A stretch of DNA of 64,000 bases from Stentor roeselii (lineage: Eukaryota; Ciliophora; Heterotrichea; Heterotrichida; Stentoridae), in the NCBI GenBank assembly GCA_006503475.1, contig RSEH01000136.1:1-64000 (forward strand), given 5' to 3'. The position numbers were made by a program, and so were the translations under genes. Shown one piece after another: positions 1-64,000 of the stretch. The notes beneath the pieces are model-generated. The model ran no database searches and had not been told where the DNA came from. It saw nothing but the letters and a program-made list of their open reading frames with translations. Each line of letters begins with the position of its first letter. Position 1 is the first letter of the stretch.

Positions 1-152
1 TTATCTGAAGTTTCTCTTTTGGAAAGGGAGATTTGATAGATCTGGAGAAGTATTTGGATGAAGGAGTGATAAATTTATTCAGAGATTTCCTTATTAACAT
101 TTATGAAGAATTTTATTATCCTTTATCAAGGACTGGAAAATTATTTTACTAG
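1..152 (+). other. Possible 3' end of an unidentified gene or relic
   Basis: The frame starting at base 9 stays open for 48 codons, to a TAG at 150-152. It reads like protein sequence, rich in charged and aromatic residues (for example FGKGDLIDLEKYLDEGV). It could be the last exon of a gene that begins left of the window, because an AG at 9-10 could be a splice acceptor, or it could be a relic. I recognise no family, and a chance open frame is also possible. Confidence 0.2.
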
Positions 153-786
153 AGAATATTATTAAAGACTGAGAGAATAATTGATGATGCAAATAGTTTA
201 CTGTCTAGAAAACTATTTACAATGCAATTTAACAATGTGTTTAAATAAGCCCACATTATCCACTTCTGATAAGCGTTAATATTAAAAAATCATAAATAAA
301 CTATCATTCATTTATTAAATCTCATATAAATTATCATATTTTAGAGATAAAATATATTTCATGGAACTGCCCTTAATTTTCTCTCTATTTAATAATCTTT
401 ATTATGTTAAAGGTATTAGGATCATAAAGTTAATGATTCTTAATCTTAAAATCTAAATCAAAAGTAATGAGTTAATCAATGTAACAGCCTTAATTATGCG
501 ACTAGGAAAACCTATACTAGTGTGTTTAATGTCATATTAAAATACTGAGCAGATGCTGTGTTTTAAAAAAGCCATTTGAGCAAGAAAACTATAAGAGGTT
601 TACCATAAGTTTAGATTTGATAAAAAATTGTATAAAAATGAATACTTTTTATTTTATCATAAAAACTCATTACCTTATCTATATCAAATGTTGCTGAATG
701 ATCTTGGCCATTTCTACCTATAATTTTGAAGAATTAAAAATTTAAAACTTATCTTTAAAAATCTATAACTAATTATCTTGATAATC
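153..786. other. AT-rich intergenic stretch
   Basis: Very AT-rich sequence with stops in all frames. I see no gene, RNA or repeat here. It lies downstream of the kelch-like gene on the minus strand and of the possible partial frame at the left edge. Confidence 0.5.
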
Positions 787-2391
787 TTATATCTTCGAAA
801 CTGGATTGAATTCAATTGTTTTATTATTCACCGAACTAATATTCACTTTGCTAATTCTTTTTAATTCATTATCTATTCTGTAGATTACGTTTTCAATTTC
901 ATTTAAGCTGCAACATGCAATAAAGTAAGTATATTTACCTCTATTGAAATAAGCACTAGAATTTGGAGTATCTTTTATAGTGTGTTTTTCTGTGCATATT
1001 AAATTTTCTTTTGAGTCTATTTCATATAAAAAGTCATCTACAACAATTAACCAGTTTTTTACAAGATACTTCTTTTTATTCGATAATTGCTTAAATTTTG
1101 AGAATTTGTTTTCATTCAGATAAAATTGAAATAAATTTTCACTATCTAATCCACACATAATAATCTTTTTATTTATATAATAGGAACCAATAGAATAATC
1201 ATTTATAGGTAAGTTTTGAACATCATGCCAAGTTTCATATTTAATATTAAACTTACTGCAATGAGTAATTATTTTATCATTTTTCTTTATCGCTCCAAAA
1301 ACAAAAATTTCATTGCTTACTAAACAACCACCTGAAATACTTAAATATTTTAAAGCAGGGAGATATTTAGATTGCTGATCATTAATATTTATAAAACAAG
1401 CTGAAGAAAAACTATCTCCTGTAAGTTTTGGTGATGAACCACCATAAACAAAGTATTTATTAGAATCAATTTTACAACATATACAATCTTTTTGAAATAA
1501 ATGTATTTTAAAATCTATAGTCTTCTTATCAAATTCCTGCAGATCATATAATTTAATATTTCTATCCAAATCTATGGGAAAACAAATAGCATAATTATCA
1601 TCCTCATATATTGAATCAGATTCAATCCATTTTTTATTATTTAGTCTCTTTTCCCATTTAACCAAATTTGATTCAAAAACTACTCTTAAGAATTCTTTAG
1701 CATTATCAACTCCAAAACTTTCATCAATGACAGAATTGATTTTTATGTTTTTAATGATTCCGTCTATTTCTTCATCATTATAATCATTTTTTTTCAAAGC
1801 GTTTAAATCTCTTTTTATTTTCTTAGACTGTTTCATTATTAATTTAACAATAGTCTTAGATTCCTCTAAAATATAAGTAATAATTTCATTAGAGAATGAA
1901 AGAACATCTTGCATTTTCTTGTTTAAAAGATTTCGTTCTTCTTGAAGATACTCTATAATTTTATCTTTTTGAGATCGGAGAGTTTTGGTTTTTGATAGTT
2001 TTTCGATAAGAAATTTCCCGCCAGAGGATATTTGAGAATAATTATTAATGATTGAATTTTCTTCTTTTGAAGCCCTCTCAGATTTCTCAGTTATATCATT
2101 TTTTGCAGCTAGTTTTTTATTTTTATTTTTATTTTTATTTTTTATACAGTTTCCAGAACCTAAAAGTCCTCTACAGAATTGAATTTCTAAGGTATTCTCA
2201 TTTATAAATAGCATTCTTCGAAGTAAAGAATGAGGGTTATTGATTGATAATATTCTGATTAAATTTAAGTCATTAAACATCTGGAAATGCCTTTTCATGG
2301 TATTATCTGCTTGAACAGTCACAAAAACGTATCCAAGATTAGTTAATAATGTTACTGAGTAACCTCCTTTAAGTTGGAGCTTGGTTTCCAT
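787..2391 (-). CDS. Coiled-coil protein with a kelch-like C-terminal half
   Basis: This is a 534-residue uninterrupted frame. Residues from about 95 to 260 are charged and helical, probably coiled coil, and include a poly-Asn/Lys tract (about residues 84-92) encoded by an ATTTTT repeat. The C-terminal half (about 300-520) has blades resembling kelch repeats: YFVYGGSS, a SGGCLVSNEIFVFG motif followed by a W, and IIMCGLD. Kelch propellers are protein-interaction modules, and ciliates have many proteins with zinc-finger or coiled-coil N-termini and kelch tails. No zinc finger is visible here. The GG doublets are poorly kept, so the propeller call is tentative. The first ATG after an AT-rich leader was taken as the start. 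No partner or location can be read from the sequence. Confidence 0.6.
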   Translation of the reverse strand: METKLQLKGGYSVTLLTNLGYVFVTVQADNTMKRHFQMFNDLNLIRILSINNPHSLLRRMLFINENTLEIQFCRGLLGSGNCIKNKNKNKNKKLAAKNDITEKSERASKEENSIINNYSQISSGGKFLIEKLSKTKTLRSQKDKIIEYLQEERNLLNKKMQDVLSFSNEIITYILEESKTIVKLIMKQSKKIKRDLNALKKNDYNDEEIDGIIKNIKINSVIDESFGVDNAKEFLRVVFESNLVKWEKRLNNKKWIESDSIYEDDNYAICFPIDLDRNIKLYDLQEFDKKTIDFKIHLFQKDCICCKIDSNKYFVYGGSSPKLTGDSFSSACFININDQQSKYLPALKYLSISGGCLVSNEIFVFGAIKKNDKIITHCSKFNIKYETWHDVQNLPINDYSIGSYYINKKIIMCGLDSENLFQFYLNENKFSKFKQLSNKKKYLVKNWLIVVDDFLYEIDSKENLICTEKHTIKDTPNSSAYFNRGKYTYFIACCSLNEIENVIYRIDNELKRISKVNISSVNNKTIEFNPVSKI

Positions 2392-5374
2392 ATTAATTAT
2401 AAGGAAATCTGTGATTTGGCTTTAATTTCATTAAGAATGCCTAAAGATTTTGTTAAATAATTAGTATCGTATAATTAGTTCTTTAAGGTATTCTACCTAA
2501 ACATACCTTAGTTGAATAAAATCTAGATTAATGAATAATTTATAGTTTTTAAGTTTAGATATCAGGATAAAACTAAATAATTATACAATAAATCTAGAAT
2601 TTGATGCTAATAATTGATCTTAATGTGATTTTTATGAGAAAAAATCGATTCTACATTTTATACTATAATGTAGAAAATATGGCAGCCATGCTGATTTATA
2701 TATGATAAAATTTTTAAAATTTATCCATATATAATTTCCTAAAATAAACACTATATAAAGTGACAAATTAGATATTTTGCCCCTTATACCTAAATAAATC
2801 TGAAATTCGAACCTAAATTTCAAGATAAACACAAAATTTTAGTTTTTATTAAAGAGATTACTAGAATCAATATAAAAAGTATTATAAACCAGATAAAATA
2901 ATAAGATAAAACTTACATGTAAATTTAATTTATTTATCCATTGACATTTGAAAGCATGTAATTTATTTATAGACTGGTCCTTGTAAGCATTGAAATCTTT
3001 AGAATCTATGTTAAATCAAAACAAAAAGTTACCGATTGTTCAAAAGAAATGTTTTATCAGAATATTGATCAATATTTTATCTAAAATATTCACGTTTTAG
3101 TTAATAATGACTGAATGTTTTAAATATAATCAAATTACAGGATTTAAAAATCAAATTGAACAGAACTGAGGTTAATTATCATCTAATAATCTTAATTAAT
3201 ATTTAATTCGCTTTGATTTAAATTATTACAAACTAAGTTTAAAGTATTGTGGTAATCAATTAGGAATTTCTATGATCTAATAAGATTTACTTTAAATATA
3301 TTTGATAAAGTAAATGATTTTTAGTAAAATATTCATTTTAATTGAGTCTGAACCTGAGAATCAGGAATAATATCTGAAGGAAATGAAGAATAGCTTATCA
3401 AATTTTAACTTATAAATGGTCTAGTGGATTATGAGTAGTTTATAACAAACATAAAGATTTAATTTATCTAATTCATAAAATTTAATCCCTGGTTCATCCA
3501 TATTGATTTTAATAAGAAAATTATCTGAACTACTTTATAAATCTTATTTATACTTAAATTAAATCTTTTAATATAAAATAGATCAAATAATGTTTCATTC
3601 ATCCAGGAACAAGAGTTATTTAAAAATTTACAGAAATAATTCATGAAAGCTTAAAAGTTACTTTATGGTATTTATTATTCCTTTTTAACAATATTCCTTG
3701 CTTGAAAATAATATATTATAGAATCACCCTTGAGGTAAAATATGTTTATTCTTAAAAAACTTCTAGTTCATACACTTTTCGTTCAAACTCTCCTACTATC
3801 CATCTAAAATAGATGAGATTTCTCTAATATGATTATTAAATCTAGACGATACTTATTCACTAGTTTTCTTTAAAATCAAATCCTAAAAAATCAAGACTAT
3901 TAAATGAAAATTAGCCATTAAAAAAAATCCAGAAATATCCAAAAGCCAGAGCCTTGAAAAAAAATGATAGAATCAAGCTGATAAGAGTAGTTAATTTTTA
4001 TTTTTTATTAATAAACTTAGGAATAAAGACTCTTTTCAAACCTTCATCATAATACCTCAGAAATATCAACAGCAATTCCAAAATTTTTAGAAATTTGGAC
4101 TTAAGTAACCCTGATAAAGCCGAACTTTGAGAACCTTGAAATAAATAAATAAGGGAAAGCTTAACCTAATGAAACTTTGTTACATATTCAGTAAAAAGTT
4201 GAATATTTATTAAATTGGTTTTCAGGAATCAGTTAGATTAATAACTTATTGATTTAAGTTTTTGGAAATGATTAGACTCGCCAAGTTGTTCTTGGAATAT
4301 TGAAAAGATTAGGCTTTACAAGTGCTGTAATGGTTATAGCGGTGCTTGAGCATAATGGAGAGTCCTTGGTATTCATCTCCAAAATCCAGCCTATCTTTTG
4401 AATTACATGGTGATTAAGGTGGATTGCAGAAATTAAATGATTTTATTCGAACCCCAATCATTGTTATACAAATATGATTCAAATGTAATAACATCATCAT
4501 TTATTTTCATTTTAGTTGCCCAATTATTTTTCCTAAAGATTTTTCATCATGTTTATTTAAAATCCAATCCAAAATCTCTAACTAAAAGAGTTAGGGATTA
4601 TTGCATACTCAATTGAATGCATCTCCAAATTCACTAATTTTTAAAACAGAATGAACTTTAGAAGTGTCACACGAAATAAATATAATAATCAAAGCGATTT
4701 ATGATGAGATTAAAGAAAATCTTTAAATTTGACTTTTTTCTGTGATTTACAACCATATCTGACCTAGATCTATATCATAATAATGATTTAAAGATAATGG
4801 AAAAAATTCAATATTTGTCATATCCTTTACATTTATTTCATAGTGTCATCAAATTCAGAGAGGAAAATAATCCTTTTATCGAAGCTCATCTCTGCTTTTT
4901 TGTTTTTGTAGATGATAGATATGTTTTCTTTTTTATTATTAATTCAAATATAAGAATTTCAAAGTTTTTTACAAGATATTTAATTTAAAAGCAAGTATAT
5001 AAGTAGTTGATTACCAATGAATGTTAAATTCATTTAATAGTACTAATAACTTATACTTAGATCAATTATACTTTAAATATTTTGCTATAATTTCGAGACG
5101 AAGATCATCGATGAAGAATTTTGGATATCTAAAAAAATTATTTATTTTGTAGTTTGATAATATTATTGACTATTATATGATATTAATTCATTAAGCTTGA
5201 TAAAAATTGAATGAAAAATAAAATTTTACCATTTTGAAAACAACTGAATTTCTCATCTAGTGATACAATTTATTAAATGATAAGTTTTCTACATTTTCAA
5301 TTATATGAATGAACTCAATTAAGGTTCTCATAATTTATTAGAAAATAAAACTAGAGCTACCTAATATTAAAATA
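2392..5374. other. 3-kb gene-poor, AT-rich region with unidentified relics
   Basis: This is the longest stretch without a convincing gene in the window. Short frames at 2632-2832 (minus, 66 codons) and 4797-4988 (plus, 63 codons) have low-complexity composition and no recognisable features. The only protein-like piece is at 4276-4398, listed separately. A perfect 7-bp inverted repeat (AATGATT/AATCATT) surrounds position 4445. A 15-base match to the kelch-like gene (GTTTTTTACAAGATA, near 4965) may be chance or a trace of a decayed copy. Otherwise I see nothing. Confidence 0.5.
4276..4398 (+). pseudogene. Protein-like open fragment, unidentified
   Basis: A 41-codon frame bounded by TAG and TGA lies in a local island of higher GC. 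It reads TRQVVLGILKRLGF, then SAVMVIAVLEHNGE, then LVFISKIQPIF, which looks like real protein sequence and stands out from the AT-rich surroundings. No start codon or continuation is visible in the same frame, so it is more likely a gene relic or lone exon than a complete gene. I do not recognise the family. Confidence 0.25.
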
Positions 5375-6337
5375 TTAACTCTCAAAATTTGATTTGATTA
5401 CGAACTCAACCCATTTATCATAAGGTTTCAAACAATGATGTTGATTAAAATAATTCCATCTATCCAAAACCAGCCCTTTTTCCATACTTTTTAAAACCTT
5501 ATCAATTCCATACCCTTTATTCTGAAAAGTATTCCAAATCCTATAACAAGTTTTTTCAACATCCTGACTAAACCTCAACTCTCTTTTAATATTCTCAAAA
5601 GACGAATCAACAACAACTTTAAACCCAAGTCCTAACCTCAACCTCCATTCACGACTCAAACACTCAAAGTCTTCACTTGACTCATCTTCAAATTTCTCTA
5701 AAACATTTTCAAATTCAATCCTCGCAGCACATTTTTCCTTAACAAGAAAATCATTTTCAATTGAAACTTTTTTCATTTTTTTCATAATAATTTTTTTTTC
5801 ATCAATTTCATTTTCCAACTTTTCATTTAATTCCTTTATCTGACCATTCAAATTTTCACATTCTTTTTTACTGTCTAACAAGATTTTAATCCAGTTTTCA
5901 TAAGCATTTTTTATTTTTTTTAGAAGATTTTTATTTTTATCTGTTTTTTCGATGATTTTTTCGAAGATTTCTTGATAAACTTTGAAGACTTCTGAATTAA
6001 TTCCGATATTTTGAGATACAAGGTCGATTTCTTTGAGTTTTGATTCAAGTTCATCTTGTTGTCGAGCTTTTGACTGATAAAAACTTGACTTTTTCGATTT
6101 GAGGACTGGATTCTGCACTCGAAACATGTTGGAGGTTTGAGTTGATTTTAAAGGTTTTATCAGTTCTGGTGAAATGTCTTTGGAAAGGAAAGTTAAACTT
6201 TTTGTCGATGGATTCAAATAAAATGACAGGTCTTTTCGAGGTTCTTTCGTAGTTGACTCAGAGAATGATTGAAGGAAACTGGAATCAGTATCTCTTAAAA
6301 TTAAAGGCTTTGTTGTTTTTGACCTATTAAACGACAT
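5375..6337 (-). CDS. Coiled-coil protein, local paralogous family, copy 1
   Basis: A 320-residue protein. The N-terminal ~90 residues are Ser/Thr-rich and probably disordered, ending in a family motif (RVQNPVLKSKKSSF). About residues 110-150 carry the conserved family core, INSEVFKVYQEIFEKII, followed by LLKKIKNAYENWI; a coiled coil follows to about 215. The core resembles the N-terminal domain of TSNAXIP1-type ciliary proteins (a short helix with VF..Y..F..II, then IK..Y), but this is a pattern resemblance only. Its closest relative is the next minus-strand gene (7225-8250), with which it shares the N-terminal RxxNPVLxSK motif and the C-terminal RWxYxNxHxxLK motif. The gene ends just before the gene-poor left region. 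The function is unknown, probably structural. Confidence 0.7.
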   Translation of the reverse strand: MSFNRSKTTKPLILRDTDSSFLQSFSESTTKEPRKDLSFYLNPSTKSLTFLSKDISPELIKPLKSTQTSNMFRVQNPVLKSKKSSFYQSKARQQDELESKLKEIDLVSQNIGINSEVFKVYQEIFEKIIEKTDKNKNLLKKIKNAYENWIKILLDSKKECENLNGQIKELNEKLENEIDEKKIIMKKMKKVSIENDFLVKEKCAARIEFENVLEKFEDESSEDFECLSREWRLRLGLGFKVVVDSSFENIKRELRFSQDVEKTCYRIWNTFQNKGYGIDKVLKSMEKGLVLDRWNYFNQHHCLKPYDKWVEFVIKSNFES

Positions 6338-7224
6338 TTATAGGCTGGGTATATTTGAGAGTTCAAAAATCACTAAAATTGTTGAGGAGATTTACAGTAA
6401 TATTAAAGATTTAGGTTAATGTTTTTGGATGGGTTCTTTTATGTTGGGGTACTTGAAGGATTGTTTAAAAATCGAAAATTTTGGTTTTTTTTTCTTTTGA
6501 GAAAAAGTTCTAAATTTAGTTCTGGATATGTAAAGATTTAGCCTCAGCTGAAAAATTAACTATGAGGACTTTTTTAGGATTTTTCGTGTTAAGGTAAGGT
6601 TTTAAGCATCAGAATTTGAAGTTTTGATTGAGATTTAAAATTTCGATTATCGTGAATATTGAAAATCGAGATCTGGATGATTGATTATAAGGTGGAATGT
6701 TAGAGATTATGAGCCTAATGAATAGGAATGTTTGAAGGATTTTAGGGGTAGTAGAGTTTTGTAGGAGAGAGGATATAGAGGATGGTTATCTAATGTCAGA
6801 TTATTACTTTTTTGGAAATTTAGTTTAATTATAAAGAAGTTTATGCATAATTTGATTTCAATAAATACAAGCAAGAATTTTAGAGGGTTTTAATTCAAAT
6901 CTCTGAATAAATTGAAAATTAATAAAAATATTAAAATCTTTTCAAGAATCTAGCATCTAATAACATTACTCTTTTCTAATAATTAATCAAAAAATTTCCA
7001 GATAATTAACTTTAACAACAAGAGTATAATCACTAATTATAAATAATATTTGAATGTTTTATCAAGTCTTCTGATCTGCACAGTTATTTATTCATATATC
7101 TACCTTTAAGTTCTTATTAATTTGACCTGTATAAGAATAAGATCAATAAATAATCCTCAACAAGAAAAAATTCAAAAAAATTACAGTCCCAAAGAAAAAT
7201 AATCAAATTCAACTATTCTAATAA
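6338..7224. other. Intergenic, no gene seen
   Basis: An AT-rich spacer between two minus-strand paralogs. The part next to the 6337 start codon is G+T-rich on the plus strand, so the gene has an A+C-rich leader, as do several genes in this window. No decayed copy of the family could be seen here. Confidence 0.5.
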
Positions 7225-8250
7225 TTAAGCTACTATTATTGTGTCTTCTGTAGACCCACCATCAAATTCCTTTCCATTATTCTCTACCTGATCTTTTGAG
7301 TCAACATCAAAAAAAGAAATCTTCACAGTAGTAAAACTACATTGTTTCAATACAAGATGCTCATTATAATACTTCCATCTCTCCTCAATCTCTTTTTTTC
7401 CTCTTCTTTTCACAGCCCTTTCAATTGGGAACCCTTCTTGTCCAAGAGCATTAAAAACTTTATAAACCCTTTTTTCAAAGCAATGAAAAAAATCCATCAT
7501 TTTCTTAAAAGTCTTTTCAACAGCGACTTTTATGCTATTTAAAACTTTTCTCTCAGAAGTTCCTTTAAAGATTTCTAAACTTTCTTTAAAGTCCAGTCCA
7601 AAATTCCTGCAAATTTCTTGGACTTCTTTTTTTGCATTTTCTTTTTCTTTACTCAATTCTTTATTCTTAGAAGTCAATTCATTGATTTTCTTTAAAAGTT
7701 TATTTCTTTCTTTTTTTTCTAATTCAAGGTTTTCGTTCAAATGTTTAATGGAATCTTGAGTCACTTCGAAGTTTTTTCCAACATTTGTCAGTAATTTTAT
7801 CCAAGTCTCATAACCAGTTTTTACCTTTTTGAGGATTTCTTTGTTTTTTGGGCATTTTTCAATGATCTTGGCAAAGACCTCTTGATAAGACTTGAAGACC
7901 TCGAAAGTAAAACCGACACTTTTAGTAACTTCTTCGATTTCTTGGACTTTTAAGTCTAGTTCAACTGGGACTTGTTTAAAGGCTGTTATGTTGAAAGTTG
8001 AACGTTTTGACTGCAAGACTGGGTTTCTTATTTGGAAGTTTTGGGGTTCTTTTGTATTTGAATTCGAAAATCCTACAGTCGTCAAGTCCCAAGCTGTAAT
8101 GATTTTTTTTATTCCTGGTTTTTGATGAAATTGTTTGAAAGATTTAATAGTTTCTCGTCTTGAGTCTTTTGATGGAGAGACTGAAAAGGTTTGGATTTCT
8201 GTCTCGCTTGAAAGAGAAGACTTGATACTTTTGCATCTTCGTATCGACAT
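7225..8250 (-). CDS. Coiled-coil protein, local paralogous family, copy 2
   Basis: A 341-residue protein with the same plan as the copy at 5375-6337. It has a Ser/Thr-rich N-terminus, the motif QIRNPVLQSKRSTF, the core FTFEVFKSYQEVFAKIIEK then ILKKVKTGYETWIKLL, a coiled coil to about residue 210, and a C-terminal segment with RWKYYNEHLVLK. It starts MSIRRCKSIKS, like MSFNRSKTTK of copy 1. The core is also found in the two plus-strand genes at 9948 and 11288, so the family was duplicated locally and the two pairs diverged. The TSNAXIP1-N-like identity is tentative. The coding strand is rich in A, as expected for a Lys/Glu-rich coiled coil. Confidence 0.7.
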   Translation of the reverse strand: MSIRRCKSIKSSLSSETEIQTFSVSPSKDSRRETIKSFKQFHQKPGIKKIITAWDLTTVGFSNSNTKEPQNFQIRNPVLQSKRSTFNITAFKQVPVELDLKVQEIEEVTKSVGFTFEVFKSYQEVFAKIIEKCPKNKEILKKVKTGYETWIKLLTNVGKNFEVTQDSIKHLNENLELEKKERNKLLKKINELTSKNKELSKEKENAKKEVQEICRNFGLDFKESLEIFKGTSERKVLNSIKVAVEKTFKKMMDFFHCFEKRVYKVFNALGQEGFPIERAVKRRGKKEIEERWKYYNEHLVLKQCSFTTVKISFFDVDSKDQVENNGKEFDGGSTEDTIIVA

Positions 8251-8941
8251 AGTTTATAAAGTCCTTAATCGAATAGATAATACGGAATTACTGGAATTAG
8301 AACCAGTAAATACTTTTTATTTCTTAGGAAATTAATTGATTGATTTATGAGAAATAGGCAGTTTTAAAATAATCTTTGATATAGGGCTTTATGAAAGTAT
8401 TGAATTTAGATGTGTTTATTATGAAATTTGATTACTGTGGAATTTATCTGATTTCGGTTTTTAAATATTAATTTAGAATTGAAAATGATAGAAAGATGTA
8501 TTTCAATAGGCCTCATAGGGTTTAATAGAAGAGTATATTATTTGAGTCATTCAAAGTTAAAATTTAGATTATCCAGTTTATATTTAAAAGTAATGAACTA
8601 AGAATATATTCTTGTGTAAGTTTTAAATAAGATTATTGGAATAAAGATGCTCTTGTGTATGATTTAAAAGGTTATAAATTATTAAATACGGTGAATAGGA
8701 AAAAAATACAATACTCAATAAGATATTTTACTTCATATCAAAACAATAACTATTTATACACTTAACCTTAATAACTAAACTACAAACCATCAATAAAATA
8801 AAAAACCTCTAAATTACATCAACAACTTAACTAAAAATCTTCTCTAAAACATCAATCCTCCAAAAAACCATAAAAATTCAAAACCATCTAAACCTGTATC
8901 CAAAAAAATCTTTCCATTCCAAATCAATTCACAATGCAATA
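8251..8941. other. Intergenic between divergent genes
   Basis: About 690 bases separate the minus-strand copy 2 start from the RPA70N-like gene start. The right part (about 8750-8940) is strongly A+C-rich on the plus strand, which is typical of leaders in this window. No frame, RNA or repeat was recognised. Confidence 0.5.
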
Positions 8942-9646
8942 ATGCTTTCACAAGGTATCTTCAAATCAATCCTAAGCCAAGACCATGTAATCTACCCTCT
9001 AAAAATCCAAGTGCTCTACAAATACCCTCCTATGGGGCGATTAACAAAGTAACACCCAATCAGACTAAAACTTTCAGACGGAAAATCAATCGTATCAGGC
9101 CACCTGTCATCCAATCTCGACCACAGCGAACTTAAACCAAATACAATAATTTCAGTTTCTTCCTTAAGACTAGAAGTGACTCGAAAACAAAAAATCTTTT
9201 CAATAAAATCATTTAAAATCGAGAGTCAAGTCGATGAAATAATCGGAAATCCTGAAATTCTTACTTTTAATAAAAATTCCTTGAAAATTGAAGGATTTTT
9301 TACTGTTCAGTGTAAAGACTGCCCCATTGTTTTCACTCATTCTGCATATCATTTGGATAATTTTGTCTTTTCTTATATTCAGGGTGTTGATGTCAACTCT
9401 GAGACTTGTGAAATTTTTTGCAAGTGCAGAAAAATACTGGGATTTAGGGAAAATGAAGTATTTTTAGTGAAGGAAGAAGCGATTTTAGTGACTAGGTTTC
9501 CTGAACTTGCCGGATTTGGAATTTTTCAGGATAGGAGAAATGTTGAGAGTTGTTTGGAGGCTGTTTCTGAACTTCGAAGGAGGGTAAAGAAAATTGAAAG
9601 TAGTGTTGAGGACAGGGTTAAGGCGCTTGAAGATAGAAATTTTTAA
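8942..9646 (+). CDS. Stand-alone RPA70 N-terminal OB-fold protein
   Basis: Two exons (8942-9048 and 9064-9646) encode 229 residues. The first ~100 match the N-terminal OB fold of replication protein A large subunit: MLSQGIFKSIL (compare LSxGAIxxIL), PLKIQVLYKYPP, then KLKLSDGKSIVSGHLSSNL and ELKPNTIISVSSL, the hallmark LSDG...L...LK.G..I pattern. In RPA1 this domain binds partner proteins in DNA repair and checkpoint signalling. The DNA-binding domains A-C of normal ~600-residue RPA1 are missing. Instead there is a second region with CKDC and CEIFCKC cysteines (about 124-160) and a short C-terminal coiled coil. The intron interrupts the OB fold; without removal the frame ends at TAA. The ATG at 8942 aligns with the usual RPA1 start. 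It may recruit repair proteins, or compete with or derive from RPA1. Confidence 0.7.
9049..9063 (+). other. 15-nt intron in the RPA70N-like gene
   Basis: Sequence GTAACACCCAATCAG, with A at position 10. Removal joins RLTK to LKLSDG in frame and reconstitutes the OB-fold motif; retention gives TAA. Confidence 0.85.
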
Positions 9647-9947
9647 TAGTTTAATTGGTTACTCATTTAGGATTATATTTGAATGATTTAGAGATAAGAT
9701 AGTTTAATGTTCTTAAGGTAAAGTATAATTGCCTTTTAACTAGTATAGAATTAAATTTTATTTGTAAAAATCAAGCCTTTCGTAACACCCTGATTTAGAA
9801 TATCCTAAAATGAAGTTACCTTCACCCAATAAAAAACCATTAAACCCTCCCAAAAACCCTTAAAATCCACTTGCAATTAAAAACTATTAAAAAACCATTA
9901 ACTTTCCCTAAAACCCTAAAATCCACCTTCCTGAAAAATCCTCCAAC
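9647..9947. other. Promoter/leader region, A+C-rich
   Basis: The spacer between two plus-strand genes. Its right half is markedly A+C-rich and contains AAACCCTAA at 9911-9919, 29 bases before the next start codon. No frame was seen. Confidence 0.4.
9911..9919 (+). promoter_or_regulatory. Telo-box-like motif AAACCCTAA
   Basis: The nonamer AAACCCTAA, known as a promoter element in plants and similar to heterotrich telomere units, sits 29 nt upstream of the gene at 9948. A second copy precedes the gene at 52211. A regulatory role is only a suggestion. Confidence 0.25.
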
Positions 9948-11072
9948 ATGTCAACGACCAGCAAATCAGAAATTTTTCCATATTCCCAAATCAATAAATC
10001 CACCTTCCTAATGTTTCGAAGTAAGAAGACAAGTCTTTCAACCAAACAACCCGATCAAAGCAAAGCTTTCTTCCCATCTCTAAACATTTCCATTCCAAGC
10101 AAGTCAAAACAAGACCTGATGATTGATTCTCCTGCAGAATTCGCGCATTCGAGTTCAATCATTTCAAGTTTCCAGTCGTTTAACACGATTTCTCCAAAGA
10201 CTCTTACAACGACTGTCAGGTCACCGAAGATGAAAGAACTCACTCCTTTAATGACACAGATTAATGAAAAAAACACTGGAAAAGGGAAAATTCGGAGAAA
10301 AACTGAGAAGGAACAATGTTCGGTTATTCCTAAAAGTTTTTTAGAGGCAAAAATAAGCTTGCAGGAAACTGGGTTAAATCAGAAAGTGTTTTTTATGTAT
10401 CAGAGGGCTTTTTTGGATATAGTTGCACAAGATATGGTGTTTGGCTCGGCTTTAAGTGAAGTGAAGGCAGTTTATGATCAGTGGGTCATAGACGAGAATT
10501 TTAAACTTAAGAAAGAAACATCAAAACTCAAAAAAGATCTCGACGCGAAAACTGAAGAAAATAGAAAACTTTTCGAAAGTTTAGAAGACAAAAAAGAAGA
10601 AAATAAAAAACTCTTCAGAAACCTTCGAATTTTAAGTGATGAGAACTTTCAACTTGGAAATAAAGTCCAAGAACTTACTTCAACTTCAGAGGAACTAAAA
10701 AAAAAATTTTTGAAAATTACTCAAGTTTCAGTTGACAACGTTTCTAATGACAAGGAATCTTGGCAGACTCTCATCAATTGCAACAAAGAATATGAAAAAA
10801 TATGCAAAAAACTTACCAAACAGGTAAATTCTCTTGAAAAAAGAGAGAAAAAGATGATAGAAGCCTGGAATTCATTGAAAAGTTCAGAAATTCAAGTAAG
10901 ACCTTTTCAGGAGATTTCACCAACGAAGCCTCGATGGGACCAGGAAGAAATAAGAATGATTTCAGAGTCTGAAATAAGTGAAAGTTCTTTAGAAATGCCA
11001 AGACTTGACTTTGAACAACTAGTTTCAAAGTATTATTCAAAAGACTCATCTGATGAAAATACCAGTAATTAG
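9948..11072 (+). CDS. Coiled-coil protein, local paralogous family, copy 3
   Basis: A 374-residue protein. After a Ser/Thr-rich disordered N-terminus with FRSKKTSLSTKQ comes the family core at about 130-180 (TGLNQKVFFMYQRAFLDIV, then LSEVKAVYDQWV), then a coiled coil to about 245. A block shared with copy 4 follows: KITQVSVDNVSNDKESWQ, LINCNKEYEKICKKL and SLEKREKKM. The tail is acidic and Ser-rich. It is far closer to copy 4 (11288) than to the minus-strand copies, so this pair arose by tandem duplication. The core's likeness to the TSNAXIP1 N-terminal domain suggests a cilium-associated role, but that is only inference. Confidence 0.7.
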   Translation: MSTTSKSEIFPYSQINKSTFLMFRSKKTSLSTKQPDQSKAFFPSLNISIPSKSKQDLMIDSPAEFAHSSSIISSFQSFNTISPKTLTTTVRSPKMKELTPLMTQINEKNTGKGKIRRKTEKEQCSVIPKSFLEAKISLQETGLNQKVFFMYQRAFLDIVAQDMVFGSALSEVKAVYDQWVIDENFKLKKETSKLKKDLDAKTEENRKLFESLEDKKEENKKLFRNLRILSDENFQLGNKVQELTSTSEELKKKFLKITQVSVDNVSNDKESWQTLINCNKEYEKICKKLTKQVNSLEKREKKMIEAWNSLKSSEIQVRPFQEISPTKPRWDQEEIRMISESEISESSLEMPRLDFEQLVSKYYSKDSSDENTSN

Positions 11073-11287
11073 TTGTTTATGAAGTCTTTGTTTGAATAGG
11101 AATATGATTAATTTTCGGTTATTCGTTGTAATGAGAATTTATTTAGAGAAATATTTAAACTTATTATAATTAACTCTTCAAAGCCTTGATAAATAATAGC
11201 AAAGCTTTATAAATTCTTCATGAAATATTTTATCTTTGATTAAATTTATTGTATCAATTTTTTACTGAAAATCCATACTTTTAATTA

Positions 11288-12313
11288 ATGCTCAGAAGTA
11301 AAAAGTCGAATCTTTCGAATAAACAATCAAAACTCAGAAGGTCACACTTTCCGTCACTTAGCGTATTGACTTCAATGGCAAATCAAATCAAGCAGGTTAA
11401 TACAAATGATATTTCTTATGAATCACCTGCGGAAAGCTTGTTCTTGGATTCGAATTCAGTTAGTATTATTCCGAGTATTACTACTTTAACTCAAAATCCT
11501 TCAATATTCATACCTTCCACAGTGAAATATTTTAGTCAACATAAAGATTTGAGTTCGGATCTTAACACTTTTAAAGACAAAAAAAGAATTAGGGCTCGCT
11601 CTAAGCAAAGAGTAGTGAAAGAGACCTTTTCGTGCCCCGATAGTCTCCTAATAGCAAGAAATGCATTGAAAAAATTCGGCTTGACCGAAGAAGTTTTTAA
11701 ACTTTACGATGAAGCTTTCTTGAAATTTACAAAACAAGAAAAAGTAAAAGGTTCGTATTTAGGAGAAATAAGAGAAGTTTTTAATGAATGGGTGCTTCAT
11801 AACTCCAAATCAAGCCTTGAAAGCTTACAAAGAGAAATTTCATCTCTAAATCAAGAACTTCAAACAAAATTAAATGAAAACAATAAAACACTTCAAGAGC
11901 TCGAAGAAAAAAAAAAAGAAATCATAAACAATACCAAAATTCTCCAAAATTTATGCAATGAAAACTTGGAGCTAGGCCAGAAAGTAAAAGAAATAAGCAG
12001 AAACTATCAAGAAATCAGGTCAAAATTCGTTAGTATCTCAAAAGTTTCCCTTGATCATGTGCCGACTGACCCTGAGTCATGGAAAGCTCTGATAACTGGA
12101 AATCAAGAATATGCAAATCTCTGCAAAAAACTCAATCAGCGAGTTGAATCTCTTGAAAAACGAGAAAAAAATCTTTTAGATATGCTAAGGGCTATAAAAA
12201 AAAGTGGAATTCAAGGAGAACGATTTGATGATCTTAGCTTTGAAGAGGTTAATGGTAGAATTTTTAAATCTCATGATAAAAAGATTCTTTCCTGGGTACC
12301 GAAAATTGACTAG
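11288..12313 (+). CDS. Coiled-coil protein, local paralogous family, copy 4
   Basis: A 341-residue protein in tandem with copy 3. It begins MLRSKKSNLSNKQ, which aligns with residues ~22-35 of copy 3, so it lacks the copy 3 N-terminal extension. The core is FGLTEEVFKLYDEAFLKF then LGEIREVFNEWV; a coiled coil follows, then SKVSLDHVPTDPESWKALI, GNQEYANLCKKLNQRV and SLEKREKNLL. Both tandem copies keep the same block order and spacing. The gene ends with TAG. A decayed relative follows directly downstream. The biochemical role is unknown. Confidence 0.7.
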   Translation: MLRSKKSNLSNKQSKLRRSHFPSLSVLTSMANQIKQVNTNDISYESPAESLFLDSNSVSIIPSITTLTQNPSIFIPSTVKYFSQHKDLSSDLNTFKDKKRIRARSKQRVVKETFSCPDSLLIARNALKKFGLTEEVFKLYDEAFLKFTKQEKVKGSYLGEIREVFNEWVLHNSKSSLESLQREISSLNQELQTKLNENNKTLQELEEKKKEIINNTKILQNLCNENLELGQKVKEISRNYQEIRSKFVSISKVSLDHVPTDPESWKALITGNQEYANLCKKLNQRVESLEKREKNLLDMLRAIKKSGIQGERFDDLSFEEVNGRIFKSHDKKILSWVPKID

Positions 12314-12594
12314 ATAAAGGATTTAGAGTTGATTATTTTATTGGTGTTGATATTTTTATTTTTATGCAGGTTGATGTCTTTCAATAATCCTTTAATTACC
12401 TCAGTTTACTTCTATTGACCATGAAAGTTTAATTGAAAAACCTATTTTCTAACCAAACATAAAACTTCCTCAATCCATAACTTTCCTGCTGAAGATTCCT
12501 AAATATTTGATTATAATACATATAAGTAGCAAACCTCTTCGATCTTAAAACAATGAGAAAGTCAAAAATTCACTTTAATCACTGAATTGACAAC

Positions 12595-13320
12595 ATGAGC
12601 CTCAACTGTTCTTAACTTGAGAAGTCAAAATAGTCTTTCAATGGCAGTTCAAAACTTTTTTAATCTTGTTGAAATAGAATTGAATGATCGGCCTTTATTC
12701 AAACTTCTTGTCAATATTTTTTATCATCTGGCAATCAATAAAGAAGGAATTGAACTGTTACAACCTTTATTGGTATAAGAAAAAAATACCTTAAAGTAAA
12801 GATTTAAGTGAAAATTAAAGCGAAAGAAACTTTTTGAATACCTTTGAGCTTAGGTTGAAGGCAGAATGATTTTCAGGCAACGGACTGACTCAAAAGGTCT
12901 TTGCTTTGTATGAAAATTTTAGATCTTAAAAGTAAATAAGGTTTTGGAGGATGATTAAATGAAATTAACTATATGATGCTCGGTAAACTACTTTGTTAAA
13001 ATCGTCAGTATTTTGTTAGGAAAACCTAGAATAGAAGAAAATTGAAAATTAATAAAGTTGCTCTAAAATGAGAATAGTTATATCAATTTACTCAAGTTTC
13101 ACTTGAAAAAACTCCAGAAATTCTAAATCTCGGAAAGCTCAAATCACAGAAAATAAAGAATACGCCATACTTATAATAAAAGTGATGTCCTTCGGAAAAT
13201 AAAGTAAAGTATATTAAAAGTTTGTAAATTATTAGAGATCTTAAATTGTATTCAAAGACTTCGAAGACAGTAATGAAATCGATGCGAATCTTGTGAATAA
13301 TCAAGTTTTGAAGAAAAAAT
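12595..13320 (+). pseudogene. Decayed fifth copy of the coiled-coil family
   Basis: Three islands in the same order as in copies 3 and 4 survive in a region with stops in every frame. LRSQNSLSM near 12619 matches LRSKKSNLS. GNGLTQKVFALYENF near 12877-12926 matches the core GLTEEVFKLYDEAF. QFTQVSLEKTPEI and the following residues near 13084-13170 match the ITQVSVDN / ISKVSLDH block. Frames change between islands and many stops intervene, so the copy is dead. It is a host gene relic from the same tandem expansion. The limits are approximate. Confidence 0.6.
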
Positions 13321-14491
13321 AGGAGAAGCTTAAATTTTGTATACTATTTGAGCCATAATTAAATTTGAAATCTCTAAATTTTATATCGAGATTGTTAAAA
13401 TAATTAAATAAGATTCTTTCTCTCTAAGCTAACTAAAATCTCATTTTTCAGTTTTTCGGTAAGGTTTTGCTTATCGTTTAATAATTTTAAATTCTTTTTT
13501 TCGGTTGACTAAATGATTTACAGTTAATTTTTATAAAAATTTAGATATTTGATGTTGATTTTCTTGAATTTATTTCTTATAGTTAAAATTTTGGTTAGTT
13601 TAAGTGATAAGATTAATTTAGATAGGATTTCTTTAAGCTTGAAGAATGATTCAGATTTTTATTTGATTGCTTTAATGTTTATTTAAATAACCAGTTTATT
13701 TCACATATAAAAAAAATAAGTACAAATAAATAAAGTATTCTTTTTTGAACAATTAAAATTGCTTCAAGTCTTGATTTAGTGCAGCAGTGATTTATTAAAT
13801 AAGAAAATCTAGTATTTCATGCTGAGAGTTGTTGAATAAATATCCCTTCTTAAGATATTATGTCTTTAAAAGTCTTCTGAAGAGTAATCATACTGCATAT
13901 ATCAATATCCTAGAAATTATTATCTTTGGATAGAACTTTCCATAGTGAATTTTTTCTGTTTAATATTCCTGCATTTCAAAAACTTAACCAACTGTCTAAA
14001 ATCTTCAATGACTTCTTCATATTTACAATTTGAACAGGAACCAAGATCTCTTTATTATTAATAATCTTCTATTGGCCATGATTGTAAAATTTTTGAATAT
14101 TTCTGATCTCAATACAAGAATTTGAGTTCTCTAATGATCTTTTCTTATCCCAGATAATTAAAGTGATAATTTTTTTCTGAATAGAATTTATGATTGAAAG
14201 GTTTTGAAGGGGCTAGACACAAATCTTCGAAAGATAGAAATGCTCGGTTTGGAAGGTTCTACTAAATTTCTTATATTTTTATAAAGTCTTGCATAATGGA
14301 AATACTTTGATGCAATTCAGTATCTTTAAAGTTAGTAGCCTTTCGACTATAAAAAAATTAAATAAAGTAGAAATAAGTTTCACCCTCAACCTCCTAACAC
14401 TAAAAATCTTTAAAATTTTCATGAAATTCCCTAAAAAAATTAATCCCTCTAAACCAAAAAAAATCTCTAAAATTATTAAAACATCCCTTTC
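13321..14491. other. Intergenic, no gene seen
   Basis: About 1.2 kb of AT-rich sequence between the decayed family copy and the 3' end of the RING/CHY gene. Stops occur in all frames, apart from a frame at 14289-14531 that has no protein-like character and runs into the RING gene from the opposite strand. No RNA or repeat was recognised. Confidence 0.5.
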
Positions 14492-15433
14492 TCACACTAA
14501 ATTTTTTAAGTTAATAGGTTTATGGAAGTAATCACAAAAACTACAAGCATTAGGCAATTTTCTATACTGCTGAATTTCCTCACACTTCATACAAACCATA
14601 GTTTCCGCATAGACCCACTTATGATTTTCCTTTAAATCATGGCAAATATTGCAGCAATAATATTCCTTACAGCACTGAGGAATGACCCAATAAGTAATCC
14701 CAACATAATGTCGACATTCATAAGGAAAGTCCAATGACAACAAATGAACCTTTCCAAAACATTTCACAGCTTTTTCCAGTTCTCCAAATTCATCCGAGAT
14801 TTTAATTTTAAAATTGAACTGAACCAGTTCATCATTCTGAGGCTTTTGCAGTTCATCAAAAAAGGCATCATCCGCAAGAGATTCATCGATTTTTCTCTGA
14901 AGTTCTTTTCTAAGTTGAACTAAATCATCAAGGTGTATCTGTAAAAGCTTTAAAGTGTCTTTTGTGTGATTTTTTACCTGTTCAATCATTTCGTCCTGCC
15001 TGTTGTCCAAGGTTTCCTTGACCCGATCAAAGAGTTCATAAATCTCTTCAATAGCTTTATCTCTCAAATCACTAACTTCAAATATTTTTTGTTGATTTTT
15101 CACGATCAGGGTGTCTAAACTCTCGATTTTTTCTTTTCCTTTCTCAGAAATTAATTTATTTTTCTGTTCTTGAGTCAATTTCAAGAACTTCAACTTATTT
15201 TCCAAAGGAATCACTCTCTCTATCAGGTCAAGAATAGTAAAACAATAAGAAATCTCAGTGATTCTTCTAGAGTCCACCTTTTTATCTAAGGGACAAGCGA
15301 TTTCTCCAAAAGTCTTCTGCAAGTTCTGGGCACAAGCTTTACAAATGCTATGTCCACAACTAAGAACAAGTGGAATATGTTCATTTCGAGCGTATTCTTC
15401 TCCACAAATGGGGCATTCGATGATATACTCCAT
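14492..15433 (-). CDS. RING / coiled-coil / CHY zinc-finger protein, likely E3 ligase
   Basis: A 313-residue protein. An N-terminal C3HC4-type RING has C7, C10, C26, H28, C31, C34, C47 and D50 (CPIC...CGHSICKAC...CPLD). Residues about 60-210 are coiled coil. The C-terminus (about 238-304) fits a CHY zinc finger: C240-x-H242-Y, a CC pair at 254-255, CNICHDLKENH, CMKCEEIQ and CSFC. In RCHY1/Pirh2 the CHY finger is N-terminal and the RING follows; here the order is reversed and the CTCHY domain is missing. The RING suggests ubiquitin ligase activity, although Asp at the last zinc position is unusual. The RING resembles that of the PIMT fusion at 52957. The gene is divergent from the one at 15454, with only 20 nt between start codons. 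Confidence 0.75.
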   Translation of the reverse strand: MEYIIECPICGEEYARNEHIPLVLSCGHSICKACAQNLQKTFGEIACPLDKKVDSRRITEISYCFTILDLIERVIPLENKLKFLKLTQEQKNKLISEKGKEKIESLDTLIVKNQQKIFEVSDLRDKAIEEIYELFDRVKETLDNRQDEMIEQVKNHTKDTLKLLQIHLDDLVQLRKELQRKIDESLADDAFFDELQKPQNDELVQFNFKIKISDEFGELEKAVKCFGKVHLLSLDFPYECRHYVGITYWVIPQCCKEYYCCNICHDLKENHKWVYAETMVCMKCEEIQQYRKLPNACSFCDYFHKPINLKNLV

Positions 15434-15453
15434 TTTATAACAAAGAATAATTT

Positions 15454-16095
15454 ATGAAAAGTTCGATCCTTTCTCCAATGAAACCTTCAAAAAGTGTTTT
15501 TTCTTTGACTGTAAAGAAGAATCTAGAGTACTTGAATCCAAAAGGTGCCAGCAAAAGAGTCCTTCCTGGACGTTCCAGGCCTTTAATCATCACAATTCCA
15601 AAAAAATCAAATGATAGCTTAACACCCACAAGACTCCCTCCATTGAAAAGTCGTTCAAGGACTCACCTGACATTAGTAAAAAGTACTCGAATCATCAAAA
15701 ACATGAACCCGATCAGTTCTCGAGATACTTCGCCATCTAAACTTGAGTCACCAAACACTGTTGACTCAATTCAACATCTCTCAGGAATCATTGAATCCTG
15801 TGAAAATCTCTCAAAAATTAACAAAGCTGACATCCTCACTGCTGTTTCTTTAAAGAAAAATCGTGGTGGACTTGAAAAAACTGATTTTTTTGAAAATAAT
15901 TTACAAAGAACTGGCAATCTTCCTGTCAACTCAAGTTTTCATAAACCTGGGCAAGGTTCAATCGACAAGTACAAAAGAGAATCCTTTGAAACTACTTACT
16001 TCGTGGAAAAGACCCTTAACAAGAACAACTCAATAAAAAAACTAAAAGAAAAAATAATGCCTTGGAAAAGAATCAGCGTAGTACATAAGTTTTAA
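15454..16095 (+). CDS. Basic, probably disordered protein, unknown
   Basis: A 213-residue frame rich in Ser, Lys, Pro and Asn with no recognisable domain, signal peptide or membrane segment. Basic patches (PTRLPPLKSRSRTHL) and Ser-Pro sites (SPMKPSKS, SRDTSPSKLESP) suggest phospho-regulation, but that is inference. Two facts support it as a gene: it starts 20 nt from the RING/CHY start codon in a typical short divergent spacer, and it ends with a stop codon directly adjoining the stop of the oxygenase gene on the other strand. The coding strand is A+C-rich. Confidence 0.6.
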   Translation: MKSSILSPMKPSKSVFSLTVKKNLEYLNPKGASKRVLPGRSRPLIITIPKKSNDSLTPTRLPPLKSRSRTHLTLVKSTRIIKNMNPISSRDTSPSKLESPNTVDSIQHLSGIIESCENLSKINKADILTAVSLKKNRGGLEKTDFFENNLQRTGNLPVNSSFHKPGQGSIDKYKRESFETTYFVEKTLNKNNSIKKLKEKIMPWKRISVVHKF

Positions 16096-17139
16096 CTAGT
16101 TAAATGTTGACAAAGTATTTTGATGAAATTGTCCGAAAGTCATCCCAGGTGACCACCGAGCTCTAAGAGAAGGAACATCTGGATGATCATAGAAAACCTT
16201 TTCTGGATCCGCAGAATTTAACACGAAACTAGGCCGAGGTTCCATGAAGACAGCGAAAGTATTTCTAGAAATATTTTCCAATGAGCCGTCATTAAACACC
16301 ACATGTGGAGTCGCTTTAAGCACTCCTCCACTGAGTATCTGAGCAGTTTCTCCGATTTGAAAACAAAGTTCATCAGCACCAGCTCTGATCTTACAAGGTT
16401 CTCCCTGACGATTTTTTATGAATAGTCCAACTTTTAGCTCTGTTGTTTCATTTGCTGAAACAATTTCTCCTGTAGTTTGGTTTAAGTACATGGAGGATGT
16501 AAGAGCTGTTAATGCGCAGTGGTCGTTGTGCCAGCCACACCAGGCTTTATTTGAACCTGACTGAGGAAAATAATGAAGCAGGCGGCCTACGTGGGACTTG
16601 TGGTTTTTTATTATACTTGATATGGTGCCTTCTTCATAGCTGGGGTGAAAGGCTTTTATGAATTTATCAATGTGAGTCCCTAGAAGACTCCCTACTCGAA
16701 TCATTTCTTGCCCCAGGTCTTTAAAGGCATGTTCGAATTCATGAATTGACTTCTGTGGCCAGATGTTTTTAGGCCATTGTTCTTGTTCTGGAGGAATGTC
16801 TACTTCTGGATTCGCGTAGAATGAACCTTTTGAATAGTCTGGCTCACCTGCGAAGTGCTCTTTTCCGTGACTCCAACCGATTGAATAGGAATGTTCAGGC
16901 TGCTCGAGTTCGGATTTTTCTGAATCGCTGAGAAGGGCTAACTTACGAGCGAGTGGAAGAAGTTTTTTACGTTTTTCTGGGTAGCTGATTATGTTTTTTA
17001 TTGTTAATATACCCAGGCCGGTACTGTTGTAAGCTTCGAATATTTCTTGAGATAAATCTTTTCCTGAGATTAGGTCGGTGTAATCGATGCAGACTGGGGA
17101 GAGACTGGTAAGATTTCTTACTATTAATCTTGTGAACAT
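16096..17139 (-). CDS. 2-oxoglutarate/Fe(II)-dependent oxygenase family protein
   Basis: About 347 residues if started at the ATG at 17139 (MFTRLIVRNLTSL, possibly a mitochondrial presequence). The frame stays open to 17244, with extra upstream Met codons. It has the double-stranded beta-helix iron motif: WHNDHCALTAL gives the HxD pair, ATPHVV gives the distal His, and the following SRNTFAVFMEP gives the 2-oxoglutarate-binding Arg. The N-terminal part (STGLGILTIKN, then a dioxygenase-N-like helix region with LARKLALLS) fits the isopenicillin-N-synthase-like superfamily. The substrate is unknown; plant and algal relatives hydroxylate small molecules. Its TAG abuts the TAA of the convergent gene with no spacer. 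Confidence 0.75.
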   Translation of the reverse strand: MFTRLIVRNLTSLSPVCIDYTDLISGKDLSQEIFEAYNSTGLGILTIKNIISYPEKRKKLLPLARKLALLSDSEKSELEQPEHSYSIGWSHGKEHFAGEPDYSKGSFYANPEVDIPPEQEQWPKNIWPQKSIHEFEHAFKDLGQEMIRVGSLLGTHIDKFIKAFHPSYEEGTISSIIKNHKSHVGRLLHYFPQSGSNKAWCGWHNDHCALTALTSSMYLNQTTGEIVSANETTELKVGLFIKNRQGEPCKIRAGADELCFQIGETAQILSGGVLKATPHVVFNDGSLENISRNTFAVFMEPRPSFVLNSADPEKVFYDHPDVPSLRARWSPGMTFGQFHQNTLSTFN

Positions 17140-17307
17140 TATTAAATGGAGTTGAATGATTAACATATAAGAGGGTTTTTTGAAGAGTGATTTCGAGATC
17201 GTTATTTTATGAGGTCGTGTTTCAAGAAAAATACAAAATACCACTAAAAATACTTAATAAACAATCTTCACCTTCTTAAATCTCCCAAAATTCATCTCAA
17301 ATAAATA

Positions 17308-18621
17308 ATGGAATCCGAATTTTCAATCAAACTTCGTCTAGAAAAACTATCCAGGTCCCAACTTTTTGTATCATCCTGCGTATTTATCCTAGTCTTCATC
17401 TCAAGTGCGATTCTTTCAAACGTTCTAGGTCCAAGTATAATGCGAGAAATATCAGTAAGCATCTTCAAATGTAGTTCAACTCAGCACAAAGACTGCTACT
17501 CAACAGCAGAAGTCCACGAGGTATGGCAAGCATTGATTCCAAGCACATCAAGATTAAACCAGTTCCTTTACATGTCAGTGACTCCTCATTCAAAAAAGAA
17601 CTTGGACTTTAACCTGACCATGGAAATTGAGGTGATGCATGAAAATCAAGTACTTCAAAAGCGAAAAAAGCACAAACATGTTTATTGTCATCAAGGAACA
17701 TGTGACTCAGTACCAATCTTTTACATTCCTTACATTGAATACAAAAGCTACTCAGTTACTATCAAGCATAAATCGCCTATTCTCTCTGATAACGTTGAAA
17801 TCGACCTTTTACATGTCAGTGAAAGTTTCACTAAATACCAGGTAATCATCAAATACATTTATTTTGCATTGTCTACTTTTAGCTTTATCCAGTTTTTAAT
17901 ACTTTCTTGGAAAATTCCTAAAAATCTCTGGAGTTTCGAGGCAAAGTTACTTGTTCCATTGAGTATCTCGTTGATTATCTTTAACGAGCCTTTATTATTA
18001 GCGACTATTTACTTCATGAGTCCTTTTTGGAGTGCTTTATCAGTTTTTTCTAACACCCAGTTTTTAGCGGTTTTACTTTTTTTCTGGTTTTTTCAACTTC
18101 ATCATTTCAGAGAAGGACAGTTCAAAGTTGTTTTCATTGTCGTTGAAAGTATCGCGATTTCTATTCTTTTTATGTTAAGCTTCTTGGTTTATCTTTACCT
18201 GCATCAGGAACTTAGGAATAACCCGACTTATGACTGGCAAAATGATTTAAATGATAGATATAAAGAAGTTTTTATTGGAATTATTGTTGTTTGTGCTGTT
18301 ATTGCTACTTGGATGATTGTTTTAGCTGTCATGGCCGCTGCTCAGATTAGAAAGTTGAGTTATCGTGAAAGGATTTTAAAGGTTTTGAGTTTGGTTATGA
18401 TTGGGTTCGCTTTTTGTGGAGTTTTTATTGGAGCTTTTCAACCTATTCCTAGAAATAGCACGTTTTTCTTGGTGTTTTTAACTGGGTTTAACTTGTATGT
18501 TGTTAACTTGCAGTTTTTGTACTCGCCGACGAGAGGGAGTCTTTTGGAGTACCAGACTGAGAAGAATATTGAGTATTCTTTGATTAAGTCACATGAGGAG
18601 GATTTTATTGAGATGACGTAA
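17308..18621 (+). CDS. Wntless/TMEM181-like polytopic membrane protein
   Basis: A 437-residue protein. One transmembrane helix near residues 19-42 is followed by a lumenal or extracellular domain of about 140 residues with cysteines. About seven more helices lie between 185 and 425. The layout (one TM, a beta-rich luminal domain, then a 7-TM block) and motifs such as WSFEAKLLVPLSISLI and RERILKVLSL fit the Wntless/TMEM181 transmembrane family, which are GOLD-domain 7TM cargo-sorting or receptor-like proteins of the secretory pathway. Ciliates lack Wnt, so general trafficking is more likely. The assignment rests on pattern memory. The end has the acidic sequence SHEEDFIEMT. It is divergent from the oxygenase gene and has a strongly A+C-rich start. 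Confidence 0.55.
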   Translation: MESEFSIKLRLEKLSRSQLFVSSCVFILVFISSAILSNVLGPSIMREISVSIFKCSSTQHKDCYSTAEVHEVWQALIPSTSRLNQFLYMSVTPHSKKNLDFNLTMEIEVMHENQVLQKRKKHKHVYCHQGTCDSVPIFYIPYIEYKSYSVTIKHKSPILSDNVEIDLLHVSESFTKYQVIIKYIYFALSTFSFIQFLILSWKIPKNLWSFEAKLLVPLSISLIIFNEPLLLATIYFMSPFWSALSVFSNTQFLAVLLFFWFFQLHHFREGQFKVVFIVVESIAISILFMLSFLVYLYLHQELRNNPTYDWQNDLNDRYKEVFIGIIVVCAVIATWMIVLAVMAAAQIRKLSYRERILKVLSLVMIGFAFCGVFIGAFQPIPRNSTFFLVFLTGFNLYVVNLQFLYSPTRGSLLEYQTEKNIEYSLIKSHEEDFIEMT

Positions 18622-18836
18622 TTATTTAAGATCTTTTGAAGGTTTTATTAGTGAAGAGGAATTTAAGTTGAATTTTAAGGGGGGTTTTATTGAGGATTGA
18701 ATAGAGTTTTAGGAATTTAATTAGATATTGAGATGATCTTTAGAATCATAATAATTTTATTTTTTCAAGCACTTGCACTTTAAAATTACCAGCAATTAAA
18801 CTATTTTCCACAAATTCCAAATTAACTCCATCTAAC

Positions 18837-19592
18837 CTAAGAAAAAATATGAGAATACAATAACCCACGCTTCACAAAAGTCAGGGAAGGTTTATGAAGC
18901 TTTATCTGAAAATCTCCTTGTGAGCGTAAAGCCCTTCTTTCAAGTGAAACTCCATCTAAAGAGCTAATAAACATGCTGCTTTCATTAGTCCTATGAGTGC
19001 TCTGATGTTCAAACAAAGCACTTTGTCGAGCATCAAAGCTTCCAAAAAGTTCAGAAAGTCCTTTCTTATCATTTTCAATATCAGTTAAAATACTCGCAAT
19101 TTTTTCACAGTCTTCTTTCGCAGAGTTCATCGAAAGCTGAAATTTTTGTAACAATAAATTTTGCTCTTTTGCCAGAAATTTCAATTCTTTTATTTTTTCC
19201 AGAAAAAAGTCGATATTAGGGTCATTCGAGACTTCTTCTTCAGAGTTTATTGAATTTTCATCACTTTTTCCTTCACTTTCAGTTTCTTTAACCTCTATTT
19301 CAATAGGAGTTGCCATCGTCATCGACCTTCTGACACGAAAGGTTTTGCATTCAGGTCTTTGTTTAAGTGCAGCAAGAGTCTTCTGAGAATTAATAACTTT
19401 AATCCTAAGTGCATCAATATCTTCTCTTAATTCATTATTTTTCGTTTCTTTTCTAATTTTTTCTTACACTTCTATTTTTTCAGCTCTTATTTCAATTGAA
19501 TATTTTAATTTTTCTATAAGTTGATTAAGTTCTTCTACTTTATCTGATAGTTCATGTTGTTTTTCTTCTAATTCATCTAGTTCATCGTTCAT
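18837..19592 (-). CDS. Coiled-coil protein of unknown function
   Basis: Two exons (19592-19468 and 19452-18837) encode 246 residues. Exon 1 is a Glu/Lys-rich helix (MNDELDELEEKQHELSDK). After the intron the helix continues (KETKNNELREDIDAL), followed by an acidic linker and a second coiled coil (about 140-195), then a Ser/Arg-rich tail. No catalytic domain is visible. The ATG at 19590-19592 is the first in frame and lies only 25 nt from the start codon of the divergent AGC kinase gene, so the two promoters must overlap. Without intron removal, translation stops after about 43 codons. The role is unknown. Confidence 0.65.
19453..19467 (-). other. 15-nt intron in the coiled-coil gene
   Basis: On the minus strand GTAAGAAAAAATTAG, with A at position 10. 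Removal keeps the heptad-rich helix in frame (IEV-KETKNN); retention creates TAA. Confidence 0.75.
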
Positions 19593-19617
19593 ATTATATC
19601 AAATCTCTTTATAATCA

Positions 19618-20748
19618 ATGGGCTCAATATGTCATTGTTTCCAATCCTCCCAACCAGAGCAGTCAACAGTAGAAGACCTTGAAGATCCCTTCATATCTTA
19701 CCTAGAGCCAAAGCATTCAGGTCCAATAAGCCTTGACCACTTCCACATCGAGCGTCTTCTCGGCAAAGGTTCATTTGGAAAAGTAATGCTAGTTCGCAAG
19801 AAAGACAACAACAAGATCTACGCAATGAAAATAATAAAAAAAGCATTAATCCAAAAATACAAACACGTCGACCACACAAAAACCGAGCGAAAAATCCTAG
19901 GCGAGTTAAACAGTCCATTCCTGGTGAAATTACGATACGCATTCCAATCAAAAACAAAACTTTACATGGTGATGGACTTCGTGAACGGTGGTGAATTATT
20001 CTTTCATCTGAAGCGTTCGAAGGTCTTTTCCCAGGAGCGTGCTCGGTTCTACGCTGCGGAGATCCTGCTGGGCATTGAACATCTTCATGAGCAAGGAGTT
20101 GTTTATCGTGACTTAAAAGCGGAGAACATCTTGTTAGACGCCTCAGGACATGTCAAGTTGACCGACTTCGGCCTTAGTAAAAAATTCTTTTCTCCTGAAA
20201 ATTTCAAAACTTACTCTTTTTGTGGAACTCCGGAGTACCTTGCACCTGAAGTCCTTCTTGGAATTGGACATGACCATGCTGTTGACTATTGGAGTTTAGG
20301 AGTCCTTATTTATGAAATGCTTGCTGGGCAACTGCCTTTTTATAATAATAACAAGAAACTCCTCTATGAAAGTATTGTCAGGGCACAGTTTGACATGAAA
20401 ACTTACTTTTCTAGTGAAGCGCAAAACTTAATTCAAGTCTTGCTCAACCCGAAAGTATGACTTACGCAGGCTGCTGAGAGGCTGAAAGACCCGGAAACTG
20501 TTAAAAGTCATCCTTTTTTCCGAGGAATCGACTGGGAAAAAGCGAAAAACGTGGAATTAGACCCTCCTTTTCGACCTCGTGTGAAAAATGAAGAAGACGT
20601 GGGAAACTTCGACAAGAACTTCACAGAAGAGCGAATTCAAGAAAGTGTTAATTCCGGTGGGGTCTGTTCTCATCAGTTTTCCAAATTCGACGGCTTTACC
20701 TACACCCAAAGTCCAAAATTCGAGATAACAACAGCAGAGGAGGACTAA
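19618..20748 (+). CDS. AGC-family serine/threonine kinase
   Basis: Two exons (19618-20454 and 20470-20748) encode 371 residues. All kinase landmarks are present: P-loop GKGSFG (50-54), VAIK-equivalent K71 in AMKIIKK, YRDLKAEN (catalytic Asp 165), DFG 183-185, T-loop Ser200 in SFCGTPEYLAPE, and DYWSLG. The C-terminal AGC tail follows (DPPFRPRV) with the hydrophobic motif FDGFTY, whose Thr is the expected phosphosite. This fits the Akt/SGK/S6K side of the AGC group rather than PKA, whose tail ends at FxxF. There is no PH domain; the N-terminus MGSICHC instead looks like a myristoylation plus palmitoylation signal, so membrane anchoring is likely. The intron lies in the C-lobe, and its retention would remove the last helices and the tail. 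Confidence 0.9.
20455..20469 (+). other. 15-nt intron in the AGC kinase gene
   Basis: Sequence GTATGACTTACGCAG, with A at position 10. Removal joins LLNPK to AAERLKDPETVKSHPFF, the normal AGC kinase sequence; retention gives TGA. Confidence 0.9.
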
Positions 20749-20782
20749 ATATTTAGCTTTTTTTATCAAATCTTTCCATATT

Positions 20783-21166
20783 ATGTTTACCATCCTGATT
20801 CTTCTTTCCTTCGCCTCTTCACAGGACTCAGACCTTTCTACTCTCCTCAGGCTGTTTCAAAAGGAAGACAAAGACCAAGACGGCATTTTGACTTCAGCTC
20901 AGTTCATTCAAGGCCTTGTTTCCGCTTTTATCAATCAAGGCGTCGAGAAAGACCATGACTTGATCAACAGCTTTGGAAGAGAATTTTTAGGAAGGAAGAA
21001 AACGAGAGGCTCTGTGAGACTTGATGCGATTGAAGCTTGGCTTCAACGAGAAGAACTACAACAAGGCTACGCTGACTGGAAACATGTAAAAGACGAGGGC
21101 GAAGGGCACCATCATCGAGCCCATAAGCATCGCAAGGCCAGGTTTAATTCAAAGGTAGTTAATTAA
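20783..21166 (+). CDS. Small secreted or ER EF-hand protein
   Basis: A 127-residue protein. The N-terminus MFTILILLSFASSQ is a clear signal peptide. One EF-hand loop follows at about 29-40 (DKDQDGILTSAQ) with Asp at 1, 3 and 5 and Gly at 6, but Gln instead of the usual Glu at position 12, so calcium affinity may be low. The tail is His/Lys/Arg-rich (HHHRAHKHRKAR), and no KDEL-like retention signal is present. The start follows the kinase stop by 34 nt. The last 18 nt, including the stop, overlap the end of the CSC1-like gene on the opposite strand. It probably acts as a calcium-responsive factor in the secretory pathway or outside the cell. Confidence 0.7.
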   Translation: MFTILILLSFASSQDSDLSTLLRLFQKEDKDQDGILTSAQFIQGLVSAFINQGVEKDHDLINSFGREFLGRKKTRGSVRLDAIEAWLQREELQQGYADWKHVKDEGEGHHHRAHKHRKARFNSKVVN

Positions 21167-23170
21167 ATAGTCCATTGGGTGCTTGAATTCTTCGGAATCT
21201 GAGAAAAGAAAAGCCTCAGATTGAGGCCTTCCTCGTTTTATCACTGAACGGAAAAGAAGGCAGATTAGGATAAATAAAGCAAAAGCAACTAAAATTGTGA
21301 TCTGCCCGAAAAACTTGTAATTTTTGTCTTCACAAAGAGCTAAAGTCGCTCCAGTTAACAACTGCATTAAAAAACTTGATAAAAATACACCGAACATCAC
21401 TGTCATCAATGAAGGTAAAGCAGAACTTCGCTTGTCGACGTAAAAAACGGATAAAATGTTGTATTTGTGGATAAAGTACTAGATGAATATTACTCGCATT
21501 GTGAAAAATAATAGTCCTGGAAGGAGAACTAAAGGAAATATTAAAGAAAGGCTGCAAGTTATGCAGAAAGTGTTTAAAGCTACTGCAAGTTCAAAGTCAA
21601 ATTCAAAAGGTTCTGCCTCGTAACAGATTTTTTTTTCCGCGTTGGTTGAAGCGAGAATGGCTTTAGTCGCTGACCAGATGTATTTACTTGCGACTAGCAG
21701 GTCGAAGCCGTTCTTTAAAAAAGCTTGATGTATTAAAAAGATAAAAAAAAGCTGTCCTGTCATGTTTACTTTTGTCCCTAATTCAAATTTCCAGTTGCCT
21801 TCAACGAATAACTCGATGAATCCTATGAATTGAAGTCCGAGAATAGGAAAAAATAAGGTGTAGAATAGTAAAAAGAAAAAGTATTTTCGAAGACGACTGG
21901 AAATTTGAAGATGCTTTTTTGTGTGTTTTTCTTGTTGCACCATGAAATTCACAGCGGGAGGAAGGATTATCAGCTGGTAGATTACTAGGATTAAACTTGG
22001 CAAACTCACTGCTAAGGTACCTACTATCAAACTGGTCAGATTTAGGTAGTCTAGGTATTTTTTTATTATTGCTTCTAGGTATGATGGAGTGATCAGCACT
22101 AAAAATGCGATGATGAATAAGAAGTTTATTAGGATTTTACGGAATATTGCATAAGATATGTCGATTCCTAGGTTTTCCCAGATTAAATCGCAGGAGACTG
22201 GAGCTGCTGAACATTCCCAATTCACGGGATTCATGGCTTGGCTAGGATTCATTCCAGCCATTATAAGCATTTTCGCTGCAGTTCTATTCGAAAACTGCAC
22301 AAAAGCCACTCCAGCATTCATATGTTTAAATTCTTTTTTAAGTTCAGCAACCTTCTTCAAATTCCTATTTTTTTCCATTTCATAAAACTCGATCCCATCA
22401 ATTTTTTTACAAAATTTTCTGATAACAGGTCGTTTTCCACTACATTGCAAGTCAAACATCAAAAACTTGAGTTTTTTTTCACATTCCAAAAATTTGCGAT
22501 AGTAGCTAAAAGCGTCAATCCAATGAGGAACAGTATAAACATTAATCAAAGACTTAAAATAATCATTCCTCAAATTTTTTTCAATGATCGCTGATACAAA
22601 TTCACTTGAAAAGTCTTTAGGAATGCCTTTAACCATAACAGTGAGTTCATCAGTGACAAGGGCAGGACTTCTAGGTTTAGTATTCAAAATGACTTTAAGA
22701 AAAAACCATCCATAAACATAAAGAGCCAAAGAAAAAACAACTAAAAAAATCGCAGGAACAATCAAAAAGTCCGGATTTTTAATAATACTAGAAATTCCAG
22801 TCTTTTGTATATCTTTATATTCATCTTCTTCATCCCCATAAGTGTAAAGAACAAGTAAAACACAGCACCCGGGCACTGAAAGTATCAACAAAGAAATCGC
22901 CATGAACTTATGAATGTTTAAATAAACAAAAGCCCATTCACCTACTTCAGAGTAAATCTCAGTCAAACTCATATTTTTCACCTTTCCTGCAATTTCAAAT
23001 GAAGAGTACTCAGCTTCATGCATATAAGGTTTCAAGACTGACACATCTAGTTCAATCTCGATTTTTTTACTTCTGAGTTTTCTATAAACAGCGAATCCTA
23101 AAAAAAGAAGCAAAAATAACAGAAAGTCCAAACCAATAACAATTAAAACATCATTCACACTAGTTTCCAT
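21149..23170 (-). CDS. CSC1/OSCA/TMEM63-type mechanosensitive channel
   Basis: Two exons (23170-21494 and 21478-21149) encode 668 residues. The family is known as a hyperosmolality- or stretch-gated cation channel. There is one N-terminal TM, a short cytosolic piece, and TMs at about 85-110 and 130-160. A cytosolic domain with RNA-recognition-like features follows (VMVKGIPKDFSSEFVSAII, VAFVQFSNRTAA, and the family sequence NPVNWECSAAPVSCDLIWEN). The 7-TM block (about 335-620) has LPSLILVIYQLI and, across the intron, LLFFTMRYFIHKYNIL, which matches the YF..KY.L family signature. The protein starts at METSVNDVL (23170), because an upstream Met at 23227 lies inside the preceding gene. Only 10 nt separate it from that gene's stop. 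Confidence 0.85.
21479..21493 (-). other. 15-nt intron in the CSC1-like gene
   Basis: On the minus strand GTAATATTCATCTAG, with A at position 10. Removal joins FFTMR to YFIHKYN, a conserved TM signature; on retention the splice-site TAG itself is the in-frame stop. Confidence 0.9.
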
Positions 23171-23180
23171 TATTACTATT

Positions 23181-23897
23181 CTAAACTGTGAACGGGAAGT
23201 TATTCCTGAATCGATCTTCAGCTTCAATTTCCTTTATTCGCGGCTTCAGGTAAATAATGCGAATCACGTTGATAACCAAGTTGCAGAGACAGAAGCCGCC
23301 AACACCCACGGCGGTGACATAAGGATAAGACATAGCGAACAAGTAGATATAATAATACATGACAGCGAAGAAGCCCATGTAGATAACTCCAATCGTTATT
23401 ATGTAATCAGCGATCACTATATACCCCACCATTGACAGGACCACCTCGCTGATTGAGATTTGCACTGAAGGGTCATTGAAAACCATTGAAAACAAGTACC
23501 GCGACAAGTAATTCGTATCAGCAAGGACCAGGCCGACAACTGTTACGTAACATCCGATGCTGTAAGACGCAAGAATCAACCATTTCAATGTTGACATCTT
23601 CCAAGCCTCATCTAACATTGAAACTGTCATCCCGTATAACCCGCCAAGGTATAAACTTATCAACCAACAGCAGGCAACACTTGTGATAAAAGGCTCTTTA
23701 CTTGAAAAAATGCTGAAGTTTTTACTGAAAAAATTCACTTTTCGGAATAAGAGACTCGGGATTATCATTATCATCAGACCTTGCTGGGCACATTCAACTG
23801 ATCTTGAAAGTGATGCGAAGGGTAAACGGATGTGGTAGGAAAATATCAGGGAAAGGGAACTGAAGATCAAGAGAGTGATGATTGTTCTGAGTTCCAT
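23181..23897 (-). CDS. Polytopic membrane protein, unknown
   Basis: A 238-residue hydrophobic protein with about six predicted membrane helices. The first (MELRTIITLLIFSSLSLIFS) could act as a signal anchor; others lie near 55-75, 77-95, 104-125, 150-185 and 192-213. The C-terminus is charged (YLKPRIKEIEAEDRFRNN) and presumably cytosolic. I recognise no family motif. It lies 10 nt upstream of the CSC1-like channel on the same strand, which might hint at co-expression, but such tight spacing is general in this genome. Confidence 0.65.
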   Translation of the reverse strand: MELRTIITLLIFSSLSLIFSYHIRLPFASLSRSVECAQQGLMIMIIPSLLFRKVNFFSKNFSIFSSKEPFITSVACCWLISLYLGGLYGMTVSMLDEAWKMSTLKWLILASYSIGCYVTVVGLVLADTNYLSRYLFSMVFNDPSVQISISEVVLSMVGYIVIADYIITIGVIYMGFFAVMYYYIYLFAMSYPYVTAVGVGGFCLCNLVINVIRIIYLKPRIKEIEAEDRFRNNFPFTV

Positions 23898-24059
23898 TAA
23901 TATTAGTTGCTTATAAGACTAGATTTTTAAGAAGAGATGTTAATTATAATTCTTTAATTATATAAAACTTCAAAAAAACAGAAAAATCATAAAAATTTCC
24001 AGTTCTTTTAATTCTAGCAGGAAACTATTCAAATCCTTCATCTTCTAAATTCAAGCGAA

Positions 24060-27000
24060 ATGGACGAAATCAAAGATGCCTTGATCAATGACCTAAACAC
24101 CTTTAATGGTAATTAACACCCAGAAGATGAATACGAAGGACAGGTATTCAAACGAGCGAAGGGCGGCTGCTGTTTCAACCGTCGCTACCTGTCGATCCGT
24201 AGCGGTTTAATAACTTACTACCGCGAACAGCCCCATTCTTTCAATTTCTCCAAATCAAGTTCAGCAGACTCATCAAAGCCGAAAGGACAAGTCTCTTCAT
24301 TGATAAGTTCATTTAAACTAGTGCCTTCATCATTTCTAAGCCGAAAGTCTCACAAGTTTTCATTCGAAATTTCATTTGTTCCTGAATCACTTTCATTAAA
24401 AAAAAAAAGAATCTTTTGGGTCTTTTCAGTTCGCACTGAAGAAATTTTAATGAAATGGAAAAATGCTTTTGAATCAGCTAAACTTTGGGCTTGTCAAGAA
24501 GAGGATAAAAGATTACAAGAAGAGAAAAAAATCAGTGAACAAGTCGCTGAAGAACAGAAAAATCGAGCTTTAAGAGATGAAAACTTGAGAAAAGCGAAAG
24601 AACAGGAAAAAATTAAGGCAAAAGCAAGACAGATGGAAAAAATTGTTGAAGAGGAAAAACGTAAAAAAGATATTGATGATGAAAAAAAAAGAATTCAAGA
24701 AGAAGCTGAAGAAAAGAAAAAAACTGAAGAAGCTAGAAAAAGAAAAGAAAATTACAGCAGGCTCTTAGAGGACTCTTGGGATTATAAGTTTCAAAAGCAC
24801 TGGTCAGAAATTTTGAAAAATTGTGAAAATTTTGAAAATTCTCTTGAAATTAGTCTTGAAATTTTAAAAACTGTAGGAATTTTCTTATCTCGAGCTGAAA
24901 AAGCTGTGAAAGTTTTAGTGAATCAGAAGGCACTTTCAGAATCTGATCGTTTTTTTATTCCTTTATCATTAGAAGATCCTCCATGTTACCTTTACAATGA
25001 TTCATTCCACATTACATTGATTTCTAAGTCCTCAAACCCTGATCACTGGAAGCGTTTAGGTCACGAGCAAAGAGCGAATAGTTCAATGTTCGACGTTCTT
25101 CACTTTGCAGGAAAACACGAAAATTCTTCATTTCCCTTTCGAGTGCCTTTGATGTGTCTTGTAGACTTCAAAGGTTTCCGTGCATTAGTAGTGGCTTTAA
25201 TGCCAATTGAAGACGAGCGTACCTTGATTCATGGTCCAAGAGCCGACGGGAGCTTTGTAGTGAGTCAAGGTTTATACGAGCAACTCGCAATAGTCGCTGA
25301 GATGATGAACTTAAAAGAACATGTCTTTGAATGGAACTCTCGACTTGGACCTGTTTACACTCATTTAAGCTACTTTCTCGAAATGCATAAAACTACTGGA
25401 TATAAAGATTTAGAAGACTTTGTAAGGGAAAACCTTGGAGAAGATACTGAAAATGATATCTCTCTTGAAAATCTTGTTTATTTCAGAAAAGTCGCTGAAG
25501 TCTTACCTGTGGATCACTCAGATATCGAGCAAAGTCCTGACTTTTTAAAGAGACTTAGACCTGAGTTCTTTCAGACTTATCAACAAACTCTATGCTCGGA
25601 CTGCTTCGTTAATAAACATCTAGACTCACAGAAAAATGACTTTGAAGTCATTCAGGCCTGCAGAAGTCTCCAGTTCGAACGAGTTGAGAAGTTAGTAGAA
25701 GAGTTAGACTCACTGGAAAATATCATCGTTGACTCTCGTGGACTTACTAAAGTTTTCCATGATTTCGGTGTAAACATGCGATATCTTTCTAAAGTCCTTG
25801 AAAAATCTTCTATTTTTTACATCCAAAACCTTATCCGTATAGAAATTCTTTCACGTTCATGTAAATCAATATTTTTCCAGCACCTCAGCGAAACAATAGA
25901 AGAATACTCGAAATCGCCTAAACCAAATTCAATCCCTAATCGATCCCTCTCAATTCTTGACACATTGCAAACCCGGCGCCAATCAATGACATCCACTCCA
26001 CTATCAAGACGTTTATCTTCCTTATCTCTATCAAAGTTAACAAACAACTCTCGTTATTCTCAAGAGCTAAACACTGGAGACTTCCTTGACCAAAAGAGTG
26101 AATCACTTTTACAAGAATGTATTTTAGACTATTTCAACCTAGTCTTCGGAAATGACGTCGAGTCAAGTTTATTCTGGGATGAAATTCTTCTTCCTTTCTG
26201 TATCTCGAAATTTCAATGCAACGTCTTGGGACTAGGAAAAAATGAGATTCATTTAAACGCTTTACTTTTTGCAATGATTTTTCACTGTGGACTCGACATC
26301 GACTTCTCCTCTGACCTGCTGTTGGGGAAGACCGCGAAGCCTTTTCAAGGCTGCAAAGTGACGGTTTTGACGAAAGTGAAAGAATATAAACTTGCTAGTT
26401 TGGAATGCAAGGCTCTTGCTGATAAATTCGCTTTTTTCCGAAATCAAGAAATGCTTGACTCTGCTCTTCAAGCTGCGGAGTTAAAGGTAAGAATGTCCAT
26501 CGCGCTTAGTTTAGATGAGTCGCCCTTGGGCGACTCTGAAGCACTTTTGGACTATGCTGAAGTCTTGATGGATAAAGGAGAACTTGAAAAAGGTATTGTT
26601 AAAGTAAAGGAAGCACTTGTTCAGGTTCATCCTTTAAATGCTCGAAGTGCTGCTTGTTGGAATCTTTTAGTTAAAGGGCTCTTTTTGATGGAGTTGAATG
26701 AAGAGTCACTTCAGGCTTTTGACCAGGGACTTACTTGCTTGAATTTTCATTGGGGACAAAATCATCCTTTTGCTTGTTTACTTGCTAATCGACTTGCTGA
26801 ACTTCATGCACGCAAGATGAACTTCAGGGAAGCTCTGGATTTGATGAAGTTTTCTCTTTTGGTTTGTATGAAAACTATTGGACCGAATCATGTTTTTACT
26901 GCTGGGGTTAATATGAAAATTGGACAGATTCAACAGAGTTGTGGGAATCCAGAAATTTCTGCTTCTTATTTAGAAAAAGCATATTTGGTGTTTGAAGCTT

Positions 27001-27638
27001 ACCATGGACTTGGCTCATTAATCACAGGAAAATCAGCAGCTACGCTATCAGAAGTTTTAGTGTCACTGGGTAGGTATCAAGAAGCTAGAAAACTTATATC
27101 AACATCGTGTCAGGTGTATCAGAGTTACTTAGATAAAAATGACGAAGTTCGGGCGAGTTTATTTGAAAAGTCAAAGATTTTGAATGAATTTTACTTTGCA
27201 TGTCTTGTAGGACTGGTAATCGGATTGAAAACAAATGAGTTCGAGTTGGTTAAAATCTTCGCTGACAAACTCTGGACCATAATAAGCCAAAGCGAGGACC
27301 CAGATTTCATGATAGTTCTTCAAATCATCGAATACGTATTAAAAGCAAAGCTCAATCTTCTAGGTGCAAAGAAAACAGCAAAACTAAACTATTTCGTAAC
27401 AGTAAAAGCGAAAATCCAAGATACAGACTTAGAAGCAATCAAGACCAACTTTCTCTCCCCTTCATTTTTAATCTCAGTCGAATGTAAAGGCGGAATCGTG
27501 ACATTTATCGAGAAGCTGGTAGACAAAGTGTCATTCTACTCCGACCTAAGCGAAAAAGACATAAACTGGTTAAAACTAGAGTCATCAGTATCAGAGCTAA
27601 AAGCAATGATGGAGATAAACACCCAAATCTGTAACTAA
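24060..27638 (+). CDS. PH / coiled-coil / CLU-like / TPR protein
   Basis: Two exons (24060-24108 and 24124-27638) encode about 1187 residues. The N-terminus (about 20-140) fits a PH domain: EGQVFKRAKGGCCFNRRYL, RSGLITYYRE, then RIFWVFSVRTEEILMKW. A Glu/Lys-rich coiled coil follows (about 150-245). About residues 290-500 resemble the CLU domain of clustered-mitochondria proteins (RVPLMCLVDFKGFRALVVAL, LIHGPRADGS, LVYFRKVAEVLPVDH, LRPEFFQTY). The last third has TPR-like helical pairs (ALDLMKFSLLVCMKTIGPNH, LEKAYLVFEAYHG), as in CLU and kinesin light chain. CLU proteins bind mRNAs for mitochondrial proteins; the PH domain suggests membrane recruitment instead. Its stop abuts the stop of the next minus-strand gene without a spacer. 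Confidence 0.65.
24109..24123 (+). other. 15-nt intron in the PH/CLU-like gene
   Basis: Sequence GTAATTAACACCCAG, with A at position 10. Removal joins exon 1 (MDEIKDALINDLNTFN) to EDEYEGQVFKR of the PH domain; retention gives TAA. Confidence 0.85.
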
Positions 27639-28079
27639 TTATTTTTCATTATTCTTCATTTCCAATCTAAGCATCTCTCTTTTAATTGCCTCTTCAATCT
27701 CAATCACCTGGTCTTTAGTAAGTTCAACTTTCTCTTTATACTGATTGTAAACCTTCTGCTTGAATCTCAACTCCTGCCGAAAAGACATCTGCCCAAAAAG
27801 TTCTCTACTTGCAGCAAACACAAAAACATAGAAAGGCACCATATAAACCTGATGAATTTCCCCAAAAACCTGATACACCAAATCATAAGGAAAAGCAAGA
27901 GTCGCTATTAAAGGAAAAGGTCCAATCGCTAAAGAATACCAAAGCTTGTTAATTCTTTCTCTCCTTTCAAATCTTTTCGTATCATTTTCCTCAAACACCC
28001 TAAAATAAGTAAAAAAAAACCTATCAAGTTTTTCACTTTTGTCTTTAATTTTCTGGGTGATTGTGAATAGATTTCTCAT
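27639..28079 (-). CDS. Small membrane protein, unknown
   Basis: A 146-residue protein. The N-terminal 50 residues are basic and charged, then two probable membrane helices follow (IGPFPLIATLAFPYDLVY and VYMVPFYVFVFAAS), and the C-terminus is a charged helix (VELTKDQVIEIEEAIKREML). This hairpin-like topology is common in small ER and mitochondrial proteins. No family was recognised. Its ATG overlaps the TAA of the upstream SAS-4 gene by one base (TAATG, 28077-28081), and its own stop abuts the stop of the convergent PH/CLU gene. The extreme packing may mean it shares a transcript with SAS-4, but nothing in the sequence proves this. Confidence 0.65.
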   Translation of the reverse strand: MRNLFTITQKIKDKSEKLDRFFFTYFRVFEENDTKRFERRERINKLWYSLAIGPFPLIATLAFPYDLVYQVFGEIHQVYMVPFYVFVFAASRELFGQMSFRQELRFKQKVYNQYKEKVELTKDQVIEIEEAIKREMLRLEMKNNEK

Positions 28080-29803
28080 TAGTTAATATTTTTAGACGTG
28101 CCATTAAAATAAACTCTTTTTTTTGCTCCAGTGATTTGGATTTCTTTATGTCCCCCTGGGTGGAAGATGGAACTGTTGCCATTTGCCAAGACTACCTGCA
28201 GGGTGCTATCAGGGTAGATGGTTTCTTGGTCACCATTAGGAGAAATCTTTTTAACTGTACCGTCCAAGTATTTGATTTTCTTGGAGCCGTCTTTTAAATG
28301 TTTTTCTGTCTGGCCTGTGCTGAAACGAATCAACTTAGACCCGTCAGGGTAAGTTGTGTGACTTGTGCTTTGCTCGGAGTAGTAATAAACTGTCCGCCCA
28401 TCTGGAAAGACTTGCTTTATATCTTTATTGGAGTAGAACAACACACTGTAACCATTCGGGTACTCTTCTTTTCGAGTTCCGTTCGGGTAGTGAGTCTCTC
28501 GGTGACCTGACTCGTAAAGCTTCAGCACTCGCCCGTCTGGAAAAGTTTTATGGTCTAAAAGAGGAATTTTTTCACTGTACTCGGGAAGGTCACATCTTTC
28601 TGAATTACTCTCTTGAAGCCTTTCGTGTAACGTGGAGTGACTTGAATGACTTGAGTGACTTGAGTGAGTTGGAAGGATTGGAAGACTTGCTTGGGAAATA
28701 CGAGCTTCAGAAATTATTGACTTGCTTGAAGGAGAGTCACTTGGTGGAGGCTTTGGAGGAGTTTTAGAAGGATTTTGAAATGGTTTAGAGGTTTGATTGT
28801 CTGTTTTTATATCAACGTGTTTTAGTTGAGGGGTTTTAGAGATGTTTTCCATTTGTTGAGTGATTCTCTCGAATTCTTCGGGGTTGAAGGTGTAGTCGAC
28901 TTGATTGCTTTCTAGGTCTTTTTGGTTTCCAATGAGAAAATCGCTTTTTGAGATTTTTTTTGAATCGAGATTTGTTTCAGGGATTTTTTTTAAATCGAGA
29001 TTTGTTTCAGGGATTTTTTTTAAATCGATGTTTTTTTGGGAATCTTCTGGTTTTCCAGTCATCAGATCTAAAGTTTCGATTCTTTTAATGAGTTCTTTTT
29101 TCTTACCCTTCGCTTCTTCTAACAGTTTTGAAACACGTTCTTTGTTAAGTTTGTATCTCTTGTGTTTAATATCAGCTTCTTCCTTGATACTACTTAAAAA
29201 ATTCCTCATCTTTTCCATCTCATCCCTTTCCTTCTTATTCGGAAGTCCCGCCATCATTTTCTGATTCCTTTCATGAACCTTTGCCTCTTTTTTCAACTTT
29301 TCCAATTCATTTTCATTGAACTCTTGAATCTCATTCATGATATTTTCTTCAAAAGTCTCAAGTTCTTCTTTTGCTTTATTGAAAATTCTTACTTTTTCTG
29401 CGAGATTATTTCGAAAACGCGCATTTTTTTCAGCTTCTTTTTTTGCTTTGAAGAGCCACTGGTTAAGTTCTTCAATTTTTCCTTTTGCCATTTCTGCGAG
29501 TTTGTCTTCTAAAGATGGTTCCCGGACCTTTGGTTCAGGCTTGGCTGAAGAGATGTTGAAGTATTTTTGGTTTATTAGGCTTGGTTTAGGAGCTGAGAAA
29601 ATAGGTTCTGGCTTTTTTGTTACTTGAGATGGCTTTGGCTTGGGATGAACTGGAATGGGGGACTTGTAGTCTACTGAGGAGTTCACATCGCCCCATTCTT
29701 CGTCTTCGTCTTCGAACTTTGCGTTGTAGTGGCTGGGGTCGTATTCTGCTGAGTTGTTTGAATTTGAGTCATCATCCTGATAATACTTCAAAAGACTAGA
29801 CAT
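28079..29803 (-). CDS. SAS4: Centriole/basal-body assembly protein SAS-4/CPAP
   Basis: A 574-residue protein. The C-terminal ~170 residues are the TCP10_C / G-box domain of the SAS-4/CPAP/CENPJ family: repeated beta-hairpins with FPDGR, YPNGT, YPDGS, LKDGS and SPNGD spaced about 20 residues apart. In other species this single-layer beta-sheet binds STIL/Ana2, and the protein caps and lengthens the centriolar microtubule wall. The N-terminal half is acidic and Pro-rich, followed by a coiled coil (about 100-240). A short tandem repeat, KKIPETNLDL, lies at about 257-280. Human CPAP is over 1300 residues, so this is a compact version; the tubulin-binding PN2-3 motif was not recognised. It fits a ciliate with very many basal bodies. 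Its stop overlaps the next start codon by one base. Confidence 0.85.
   Translation of the reverse strand: MSSLLKYYQDDDSNSNNSAEYDPSHYNAKFEDEDEEWGDVNSSVDYKSPIPVHPKPKPSQVTKKPEPIFSAPKPSLINQKYFNISSAKPEPKVREPSLEDKLAEMAKGKIEELNQWLFKAKKEAEKNARFRNNLAEKVRIFNKAKEELETFEENIMNEIQEFNENELEKLKKEAKVHERNQKMMAGLPNKKERDEMEKMRNFLSSIKEEADIKHKRYKLNKERVSKLLEEAKGKKKELIKRIETLDLMTGKPEDSQKNIDLKKIPETNLDLKKIPETNLDSKKISKSDFLIGNQKDLESNQVDYTFNPEEFERITQQMENISKTPQLKHVDIKTDNQTSKPFQNPSKTPPKPPPSDSPSSKSIISEARISQASLPILPTHSSHSSHSSHSTLHERLQESNSERCDLPEYSEKIPLLDHKTFPDGRVLKLYESGHRETHYPNGTRKEEYPNGYSVLFYSNKDIKQVFPDGRTVYYYSEQSTSHTTYPDGSKLIRFSTGQTEKHLKDGSKKIKYLDGTVKKISPNGDQETIYPDSTLQVVLANGNSSIFHPGGHKEIQITGAKKRVYFNGTSKNIN
28951..29030 (-). 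repeat. 30-nt tandem repeat in the SAS-4 gene
   Basis: Two full units (28951-28980 and 28981-29010) and a partial third (29011-29030) differ at very few bases. Each unit encodes a ten-residue repeat around KKIPETNLD. Being 30 nt long, the units change length without shifting the frame. Confidence 0.8.
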
Positions 29804-29846
29804 AAAACTATTAATTCAATTCTCTAAATCCATCTTATAAACAATC

Positions 29847-30932
29847 TTATTCCTTATCAGTCCACCTTTTCCTCGACCCATTTTCCCAAATTCCAGTCCT
29901 CTGTACCAGCTTTCCATCTTTAATAAAGCTATATTTTCCAGGACCATGTTGCATTCCATTCTTCCACTCTCCATCATATTTCTTCCCATCAGGCCAGACC
30001 ATGACTCCATTGCCATGTTTCTGGTCATCAACAAAGCTTCCATTATAAACCCTTCCATCCTTCCAACAAAATTCCCCAATTCCTCTCATTTTCCCATCAG
30101 CCCAAGAGCCTTTATAACTATTTCCATTCTTCCAAGTGAAAGACCCGAAGCCATGAATTTTATCAGCATAAAAGTCTCCTTCATATAAGTCTCCATTCCC
30201 GAACTCGATCTTTCCCCTGCCTTGTCGAAGTCCATTAACGTAATCGCCTTCGTATTTCATGCCGTCAGGCCACTCTTCTTTTCCATTTCCGTGAAGTTTA
30301 TTATTCTCGATTTTTCCTTCAAATCGCCCTCCGTGATTGCCGATGATTTTACCTTGACCATTCAATTTTCCATTCTTGAACTCGCCTTCGAAGACTGTGC
30401 CGGTTGGTTGAATCATTCGTGCTAGCCCTTGCAAAACTCCACTTTTAAAACTACCCACGACTTTTGTACCGTCTTTTGTTATTAGGCAACCTTCACCGTG
30501 GTGACGGCCTTTTAAGTCCCATTTACCTTCATAGATGCTGCCGTCGTCTAGTTGAAGAGCAGGCTTTTGAGTTACTTTGACACCGTCGTTCTCGATTTTT
30601 GGTTTGAAGGCTGGAAGCGAAGCTTCCAGCTTGGAAATGGTGGGGTCTTGAAAGGATGACAAAGCTTTTAACGTCGGAGGGTATTTCAACTCGAGTTGAA
30701 ACCAGATCCTTGCTTCTTTTTTAGCGTCTAGAGATGGTTGTAAGAGAGAGCGTGTCTGATGGCCTCGAACTGCTCCTTGAATGCGTGAAATCGTGTTTTT
30801 CGATAGCACTGCTGAAAAAGTCATCGCTTCTTCTTTTAAATCACTTTCAGTTGGACTGAACAGCCTCACATCAGAGACGTTTTTGTTGGGGCCTTCCGGG
30901 TTGCCTCCAAGACAAGAAAAGTTTCCTCCCAT
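29847..30932 (-). CDS. MORN-repeat protein with an IQ motif
   Basis: A 361-residue protein. From about residue 140 to the end it consists of about nine MORN repeats (YEGDYVNGLRQGRGKIEF and YKGSWADGKMRGIGEFCW are typical). These form elongated beta sheets and in ciliates and other protists mark cortical and basal-body structures. A canonical IQ motif (IQGAVRGHQTR, about 54-64) suggests calmodulin or centrin binding. The N-terminus MGGNFSCLGG fits N-myristoylation with a nearby palmitoylatable Cys, so membrane attachment at the cortex is likely. It ends 43 nt upstream of the SAS-4 start on the same strand. It is divergent from ATP synthase alpha across a 380-nt region that carries a direct repeat. 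Confidence 0.85.
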   Translation of the reverse strand: MGGNFSCLGGNPEGPNKNVSDVRLFSPTESDLKEEAMTFSAVLSKNTISRIQGAVRGHQTRSLLQPSLDAKKEARIWFQLELKYPPTLKALSSFQDPTISKLEASLPAFKPKIENDGVKVTQKPALQLDDGSIYEGKWDLKGRHHGEGCLITKDGTKVVGSFKSGVLQGLARMIQPTGTVFEGEFKNGKLNGQGKIIGNHGGRFEGKIENNKLHGNGKEEWPDGMKYEGDYVNGLRQGRGKIEFGNGDLYEGDFYADKIHGFGSFTWKNGNSYKGSWADGKMRGIGEFCWKDGRVYNGSFVDDQKHGNGVMVWPDGKKYDGEWKNGMQHGPGKYSFIKDGKLVQRTGIWENGSRKRWTDKE

Positions 30933-30939
30933 ATGATTT

Positions 30940-31087
30940 TCTTTATAAAATTGACTAGTTTATGTTCTTTTAATAAGAAAAGGATAACGGCACTTAGTCA
31001 CTCTTTCCTCCTTCAAAATCTTTATAAAATTGACTACTTTATGTTCTTTTTATAAAGAATCAGGCACTTATTCACTCATTCCCCTTC
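30940..31087. repeat. Direct repeat of about 70 bp in a divergent promoter region
   Basis: Unit 1 (about 30940-31014) and unit 2 (about 31019-31087) share TCTTTATAAAATTGACTA, TTTATGTTCTTTT and CACTCxTTCCxCCTTC in the same order, with some indels in the middle. They lie directly before the MORN start codon, between it and the ATP synthase alpha gene. Duplicated leader or promoter sequence is the simplest reading. Confidence 0.7.
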
Positions 31088-31313
31088 TAAATGACCTGAA
31101 ATTTATGAAACTTTCAAGAAAATCAAAAATCCTTAAAAAATCTAAAACTTTCTTAAAAAAATTCAATCTTCTCCTTTCTTATTCAAAAAATATTTAAGCT
31201 TTTCCCATAATTATTCTATTTAAATTTCCCTCTTCACAATCTTAAAAACACTGGGATCTTTTTACCACAGTGCCAGTTGACCTTGCGAATCAAGTCAAAA
31301 AATACCATTAAAA

Positions 31314-32918
31314 ATGTTTTCAAGAGCCCTGGCTCAAGTATCGAAATCAATTCCGTCGGCGTCGTTCGCGAACCGTTTGAAGGTCGGGGAAGCAGCAAGT
31401 ATCTTGAAAGAAAAAGTGTCTCAAATCTCTCAAGTGAATGATTTGAACGAGTTCGGAACAGTGATTTCAATTGGAGACGGAATTGCGAGAGTTTATGGTC
31501 TTGGAAAGGTAAAGGCCGGTGAAATGGTTGAATTTAAGACAGGTGTCAAAGGAATGGCTCTCAACTTGGAGTCGGATAATGTCGGAGTTGTGGTTTTGGG
31601 AAATGATAGAGAAATTCAAGAAGGGGATGTCGTCAAGAGAACTGGGAGCATCGTCGATGTGCCAGTTGGAGATGAGCTCTTAGGACGAGTCATCGATTCC
31701 CTTGGTAACCCAATCGACGGTAAAGGCCCAATCAAAACAAAGACCCGAGCCCGAATAGACGTAAAGGCTCCAGGTATAATTCCCAGAAAGTCAGTCCACG
31801 AGCCGATGCAAACCGGACTGAAAGCTGTAGACTCTTTAGTCCCAATCGGTCGAGGCCAGCGAGAACTAATAATCGGGGACCGTCAAACAGGAAAAACCGC
31901 GATCGCGATAGACACGATCTTAAACCAAAAGCGACATTTCGAGGAAGGAGCAGACGAAAAAAACCGTTTATACTGCATATACGTCGCCATCGGTCAGAAA
32001 AGAAGTACAGTGGCAAATATAGTCCGAGTCCTTCAAAACAACGACGCCCTTCGAAACTCTATAATAGTGGCTTCCACAGCTTCTGAAGCTGCACCATTAC
32101 AATTCTTAGCACCTTATGCAGGATGTGCAATTGGAGAGTATTTCAGAGACAACGGAAAACACGCCCTTATTATTTACGATGATTTAAGCAAACAAGCCGT
32201 GGCTTACCGACAGATGAGTCTTCTTCTGCGAAGACCTCCAGGAAGAGAGGCTTATCCGGGAGACGTGTTTTATCTTCACTCGCGGCTCTTGGAAAGAGCC
32301 GCCAAGATGCACCCTAAATATGGAGGAGGGTCTTTAACTGCTCTTCCTGTGATTGAGACTCAAGCTGGTGATGTCTCTGCTTATATTCCTACTAACGTCA
32401 TTTCTATCACTGATGGACAGATTTTCCTTGAAACTGAACTTTTTTATAAAGGAATTCGACCTGCTATCAATGTTGGACTTTCTGTCAGTCGTGTTGGAAG
32501 CGCTGCTCAGATCAAAGCGATGAAACAAGTCGCCGGGTCTTTGAAATTGGAACTCGCTCAGTATCGAGAAGTCGCAGCTTTTGCACAGTTTGGGTCGGAT
32601 TTAGATGCTACTACTCAGCAGCTTTTAAATAGAGGAGCGCAGCTCACTGAGCTGCTTAAACAAAAACAATATGTTCCTATGCCCGCTGAGGAACAGGTTT
32701 GTGTTGTGTTCGCTGGTGTCAAAGGATTTTTAGATAACATCCAAACCAGCGAAATCGGTAAATTCGAGCAAAAATTCTTAGAACATCTTCGAAGCAGGAA
32801 CCCTGAAGTCCTTGCAACGATTCGTAAAGAAGGAGTTTTATCAAAAGACACTGATGAAAAACTCAGAGCTATTCTCAAAGAGTTCATTCCAAGTGCTGGA
32901 CTCCTGGCCAAGGCTTAA
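31314..32918 (+). CDS. ATP5F1A: Mitochondrial F1F0-ATP synthase subunit alpha
   Basis: A 534-residue protein, close to the usual ~510-residue mature length plus a presequence. It forms the alpha3beta3 hexamer of F1 with beta subunits and holds non-catalytic nucleotide. Visible landmarks are [18 protein letters not shown], the Walker A motif [29 protein letters not shown] (Walker B region), the [28 protein letters not shown] block, and [19 protein letters not shown]. The N-terminus [20 protein letters not shown] is a typical cleavable mitochondrial signal with Arg/Lys and Ser and no acidic residues. No in-frame TAA, TAG or TGA occurs in this highly conserved gene, which supports a standard genetic code. 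Middle and end parts use different codon styles. Confidence 0.97.
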
Positions 32919-32934
32919 GTAAGAATAGATATAA

Positions 32935-35382
32935 ATGGAATTGCAGATTCTCGAGTTCTTGAACGACAAAATCGCCTTTTTGGAAAAATTCAGCAGAGGA
33001 GAATTCGAAGTTAAGCCTGTTTTGATCGGCTTTATTTTCAGCTTCGTTCAGAGAGATTTGAAGGACAGGGTCGAGTTGTTTCGGGCCTTGAGAAGGATTC
33101 GGAATGAAGTCGGGGATTTGTATCAGATTGCTTATGCTATTGTTAAATGCTTGAAGTCTGCTGAGGCTTATTTGGAACAGTTTCAAAGTCAGGAGTTTTT
33201 GGATGAGTATTATGAAATCACTCGAGAATTGGCTTCGATGAAAATACCCAAAGCTTTAGAAGGAAAAGTTGCTGTTTTGTTTTGCAGCAACTGGATAAGA
33301 CTAGCTGAAGTTTACGTTAAAACTGAAAACTTCACAAAAGTTTATAAGCTAGGTAAGAAAAACATTCGACTTTTCACCAGACTTCCAGTGATTTTAAGTG
33401 CAGAAATCGAGGAAGACATATCCGTAATAATCAGATACCTAGACGAAAGAAACGAATCAGAAATCCAATTAAGAATATCCAACATGCTACGATTTCTAAG
33501 ATTTGATTCACAGATATCTTCAGATCATAAGATATTAAGCGATTTTCTATCATTCAGTATAATCACATTATTCAAAAACAGTTCAAACCTGGACCTAATC
33601 CAAGAAATCAACAAGAAAATCGAGGAAAACAACCAATATTTTGACGAGCTAAGTCGAATCGACATGAAAAACAGTTTTTCATTGCGAATAAAGCCAAACT
33701 ATTCCCAGGTCCAGATGCCAAAGGCAGGATTGGTTCATCAGAAGGGAAAGGCCGAGTTAAACCAATACGAAAAAAAAGATGTGGTCGAATTCTACCCCAG
33801 CAAGCAAAACATTATAAAAATTCCAATAAAAGACTACTCTGAAAAATCCGCACATGTCGGGTACAACCCGAACCCTAAACCTATTATCAATCAATTCAAA
33901 CCTCAGGCAAAAGAACCTTTTTTTAACAAAGTCGATGACGCTCCTAAGGAAATTTCGATTGGAAATAAAGACTTCGAACAAACTCTCAAAGATCTGATTC
34001 AGAGTTGTTTGGAACAGTCAAAAAAAAAAGCAATTGATAAAGAAGTGATTAACTCGATGTTTGAATCATATGAAAAAGAAGAAATCACCTTTTCGAAGCA
34101 GCTTCACAAGATCTTGAACGAAACAATAAATAACAGTTACAGTGAAGACAACTTCGAGTTCTGGGAAATGATCACAGATGTTTCAAAGTCTTTTCTTCAA
34201 GTAAGTGAAGTTTCTGAACTAATTGAAACTATCAATTCTAAAAATCATGAGAGAGGCCAAAGTGAGCAGGTTAGAAGAGGAAAGATGAATAGTCACCATT
34301 CTCCAATATCAAGAGAACGAGACTTTAAACCTAAAAATCAAGAGTATAGCCCTTGGAACCTAGAAGAAAAAAAAGAACTTAACCAGAATTTTTCACAAGA
34401 AAAACCAGTTCAAAAAAAAGAAATTCAAGAAAAAGAGGAAAATTTAAGAGATGCTTATAATCAGGATGAGAAAAAATCTGTTGATACTGGAATCAGTTGT
34501 GCTTATTACGGTGTCCTCAACCTTCAATGTAAAGATTTCTTGGAAAAAATTCGCTCACAAACTACTGAACTGGCTCAAATAAATGAACCTATTCAAAGGA
34601 TGAAGGACTTGCTGAGGGAAAAGTCGCCTGGATCCAAGTTGAACTTAATTGGCTCTGCATACTCGGGGACTCATATAAAAGGAACTGAAGTTGACCTCAA
34701 TTTTATTGACTTTTTGAATCCTAGCCCTTGTCAGTTGTTGAAGTCAGTGATTGGGGCTTTAAAGTTTATTGTTATTGAGGAATACTCCAATAGTATTACT
34801 TTTAATTTTGGAGAGATAAGATATTGTGTTTATATCAACCTTGAGTTTTATTATGAAACTTCTTTGTTGGTTAAAACTTATTGTGGACTGGATTCGAGGT
34901 TAAAAGACTTGGTCACTCTAGTAAAGTTCTGGGCACATAAACACGAAATCTATCACGGTCTCCTAACAGGTTTCCACATAACTCTACTCTGCATAACATT
35001 TTTACAGATGTGTCAACCACCCATTCTTCCCCTTCTACAACAAGGCGAGCACAATATCGAACCTTCAGGAGAAGTTGACATATGGTTCGAGCGTAACTCC
35101 GAGTTTTTCAGTACCAACACTTCCACCTTAGGAGAGATAATCGCATATTTTTTCCCTTACTTAGCAACTCTTTCAGACCTCTACACATGTTTTCCATCTT
35201 CAGGACAAGTTCTTCCAAATCCTTCCGACATGCTTCTTTCCTGTTGTTCTCTTTTCGGAAACACAGAAGTTTCAGCAGTGTTTAAAAGTTCTGAAAGTAG
35301 TTCATTTTTAAGAAAATCTTTGGAAGAAACAACAGAAAATCTATCAAATCAGGCTGATTTATATAAAATAATGAGAATTTAG
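32935..35382 (+). CDS. Non-canonical poly(A) polymerase / TUTase-like protein, possibly inactive
   Basis: An 815-residue protein starting 16 nt after the ATP synthase alpha stop. The N-terminal ~230 residues form an unrecognised helical domain; a charged, Lys/Glu-rich linker extends to about 515. The C-terminus (about 520-770) has the Cid1/TRF4-type nucleotidyltransferase fold: KLNLIGSAYSGT, then GTEVDLNFID, and further on VKFWAHKHEIYHGLLTGFH, the PAP-associated helix region. Active enzymes have (S)DxD at the first metal site and a third Asp in a VDI-like strand. Here the first reads EVD and the strand reads YINLEF, with Asn. Metal binding is therefore doubtful and the protein may be a pseudo-enzyme or scaffold. 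Nine nt separate it from the CPSF160 gene. Confidence 0.7.
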   Translation: MELQILEFLNDKIAFLEKFSRGEFEVKPVLIGFIFSFVQRDLKDRVELFRALRRIRNEVGDLYQIAYAIVKCLKSAEAYLEQFQSQEFLDEYYEITRELASMKIPKALEGKVAVLFCSNWIRLAEVYVKTENFTKVYKLGKKNIRLFTRLPVILSAEIEEDISVIIRYLDERNESEIQLRISNMLRFLRFDSQISSDHKILSDFLSFSIITLFKNSSNLDLIQEINKKIEENNQYFDELSRIDMKNSFSLRIKPNYSQVQMPKAGLVHQKGKAELNQYEKKDVVEFYPSKQNIIKIPIKDYSEKSAHVGYNPNPKPIINQFKPQAKEPFFNKVDDAPKEISIGNKDFEQTLKDLIQSCLEQSKKKAIDKEVINSMFESYEKEEITFSKQLHKILNETINNSYSEDNFEFWEMITDVSKSFLQVSEVSELIETINSKNHERGQSEQVRRGKMNSHHSPISRERDFKPKNQEYSPWNLEEKKELNQNFSQEKPVQKKEIQEKEENLRDAYNQDEKKSVDTGISCAYYGVLNLQCKDFLEKIRSQTTELAQINEPIQRMKDLLREKSPGSKLNLIGSAYSGTHIKGTEVDLNFIDFLNPSPCQLLKSVIGALKFIVIEEYSNSITFNFGEIRYCVYINLEFYYETSLLVKTYCGLDSRLKDLVTLVKFWAHKHEIYHGLLTGFHITLLCITFLQMCQPPILPLLQQGEHNIEPSGEVDIWFERNSEFFSTNTSTLGEIIAYFFPYLATLSDLYTCFPSSGQVLPNPSDMLLSCCSLFGNTEVSAVFKSSESSSFLRKSLEETTENLSNQADLYKIMRI

Positions 35383-35391
35383 GTAATAATA

Positions 35392-38300
35392 ATGGAGAGC
35401 TTCTCGTTTTACCAAGAAATAACCTCTTGTTCTAGTGTGACTCACTGTGTGACGGGTTACTTCGCGTATCACTCTCAGCAGCTCTTATTATCTCGACATA
35501 CTTCTTTAGAGCTTTATGAACTTGCTGTTCCTTTGAAGCTCGTTTGTAAGATGAATTTGCAGGGAGAGGTTCAGAGTTTAGCTGTTGTTAAACATTCTAA
35601 TTATGAGAATGATTTGGTTGTTGTAGCTTTTAGAGAAGCTAAACTTGTTACTATGATTTATAATCAGAATTGCAATTCTTTTGAAGTACTTGCTTTGCAT
35701 TCTTTTGAAAATGAAAAGGGACTTAAGGGAATTAATGTTTTAGCTGATCCTGATAGTCGATGTCTTGTTGGACAAATTGCTGGGAATAAGGTTTTTGTTG
35801 TGCCTACCAGAATCCAAGACAGAGTAATAGACGAGAACTACCCTTACTCCTTAATGGGCCACGACATCTTCAAACCTCTATTCACAATCGAAGTTCCAAT
35901 CTACTGCCGAAGCATGGTATTAATAAAAGGCTACACAGACCCAATGCTAGCAGTTTTATACAGTCCAAAGCCTCTTCAATACCCCTTGGCCGTGAAATTT
36001 TTCAGTCTAAACCTAAAAAAAAAAGAGTCAAAAGAAGAAAAGTCAACAATCACCCTTCCAGATTCCTGTTGCCATACACTAGTAGCTCTTCACCACCCTT
36101 TAAACGGCATCTTAGTATTAAGTTCAATGATAATCTACTTCATCGGAGACAACCATCAAAATCAATTCACCCTTCAAAACTACAAACTTGACAACTGCGC
36201 CTACGAGTTCATCGACTCCCACAAGCTTCTTCTCCTTCTCTCCTCCGGCGACTTCATCATGCTCGGTTTGAACTACACAATGAAAGACAACATCGAGGTG
36301 CTCAACGACAGGACTGACTCAGTGGTCACTATTTTGCCTTTGGACTTTCCTCAACTCTTCTCAGCATATGAAGCTCGTTTGAAGTTTTGCAGTCCTTTTT
36401 TATTCGTCGGGTCAAAAATCCATGATTCTTTTTTATTTACTTTAAAACAATGCATCGTTGAAAAAGAATACTCTGAGGTGCAAGATGGGGTTTTGACTAG
36501 TTTAACTTACAAGAGAATTTCGTTTCTTATTGAAAAGTCAGATGAACTTACGGGAATCGCAGGAGCTATTAATTCTGCGTTGTTTACTCGTGAAGTCTCT
36601 GAAGGTGATAAGGTGAACGAGATCCTTGTTGCGAGTGGATATGGAAAAAATTCATATATTAGCAAAATTTCTCTTTATGTCGTTCCTGTCAAGTTTCAAG
36701 TGATTGACGAGGATTCTATGGAAGGTATCAATGAAATCAATGGACTTTTCTCTGTATCTGGCAAGGAATTCGACCGTTTTATAGTGATAAGCAAGACATA
36801 TTCAACTGAAGTGTTGAAAGTTGATGAGCAAATCGAGGACTTCACAAGTAGCACTGATTTTTTTTCTCAGATTAAGACGATATCAGCAGGAAACCTGGGA
36901 AAAGACATGATTTATCAATGCTACATCAACGGTATCCGCCTGATGGACAATCAATGCAAGTTGATAAGAGACGTTTTCAAGCCGAGCATCTGGAAAGTTT
37001 CAGTCATCGGGAAAAAAGTTTCTATTTTATACCTGGACGGCTCTATCGAGAACTACCGGTTCAGACGAGAAAAAGACGATTTTTTGAATAGGATAAATGA
37101 AATGGCGACAAGTATTTCAACTTGCAAGCTGCTGCGCACACATATCTTGGCAATAGGAAAAGAAAACGGCGCACTTGACTTGTATTACATGTTGACTGGC
37201 ACTAGGGTGTTGTCCTGTCCTCATGCCACTGAAGGCCCTGCTCTTCTGACAAATGAAAACACTTTAAACCTGCCGATAACTGACCCGAGTCAGAAGATTG
37301 AAGGACTTGCATCATCAGAAATTCCTTATATTGCAGACCTGCTGGTCTGCACCTTTAAAGACTTGATGGTCATTTGCATGAGTTTGTCAACAGGACAGAT
37401 ATTTTTATATAAAAGCTTCGAAACCTTCAAATTTACTCGAATTGTGACAAGTCTTTACCTCGGACCTTGTGATTTTAATCATGACCAGAAAACTTTTCAT
37501 GTGTTAAGACAAGGAATTTTAGTTAGTCATTCTTTGAGAAATTTTATAATTGTTCCGAATTTGGAAAGAAAAACAGTTCATGTTCATCCTTATGGAAGAA
37601 AAGCGGAAATAATTTCTTGTTGTTGCTCTTTTAACCACCCTGACTGTGTGAATGGCTTTATGTTGAAGAAAAACTGTCATTTGGAGATCAGTAAATTTGA
37701 AGAAAACTTGGAAAATTCCATGAATCAGGAACTTTTAATGGTTCGGAAACGCTTTCAAGAGACTCCTAGACATATATTGTCGCATGATAGTTATATTATT
37801 GTTTCGTTTTTCTCTGATGTCGATGTTGTTCAGTATAGGGTTAAAGAATTTGTATTTGTTCCTGGAAGCGGGTTGTTTGAAATCAGTGAGGTCAAGGATT
37901 TCATGGAGGCTGAGGTCATTATGGCCATGTGCATCTGCAAGTTCAGTCGGAAAATCAAACCGCCTTATGATTATCTTGCTATTGCTACTGGAGTCATTGG
38001 AAATGAAGAGACTACATCTCAGGGAAGACTCTTGTTGTTTTCTTTTAATGAAGGAAGACTTGTTTTTGAAAAGTTGCATAAGGCTCCTGGGCTTAAAGGG
38101 TGTTGCTCGGCGTTGGCTTGTATTCATGATTATTTATTGGTTGGTGCAGGTCCAGAGCTAAAAATCTTCAACTTCGTAGATGAAGAAGGAATGGTTTACC
38201 TAGAGCCAGTAGCCTTTTACTACGGTTACACAATGTCGACAGGTCTAGACGTGAAAGGTCCTCTAGTTCTCTGCACCGACACTCTAAACCAGATGTACCT

Positions 38301-38844
38301 ATTAGAATACGAAGAAGCCAGTAGCTGCAAGAATCTAAATCTAAAAGGTCAATATTTTCGTCAATTATTCCCATTATCAGTGAGTTTTCACGAGTCACGT
38401 CAAGTAGTTGCTGACAAGTTCAAAAACATTCACATTTTCATGAATCACGAAAATTCAGACAAAATCGAGAAAGTCGGAGACATTCATACAGGTCTAACGA
38501 TTTTTAGCTTCTGTAATTGGGAAAATACTCTTCTTATGATAAGCCTTGAAGGCGCCATCAGTGCTCTTTCACTCAGTTATGAAGGAGTTTATCGAAAAGT
38601 CAATGCTTTGCTCAACTCGATGCATGAAAGCCTTCCGAATAGAGCTGGACTCAATCAGAGAGAATTTCGACTGTCATCGACGCAGGAAAGAGAAAGACAG
38701 AGGAAGAGTGTGTTGGATTTGAGCTATGTGATGAATTATTGTTACTTGTCTTTGCCCCTGCAGAATCTTATTGCAAGGAATAATGGAAATGTGCCTTTGC
38801 GTGTTTTGCTGGAATTGTCTGAACTTAATAGTTTATATAATTAG
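35392..38844 (+). CDS. CPSF1: Cleavage and polyadenylation specificity factor subunit 1 (CPSF160/Cft1)
   Basis: A 1150-residue protein made almost wholly of beta-propeller sequence, as in the CPSF160/DDB1/SF3B3 superfamily. CPSF160 rather than DDB1 is indicated by the C-terminal helical part: NALLNSMHESLPNRAGLNQ, then REFRLS, then SVLDLSYVMNYCYLSL, matching the LPHxAGLNPRAFR...LDGxLLxRYLxL signature of CPSF160. Further matches are TTSQGRLLLFSF and EGPALL. CPSF160 is the scaffold that holds CPSF30, WDR33 and Fip1 for AAUAAA recognition in nuclear mRNA 3'-end formation. It is shorter than human (about 1440) or yeast (1357) but similar in order. It runs directly downstream of the nucleotidyltransferase-like gene on the same strand. 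Confidence 0.85.
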   Translation: MESFSFYQEITSCSSVTHCVTGYFAYHSQQLLLSRHTSLELYELAVPLKLVCKMNLQGEVQSLAVVKHSNYENDLVVVAFREAKLVTMIYNQNCNSFEVLALHSFENEKGLKGINVLADPDSRCLVGQIAGNKVFVVPTRIQDRVIDENYPYSLMGHDIFKPLFTIEVPIYCRSMVLIKGYTDPMLAVLYSPKPLQYPLAVKFFSLNLKKKESKEEKSTITLPDSCCHTLVALHHPLNGILVLSSMIIYFIGDNHQNQFTLQNYKLDNCAYEFIDSHKLLLLLSSGDFIMLGLNYTMKDNIEVLNDRTDSVVTILPLDFPQLFSAYEARLKFCSPFLFVGSKIHDSFLFTLKQCIVEKEYSEVQDGVLTSLTYKRISFLIEKSDELTGIAGAINSALFTREVSEGDKVNEILVASGYGKNSYISKISLYVVPVKFQVIDEDSMEGINEINGLFSVSGKEFDRFIVISKTYSTEVLKVDEQIEDFTSSTDFFSQIKTISAGNLGKDMIYQCYINGIRLMDNQCKLIRDVFKPSIWKVSVIGKKVSILYLDGSIENYRFRREKDDFLNRINEMATSISTCKLLRTHILAIGKENGALDLYYMLTGTRVLSCPHATEGPALLTNENTLNLPITDPSQKIEGLASSEIPYIADLLVCTFKDLMVICMSLSTGQIFLYKSFETFKFTRIVTSLYLGPCDFNHDQKTFHVLRQGILVSHSLRNFIIVPNLERKTVHVHPYGRKAEIISCCCSFNHPDCVNGFMLKKNCHLEISKFEENLENSMNQELLMVRKRFQETPRHILSHDSYIIVSFFSDVDVVQYRVKEFVFVPGSGLFEISEVKDFMEAEVIMAMCICKFSRKIKPPYDYLAIATGVIGNEETTSQGRLLLFSFNEGRLVFEKLHKAPGLKGCCSALACIHDYLLVGAGPELKIFNFVDEEGMVYLEPVAFYYGYTMSTGLDVKGPLVLCTDTLNQMYLLEYEEASSCKNLNLKGQYFRQLFPLSVSFHESRQVVADKFKNIHIFMNHENSDKIEKVGDIHTGLTIFSFCNWENTLLMISLEGAISALSLSYEGVYRKVNALLNSMHESLPNRAGLNQREFRLSSTQERERQRKSVLDLSYVMNYCYLSLPLQNLIARNNGNVPLRVLLELSELNSLYN

Positions 38845-39712
38845 AGAAGGATTTTCAAGTTTATTATGATTAGAATAAAAAAGTTAAGAGAATAGTCATT
38901 AAAAGAATTCTAATCTATTAAAAATGTTGTATTTTCGCATATCTTCTGAATCTTGAAGGACTATAAATGAATCTTTCGAACAACTTTAGTTTTGAAGATA
39001 AGCCTCTGTCAATAATAGAAAAATCAGCACTTATCATGCGAAAATATTTCCACTGGCAATATCCACTAATAGTCAATTCGATATTTCATCAAAAAACACA
39101 ACTTTCCTTCACTTAACATTCATTTCTTGGGTAAAGTGAAAGAGTCCACTTTCCAACAGGATCTCTTTACCTGAAAAAGTCTCTTTCAAAGAACTTCCAG
39201 TTTCCAGTCATTTCTGAGTTCAAACAGAACAACTCTGAAGGACAATTTTGCCGAATATACCCTCAACAGCCATCTAAATGAAGATTTGATCAGCCACTAT
39301 GCTTGTAAAGGTTCATCAAAACATGTTTATTCCAAGTATCTCAAGATCTGTATCATGAAACTAAAAAAAATTAAAAATTTTTCATTTTGTGAAGTTTGTA
39401 GAAAAACTTTTCAATGAAATTCAAAACCACCAGAAAGTTTCTCTTTACACTGAAGAGTCTTTTCGCTTCTACCTTTTTTATAGCTTTTTGTATGTTTGGC
39501 GAATTTTTTGTTTTTTTGTTTTCAATAAACTGATTTAAGAATCGCCTGAAGGTGTAGTGATTATATCGGCTTGCACAATATTTGGAATCATCGGAGTACT
39601 TACTTGTTCTTAGCTGTTTCTAAGCGAGGATCTGCTTTTTTGTGAAGGATGTAGTGGAATGGAGGATTTTAACAAGAGATAATAAATAAAGAATGAAGTA
39701 TCAGGGATTATA
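38845..39712 (+). other. Gene-free stretch with two protein-like open frames
   Basis: There is no complete gene. Two plus-strand frames look protein-like. 38967-39116 starts with ATG and has 49 codons (MNLSNNFSFEDKPL, later IIEKSALIMRKYFHW). 39175-39417 has 80 sense codons without an ATG near its start (TTLKDNFAEYTLNSHLNED, later NFSFCEVCRKTF). They are in different frames. I could not join them by a 15-nt intron of the usual pattern, so a relic is more likely than a gene. No family was recognised. Confidence 0.3.
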
Positions 39713-40030
39713 ATGTTAAAGTATAGTTTTGTTGATAGTATTCCTTCTTACTTGACTTGCACTCTTTGTGGAAGTGTTTTTGACTCACCTGTTCGTATCA
39801 ACTGTTCTCATACTTTTTGTAGGTCTTGTCTTTTTGTGTGGAATATGGAAAGCTCGAACTGTCCTCAATGTAAAAAAAAAATTGTTTCAGATCTTACGTC
39901 TCCTGATTTAGTAGCTTCTGGACTTGTTAACGATATTGAAGTTTTGTGCAATAATACGGGATGTGAATGGAAAGGAAAACTAGAGAGCTTTTCAGAGCAT
40001 CCATGCAATTTCAATATTTCAAATACTTAG
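39713..40030 (+). CDS. Short RING plus TRAF-type zinc-finger protein
   Basis: A 105-residue protein. The RING is complete: CTLC, CSHTFCRSC and CPQC give C16, C19, C31, H33, C36, C39, C50 and C53. A single TRAF/SINA-like finger follows (LCNNTGCEWKGKLESFSEHPC). This fits an E3 ubiquitin ligase of the RING/TRAF-zf type, but those usually go on with more fingers, a coiled coil or a MATH domain. Here the frame stops right after the first finger, so the gene may be truncated or may act as an adaptor. It lies directly upstream of the RPN3 relic, and the whole segment may be decaying. Confidence 0.65.
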   Translation: MLKYSFVDSIPSYLTCTLCGSVFDSPVRINCSHTFCRSCLFVWNMESSNCPQCKKKIVSDLTSPDLVASGLVNDIEVLCNNTGCEWKGKLESFSEHPCNFNISNT

Positions 40031-40107
40031 TAGCCCTTATTAAACAAAACTTTCCACATCTCAATCCTGATCCCTTCCCAAATCCCATCCCGAACCTCTT
40101 TAAATAA

Positions 40108-41376
40108 ATGGCTGACCTCCCCGAACCTTTACTAAAAGTTCTCGACCATTATAAAAAACCCCAGAATACTCAGACTCAAAACTCATGAGCCTATCACTTC
40201 GTCATCTGCCCTCATTACGTTCAAAAGTATTAAAATTACTTCTATCATAAATTCTAAACACATGTATTCCGATTCCCACATCTGGGCGGGTATCACAATA
40301 ACTTTACCCTACAAAAGTACCGAGGTAGAAATCTATCTATCAGTCCTTCTGATAATGCACCTGATAAAAGAAAGCAAATTAAAAGAATGCGAAGATTTGA
40401 TCCTTCATCATTTAAACAAGCAATCCAACCGCAACACCCAGCCACTGATTCCAAGCTTTTTTACTACCTGGGGCTTATTTTCGAGCTGAAAGCCGACTAA
40501 AACATCTCTTTTTTTAAAGCACTACAGAGCGAGTTGCTTGAAACACGATACCAGTTCTCAATCAGTTCTCATCAATGTGATCCTCTGCTTTTACCTCCTA
40601 ATAAACAAGGTTCGACTCGCCAAAAACTTTTAAGAAAAACCGGCTTTCCTGAAAACGCGAGTTATACAGAAATCGCTTGAAATCAGTTCTACCTCGAAAA
40701 GATCAAAGCCTTGACGCTGAATTATAACGAAGCTCATAGTCATTAGTACAAGCTTCTCAAAAAGCACCTGAAAATGGAGCTGAAGGGTTAAAACTTGCTG
40801 TTGAAAAAATGAGGATTCTTGTTGAGTCACTCATGGGGATTGTCTCTGCAAGGAAAAGTTTACTTGAAGTGAAAGGAGTTGAGAATATGTTGACTTGATT
40901 CGAGTTCAGAAGGCGAACTTGAAAGTTTTGAGTTGATTTTAGAGAAGAATAAAGAAGTTTATATTCAGGATATGAATTATTCTTTAGTTATTCGGATTTG
41001 ACATATTGTCATCAAGTCTGGGCTTAAAAGGATCAATCTTGAATATTCAGTTATTTCGATTCATGATGTCGCGGTTAAATTGGGACTTAAGGAGAATGAT
41101 ACTGAGTTAATTGTCGCGAAAGATATTAGAGATGGAGTCATTGAAGCAGTTATTGACCATGAAAACAAAGTTCTTCAGTCGAAAGTGCTTAAAGATGTTT
41201 ATATGACTAATGAACCTCAAGGTTGCTATAGAAGAGAATTGGGTTTTACATTGGACTTAGGAATGAGACTGTCAGAACTCTTCAGTTCCTTTAGAGCAAG
41301 AATGAAGCGGAAGTTAAGGAAAGTAATGATGAGATTGAATTTAATTTGCTTAGTGATTATTATGATTTTTAGATAG
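40108..41376 (+). pseudogene. Broken copy of proteasome regulatory subunit RPN3/PSMD3
   Basis: A host gene relic that follows PSMD3 from end to end. It has EVEIYLSVLLIMHLI, then FYYLGLIFELKAD, GFPENASYTEIA with FYLEKIKALTLNYNEAHS (compare [22 protein letters not shown]), and KAPENGAEGLKLAVEKM. The best-kept end is [36 protein letters not shown], then DVYMTNEPQ (compare [20 protein letters not shown]). RPN3 is a PCI-domain lid subunit of the 26S proteasome. The reading frame is lost through several stops (for example TGA at about 40678 and 40998, TAG at about 40744) and at least two frameshifts. None matches the intron pattern. An active copy must lie elsewhere. Confidence 0.8.
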
Positions 41377-41589
41377 AGTTTAGGTTATTTGGGATTGAAG
41401 ATCTTTCAAGGGAATCTCAGTGGGCTTGCACCTAAATATCTTATAAACTATAAAATTTTTATCATAACATACTATTCTCAATATTTTTACTAATTTGCTG
41501 AACATCTATTAAAAGTTTCTGCTTAAAAGTCTTCTCAGGTCTGATCTTGGAACTAACTGGCAGACAATTAATAGCTATCCATATTTACA

Positions 41590-42624
41590 ATGAAAGAAAT
41601 ACAATCTGAGTCAAAGCTCAGGAAGAAAGTATCTCTTAGTGCAAGACCTCGTTCTTACCCCAAGGAAGAAGATGTAAAAAAGCGACCTGTAACATCCGAG
41701 GACCTCGAAAAAATGAAGTCTTTGGACTACCTACTTGAATCAATAATACTTCAAATCGACCCATTCACAATCTCATCATCTGACCAGTTATCAATATCTT
41801 CCTCCTTATCAAACTACCTTTCCCCTCAAGACCCGTTAACCCAAGAACTAATCAAAGAGTTCATCCTCGACCCCCAAAAGCAAAAAAAAAGTAATTCCCA
41901 ATCAGAGTTTTCTGAATGTAAAAAGAAATTCGACCTGATTTCAAACCGAGAAGACCCAGATCAAAATTCACTTAGCGCATCAAGATTTCAGTTATACTCC
42001 TCATCAATTCCTCTATCATCATCAGTGCAAGAAAAAATCGATTTCCTGAAATCAATTCCACAAGCAAGTTCATCACTTTCACGTAAACAAGTCCTAAGAA
42101 GTGCTTTAAATTTCAAGTCAGATTCAGGGTCATTAACTCCAACGACTTCTTCAAAGTCATTAATCGATCAAGTGCTTAAAGAAGACCCAAGTCCAAGTCT
42201 TTCTCTTTCAAATAATGAAAAGTTGGTCCTTCTTCGGTCGATTTCAAAGTTCATGTGTGACTGGGAAAAGATTGAAAAAGAGTTCAAAGATAAACCAGTT
42301 TCAGTTGACCAATTGAAAAAAATATGGAGATGCTTAAAGGTTTCAATGAAAGAAGAAGTCGCTGAACTAAAAAAAAAAGTTCCAAACTTTCATTATATTA
42401 AATGGCTCAGAGCTGCTGTTAAAAAACTTGACTCGAATCATGGGAAAAAAAACAAAAATAAAGTCGTTGGGTGTTCCAGTCTTAAGCCGAGGGAACAGAG
42501 GATTGACATGCTTAGTATCATGGCTGAAGCTGAGGATTCTAAAAGGTTCGGAATTGAAAGTTCTTCATTTTTAAACTTTACTGCTTCTAGTTCTTTTAAA
42601 GCTTTTGGAACTGACGAGTTGTAG
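41590..42624 (+). CDS. SANT/Myb-like protein with a Ser-rich N-terminus
   Basis: A 344-residue protein. The first ~210 residues are Ser/Pro/Lys-rich and probably disordered, with short helical pieces. About 215-285 contain a helical segment that resembles a SANT/Myb domain (SISKFMCDWEKIEKEFKDK, then VDQLKKIWRCLKVSM), with Trp at two of the usual three positions. Such domains bind DNA or histone tails, so a nuclear role is plausible but unproven. A basic patch follows (NHGKKNKNK). The coding strand is strongly A+C-rich at the start and T-rich at the end. The start ATG follows a short AT-rich leader. Confidence 0.5.
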   Translation: MKEIQSESKLRKKVSLSARPRSYPKEEDVKKRPVTSEDLEKMKSLDYLLESIILQIDPFTISSSDQLSISSSLSNYLSPQDPLTQELIKEFILDPQKQKKSNSQSEFSECKKKFDLISNREDPDQNSLSASRFQLYSSSIPLSSSVQEKIDFLKSIPQASSSLSRKQVLRSALNFKSDSGSLTPTTSSKSLIDQVLKEDPSPSLSLSNNEKLVLLRSISKFMCDWEKIEKEFKDKPVSVDQLKKIWRCLKVSMKEEVAELKKKVPNFHYIKWLRAAVKKLDSNHGKKNKNKVVGCSSLKPREQRIDMLSIMAEAEDSKRFGIESSSFLNFTASSSFKAFGTDEL

Positions 42625-42700
42625 CTGGACTTGGAATGGATGTTTATGCAGATAGGCTTGAATAATGTTAATTCATTTAGTTAAAGTGGAATAGATGTGT

Positions 42701-43291
42701 TTAGGGATTTTCTTCTGGATCGGATTTTCGCTGGAATCGGAGGAAGTAGTCTTCTAGGAATTTACTGTGCTTGAAGTTTGCTACGTCTTGGTTGAAAGGG
42801 ACCACGTAATCTTCATACAAGTCAGTCTCCACATAATGTGCAAGTAGTCCTCTCAAGATGATTTCCGCTTCAATCTTAGTAATCGACCCATCAACCAAGT
42901 CTCCTCGAATCAAAAAAATCCCTTTACTTCTCTCAAACTCATCAAAAATCCTAACAACAAAACTTGGATCATTTTCAAAAATTTGTCCAATATTTCCAAA
43001 CATAGAGTGAAAAGTGATGATTTTCGGTGAATATAAAGCGGAATAAACAAAAAAGTACTCAGGATTCCTCAAAATAGGCTGCATAAACAATCCATTTTCT
43101 TCCAATCTCTCCATAAACAACGAATGTTTATTCCTATTCATCGCAATCGAAACACTACGAGAAAGAGATCCATGAAAAGTATTCCAAATATCAACAATTT
43201 CTTTCGCACTCTTTCTATTCATTTGGTCCACCTTTAAAATCGTTTTCAACTCAGCAGTAAAAACTTTTTTAAAGCCTTTTCCAATCTTCAT
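42701..43291 (-). CDS. ATPAF1: F1-ATPase assembly factor ATP11/ATPAF1
   Basis: A 196-residue protein that matches the ATP11 domain along its length: LKTILKVDQMNRKSAKEIVD with IWNTFHG, PILRNPEYFFVYSALY, IITFHSMFGNIGQIFE, then EFERSKGIFLIRGDL, ITKIEAEIILRGLL and a final FKHSKFLEDYFLRF. ATP11 is the chaperone that binds free F1 beta subunits in the mitochondrial matrix until alpha replaces it. Human and yeast proteins (about 320 residues) have long presequences and N-terminal extensions; here the frame starts almost at the domain (MKIGKGFKKVF), so the targeting signal is short or internal. The upstream DSP gene on the same strand ends 13 nt before its start. Confidence 0.8.
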   Translation of the reverse strand: MKIGKGFKKVFTAELKTILKVDQMNRKSAKEIVDIWNTFHGSLSRSVSIAMNRNKHSLFMERLEENGLFMQPILRNPEYFFVYSALYSPKIITFHSMFGNIGQIFENDPSFVVRIFDEFERSKGIFLIRGDLVDGSITKIEAEIILRGLLAHYVETDLYEDYVVPFNQDVANFKHSKFLEDYFLRFQRKSDPEENP

Positions 43292-43304
43292 TATTTATAA
43301 GACT

Positions 43305-45419
43305 TTAAAAATAATCCAAAAACTCATAACTTTCTTCCCCAGGTTCCTCATCAACAATATTCACTTTTCTTCCTTCATAATAGTTCTCCATGACCCTTTG
43401 AACATATTCAACCTGTTCATTTTCCGAGACCCTGCAAAATTCCCCTACCCACTTGAAGCAAGTATCTGGAGTGCAAAGACAAAGAAAAGCATTTTCCATG
43501 AGTTCATCATCTTCAAAGACCCCAAGTCCAACATTTTCAGGATAAACAAAAAGTTTCGGTTTAAGTTCAAACTTTTCTTCCTCAACATTATTCTGTAGTT
43601 CCTGAGGTTCTTCATCAACAGCATGTTTCAAGTCAACAAACCACGAGTCCCAATTTTCATTTTCACCGGCTTCGCCTTCAGAGTTATTCCAAATGTTCCA
43701 AAAGTCTTCAGTTTCTTGGCCTTCATTGATTTCTATGAAGTTTTTAGAGGCTCCTTCATAAGCGACGAGGTTGTTGATGTGTTTCAAGGCGCATTGCAAG
43801 TACCTGTCTTTGTTGCATTGATTGATGCAGGAACCGATCCAAAGGAAGGTCTGGGTCTTCGTCTGGATTATGAAAATTCCTCGCTTGTCGAGAGTGATGT
43901 AGTTTCGGTCTTCGTATAAAGATTGGGTTAGAAGACGCGGGACTATTGTGTTTGGCTGTTCTTTGCTGTGAGAACCTATCGCGAAGACACGCACGGATAT
44001 TGGAACTGACTCGAAACCTTCACAGAGACGTTTGAACCACCAGATTAATTGAACTTGGAAACCAGTGTTTGGACTGCAGATACCTCTTTTACTTTTGGCC
44101 TCGTCGAAAACCTGCTCGAATGGACGGCTTTGGCTGAAAATTATGTATGCTAGGCACACAGTGACTGACCTCGACACACCCTGCATACAATGAACCAATA
44201 CTTTCCCTCCACTTCTCTTAGCCTGATTAATAAAGTCAATACACCTATAAAAAACGCACTCAATACTTTCCGTTTTCGAGTCCTTCAAGAAAAAGTGCAG
44301 ATACTCAAAGTCATCCGGATAATAATTCCTACAAACATTCGCCGCACAATTAATAACATGAGTGATTCCATTTTCCTTAAGTTTCTTAAAATCCCTTGCA
44401 ATGACATCACTAGAAACAAAAAGACCTGCATCAAGTTCCGAGATGACTTCAGTATAATACTGAAGTTTCAAATCTTTTCTATTAGTCTCACGAATATCAA
44501 AATTTTCTTCTAAAGAGTCCAGTTCATTTTTAGTTAAATTCTGGAGTTGAATCCTTTCCTGTTCCCTGGTCTTAAGTCCTGTAAGAGCCAGGTTATTTAA
44601 TTTTGGTTTCAAATCAGGTTTATCCTTAAGCACAATATTCAACTTCGGTACCGGCTTTTCTTCAGAGACTTGCACAAATACTGGCATTTCAGAAGACTTC
44701 AAGAAGTATTCTTTAAATCTCGGAAAAAGTGGTTTACTCGCAGGACTCGGCGCAGGGTTCTCAGGCCAAAGCCATTGAAGAAGAAAAACAGGACAATCTG
44801 GTCTTTTGTTGACACTTTTATCAAATTTAAATGCGGAGTCAAGGGTTAAGACTTCGCCATTAGTCACTTTTTTATTAACCACGAAGCCTCCCATGAAGAG
44901 GTTCTGAAGCATCAAAGACCTTCCTTTTACCAGAGCTTTGTCTAGTTCAAAGCCTTTTGTGAGTGCAAAGGCCTTAAGAAGCGCGCCGGCACTACGGCCG
45001 TTCCACACGAAGAGCATATAATGAACTTCGTTGTCACTGGGCTCGCGCTTCGACAGCAGCACCGTGTCGAGTACTCCTGAATCATCGCTGGTGAAGATGT
45101 TTTCAAGTCCTCTTGGCGTCAGATTTGAGAGGGTTTCAAGCATGGCCCACATCGTGTGCGGGTAGTCAACAAACTTTGAGTCTGAATCGCGCTTATATAT
45201 GAGAAGGACTAAGTAACATTCTTTACTTTTGAAGGACTGAGGCTCTGATAAGTTCAGACCTTTTGATTGCATTTGACCGGAGTCTTCATAAAACCGCCAA
45301 AGCTTCAGGTGATGAGAGTAAGAGGCTGTTACTAGACAGGGCTTTAAGGAACATTGACTCATCCAGGTTAGGTCTTCTAGACTGCTTTGTTGCTTGTCGA
45401 TGCTGATTTGACTTCCCAT
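43305..45419 (-). CDS. Dual-specificity phosphatase with gelsolin-like domains (MKP1-type)
   Basis: A 704-residue protein. The central DSP domain (about 320-455) has the signature VHCMQGVSRS with Cys411 and Arg417, general acid Asp380 in FLKDSKTE, and SPNTGFQVQL. It is followed by a gelsolin-like domain (about 470-570: ITLDKRGIFIIQTKTQTFLW, then IGS) and a second, weaker one near the C-terminus. The N-terminal 220 residues also contain gelsolin-like sequence (YMLFVWNGRSAGALLKAFAL). Plant MKP1, a MAP-kinase phosphatase, has a DSP followed by a gelsolin domain, so this looks like a relative with an added N-terminal part. MGSQISIDK is a likely myristoylation site. All catalytic residues are present, so it should be active. 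Confidence 0.8.
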   Translation of the reverse strand: MGSQISIDKQQSSLEDLTWMSQCSLKPCLVTASYSHHLKLWRFYEDSGQMQSKGLNLSEPQSFKSKECYLVLLIYKRDSDSKFVDYPHTMWAMLETLSNLTPRGLENIFTSDDSGVLDTVLLSKREPSDNEVHYMLFVWNGRSAGALLKAFALTKGFELDKALVKGRSLMLQNLFMGGFVVNKKVTNGEVLTLDSAFKFDKSVNKRPDCPVFLLQWLWPENPAPSPASKPLFPRFKEYFLKSSEMPVFVQVSEEKPVPKLNIVLKDKPDLKPKLNNLALTGLKTREQERIQLQNLTKNELDSLEENFDIRETNRKDLKLQYYTEVISELDAGLFVSSDVIARDFKKLKENGITHVINCAANVCRNYYPDDFEYLHFFLKDSKTESIECVFYRCIDFINQAKRSGGKVLVHCMQGVSRSVTVCLAYIIFSQSRPFEQVFDEAKSKRGICSPNTGFQVQLIWWFKRLCEGFESVPISVRVFAIGSHSKEQPNTIVPRLLTQSLYEDRNYITLDKRGIFIIQTKTQTFLWIGSCINQCNKDRYLQCALKHINNLVAYEGASKNFIEINEGQETEDFWNIWNNSEGEAGENENWDSWFVDLKHAVDEEPQELQNNVEEEKFELKPKLFVYPENVGLGVFEDDELMENAFLCLCTPDTCFKWVGEFCRVSENEQVEYVQRVMENYYEGRKVNIVDEEPGEESYEFLDYF

Positions 45420-46090
45420 GAATTATTAGCAAGTATGGAATGTTGAGGGTTTTTTTATGGAGAATTTTAAACGGGTTTTAGAAGGTTGGTCGGGGTTTAG
45501 GTTTGGAGAATTTTGGGGAGTTTTTGGTGAGGAAATGATTTAGGATTTTTTTAGGATTTGGTATTTTAGGGATTTTTTATGGTGGTCGAGGATCTGTGTT
45601 TTATTGGGATTTTTTAGTTTTTCTCAATGTTGGCCAAGATTGTTATATGTTGCCAAGCTGATATTTGTTTCAATTAAATTATATTTGCTGATATTGAGCC
45701 TTATATCATTAAAGTTATTATATTTATTTTGATAGTTCAATCTCACCAACCACTATATGATCACTTTATTTAAAGTTTATTCAAAAACTACAATCGAATC
45801 TAAATTTGTTTTTATTTGTTGATTTAAGATATAGCTTATCAAGAATATATCTAATATCCTCATCATTTCACTCTACATAATAATTTCTGAATCATTTTTC
45901 CATAATGCATTTCAAATTGAACTATCTGAATACATCATCATTCAAAGATTCATTATTAACGGAAAATTTTTCAAAGATAACTAAATCTTATTAAACAGTT
46001 TAAAAACTTTATTTCTTTTTCATCATCTATCTAATCTCATTCTTTTATTCCACTCTACTTCAACCAAACCTTCCATAAATTAACTCGAAT
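45420..46090. other. Intergenic, no gene seen
   Basis: The first ~190 bases are G+T-rich on the plus strand (A+C-rich leader of the phosphatase gene) and include GGGGTTTAGG near 45492, a reversed telomere-like motif. The rest is plain AT-rich sequence with stops in all frames. Confidence 0.5.
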
Positions 46091-46555
46091 CTAGACAAGT
46101 TTTAAAAATTCTCTTTCGAAGCTAATAAGCAAACCTTTTTTACCTTCCCAGTGTTTATTTTTAGTAAAAATCTTGAGTAGCTTAAAAATTTCAGGAGCCT
46201 TGTCTCGAGCGTCTCTTGACATTTCGAAAGGTGAATAGTAATTTGAACTTCTTGAAGAAATATCAACATCAGCACCAAGATGGATCAAATACTGGGCCAG
46301 GTCGTATTTTTCGTCGTTTCCTTCTACTGTGATCAAGCCAAGTGGTGTCCAGCCATTGATATCGATTGAGTCGACATTTGCGTTTAGCTCCTTTACAAGG
46401 TATCTAACAAGTTCCTTGTTGTTTGTCCGAACTGCAAAGTGAAGTGCTGTTTTAAGGCATGTAGTTAGTGGGTTGTTCACTGATAAGGGGTCGAGAAGAG
46501 TTTTGATTTTGGATAGGTCATTTTGGTAAATTGCATGTAAAAGCTCAACTTGCAT
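46091..46555 (-). CDS. Small ankyrin-repeat protein
   Basis: A 154-residue protein with about three to four ankyrin repeats. KTALHFAVRTNNKELVRYLV and NGWTPLGLITVEGN are typical cores, with the GADVDI turn after DLAQYLIHL. A short basic C-terminal tail follows. Ankyrin stacks bind proteins; no catalytic or membrane part is present. It is isolated, with over 600 bases of gene-free DNA on each side, so regulation cannot be read from context. The start MQVELLHAIYQNDLSKIK fits the capping helix of the first repeat. Confidence 0.75.
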   Translation of the reverse strand: MQVELLHAIYQNDLSKIKTLLDPLSVNNPLTTCLKTALHFAVRTNNKELVRYLVKELNANVDSIDINGWTPLGLITVEGNDEKYDLAQYLIHLGADVDISSRSSNYYSPFEMSRDARDKAPEIFKLLKIFTKNKHWEGKKGLLISFEREFLKLV

Positions 46556-47546
46556 TATAATATATACGATTTTACAGGAAGTTAGCTGTTTAGCATGAAT
46601 TTGAATTTATTTATTATCAACCTTTAAAGCTAAGGTGCAATTTGAATAAATTATATCTAATTTAATTCATAATCATAAATAATTTCCAGGTTAATGCACT
46701 ATTACAGTTGAATCTTGGTAACAATAGTAATTGAAATGAGTTTTTAGATATTATCTTTCAATTTGTTGAATCGATTGATATTATCGTCGATTAATCAGTA
46801 TAATATGAATCCTTCATTGTTTTGGATAATATATATTTTAATTATCACAGTTTCAATTCAACTATCTCAATAGGAATTTAATCAGTTGAATAATGACTGC
46901 AAAGGTATATTGATTGTATCATATTTGGGCCTATAGATTCAAATTAAACTAAGAACACTTAAGACCTTCCAAATAAAGTTTCCAACAATAATTTATATAA
47001 TTATTGAAATAGGAGAAAAGTTTAATGGAGGTGAGTGAATAGTTGTTTTAAAGGATTAAGAGAATTAGGAAATTGTAAATTTAATGAATGATACTTCAAG
47101 TTGAATCTTTCAGAGTTTAAGAGGAAATCCTTATCAGAAGAAACTAAGACTTTAATCTAAGAATCGAATTATCAATTTGGAAATGGTATTGTGAATTTAG
47201 AATAACTAGCCAGGTCTATTTAGAATCTAGTATGAAATAATAGTTGTGCTAATGAATTAGAAGAGTTTTATGAAAATAAAATATATATTAATTTATTTGA
47301 GTTATAGTTATATCATTTTTTAACAAAGGCGAAAGGCTTATTTATGATTAGTTTTTATTTAGAATCGAGAAGAATTTATAGTTTATTAAGAATATAGATA
47401 ACTTACATTTTTAATTAAGAAATTAGAGCTTATTTTGATAGTGTTAACTCTAATTCAATCCTTTATACTATAATAGAATTGCTATTATCATCAACTGCTT
47501 TAAATTCTTATATTAGATTAAATCCTAAACAAGCTAATTAAATCCC
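46556..47546. other. Intergenic, no gene seen
   Basis: About 1 kb of very AT-rich sequence between two minus-strand genes. I found no long frame, conserved fragment, RNA or repeat. Confidence 0.5.
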
Positions 47547-50500
47547 TTACATTGTTTCAGAGATACAACTTTCATAATTAATATTGAATCTCATGCGTCC
47601 TGCAGCAGCAGTATCAATAATATTAATCAATTGAATATTTTCGTCCTTTTTCTTTCTCCTAATAAATCTTTTATAAACCAAAAAGACCACAATCAAGACA
47701 ATAACAAAAACCACCAATACAGCAACAACCGCAATAACAATAACATTATGAGAAAAATTTGTAGAACTTTCACTATACTTCGTTTGTGTGATAATCACGA
47801 GAAACTCACTAGAATTCTTAGAAGTTCTAGAATTCGAATATCCAATCTTCATTCTAAAGTGACTTGTTCCATATTTTTTAACCATTTTTTCATATTGACT
47901 TAAACTCAAAGCCTGAATCACAAGACTTGGTTTTGAAATATTAAAGATATACATACTTGCATTAGTAGCTCCAATAGATGTAAAGGTATTTTCATTTAAA
48001 AACCTGGTTTTAGCAGAGATATAGTCTTCATTATAATAAAAATCAATGAATTTTAAATAGCTGCTGTACATTGAAGAGAGTAGGTCAACGATTCTCAGCT
48101 GATAAATCGAATTATTCATTGATTTATAATAAACTGACAGATATCTCGGCTGATAGTAATTGGAACATGTGATAAGTGACCCCGGCAAGTTAAAATTTTC
48201 CTGATAAAACGGTTTATAGCTAAACTGATACGAAAGACTGTTATGGAAGTGGATGTAATAAGAATGAATGTAAGTCAAGTTACTCAAAGAATACAACATC
48301 GACCCACAGACTCCAACAGAAAAAATCGTCTCAGATGTAAACTCGACTCCTTTCATCAAACTAATCTTTCCATCTTCAATCAAAACATTCCAAATCCCAT
48401 AGAATATATCGCTAACAAATAAATAAACAGACCCTTTGCAATTTTGAGATGATTTAAAAGTTCCATCTGCTGAACTGATCAGCATCGCTTTCAGGTTCAT
48501 GCTGCTGAAGTTAATTATCGTGAGTGGTTCAAAGGTAACTGTTTCTTGCCATTTTCCTGAATAAACTACAAGATTATTGTTTATCGGGTAGTAAGGGTCA
48601 TAAGGGATGTCGATGAAAAGAATGATGAAACAGGAGCTGCTTGAAGGAATCACGTTTATCCAACTTATCTTGTGATCGACCCCGAACTTAAAGGAATTTA
48701 TTATTGTAAAAGAATTGAAATCGAAAATAATAAAAATAAAATATTTGGCTAGTGCTTCATAGGAAAAAATGGACTCTTTGGAATATGTGAAATAGGTTTT
48801 TGTTTCGGTGCAGTCTAAGACAAATAAGGATTCTGAGGATTTTGTTGATATGTAGTTTATTGTGCTGCAGTAACCTGAAGAGTTAAAATAGTTGGAGGAT
48901 GGAATTTTTGAATGGAAGGTGAAGGAATTTGAGACTGTTTCGACAGATAAAAGATAAATGTTTATAGAGTCGGGTAAAAGAACTAGAAAGATGTTTTTAT
49001 CTCTTATTATATCATGGTCGATAAACTCATTTTCTGGTTCGTTGTAAGTTATATTTGAAATTCCATTGTTTATGATTATTGGAAAGTCAGGATCTTGCAC
49101 AAGTGAATCATTTACATAAAGCACACTAGAAATATCAAATCCTCTAAACTTCTTTTCAAGTGAGTAATAATAAGCAAAATTGTACTCATTAACAATTTCT
49201 TTATTTTCTAACTCATCATCTTCAAAAAAAATTTCAAATGAATAAATAATCAATTCAATATTCGAGTATATCTCTTCGAATGAATCAGAACCATTAACTT
49301 TAGCTTTGAGCTGAAGGTTAACAACCCCATTTTCTTCTTTTTCGTAATTCAAAGACTTTATATTTAGCTGATATGAATTTCTGCATTCAAATTGGCATTC
49401 ATAAAAATAAACATCAGCTTTATTTTCACATAAAATCAAGACAGAATCAGTTGAAGTTAAAAGATTGCATGACCCTATGTGAACTTTTCCTATGAAACTT
49501 TGAACTATAGGATTAATTAAAACAAAAACGTAAAGAAAATCATCAATTTTTAAATAAAGTGTTTGGAAGATGTTTGAAGCTGCTGAAGCCTTTCCTGGTA
49601 AAAGGATTGTATTGATTAACATTAGTGAATCGTCGTAAACTAGAATGGAGTTACTTATGGCGAAGATTAAATTATCACATGATAAGATAAATTGTGAATT
49701 TGCTGGAATTGATATTTTTTCGATAAAATCGCCATTATAAATGAACTTGTATAGCGTTTTTGTAGTAAGGATATATAATATCTCGACATCATTTAGTACA
49801 CTTAAAGCCATAGTTATATCAATAATTTTCTCTCCATTAGTTATATCCTTTAAAGTATAATTTGTTGGTCTTTCTGCATTTTTATAAACTTGTAGCATAG
49901 TATCATTAGCACAAAAGGTATAATCAAAAAGCGATTTGAACAAATCCGAACAGTTATATAAAATAGTTTGATTGATAATTATTGAATTATCCACAAAGTC
50001 ATAAAATATAATATTATTTTCATAGAGTATTTGCAAAGTTGACCCCCCTGTTATATTAATCGGATCTGTTTGATTAATAACAATCTCTTCATTTTTATAC
50101 ACTCCTTGTGAATCTAATAAATAAAGTCCTTTTTCATACAATCCATATGAGTAATTTCTACTCAAATTCATACTAATAAGATCACTTAAATAAGCATATT
50201 GAGGTACAATATCAAAATCAATAATATTTTCATCAGGTTTCACAATTTCAACACTTAAGTTCCAACCAGCCACAATTTTAAACAAGTCAAAATAAATGGG
50301 TTGTTGAAGAGAGTCCAAGTAATTGATAAAAGTATTATTTTTGCTTGTTTTTCGATAATAATTAACCAAATTTACCTGATTATTATCATCAATAATCTCA
50401 AGAATTAAAGTACTGCAAACTTTTGAAGATTTATCCTCTGCAGTGATTTCGAATGTGTCAGCATGACTGGTCGATATCAAAAAAATAGGCTCCTCGAATA

Positions 50501-51704
50501 AAAGGTTTAATAGTTCTAACTGGGTTGAATTCGATATGATTACATAATACTCATCTATTCCGGAAATAATGTTTATTGTATTGTTGTTTGAATCAAAGGG
50601 AATCGAGGATACCGCTCTTATTGAATTTATACTAAATGTATATATTCTTAGCTCCTTCCAGATGTTTGAGTAAAGGAATAGGTGAGGATTTAGAATCGAA
50701 ATTGAAGCTTCTTCAGGAATTTCAAGTCGAAAAAAAATACTTATTTCTGTGGGTTCATAGTTGAATGTTGCTATTCCTTCAGTGGTTATTATTCCAAAGT
50801 TCGTTAGAGTGTAAAACTTTTTAGGGTTGGGTATTTGGAATTTTAGTGGAGTGCCTATTAATTCCATTGAAATCTTTGTATTTTGGATGTATAGTCCACT
50901 ATTCATCTTGAAAATAATCAAGTTTTTTGTTTGGTCGATAAGGTAAATGTGGTCATAGACTATCATCATATCAACTATTTCAAGAGGAACAATATCAGTC
51001 GAGTTATCTCTAAAAAAGCTACAAATTTGCTGTGTAATAAAAACACTATTATAATTATAATGTCCTACAAAAATCATAGATTTCCCATATAAAGTTCCCC
51101 AAAAGTAAGGAAATGTCAAGTCTTGAACAACAACTTTCAAGTTTTCGACATATCTCAAGTCCCAAATTTTTACTCTATGATAAAATCTCCTTAGTGGCAA
51201 ATATAAGCATAACATTTCATTAACACTAATATTTTTTCCATTAACATTTTCAATCCCATTGATGATAAGGAAAAAGTCAGGAAGATTGACTCCACCTCCG
51301 ATAATTTTCGCATCAATCAAAGAAGTAGTGATATTATCTCCGATATGATAAGGATTTACTTCAACTAAATCAAATAAATAGATGAAGTACTCAAGACCTT
51401 TAGCTATCAAGAACTGGCAACTTTCTCTTTGGATATAAGAGTGAATTACTTTTCCATCTATTTTCGTTGCCTGAGAGTATATGAAAGTGTTTAAAGAGGA
51501 TAGTGAGTAGTTATTTGATAGGTATATAGTTTCTCCTTCGCTTGATTTGATCGAATAGTTTAAGAATGAGCCTTGGAAATAATCATAAAAGTCCAAAGTT
51601 ACACTCTCGTTTATATTGACGTACATTGTTCCGAATTCTTTCAATAAATCTGCTGCTTGACATGGAAGGACTGAAAGAAAAAGATATAACAATAGCTTTT
51701 GCAT
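47547..51704 (-). CDS. Giant type I surface glycoprotein, paralog A
   Basis: A 1385-residue protein. It has a signal peptide (MQKLLLYLFLSVLPCQA), a huge extracellular part and one C-terminal TM (IVIAVVAVLVVFVIVLIVV) with a short basic cytosolic tail (RRKKKDENIQL). The ectodomain is rich in beta-strand patterns, Asn-glycosylation sites and repeats of hydrophobic-aromatic blocks, like a chain of beta-propeller or cadherin-like units. A cadherin-like piece CSTLILEIIDDNN lies near the middle. It shares its whole layout and several local motifs with the gene at 54636-58901: N-terminal G(T/E)(M/I)(Y/F) segment, central VCS(T/D)L block, a KKYGTSHFRMKIGYSN segment near the end. The family was not recognised. 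A receptor or cell-surface coat role is likely. Confidence 0.7.
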   Translation of the reverse strand: MQKLLLYLFLSVLPCQAADLLKEFGTMYVNINESVTLDFYDYFQGSFLNYSIKSSEGETIYLSNNYSLSSLNTFIYSQATKIDGKVIHSYIQRESCQFLIAKGLEYFIYLFDLVEVNPYHIGDNITTSLIDAKIIGGGVNLPDFFLIINGIENVNGKNISVNEMLCLYLPLRRFYHRVKIWDLRYVENLKVVVQDLTFPYFWGTLYGKSMIFVGHYNYNSVFITQQICSFFRDNSTDIVPLEIVDMMIVYDHIYLIDQTKNLIIFKMNSGLYIQNTKISMELIGTPLKFQIPNPKKFYTLTNFGIITTEGIATFNYEPTEISIFFRLEIPEEASISILNPHLFLYSNIWKELRIYTFSINSIRAVSSIPFDSNNNTINIISGIDEYYVIISNSTQLELLNLLFEEPIFLISTSHADTFEITAEDKSSKVCSTLILEIIDDNNQVNLVNYYRKTSKNNTFINYLDSLQQPIYFDLFKIVAGWNLSVEIVKPDENIIDFDIVPQYAYLSDLISMNLSRNYSYGLYEKGLYLLDSQGVYKNEEIVINQTDPINITGGSTLQILYENNIIFYDFVDNSIIINQTILYNCSDLFKSLFDYTFCANDTMLQVYKNAERPTNYTLKDITNGEKIIDITMALSVLNDVEILYILTTKTLYKFIYNGDFIEKISIPANSQFILSCDNLIFAISNSILVYDDSLMLINTILLPGKASAASNIFQTLYLKIDDFLYVFVLINPIVQSFIGKVHIGSCNLLTSTDSVLILCENKADVYFYECQFECRNSYQLNIKSLNYEKEENGVVNLQLKAKVNGSDSFEEIYSNIELIIYSFEIFFEDDELENKEIVNEYNFAYYYSLEKKFRGFDISSVLYVNDSLVQDPDFPIIINNGISNITYNEPENEFIDHDIIRDKNIFLVLLPDSINIYLLSVETVSNSFTFHSKIPSSNYFNSSGYCSTINYISTKSSESLFVLDCTETKTYFTYSKESIFSYEALAKYFIFIIFDFNSFTIINSFKFGVDHKISWINVIPSSSSCFIILFIDIPYDPYYPINNNLVVYSGKWQETVTFEPLTIINFSSMNLKAMLISSADGTFKSSQNCKGSVYLFVSDIFYGIWNVLIEDGKISLMKGVEFTSETIFSVGVCGSMLYSLSNLTYIHSYYIHFHNSLSYQFSYKPFYQENFNLPGSLITCSNYYQPRYLSVYYKSMNNSIYQLRIVDLLSSMYSSYLKFIDFYYNEDYISAKTRFLNENTFTSIGATNASMYIFNISKPSLVIQALSLSQYEKMVKKYGTSHFRMKIGYSNSRTSKNSSEFLVIITQTKYSESSTNFSHNVIVIAVVAVLVVFVIVLIVVFLVYKRFIRRKKKDENIQLINIIDTAAAGRMRFNINYESCISETM

Positions 51705-52210
51705 TTATAGTGTGAGGATTGGTTTAATAAATTTATAATTTGGAAAGTTTTATAGGCATCTCTAAATATATTGAAATGCAAGAGCTAGATATCCCAGTGT
51801 TGAATTAATATTTTGATTTATATATATTATTCATTAAAATTCTTCCAAATAAACACTTTAAAGTACAATTTTTTTAAATTGAATAGCTTGTTTAGACTTT
51901 CAACTATCTGTCAAAGCTTCAGAATGAATTATTCTGATTATTGTAAATATTGGGTATTATATAACTTAACTTGATCATTCCTTTCAATCAACACTACCTC
52001 AAAGTGAAATCCCTAATAATTAAAACCACAATTAAATAAAGCCACTATATCTCACACATAAAAAGAGATCCTAAACCCTAAACCAATAACCAATTCAAAA
52101 ACTCCAACATTTAAATCCACTCCACCCATCCAAAACCAAAAATAAAAAAACCTCCATCCAATCAATCAAAATTCCTAAAAATTCTCATCCATCATCCCAA
52201 TAATCAAAAA
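51705..52210. other. Divergent intergenic region, A+C-rich on the right
   Basis: The spacer between the giant surface-protein gene and the plus-strand gene at 52211. The right ~200 bases are strikingly A+C-rich on the plus strand and include AAACCCTAA at 52073-52081. No frame was seen. Confidence 0.45.
52073..52081 (+). promoter_or_regulatory. Telo-box-like motif AAACCCTAA
   Basis: The second copy of this nonamer in the window, again upstream of a plus-strand gene (130 nt before the 52211 start) within an A+C-rich leader. Its function is a guess. Confidence 0.25.
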
Positions 52211-52813
52211 ATGAGAAGTGGTCTTTACTCAAACTCAATCCAACTCGATTCCATGATATCAGAGAAGCTAAACGACATCTCATCAATTCAAGACCTAAGT
52301 TCGATGTCATCAAATCAGCTAAAAAGCGAGATAAACGCATTACGTTACTTGTTATATCTCGCCAATCAAGACAGACTGGTAAGACTTAATCAGGCTTTGC
52401 GCAATCGTTTATTGAATTCAATCTCGATGACGAACAGCATTTCAGAAAAGGAATCAATTCAAAAGTCAGCGAGTAAAGAATTCGACTATTCTAACTACCA
52501 GTTGGCTTTATATGAAAATACTGGAAATGCTTCTGATATTCACACAGTTGTCAATACCAGCTTGTTTCCTTACTCTTGTGAAAACACTGAAAGAGAGTTC
52601 TCGCCTTTCTCAGGCTCACCTGCTGTTTCACCCAGAGGAGTCGCTGAAAGTGTCCCTACTGCGGTTCTTACTACTGAAATATCTAAGGTTAAAGCAAAGG
52701 GAGTTGAAAACTCCCTGCCGCTTAAGTATTTGAGACAACTTCAGGGAGATGATGATGAAATTCCTTGGGGGTTCACAGATATGCATAGTAGAGACGATTC
52801 AGTTAACTTCTGA
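52211..52813 (+). CDS. Small helical/disordered protein, unknown
   Basis: A 200-residue protein. Residues 10-75 are probably helical (SSNQLKSEINALRYLLYLAN, then QDRLVRLNQALRNRLL); the rest is Ser/Pro-rich and likely disordered (FSPFSGSPAVSPRG). No domain, signal peptide or membrane segment was found. The A+C-rich leader with a telo-box-like motif and a good ATG support it as a gene. It ends in TGA, with TAA two codons later. It is convergent with the RING/PIMT gene, with a C-rich spacer of about 140 nt between them. Confidence 0.6.
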   Translation: MRSGLYSNSIQLDSMISEKLNDISSIQDLSSMSSNQLKSEINALRYLLYLANQDRLVRLNQALRNRLLNSISMTNSISEKESIQKSASKEFDYSNYQLALYENTGNASDIHTVVNTSLFPYSCENTEREFSPFSGSPAVSPRGVAESVPTAVLTTEISKVKAKGVENSLPLKYLRQLQGDDDEIPWGFTDMHSRDDSVNF

Positions 52814-52956
52814 AGGTAATTTATGATATTTTATAAACCATCAGCCAAACTTGATCCTCCGAAAGCCAACCCCTAAAACACTAAACCTAATCCTTACCCT
52901 TCCTTACCCCTCCCAAACCTTCCCCAATTCCATCCACCAAATAAAACTTAAAATTA

Positions 52957-54597
52957 CTAAGAACCCGGGCACTGTTTTTCACGATCAGTAAGAGGTGCAT
53001 AGCAGACATTGAAACAATTGGCATAATCCATACTTCCATCCATTTTTTTCCTTCCAACAGTGATATGCTGAACACTCGAAATCTGTCCGACAGGAGCAAT
53101 GATGACTCCTCCAAATGCAAGTTGATTGATCAATGCCTTAGGAATCTCAGGGGTAGAAGCTCCAACATGAATAACATCAAAAGGTGCGAATTCAGGTAAA
53201 CCATTCCTTCCATCACCATGAACCATTCGAATAGAAATATTTTCCCCATTGACAAGTTCAGGATTAGAATTGTTGATATTTTCAATAGCGATGTTGATGA
53301 GTTCTTCAATGTGGTCCAAGCCGAAGACACTTCCACTGCCGATCATCTTCGCAAGGCAAAGCGTGAGGTACCCGCTGCCAGACCCCACGTCTAAAACCTT
53401 TATGCCCGGCTTGAGGTAGTCTTCGAGAAGTCGTAAAGTGTGGGCATGCATGTGGGGAGCTGATATCGTCGTCGAGTAACCAATCTTCTGTGGACGGTCC
53501 TCGTATGGACGTGATTCTTTAGGCATGAATAGCTTTCGGTCTGTTGACTCGAGAATTGAACGGATTTTTGAAGACATCTCGATACCGTCATCTAGAAGTT
53601 GTTGAACGAGATCTAATTGCTCCCTGCTTATTGACTCTGATATTGAAGAAGGTGGGCAAAGGGAAAGTTTTAAAGAGTCTTCGAATTTTTTTTGGATTGG
53701 GAGATTTGGGTCAGGTTGGTTTGGAGGAGTAGGGGATTCTAGTGGGAGTAGGGATATCAGGATTTCTTTTGGGTTTATTTGGATTTTGAAATCGACCTCT
53801 GAGAGGGTTGTGATTAGGTCTGTTATTTCGGGTTGTTTTGTTTCGAATGAAAGGTCTATCTGGTTAGTTTCTTGGTAGGCTTTATACCTGGCAGAGCTTG
53901 CTAGTTTTCCAATTTTCTTTTTGGTTTGATTAAATTCTTGGATAGTTTTTTGATTTCTGATAATAACTTCATCACACTCCTCCACAACTTTTTGTATTTT
54001 TCTTGCCACTGAGTTGAATTTCCCGTTTAAGTCGCTTATGAACTCTTTTCTCTTATTATTGATCATGTCAACAATTACATCAAAACTTTTATTAATATTC
54101 TCCAGTTCATTATTCTTTTTCACCTCCATAATTTCAAAAAATTTTGAGACCTGTTCCCTTTCTTTTTGCGATCTTTCTAAATTCATCTTAGCAGTATCAA
54201 CTTTAGAAGCTAGGTCCTTATCAGTTCCTAAAGTGATGACTTCATCATCAATATTGTAGAAATCATGAAATTTATGCATAGTGACACATTTTAGACAGAA
54301 AGGCGAGTTGTCTGTTAAACAAAAGAAAATCGATTCAAATCCTGGATGACCCGAGCAAGGAACAGTAGGACCAGCGTTAGTATTAGTAAGATACTGACAC
54401 ACGATGATGTTTCTTTTCATAATTGACATCTCACGGTAGTCCAGACCTCTGCATAACGGGCAATGAAGGGCTCCCATTCGTCTTTCTGAGCTTTGGATGC
54501 AACTGGAGCACAAGGTGTGCCCACAGTGGAGAATCAAAGGCACTTGGTGAATTGAGTTGAAGTCATGGAAGCATATCGGGCAGGATAGAGACTCCAT
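52957..54597 (-). CDS. TRIM-like (RING, B-box, coiled coil) protein fused to isoaspartyl methyltransferase
   Basis: A single uninterrupted 546-codon frame. The RING at 6-49 has C6, C9, C25, H27, C30, C33, C46 and C49. A canonical B-box2 at 81-111 has C81, H84, C93, D96, C101, C104, H108 and H111. A coiled coil spans about 125-245. Residues ~325-546 are a complete protein-L-isoaspartate O-methyltransferase: ISAPHMHAHTLRLLEDYL, SAM motif I VLDVGSGSGYLT (401-412), GLDHIEELI, HGDGRNGLPEFAPFDVIHVG, APVG and YAPLTDREKQ, all close to human PCMT1. The enzyme part should repair isoaspartyl residues, while the RING part should recruit an E2. The pair suggests that damaged proteins are either repaired or ubiquitinated. 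The RING resembles that of the gene at 14492. The stop is TAG. Confidence 0.92.
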   Translation of the reverse strand: MESLSCPICFHDFNSIHQVPLILHCGHTLCSSCIQSSERRMGALHCPLCRGLDYREMSIMKRNIIVCQYLTNTNAGPTVPCSGHPGFESIFFCLTDNSPFCLKCVTMHKFHDFYNIDDEVITLGTDKDLASKVDTAKMNLERSQKEREQVSKFFEIMEVKKNNELENINKSFDVIVDMINNKRKEFISDLNGKFNSVARKIQKVVEECDEVIIRNQKTIQEFNQTKKKIGKLASSARYKAYQETNQIDLSFETKQPEITDLITTLSEVDFKIQINPKEILISLLPLESPTPPNQPDPNLPIQKKFEDSLKLSLCPPSSISESISREQLDLVQQLLDDGIEMSSKIRSILESTDRKLFMPKESRPYEDRPQKIGYSTTISAPHMHAHTLRLLEDYLKPGIKVLDVGSGSGYLTLCLAKMIGSGSVFGLDHIEELINIAIENINNSNPELVNGENISIRMVHGDGRNGLPEFAPFDVIHVGASTPEIPKALINQLAFGGVIIAPVGQISSVQHITVGRKKMDGSMDYANCFNVCYAPLTDREKQCPGS

Positions 54598-54635
54598 TTA
54601 TACTATTATTGATTTTTGGATTAGATGATGTTGGG

Positions 54636-57600
54636 TTATCTGGTATTTAGGTTCTTGATACCCGAGTACTTCTGGAGGTTTGATTTAAACATTTGAAGCT
54701 TTACCACCCTAGGGTGCATATCAATAGGAATAGTTTTCGATTTTTTTTTAAAAATTTTTTTATATGCTAAGACAGTGATAAAAATAATAAGCGGTATAAA
54801 TACTCCTGGAATTAGTAAATAGTAATAATTGAATATATTTTTATTTTTGCTATTTGATTGAAATCTCTGAGGACCAGATCTAATCAAAATGATGGGTGAA
54901 GAATTGATTGTGTTACCTAAATGCTGAAGTTGGATAACCATTTCAAATTCATTTTTCGAGTATTTTTTTATCATGTTTGAGTAGTTCTTTTTGCTCATAA
55001 CCGGAAATAAAAGTGTTGCTGGACTAAGAAAAAGAACTGACATTGCCAGGTTATTGTTATTTAAATAGATCAAAAAACTATCATTGAGGAAAAGACTTTT
55101 GGTCTTTTTAATCAAACAGTCTGTGCAGTAAATATCAATATCTGACATAACTGATGAATTAAAAGTCGACTTCCAACTAATTATTCGTAGTTTATAGTGA
55201 GAATTTGATGTCGAATTCTTTAGTAAATAGCTGGTGTATGAAGGGAAGTAATAGTTGGAGCAGGAGATTGATGAACTGATCCCTGAAAACTCATCAAGAG
55301 GACTTGCAGGGTGAGTATTGTAAAGTTGTAAATATATGTCCTCTATTGAAAATGTTACAAAGTAAGTCTTTGATGTTGTCACGAACAATAAAGTTCCACA
55401 AACTGATACAGAAGTTGGAGTATCTTGGTAAAAAGGGACATTTTGGATAATTGAAACTTGGAAATTATTTACTTTCAATACCCTTATTCCGAAATAAGCA
55501 TCAGCTGCGTAAAGAATGATAACTTCTTGGTTATATAGTTCAGTTGCCTGCTGGTAAATTCCGGCAATACTATGCGCAAAGAACTTCGGCAGCATCAATG
55601 AGTAAAAATCAATACAATTATATAGCGTTAAGAAATAAGCTCCAGGGTGAAACCAAACCCCTTTATACAAATAAATATAATTATTTCTGACCCCGATTAT
55701 AGGAGTTCCAATGACTATCAAGAAGTGTTTCAAATCAGCATTAATAACCTGTACAAAGCTGACATTATAACTGATTTCACAAGAAAGAGACAAATCAATA
55801 GTATGATTAACCAAGTCATACTGAAACAACACGATATTTGTCGAAGATTCATTAACTTGCAAAACCTGCCCATCATAATAATCTTCATACAAAAAGTACT
55901 CCGAACAAATACTAACAAATAAACAATGATCATTAGTTCTCGAAACCTGCTGAATATATTGACAAGTCCCATTAAAAATCTCAGTAATATAAAAAAAATA
56001 CGAAGGACTCAAATTCTTAACATGAGAAAAGTTAAATCCTTGAATTTTATCAAAAACCAGCAACTTTTCAATTGTCAAGACTAAAACAAGGTCTGATTGT
56101 TCAACAATAACAAAGTCAAGAATCGTCTCTGATGATTTAAACTCATTCGTTTTCGTCACTCGGTCAATCATTATAACTGGAGAGGTCAAGATCTCAGAAG
56201 GGTCGCTGAGGTTGACTTTCTGATTATTGATAAGAAGGGTAGAATTAAGATTATAACCATTTATCAGGTACTCCAGTGAAACTGAACTTTGCTCGTTGTA
56301 AGCGATTCCTAATGTTTTTGGGTAACTTTCTGGGTCAAAAAAAGTAGCTGCTGCGTAAGTGAAGATTTGGAATGTCAAGTCGAGTGTCACCTGGGAAGAC
56401 TTTGATTTGATCATCACTGGAACTTTCATTTCGTAGTTGCCTTGATTTACTGATGAAATGTTGGAAAGTGTAAAGTAAACAATACTTGGACTTAAACATG
56501 TTGGAGGACATGTTGTTCGGATTAGTTCAATTGTGAAAGGGCAGAGAAGGAGGTAGAAATTGAACTGGTATCCTGACATTAGGCAGTCTGAGGTTGATAT
56601 GGTTAATGGATTTTCTCCGATTTCAGGAGCCTCGATGTCATAAACTAGGATTTGTTTGTCATATTGTAAAGAAAGGATGTTTATTACCATTTTCACACTC
56701 AAATAATTCGGATCTATTTTTATTTGCTTTATCTGCATTGTCATCATTAGGTCGTAAACACTGAGATATTCACCTCCCAAAATGCAAACTATTCTAGAAT
56801 ATGCGAAAACTCGATGAGCTTCAACATATAATTGATTTACTTTTACTAGTTCTTGATCGTTTAGCTCAAAGGTTATAATAGAATTTTTGGTTAATACAAA
56901 CACATAAAAAAAGTTAAAATACGGACTTTGTGTAATTGTAAAATCAATGATCGTTTCATTAATAATTGAATACTGGCTGAAACTTGTAAAACTTGTGATC
57001 AAAAACAAGTTATTTTGAGAAGCGCACATAACAAGTTCATCAACAATCCGAAGATAGAGACAATTATCAGGCAATATAAGTATCGTTGAATTTTCGATAA
57101 ACCCAGAATAAAAAAGTAAAAATCCTGGATAAAGAATAACTATTTCCTTACTAATATGATTTTTGGCATTCAAATCCAAAGCATCAGGAAAATCATTCAA
57201 AAGAGTGAAGTTAACATAAACAAATCCAAAGTTATCAATCAAATAATAATCAAACCCATAATACCCTCCATTCACATACTCATTGTAACTCGTAATCTTG
57301 GGCAACCTCGTGAGCACATCATACTCCTGAGTATAAAAACTGAAATATTCATCACTAGCATTATCGAAAATATAATGAATATTAGATCCGATCATATAAT
57401 TTTCCGCATAAAAAGCTATAAACACCTTTTCAGTATAAAAATAAACTTCAATATCAGTCCCAGTCAGATTTCTATATCGATTTAAAATCAAAGGACCTGT
57501 CGAGTTCGTGATGTTTATAGTCAAGTCACTGCATACCTCGCTTTTCGCATTTTTTCCGCAAAACTTCACTATTGAAGAATTTTCACTTTTGACCTGAAAG

Positions 57601-58901
57601 TAAAAACTCGCAATTGACAAAGACAAAAGATTCACTCCTGAAACATCTTGGATCATTAAGTAATATTTTTCGTTGAAGTCAGGAACTACCAGCCAAGGGC
57701 AAGGAAAAGAAAGGTCAGGCATCAGTGATTTTAAAGACACTTGAAAGATCAGCTCACTGTGATAAGAAAAAATCATAAAAATGCAAAAAATTAAGTCATC
57801 TCCTGAAGTGTAAGAGGAAAAAAAGTAAGGATAAATACTTTGACTTAATGTTAAATTTTCAGAAGAATGATTGTTTATAAGAGCGAACTCATTTGAGTTA
57901 TAATTTATGCCGTATATTATGATAGTCTTCTCAGTTATAACAGGCAGTAATTCATTTTCCAGTGAATTTTCGTAAATCACTCCGAATCTTTGAAGTACTC
58001 CGAAGTTGGTCATGTTATTCACCCCGTTTTCAACGAAAGTTCCATTATCATAATCATATATAAAAGTCGCTATGAAATTAGGATGATTCATGATTAGCAA
58101 AGACCCTCCCTGAATAACTAAATCGATTGGCATCGGCTTGTTTTCAACAAAAGAATCATTGATGAATAAATAATAAGTATGAATCAACTGCACAATCTTC
58201 AAAAGTACTGGGTCGTCCATCTCATAAATAATAATAAATCCTCCTTTATGATAATATTCACTGATCACGCCAACAGCTAAACAGTCTAACTGACTATGTC
58301 CAAGAGTGACAAAATCATGATACTTAAAATCCCAGCTTCCTTCACTTTTTCTGAGATTGTCTAAATTCAAGTTGAAAAAAAGTATTTCAAAAGATTCGAA
58401 CTCATAAAATTCTGGAGATTTATAAACTTCAGGACATATCAAACATTTGATTATCTCGACCTTAGCTACTAAAATAATCACCCAAGACCTTGTTTTCACT
58501 ACTTGAATAATTTTCCCTTCGATAAGAACTTCTAATATTGAATACTCTCGTATCAGCTCAATAGTTCCTGATGTAGGAGAAAGTTGATAAATCCAAAGAT
58601 TGGTATCATTGTAGAATATGAATTTATTTGAGTTATTCTGGAACCAGATAGGAAATCTGGTCGATGCTGAATTGTTTCCTCCTGGAGTGGAATAGAAAGA
58701 TGTAGGGAATAATTTTGTCTCATTGTTGAAAAAGATCACTGGACCTGGGGATTCAAAAAAGACTGAAAAATTTTGGCCTTCTCCGGAGAAGTAAGTCAAG
58801 ATGTTGTCTGTGTAGATCTCGTTTGGTCTTAAGAAGATCTCTCCCAATGGATTCTGTAGTGATGTTGAAATCGCTTGGGAAAAGAGTAGGAGAAAAAACA
58901 T
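54636..58901 (-). CDS. Giant type I surface glycoprotein, paralog B
   Basis: A 1421-residue protein. The signal peptide is MFFLLLFSQAIST, and the single C-terminal TM is LLIPGVFIPLIIFITVLAY followed by KKIFKKKSK. The ectodomain is very rich in aromatic and beta-branched residues and in N-glycosylation sites, with few cysteines (a CPPTC pair near the middle). It aligns in layout with paralog A at 47547-51704: similar length, signal-TM topology, the VCSDLTINITNS block (compare CSTLILEI in A), FPVMSKKNYSNMIKKYSKNE near the TM (compare YEKMVKKYGTSHFRMKI) and a short basic tail. The two are separated by two other genes. The function is unknown; ciliate surface or adhesion protein is the best guess. 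Confidence 0.7.
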   Translation of the reverse strand: MFFLLLFSQAISTSLQNPLGEIFLRPNEIYTDNILTYFSGEGQNFSVFFESPGPVIFFNNETKLFPTSFYSTPGGNNSASTRFPIWFQNNSNKFIFYNDTNLWIYQLSPTSGTIELIREYSILEVLIEGKIIQVVKTRSWVIILVAKVEIIKCLICPEVYKSPEFYEFESFEILFFNLNLDNLRKSEGSWDFKYHDFVTLGHSQLDCLAVGVISEYYHKGGFIIIYEMDDPVLLKIVQLIHTYYLFINDSFVENKPMPIDLVIQGGSLLIMNHPNFIATFIYDYDNGTFVENGVNNMTNFGVLQRFGVIYENSLENELLPVITEKTIIIYGINYNSNEFALINNHSSENLTLSQSIYPYFFSSYTSGDDLIFCIFMIFSYHSELIFQVSLKSLMPDLSFPCPWLVVPDFNEKYYLMIQDVSGVNLLSLSIASFYFQVKSENSSIVKFCGKNAKSEVCSDLTINITNSTGPLILNRYRNLTGTDIEVYFYTEKVFIAFYAENYMIGSNIHYIFDNASDEYFSFYTQEYDVLTRLPKITSYNEYVNGGYYGFDYYLIDNFGFVYVNFTLLNDFPDALDLNAKNHISKEIVILYPGFLLFYSGFIENSTILILPDNCLYLRIVDELVMCASQNNLFLITSFTSFSQYSIINETIIDFTITQSPYFNFFYVFVLTKNSIITFELNDQELVKVNQLYVEAHRVFAYSRIVCILGGEYLSVYDLMMTMQIKQIKIDPNYLSVKMVINILSLQYDKQILVYDIEAPEIGENPLTISTSDCLMSGYQFNFYLLLCPFTIELIRTTCPPTCLSPSIVYFTLSNISSVNQGNYEMKVPVMIKSKSSQVTLDLTFQIFTYAAATFFDPESYPKTLGIAYNEQSSVSLEYLINGYNLNSTLLINNQKVNLSDPSEILTSPVIMIDRVTKTNEFKSSETILDFVIVEQSDLVLVLTIEKLLVFDKIQGFNFSHVKNLSPSYFFYITEIFNGTCQYIQQVSRTNDHCLFVSICSEYFLYEDYYDGQVLQVNESSTNIVLFQYDLVNHTIDLSLSCEISYNVSFVQVINADLKHFLIVIGTPIIGVRNNYIYLYKGVWFHPGAYFLTLYNCIDFYSLMLPKFFAHSIAGIYQQATELYNQEVIILYAADAYFGIRVLKVNNFQVSIIQNVPFYQDTPTSVSVCGTLLFVTTSKTYFVTFSIEDIYLQLYNTHPASPLDEFSGISSSISCSNYYFPSYTSYLLKNSTSNSHYKLRIISWKSTFNSSVMSDIDIYCTDCLIKKTKSLFLNDSFLIYLNNNNLAMSVLFLSPATLLFPVMSKKNYSNMIKKYSKNEFEMVIQLQHLGNTINSSPIILIRSGPQRFQSNSKNKNIFNYYYLLIPGVFIPLIIFITVLAYKKIFKKKSKTIPIDMHPRVVKLQMFKSNLQKYSGIKNLNTR

Positions 58902-59361
58902 TTATGGATTTCGAAAATCTTCATCTAGATTTTGATTGAATAGACTTAGAGGAGGTTTAGGGATATTCGCAAATTTTAGAATTTTTGTAAACTTAGTGGG
59001 GTTGTTGTGGAGGAGGATGATTAAGTTTTTTATCGAGAAATGCTTTCTACAGTGAGCACCATCGAGACCGAAAGTTGGTCTACACAATGAAGCTACACAC
59101 TTCAATTTAATATCGCTCACCTTGAAAAAAATCTGTTAAAAGGAGTCATCAGGTCTAAACTTTGACTTAAAGGCTAGATTCTTAAGTTAAAATATAATTC
59201 TCTAATCTCTTTAAACTTTAATTCGCATCTTTCTAAGTAAAATCTTTGATATTTGAGCATCTTCATCACTTGACTGTTCATTATCTTAATTTTCTTGTAA
59301 TTTTCCATTAGAAACTATTGATAAACCTGTAAGCATAATTAAATCGATAATAACTATTATT
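58902..59361. other. Intergenic; one doubtful small frame
   Basis: A 72-codon minus-strand frame (59120-58902) ends exactly before the ATG of paralog B. It includes an inverted repeat (AGACC / GGTCT near 59075) and reads MSDIKLKCVASLCRPTFG at its start. There is no domain; it could be an upstream leader frame, a tiny gene or chance. The rest is AT-rich and empty. Confidence 0.25.
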
Positions 59362-62300
59362 CTAACTAAGAGTATTCTTATTTAATTCAAATGTAAATGT
59401 TGTATCACTTGCAGGGGTAACCTTTTCATTCTTTTTACATAATTTCGATCTAAAGAAACTAACTATTTGAATAGTAGATTTCACAATATTACTGAAAATA
59501 TTAACTGCTAAGTTAATGATAATAACTTTGATTGCTAACAAAGCTATATTTTCAGAACCAACATCAACGATTCCTAATTCATTAATTGAAACAGTAACAT
59601 AAAATAAAAGAAGCAGTATTTCATTAATCAATAAAACAAAATTCATCGAGTTATCCTTAAATGGCTTGATTAATGCAAGGTAAAACAGCATCTATTTATT
59701 TTTTACCATCAGACAAAACGAAATACCGACCATAAGCTGAATGATTCCATTGCTAAACATAATCAAAACTGACAAAAAGATTCTTCTAGTCAAAAAAATT
59801 AAGTAAAACAAGCAATAATTCCATTTCTTACAATCAAATTCTTCGTAAAGACAATAAAAATAAGGATATTGTTCTTGAATCTCTTCAGTTGTTTTAGGAA
59901 AATTGATTTTTGTTATTAAAAGGACATAGATTCCGCAGCAGGCAAATACAAAAAGCTGAATAATCCTTACAATTATCACAACACAAAAGAAAGTATCAAA
60001 AAAACTGATTGAGTCATCAAAACCAGTGTATCTTAGGCTCAGCAGAGTAAAAACGCCGAAATCAAAGCAACTTTGCAAACAAATACGAAAAAACCATCGA
60101 AAGTAAACAAATTGTTTTACCTTCAAACAAATAGATTTGAATCTTGCATTTTTAACACAATAAGAGAAAAATTGAACTAAAATTGTAAAAATAAGTGTGA
60201 GAATTAAAAAAGCAGTTAAAAAACCTCCGTTAACAATAAAGAAACTTGAATCAATTCCATATAAAACAAATTTTTCAGGTAATCGATGCTCATTTGTTTT
60301 TATCGGAAGCCGAACTGTCGGAATTTTCGATGAAGTTTTCAAGCTGACAACGAATTCAACAAACTTTTGATGAAATTTAACATCAAAAAGCAACGCATAA
60401 GAAAACATCTCAACCAAGTTAAGCAAATTAAAGATCATTGTAGGGTTCATTAAAATTGCTCCTGAACATAAAGCTGAAGTGGCAGCTGCAGTGGTCAGAG
60501 TTTTTCCAGTATTTTGAAGATTTTCAATATTTTCAAGAGTTTCTTGATTTACCTGATCAAACAATTTGACTTGGAAATCTGATTTATTGAGACTTGCGCC
60601 TTGATCAGAAGTAAGATTTTTATTGAAATCGATTTTTAATTTTCTGTTTTTCTCATTTTTTAAAAATTCAGGGATTGAAACTTCCGCATTGTAAACTTTC
60701 AAGTTTTGCATTGTTACTTGAAGAGGAACATTAAAAGAATTAATCGACGCTTTTATATAATCAGTCTTTAAAGGTATCAAGAGATTTTCTTGAAAAAAAA
60801 TAGTGATCAAGTTACTTTCTGATATTTTTAATTCAACTGAAAAATAAAGTTTCAAACATTTTTCATTTTTTTCTTTATATCCGAAAACACATTTACAGGA
60901 CTGGTTGATTGAAAGGTAGCTATTTTCCTGACAAATTAAACAACTTGAATCATTAAGACATGAAATGCAAAGATTACTGCATTGATGACATTTTCCAGAT
61001 GAGTAAAAAAATCCTTCTTGACAATAACATTCATTTTTACCTGCCAGGAGATGTGATTGAGGATCACAGTACAAACATTCCGTTCCATTCCAATAGTAAA
61101 GAGAAGAACATACGCAAAGACCATCAGAATTTCGAATAAGCCCAGACTTGCATTTTATACATTCTTCAGAACTCGACCCTTTGCATGAAAGGCAGGATTC
61201 ATGACACTTGCTGCAGTGAGACTTGTTCCAGTAATAAGAAACTTTGCAAACACAGTCATTTTCTACCATTTCAAGATATAAAGAAGGGTCACAGTAAACA
61301 CAAGTCCCATTTTTCAGCGAAAAATTAAATTCACAATGACAGGAGTTGTTTGATGAAAGGATTAAATTTGATGTGCATGAAAGGCATTCATTTTCTGATT
61401 GACCGAAACAACTCATGCAAAGATTGTGACAAGGTTGGCAGAGATGGCTGGAAAGATAGGTTTTTGATGGGCAGATACATGAAGTTTTTGAAAGGACTAG
61501 ACTTGATTTACATGATAGACATTCGGATTCTGATGGTCCGAAACAACTGGTGCATAAATTGTGGCAGGATTCACATCTTTCATTTGATAAAAAAGTCTCG
61601 TTTGGACAAATGCAAGAGTTTTTGGTTGATTTTATTTGGTTTGATTTGCAGGAAATGCAGTCAGTTTCTAGTGGACCTGAACAAGATTCACATGATGAAT
61701 GGCACAGCTCACAGCTCCCATTTGAAAGAAAGAATCTTTCAGGACATAAACATGAATTGTTTACAGATAAAACAAGATTTGACTTACAAGAGAGACACTC
61801 ATTATCATTAGGGCCTGAGCAGCTCATGCACTTTATTCCACATGCTTCACAGTGGTCAATAGAAAAAAAAGTATCTTCTGGGCATAGGCATGAATGATTA
61901 TCACTAAGAATCAAGTTTTTTTTACATGAAAGACACTGAGTTTCCAAAGAACCTGAGCAGTTGTTGCAAAGAGAATAGCAAGGCTCACAATAATTACCTG
62001 ATAAAAATGTATTCTCTGGACATTTGCATAAGTTGTTTTCTGTAAGAATTAGGTTGGCTTTGCATGATAGACATTCAGTTTCTAGTCTACCTGAACAGCT
62101 CTTGCATAAAGATGCGCAGGCCTCGCAAGAATTATTTAAGAGAAAAGTACCTGATGAACATATGCATGAATTGTTTTCAGTTAGAAATAAGTTTGCTATA
62201 CATGAAAGACATTCGTTGTCTGAGGGACCTGAGCATAATTGACAATTCTTTCCGCATGGTTCACAGTTTTGATTTAAGAGAAAAGTTCGTTCTGGGCAAA

Positions 62301-64000
62301 TGCATGAATGATTAGCACTCATGATAAAGCTTTCTTTGCATGATAAGCAATCAGTTTCTAATCCACCTGAGCAGTTTCCACACAATGAATAACAATCTTC
62401 ACAATAATTATTTAACAAGTAACTTCTCTCTGGACACACACAAGACTGATTCATGCTCAAGACAAGATTATCTTTGCATGAATAGCATTGATTATACAAT
62501 CCTCCAAAGCATCTACTACACAATACACTGCAATTTTCACATTTATTCCCAGACAAAAATGTTCCTTCAGGACAAACACACGAAAATTCAACAAGAGAAA
62601 ACCCATCAAAACACCTAAGACATGTAAAAGAGTTGCTGCATTCAAGACATTGACTCGAGCAAGGCAAACAAGAAGGTCCAAGTTCAAAAAACATTTCAGG
62701 ACATACACATTTATGACCTTCTAACACTTTAGAACCATAACAAGACTCACAATTATCAAACAAAGGTCCATAACAAGTCTTACAAGCAGCATCACAAGCT
62801 TCACAAACTTCATTTCCAAGGTAATAACCTGCAAGACATTCACAAAATGTTCCATTAAAAGAAGAGTTCGATTTGCATAATGAACAGTTTTGAATTGATT
62901 GACACTCTGCGCAGTTTTTCATACATTCTTTGCATTTTGCTTCAGAAGAATTCCAGTATAAGCCAGAGTTACATTCGCAAATTGCTTTTTTTGTAGAGTT
63001 TTCTTGGCATTGATTACAACTTGTGTTGAAAAAAGAACAGTTGGAACAAATTGGGTCTAAGCAAAGGTTACAGTCTGATTTTCTGACACATCCTTGACTA
63101 CAAGATGTCAAACAAGGCTCGCAAGAGGAGTTTGAATAGAAAGAGTTGATTGAGCAGTTCCAAAGACAGTTGATCATGGAAGAATTAAAACAGACAACAG
63201 GGGCAAAAGTACTTCCGCCATCAGAGGTAACAACAACTCGCCAAATAAAGCCTTTAAAGCCTCCATTGGCAGATCCTATGCGAATAGGTGTAAAATAATC
63301 ATCAAAAACAAAATATTGATTTACTGCCACACTTGAACCTGCTGTGTCACTGACTTTAATAATATAAAACTCAACATAAACATACCCAGCAACCATCAAT
63401 TGTATCCAAGTTTCACTTTTAACTCTATTAAAGTAAAGTGTTATTTGTTTATAAATAAATGTAACATTGGAAGATATTGATAAAGAATCTTTCGAGATCA
63501 AAAGTCCAACCTCGTCCTGTCGAATCCAAAGCGAGATTGAAAAGTTATTTGAAAGTGCAATATTCGAAGTATCTACAAACGAAGATCCGTTGAAATAAAA
63601 CCCTCTCGAACTTGCAGGAATCGGGTCATTTTCACCTGAAACTGGAAAAAACCTTTCATCAAGTCCTGTACTGAACTGATTATTAAAAGAATCGTTGAAC
63701 TTGTCAGCGATTTTACTGAAAGTGACATTCAATCTAACTTTATTACTTCCAGCGATGCAGGTCTTTTGGTTGAGTGTAAACCCTGATGGGCAGTGAAAGG
63801 TGCATAAAGAGCCAACAAGGACATACCCAGCTGAGCACTTTGTGCATAAATAAGAAGTGTTTCCATGGCAAGCCAAACATCTCTCATCACAGCAAGAACT
63901 GTTATTTTCACTTAAATGAAAACCTGGAACACATGGGTTAGCTTCTAAGTCAACAACACAAGAATTGTTGAAATTATCACAAACTGGGCATCTTACATTT
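59362..64000 (-). CDS. Giant cysteine-rich protein with LamG-like domain and polytopic C-terminus (5' partial)
   Basis: The frame is open at the right window edge, so the 5' end is missing. Exons 64000-59707 and 59691-59362 give about 1540 visible residues. Order: a cysteine-rich start (63,995-63,730), a LamG/concanavalin-like domain (about 63,720-63,180; RGFYFNGSSFVDTSNIALS, FSISLWIRQDE), then a chain of more than 15 furin/GF-receptor-like cysteine repeats of about 45 residues (63,160-60,850; unit CxxCxGxxExECLSCKxNL). A membrane-proximal domain and a C-terminal block of about seven or eight TMs follow (about 60,480-59,400). This architecture is common in ciliates. A surface receptor or adhesion role is likely. 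The last TMs depend on the intron being removed. Confidence 0.8.
59692..59706 (-). other. 15-nt intron in the cysteine-rich membrane protein gene
   Basis: On the minus strand GTAAAAAATAAATAG, with A at position 10. Removal joins ISFCLM to MLFYLALIKPF, continuing the TM block; retention ends the protein at the splice-site TAG. Confidence 0.85.
60850..63160 (-). repeat. Tandem cysteine-rich repeats within the coding region
   Basis: More than 15 units of about 135 nt each encode CxxCxxLCxxCxGxxExxCLSCKxNLxLSxNxSCxCPE-type modules. The central units (about 61,350-62,500) are most alike, so recent unequal duplication within the gene is likely. Confidence 0.75.

What the first reader, a model, noticed from the sequence alone, without database searches (positions are those of the whole stretch)
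52957..54597. TRIM-like RING/B-box/coiled-coil protein fused to a complete isoaspartyl methyltransferase
One uninterrupted reading frame joins a ubiquitin-ligase front half (RING and canonical B-box2 ligands all present) to a full PIMT with intact SAM motif and substrate loop. Established knowledge: animals have PCMTD1/2, where a PIMT-like domain recruits a Cullin-RING ligase through a SOCS box. Here the ligase is in the same chain by an unrelated route, which suggests a repair-or-degrade switch for aged proteins that evolved independently. I know of no described TRIM-PIMT fusion.
Basis: partly seen in the sequence, partly recalled or inferred. Interest (0 to 1): 0.85.

Follow-up and report, generated by a model that had tools for sequence, protein, structure and literature searches.

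The report
Ubiquitin-ligase fused to protein-repair methyltransferase
A single-celled eukaryote, probably a ciliate, has one gene that joins a TRIM-type ubiquitin-ligase front end to an apparently intact enzyme that recognises aged (isoaspartyl) proteins, which may let one protein either repair damaged proteins or tag them for destruction; nothing of this has been tested in the cell.

Summary
Window 52957-54597 (-) is one 546-aa standard-code frame: C3HC4 RING (6-50), B-box2 (81-113), proline-free stretch (114-255), proline-rich tether, complete PIMT (328-541) over the curated TIGR00080 equivalog cut-off. There is no Met between 178 and 341, so no separate start for the PIMT. An assembly join is unlikely: two more loci of this 44-Mb genome, one intact and one broken, carry a Cys/His module and long linker before a PIMT, and their PIMTs form a clade with the window's (99/98), apart from two standalone PIMTs. 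Between those two loci the Cys/His module is the most constrained part (dN 0.072, dS 0.734). But they have no recognisable RING or B-box. The window N-half belongs to a large RING/B-box set whose C-termini are elsewhere Kelch (3 of 10 scanned) or PHR (2 of 10): PIMT sits in the recognition slot. Most likely a TRIM-like E3 whose receptor is a working PIMT, so clients are repaired or ubiquitinated; all activity is inferred. A tethered repair enzyme with an incidental or self-regulating RING is a live rival. New variant of a known kind.

The parts
52957..54597 (-). whole gene: 546-aa RING / B-box / helical / PIMT protein, one uninterrupted frame, ATG to TAG
54448..54582 (-). C3HC4 RING finger, residues 6-50, all eight ligands
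   Evidence: Pfam RING_UBOX E 2.2e-8; phmmer to the TRIM32 RING 36.8 bits, E 2.5e-8, and to a tandem RNF4 chain E 4.1e-9 (22.5 bits per RING)
54259..54357 (-). B-box2 zinc finger, residues 81-113
   Evidence: ligand pattern; Pfam zf-B_box 21.8 bits, below cut-off, 27.4 bits, above; own-genome B-box profile 57.4 bits, the window sequence being one of its 16 rows
53833..54258 (-). proline-free stretch, residues 114-255, likely coiled coil
   Evidence: heptad score reached by 1 of 300 shuffles; partial alignment along TRIM72
53617..53832 (-). linker, residues 256-327, prolines clustered at 276-300; contains no Met
52975..53616 (-). complete PIMT domain, residues 328-541, with TISAPHMHA (377-385), VLDVGSGSG (401-409), GLDHI (426-430)
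   Evidence: Pfam PCMT E 7.7e-64; TIGR00080 181.5 bits, cut-off 159.05; PIMT structure 1i1n E 4.2e-54; positions

Best explanation
It is a TRIM-like RING E3 ligase whose C-terminal substrate-recognition module is a catalytically competent eukaryotic-type protein isoaspartyl methyltransferase. Shown by sequence: the order RING, B-box2, proline-free stretch, tether, PIMT in one frame; intact zinc ligands and PIMT motifs; the same kind of N-half carrying Kelch or PHR modules elsewhere in the genome. Inferred: the coiled coil dimerises the chain, the PIMT captures proteins with isoaspartyl (or C-terminal Asn) sites and methylates them, and clients that stay bound or return are ubiquitinated by the RING, coupling repair with removal of what cannot be repaired.
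For: One open frame with no internal PIMT start. PIMT passes the equivalog cut-off and keeps the TISAPHM loop; its S379 aligns to chain position 59 of 1i1n, which is S60 of PCMT1 if the chain lacks the initiator Met, and PCMT1 S60A is described as catalytically inactive (PMC11974815, section 8 read). RING passes a Pfam cut-off and matches TRIM32 and RNF4 RINGs; R50 follows the last ligand, as in RINGs that activate E2-ubiquitin (recalled). N-half relatives: 38 of 45 own-genome rows match only within residues 1-285, many of them to the RING alone; of 10 scanned, 3 end in Kelch, 2 in PHR. The PIMTs of the window, C390 and C309 form a clade 99/98, with the standalone C38 and C198 outside it. Precedents linking PIMT-type proteins or deamidated clients with ubiquitin: PCMTD2 with CUL5 (PMC10798966, passages), PCMT1 making a cereblon degron (PMC11974815, sections 3 and 8), a deamidation-mimicking 4E-BP2 form ubiquitinated through CUL4B (PMC6915327, passages).
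Against: No transcript, protein or activity data. The two paralogous PIMT loci have no recognisable RING or B-box, so the ligase is not a shared part of the family, and the window N-half could not be shown homologous to theirs. Five of 10 scanned RING/B-box proteins have no recognised C-terminal module at all. E2-interface residues were judged by recall only.
Confidence: 0.5

Rival explanations
1. A tethered repair enzyme: the N-terminal module and helical part place or multimerise a working PIMT at a site in the cell, and the RING of this copy regulates the enzyme itself (self-ubiquitination) or is incidental. Ubiquitination of damaged clients is not the function.
For: The paralogues C390 and C309 have a Cys/His module, long linker and PIMT without a recognisable RING; between them the module is the most constrained part (83% aa identity; dN 0.072, dS 0.734, 60 codons), then the PIMT (dN 0.162, dS 0.802), then the linker (dN 0.373, dS 0.624) (NG86; YN00 gives 0.094 and 0.471 for the module).
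Against: The window RING keeps all ligands and passes a Pfam cut-off; the N-half belongs to a set of RING/B-box proteins some of which carry recognition modules. C309 is broken, so the constraint measured partly predates its decay. The C390 and C309 linkers show no significant heptads (31 and 22 of 300 shuffles reach the score).
Confidence: 0.28
2. A degron writer: the PIMT converts C-terminal Asn or isoAsp of clients to a cyclic imide, and the same chain or another ligase then degrades the product, so methylation marks for destruction rather than repair.
For: Human PCMT1 makes C-terminal cyclic imides that cereblon reads, and the S60A mutant does not (PMC11974815, sections 3 and 8). Here the catalytic loop is intact and a RING is in the same chain. 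The three own-genome Yippee-family frames found are 112-117 aa, so no cereblon-sized reader was seen (that model may miss cereblon).
Against: No reader of imides is recognised in this chain, and nothing ties its substrates to C-terminal Asn. [quoted passage not shown]
Confidence: 0.12
3. A PCMTD-like case: the PIMT fold serves only as a binding module for a ligase and has no methyltransferase role.
For: PCMTD1 binds AdoMet but showed no isoaspartyl activity (PMC10798966, PMC11514484, passages); the C309 copy has a changed active-site loop.
Against: The window and C390 PIMTs pass the TIGR00080 equivalog cut-off and keep TISAPHMHA; the PCMTD1 chain 9oma matches the window protein at E 6.4e-5 against 4.2e-54 for 1i1n.
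Confidence: 0.08
4. Artefact: two neighbouring genes joined by an assembly or frame error, or a frame that is not translated as one.
For: No reads or transcripts could be examined; frames here are packed tightly (38 bases to the same-strand frame upstream).
Against: No Met start for a whole PIMT half; two further loci with a Cys/His module before PIMTs that are the nearest relatives; constraint on both ends of those.
Confidence: 0.02

Closest known systems
TRIM/RBCC E3 ligases (TRIM32, TRIM72, TRIM21)
   Same: order RING, B-box2, helical stretch, C-terminal module; RING and B-box ligands; one TRIM72 chain aligns over its residues 11-302
   Different: C-terminal module is a PIMT, which is not among the animal TRIM classes as I recall them; descent from a common ancestor with animal TRIMs untested
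PCMT1 / PIMT repair enzymes (1i1n, TIGR00080)
   Same: complete domain, active-site and AdoMet motifs, groups with eukaryotic PIMTs (100/99), over the equivalog cut-off
   Different: 1i1n is a 226-aa chain; here the PIMT is the last part of a 546-aa ligase-like chain
PCMTD1/PCMTD2 (PIMT-like domain with SOCS box, CUL5 partners)
   Same: PIMT fold tied to ubiquitin ligation
   Different: recruits a cullin ligase in trans by a SOCS box, and PCMTD1 lacks detected activity (PMC10798966, PMC11514484); here a RING in cis, no SOCS box, active-site loop intact, domain only remotely alike (E 6.4e-5)
PCMT1-cereblon pathway (cyclic imide degron)
   Same: PIMT chemistry feeding an E3 ligase
   Different: two separate proteins in animals (PMC11974815); here one chain and no imide reader recognised

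Membership tests
TRIM/RBCC-type protein (by architecture) | N-terminal C3HC4 RING | tested here: met
   Pfam RING_UBOX 34.4 bits, cut-off 25.2; all eight ligands
TRIM/RBCC-type protein (by architecture) | B-box2 zinc finger after the RING | tested here: met
   ligand pattern complete; 21.8 bits, below cut-off 24.1; 27.4 bits, above,
TRIM/RBCC-type protein (by architecture) | coiled coil after the B-box | tested here: inconclusive
   heptad score reached by 1 of 300 shuffles and partial TRIM72 alignment; no structure model could be made
TRIM/RBCC-type protein (by architecture) | common descent with animal TRIMs | not tested
   the own-genome RING/B-box tree is unresolved and held no animal rows
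TRIM/RBCC-type protein (by architecture) | ubiquitin ligase activity | not testable with these tools
   needs an assay
Protein isoaspartyl methyltransferase (PIMT/PCMT1) | full-length domain over curated cut-offs | tested here: met
   PF01135 215.8 bits, cut-off 20.3; TIGR00080 181.5, cut-off 159.05
Protein isoaspartyl methyltransferase (PIMT/PCMT1) | catalytic loop with Ser and AdoMet motif | tested here: met
   TISAPHMHA 377-385 and VLDVGSGSG 401-409; alignment to 1i1n
Protein isoaspartyl methyltransferase (PIMT/PCMT1) | activity on isoaspartyl peptide | not testable with these tools
   needs an assay
PCMTD1/2 | C-terminal SOCS box | tested here: not met
   chain ends at 546, PCMT match ends at 541; no SOCS_box among the 25 of 30 Pfam rows shown

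The most novel reading that the evidence does not exclude
A protist lineage, probably ciliate, has built a self-contained damage-triage enzyme: a RING E3 whose substrate receptor is itself the enzyme that repairs the damage it recognises, so that the outcome of each encounter (methyl ester and repair, or ubiquitin and destruction) is set by how long the client stays. It arose within a family of PIMTs carried on longer chains and independently of the animal PCMTD and cereblon links.
Probability: 0.3. Interest if true: 0.8.

Novelty: new variant of a known kind. Interest (0 to 1): 0.62.

Why it matters
How cells choose between repairing and destroying isoaspartyl-damaged proteins is open. Animals show separate links between PIMT-type proteins, or deamidated clients, and ubiquitin, each made of more than one protein; here a protist puts an intact-looking PIMT and a RING in one chain, which makes the choice testable with one purified protein and one gene knockout.

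Tried and rejected
Ciliate code 6 (TAR=Q): rejected, because the frame meets a TAG just after the PIMT core and tubulin frames carry no internal stops in 21 of 23 matches. Calling the paralogues' Cys/His module a B-box: not supported by Pfam at E up to 0.5 nor by a profile of 16 own-genome RING/B-box rows (best domain 1.5 bits for C309, -1.8 for C390); B-box-like spacing is by eye only. A RING lost upstream of C390 or C309: none seen by eye in the fetched flanks. A tree of RING/B-box N-halves to find the donor: 13 rows (the window and 12 of 36 loci; the rest dropped as duplicates or for not matching two ligand patterns), 8 of 10 inner branches open, of no use. The five weakest of the 12 PCMT rows (E 2.8e-4 to 8.1e-4) were not studied. 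Prokaryotic relatives: 41 loci from genome contigs; 8 of 41 served as outgroup in the tree and 27 of 41 in the alignment, made for a structure job that was not accepted. Two of the 41, L081 and L058, were looked at for a fusion; no RING or B-box frame was seen by eye in their frame lists (frames of 60 aa and 100 aa up; no domain scan was run), and L081 is cut off by its contig end. Viral contigs: 49 pattern hits, 0 relatives. Naming the species: 18S search unanswered four times. An alpha-tubulin matches best to chains 6u0h, 8g3d and 5ubq, then 7miz (the call names no organisms); I recall the first three as Tetrahymena and the fourth as an apicomplexan, so 'ciliate' rests on that and on recall.

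Literature: 'isoaspartyl methyltransferase' with 'RING finger' and 'B-box' 0 papers; 'TRIM', 'tripartite motif', 'ciliates', 'B-box' 0; 'ciliate', 'B-box', 'kelch', 'RING' 0; 'tripartite motif' with 'isoaspart' 17 papers, 10 listed, none about a fusion by title and abstract start; any 3 of 'PCMT domain', 'RING domain', 'domain architecture', 'protist' 15 papers, none of which holds 'PCMT domain'; 'protein-L-isoaspartate' with 'ciliate' 7, none about a fusion by title; further listings on PCMTD1, isoaspartate with E3 ligases, and cereblon were seen in part (13 of 13, 20 of 31, 20 of 49, 12 of 53 listed). The library holds PubMed Central papers under three open licences only. Such a fusion may exist unremarked in a protein database.

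Full report
What is there. The window is the first 64 kb of contig C44 of a 44.39-Mb eukaryotic assembly of 522 contigs. On the minus strand 52957-54597 is one open frame of 546 codons, ATG to TAG, with a stop directly before the ATG. The longest stop-free stretch in 1000 shuffles of the region was 205 codons. Frames of 150 aa and more are closely packed (29 in the window); the same-strand frame upstream ends 38 bases before this ATG, and a convergent 200-aa frame without a Pfam match ends 143 bases after the stop. The standard code fits: of 23 tubulin matches in the genome 21 have no internal stop, and the four tubulins read in full end in TAA.

Domains. RING 6-50, B-box2 81-113, a proline-free stretch 114-255, a linker 256-327 with prolines clustered at 276-300, and PIMT 328-541. 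The RING is above the Pfam cut-off of RING_UBOX; the B-box is slightly below in one scan and above in another. The PIMT is complete, aligns with the PIMT structure 1i1n over residues 328-543 at E 4.2e-54, and passes the curated TIGR00080 equivalog cut-off, 181.5 against 159.05 bits. The loop TISAPHMHA holds S379, which aligns to chain position 59 of 1i1n, that is S60 of PCMT1 if the chain lacks the initiator Met; PCMT1 S60A is described as catalytically inactive (PMC11974815, section 8). One TRIM72 chain aligns to residues 3-299 of the window protein at E 8.5e-6, weakly along the coiled coil; other TRIM72 chains reach only 208 or 236.

Is the join real? There is no Met between residues 178 and 341, and the PIMT begins at 328, so the PIMT half has no Met start that would leave the domain whole. 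Two more loci of the genome have a PIMT behind a long N-terminal part: C390 (494 codons, intact) and C309 (frame interrupted twice, active-site loop changed, so broken). Both begin with homologous Cys/His-rich modules of about 60 residues, followed by a long linker for which no significant heptads were found (31 and 22 of 300 shuffles reach the score). In a tree of 16 PIMTs the window, C390 and the C309 piece form a clade (99/98); the two standalone PIMTs of the genome, C38 and C198, form another (99/96); the two groups join at 89/91; and these lie with 1i1n, 1r18 and 2pbf (human, fly and Plasmodium as I recall) apart from eight archaeal ones at 100/99, the drawing being rooted at the midpoint and 2pbf a long branch. 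Between C390 and C309 the Cys/His module has 83% amino-acid identity, dN 0.072 and dS 0.734 over 60 codons (YN00: 0.094 and 0.471); the linker 47%, 0.373 and 0.624 over 150; the PIMT 75%, 0.162 and 0.802 over 191 (NG86). So a chain of Cys/His module plus PIMT was kept by selection in a sister lineage of the window protein, at least until C309 decayed. This argues against an assembly join as such, though the N-half is not shown to be the same: neither Pfam nor an own-genome B-box profile finds a B-box there, and no RING is seen.

What the N-half is. Searching the genome with the window protein gives 45 rows, 38 of them only within residues 1-285, many to the RING alone; a B-box search gives 49 matches, all over the cut-off, some two to a frame. 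Ten RING proteins from these lists were scanned: 8 of 10 have a B-box match at E up to 0.001, 3 of 10 end in Kelch repeats, 2 of 10 in PHR domains, and 5 of 10 in nothing recognised; two of the ten were read only to the end of the fetched stretch. A PHR search adds that the frames on C15, C83, C499 and C273 occur in both lists. In an alignment of ten N-halves the invariant ligands are C6 C9 C25 H27 C30 C33 C46 and B-box C81 C93 C101 C104; C49 and H84 are not invariant, H108 and H111 nearly so. So this organism has a large TRIM-like set, and in the window protein the slot used elsewhere for recognition modules holds a PIMT. That is the strongest ground for reading the PIMT as the substrate receptor of a ligase.

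Mechanism. Shown: architecture, intact ligands and motifs, family context. Inferred: dimerisation, E2 binding, methylation, ubiquitination of clients. The model I favour (0.5) is an E3 whose receptor is a working repair enzyme, giving repair or removal. The chief rival (0.28) is a tethered repair enzyme whose RING acts on itself or little at all; it draws on the paralogues without a RING. A degron-writer reading (0.12) draws on PCMT1 making C-terminal cyclic imides that cereblon reads; [quoted passage not shown] A binding-only, PCMTD-like reading (0.08) is disfavoured by the equivalog score. An artefact (0.02) is unlikely.

Comparison with the known. PCMTD1 and PCMTD2 join a PIMT-like domain to a SOCS box and bind CUL5; PCMTD2 is proposed as a CUL5 receptor in T cells, and PCMTD1 showed no isoaspartyl activity (PMC10798966 and PMC11514484, passages read). 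Deamidated 4E-BP2, tested as an Asp-substituted form, is ubiquitinated through Raptor and CUL4B (PMC6915327, passages read). The window protein shares the theme and differs in having the RING in cis, no SOCS box and an intact active-site loop. No paper on a TRIM-PIMT fusion was found in the searches, in a library of open-licence papers only; for only 10 of 17 papers were listed.

Limits. No transcripts, no orthologues from other eukaryotes, no structure model, species not named (18S search unanswered; alpha-tubulin nearest to chains that I recall as Tetrahymena).

Noticed in passing
G000 C309:22685-24226 (L005, L010): A third PIMT fusion copy, a close paralogue of C390, is broken: its frame is interrupted twice and its active-site loop is altered. 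An intact relative exists.
   Followed up: partly
G000 C390:7136-8617 (L004): Intact 494-codon protein of Cys/His module, linker and PIMT without a recognisable RING; its PIMT passes TIGR00080 (166.7 bits, cut-off 159.05).
   Followed up: yes
window 14495-15433 (-): 313-aa protein with an N-terminal RING (E 3.1e-9) and a C-terminal CHY zinc finger match below cut-off (24.8 bits, cut-off 31.3).
   Followed up: no
window 47550-51704 (-) and 54639-58901 (-): Two large, divergent paralogous proteins, membrane-type by eye (23% identity over 1000 columns, E 1e-34), flank the fusion gene on the same strand; no Pfam match over a cut-off.
   Followed up: partly
window 59695-63396 (-): 1234-aa cysteine-rich protein with a weak match to Giardia VSP (25.4 bits, cut-off 31.4); no significant similarity to the neighbouring large protein.
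   Followed up: no
L020 (C15), L022 (C83); L019 (C371), L049 (C112), L033 (C390:116620): RING/B-box-type proteins ending in PHR domains or Kelch repeats in this protist.
   Followed up: partly
G000 C356:82072-82917 (L006): A divergent PIMT-like methyltransferase frame lies directly after a frame with CxxC zinc motifs that looks like an ArfGAP by eye, separated by a stop.
   Followed up: no
window 1-6000: G+C of 0.23-0.26 at the contig start against 0.35-0.42 in 20-46 kb.
   Followed up: no
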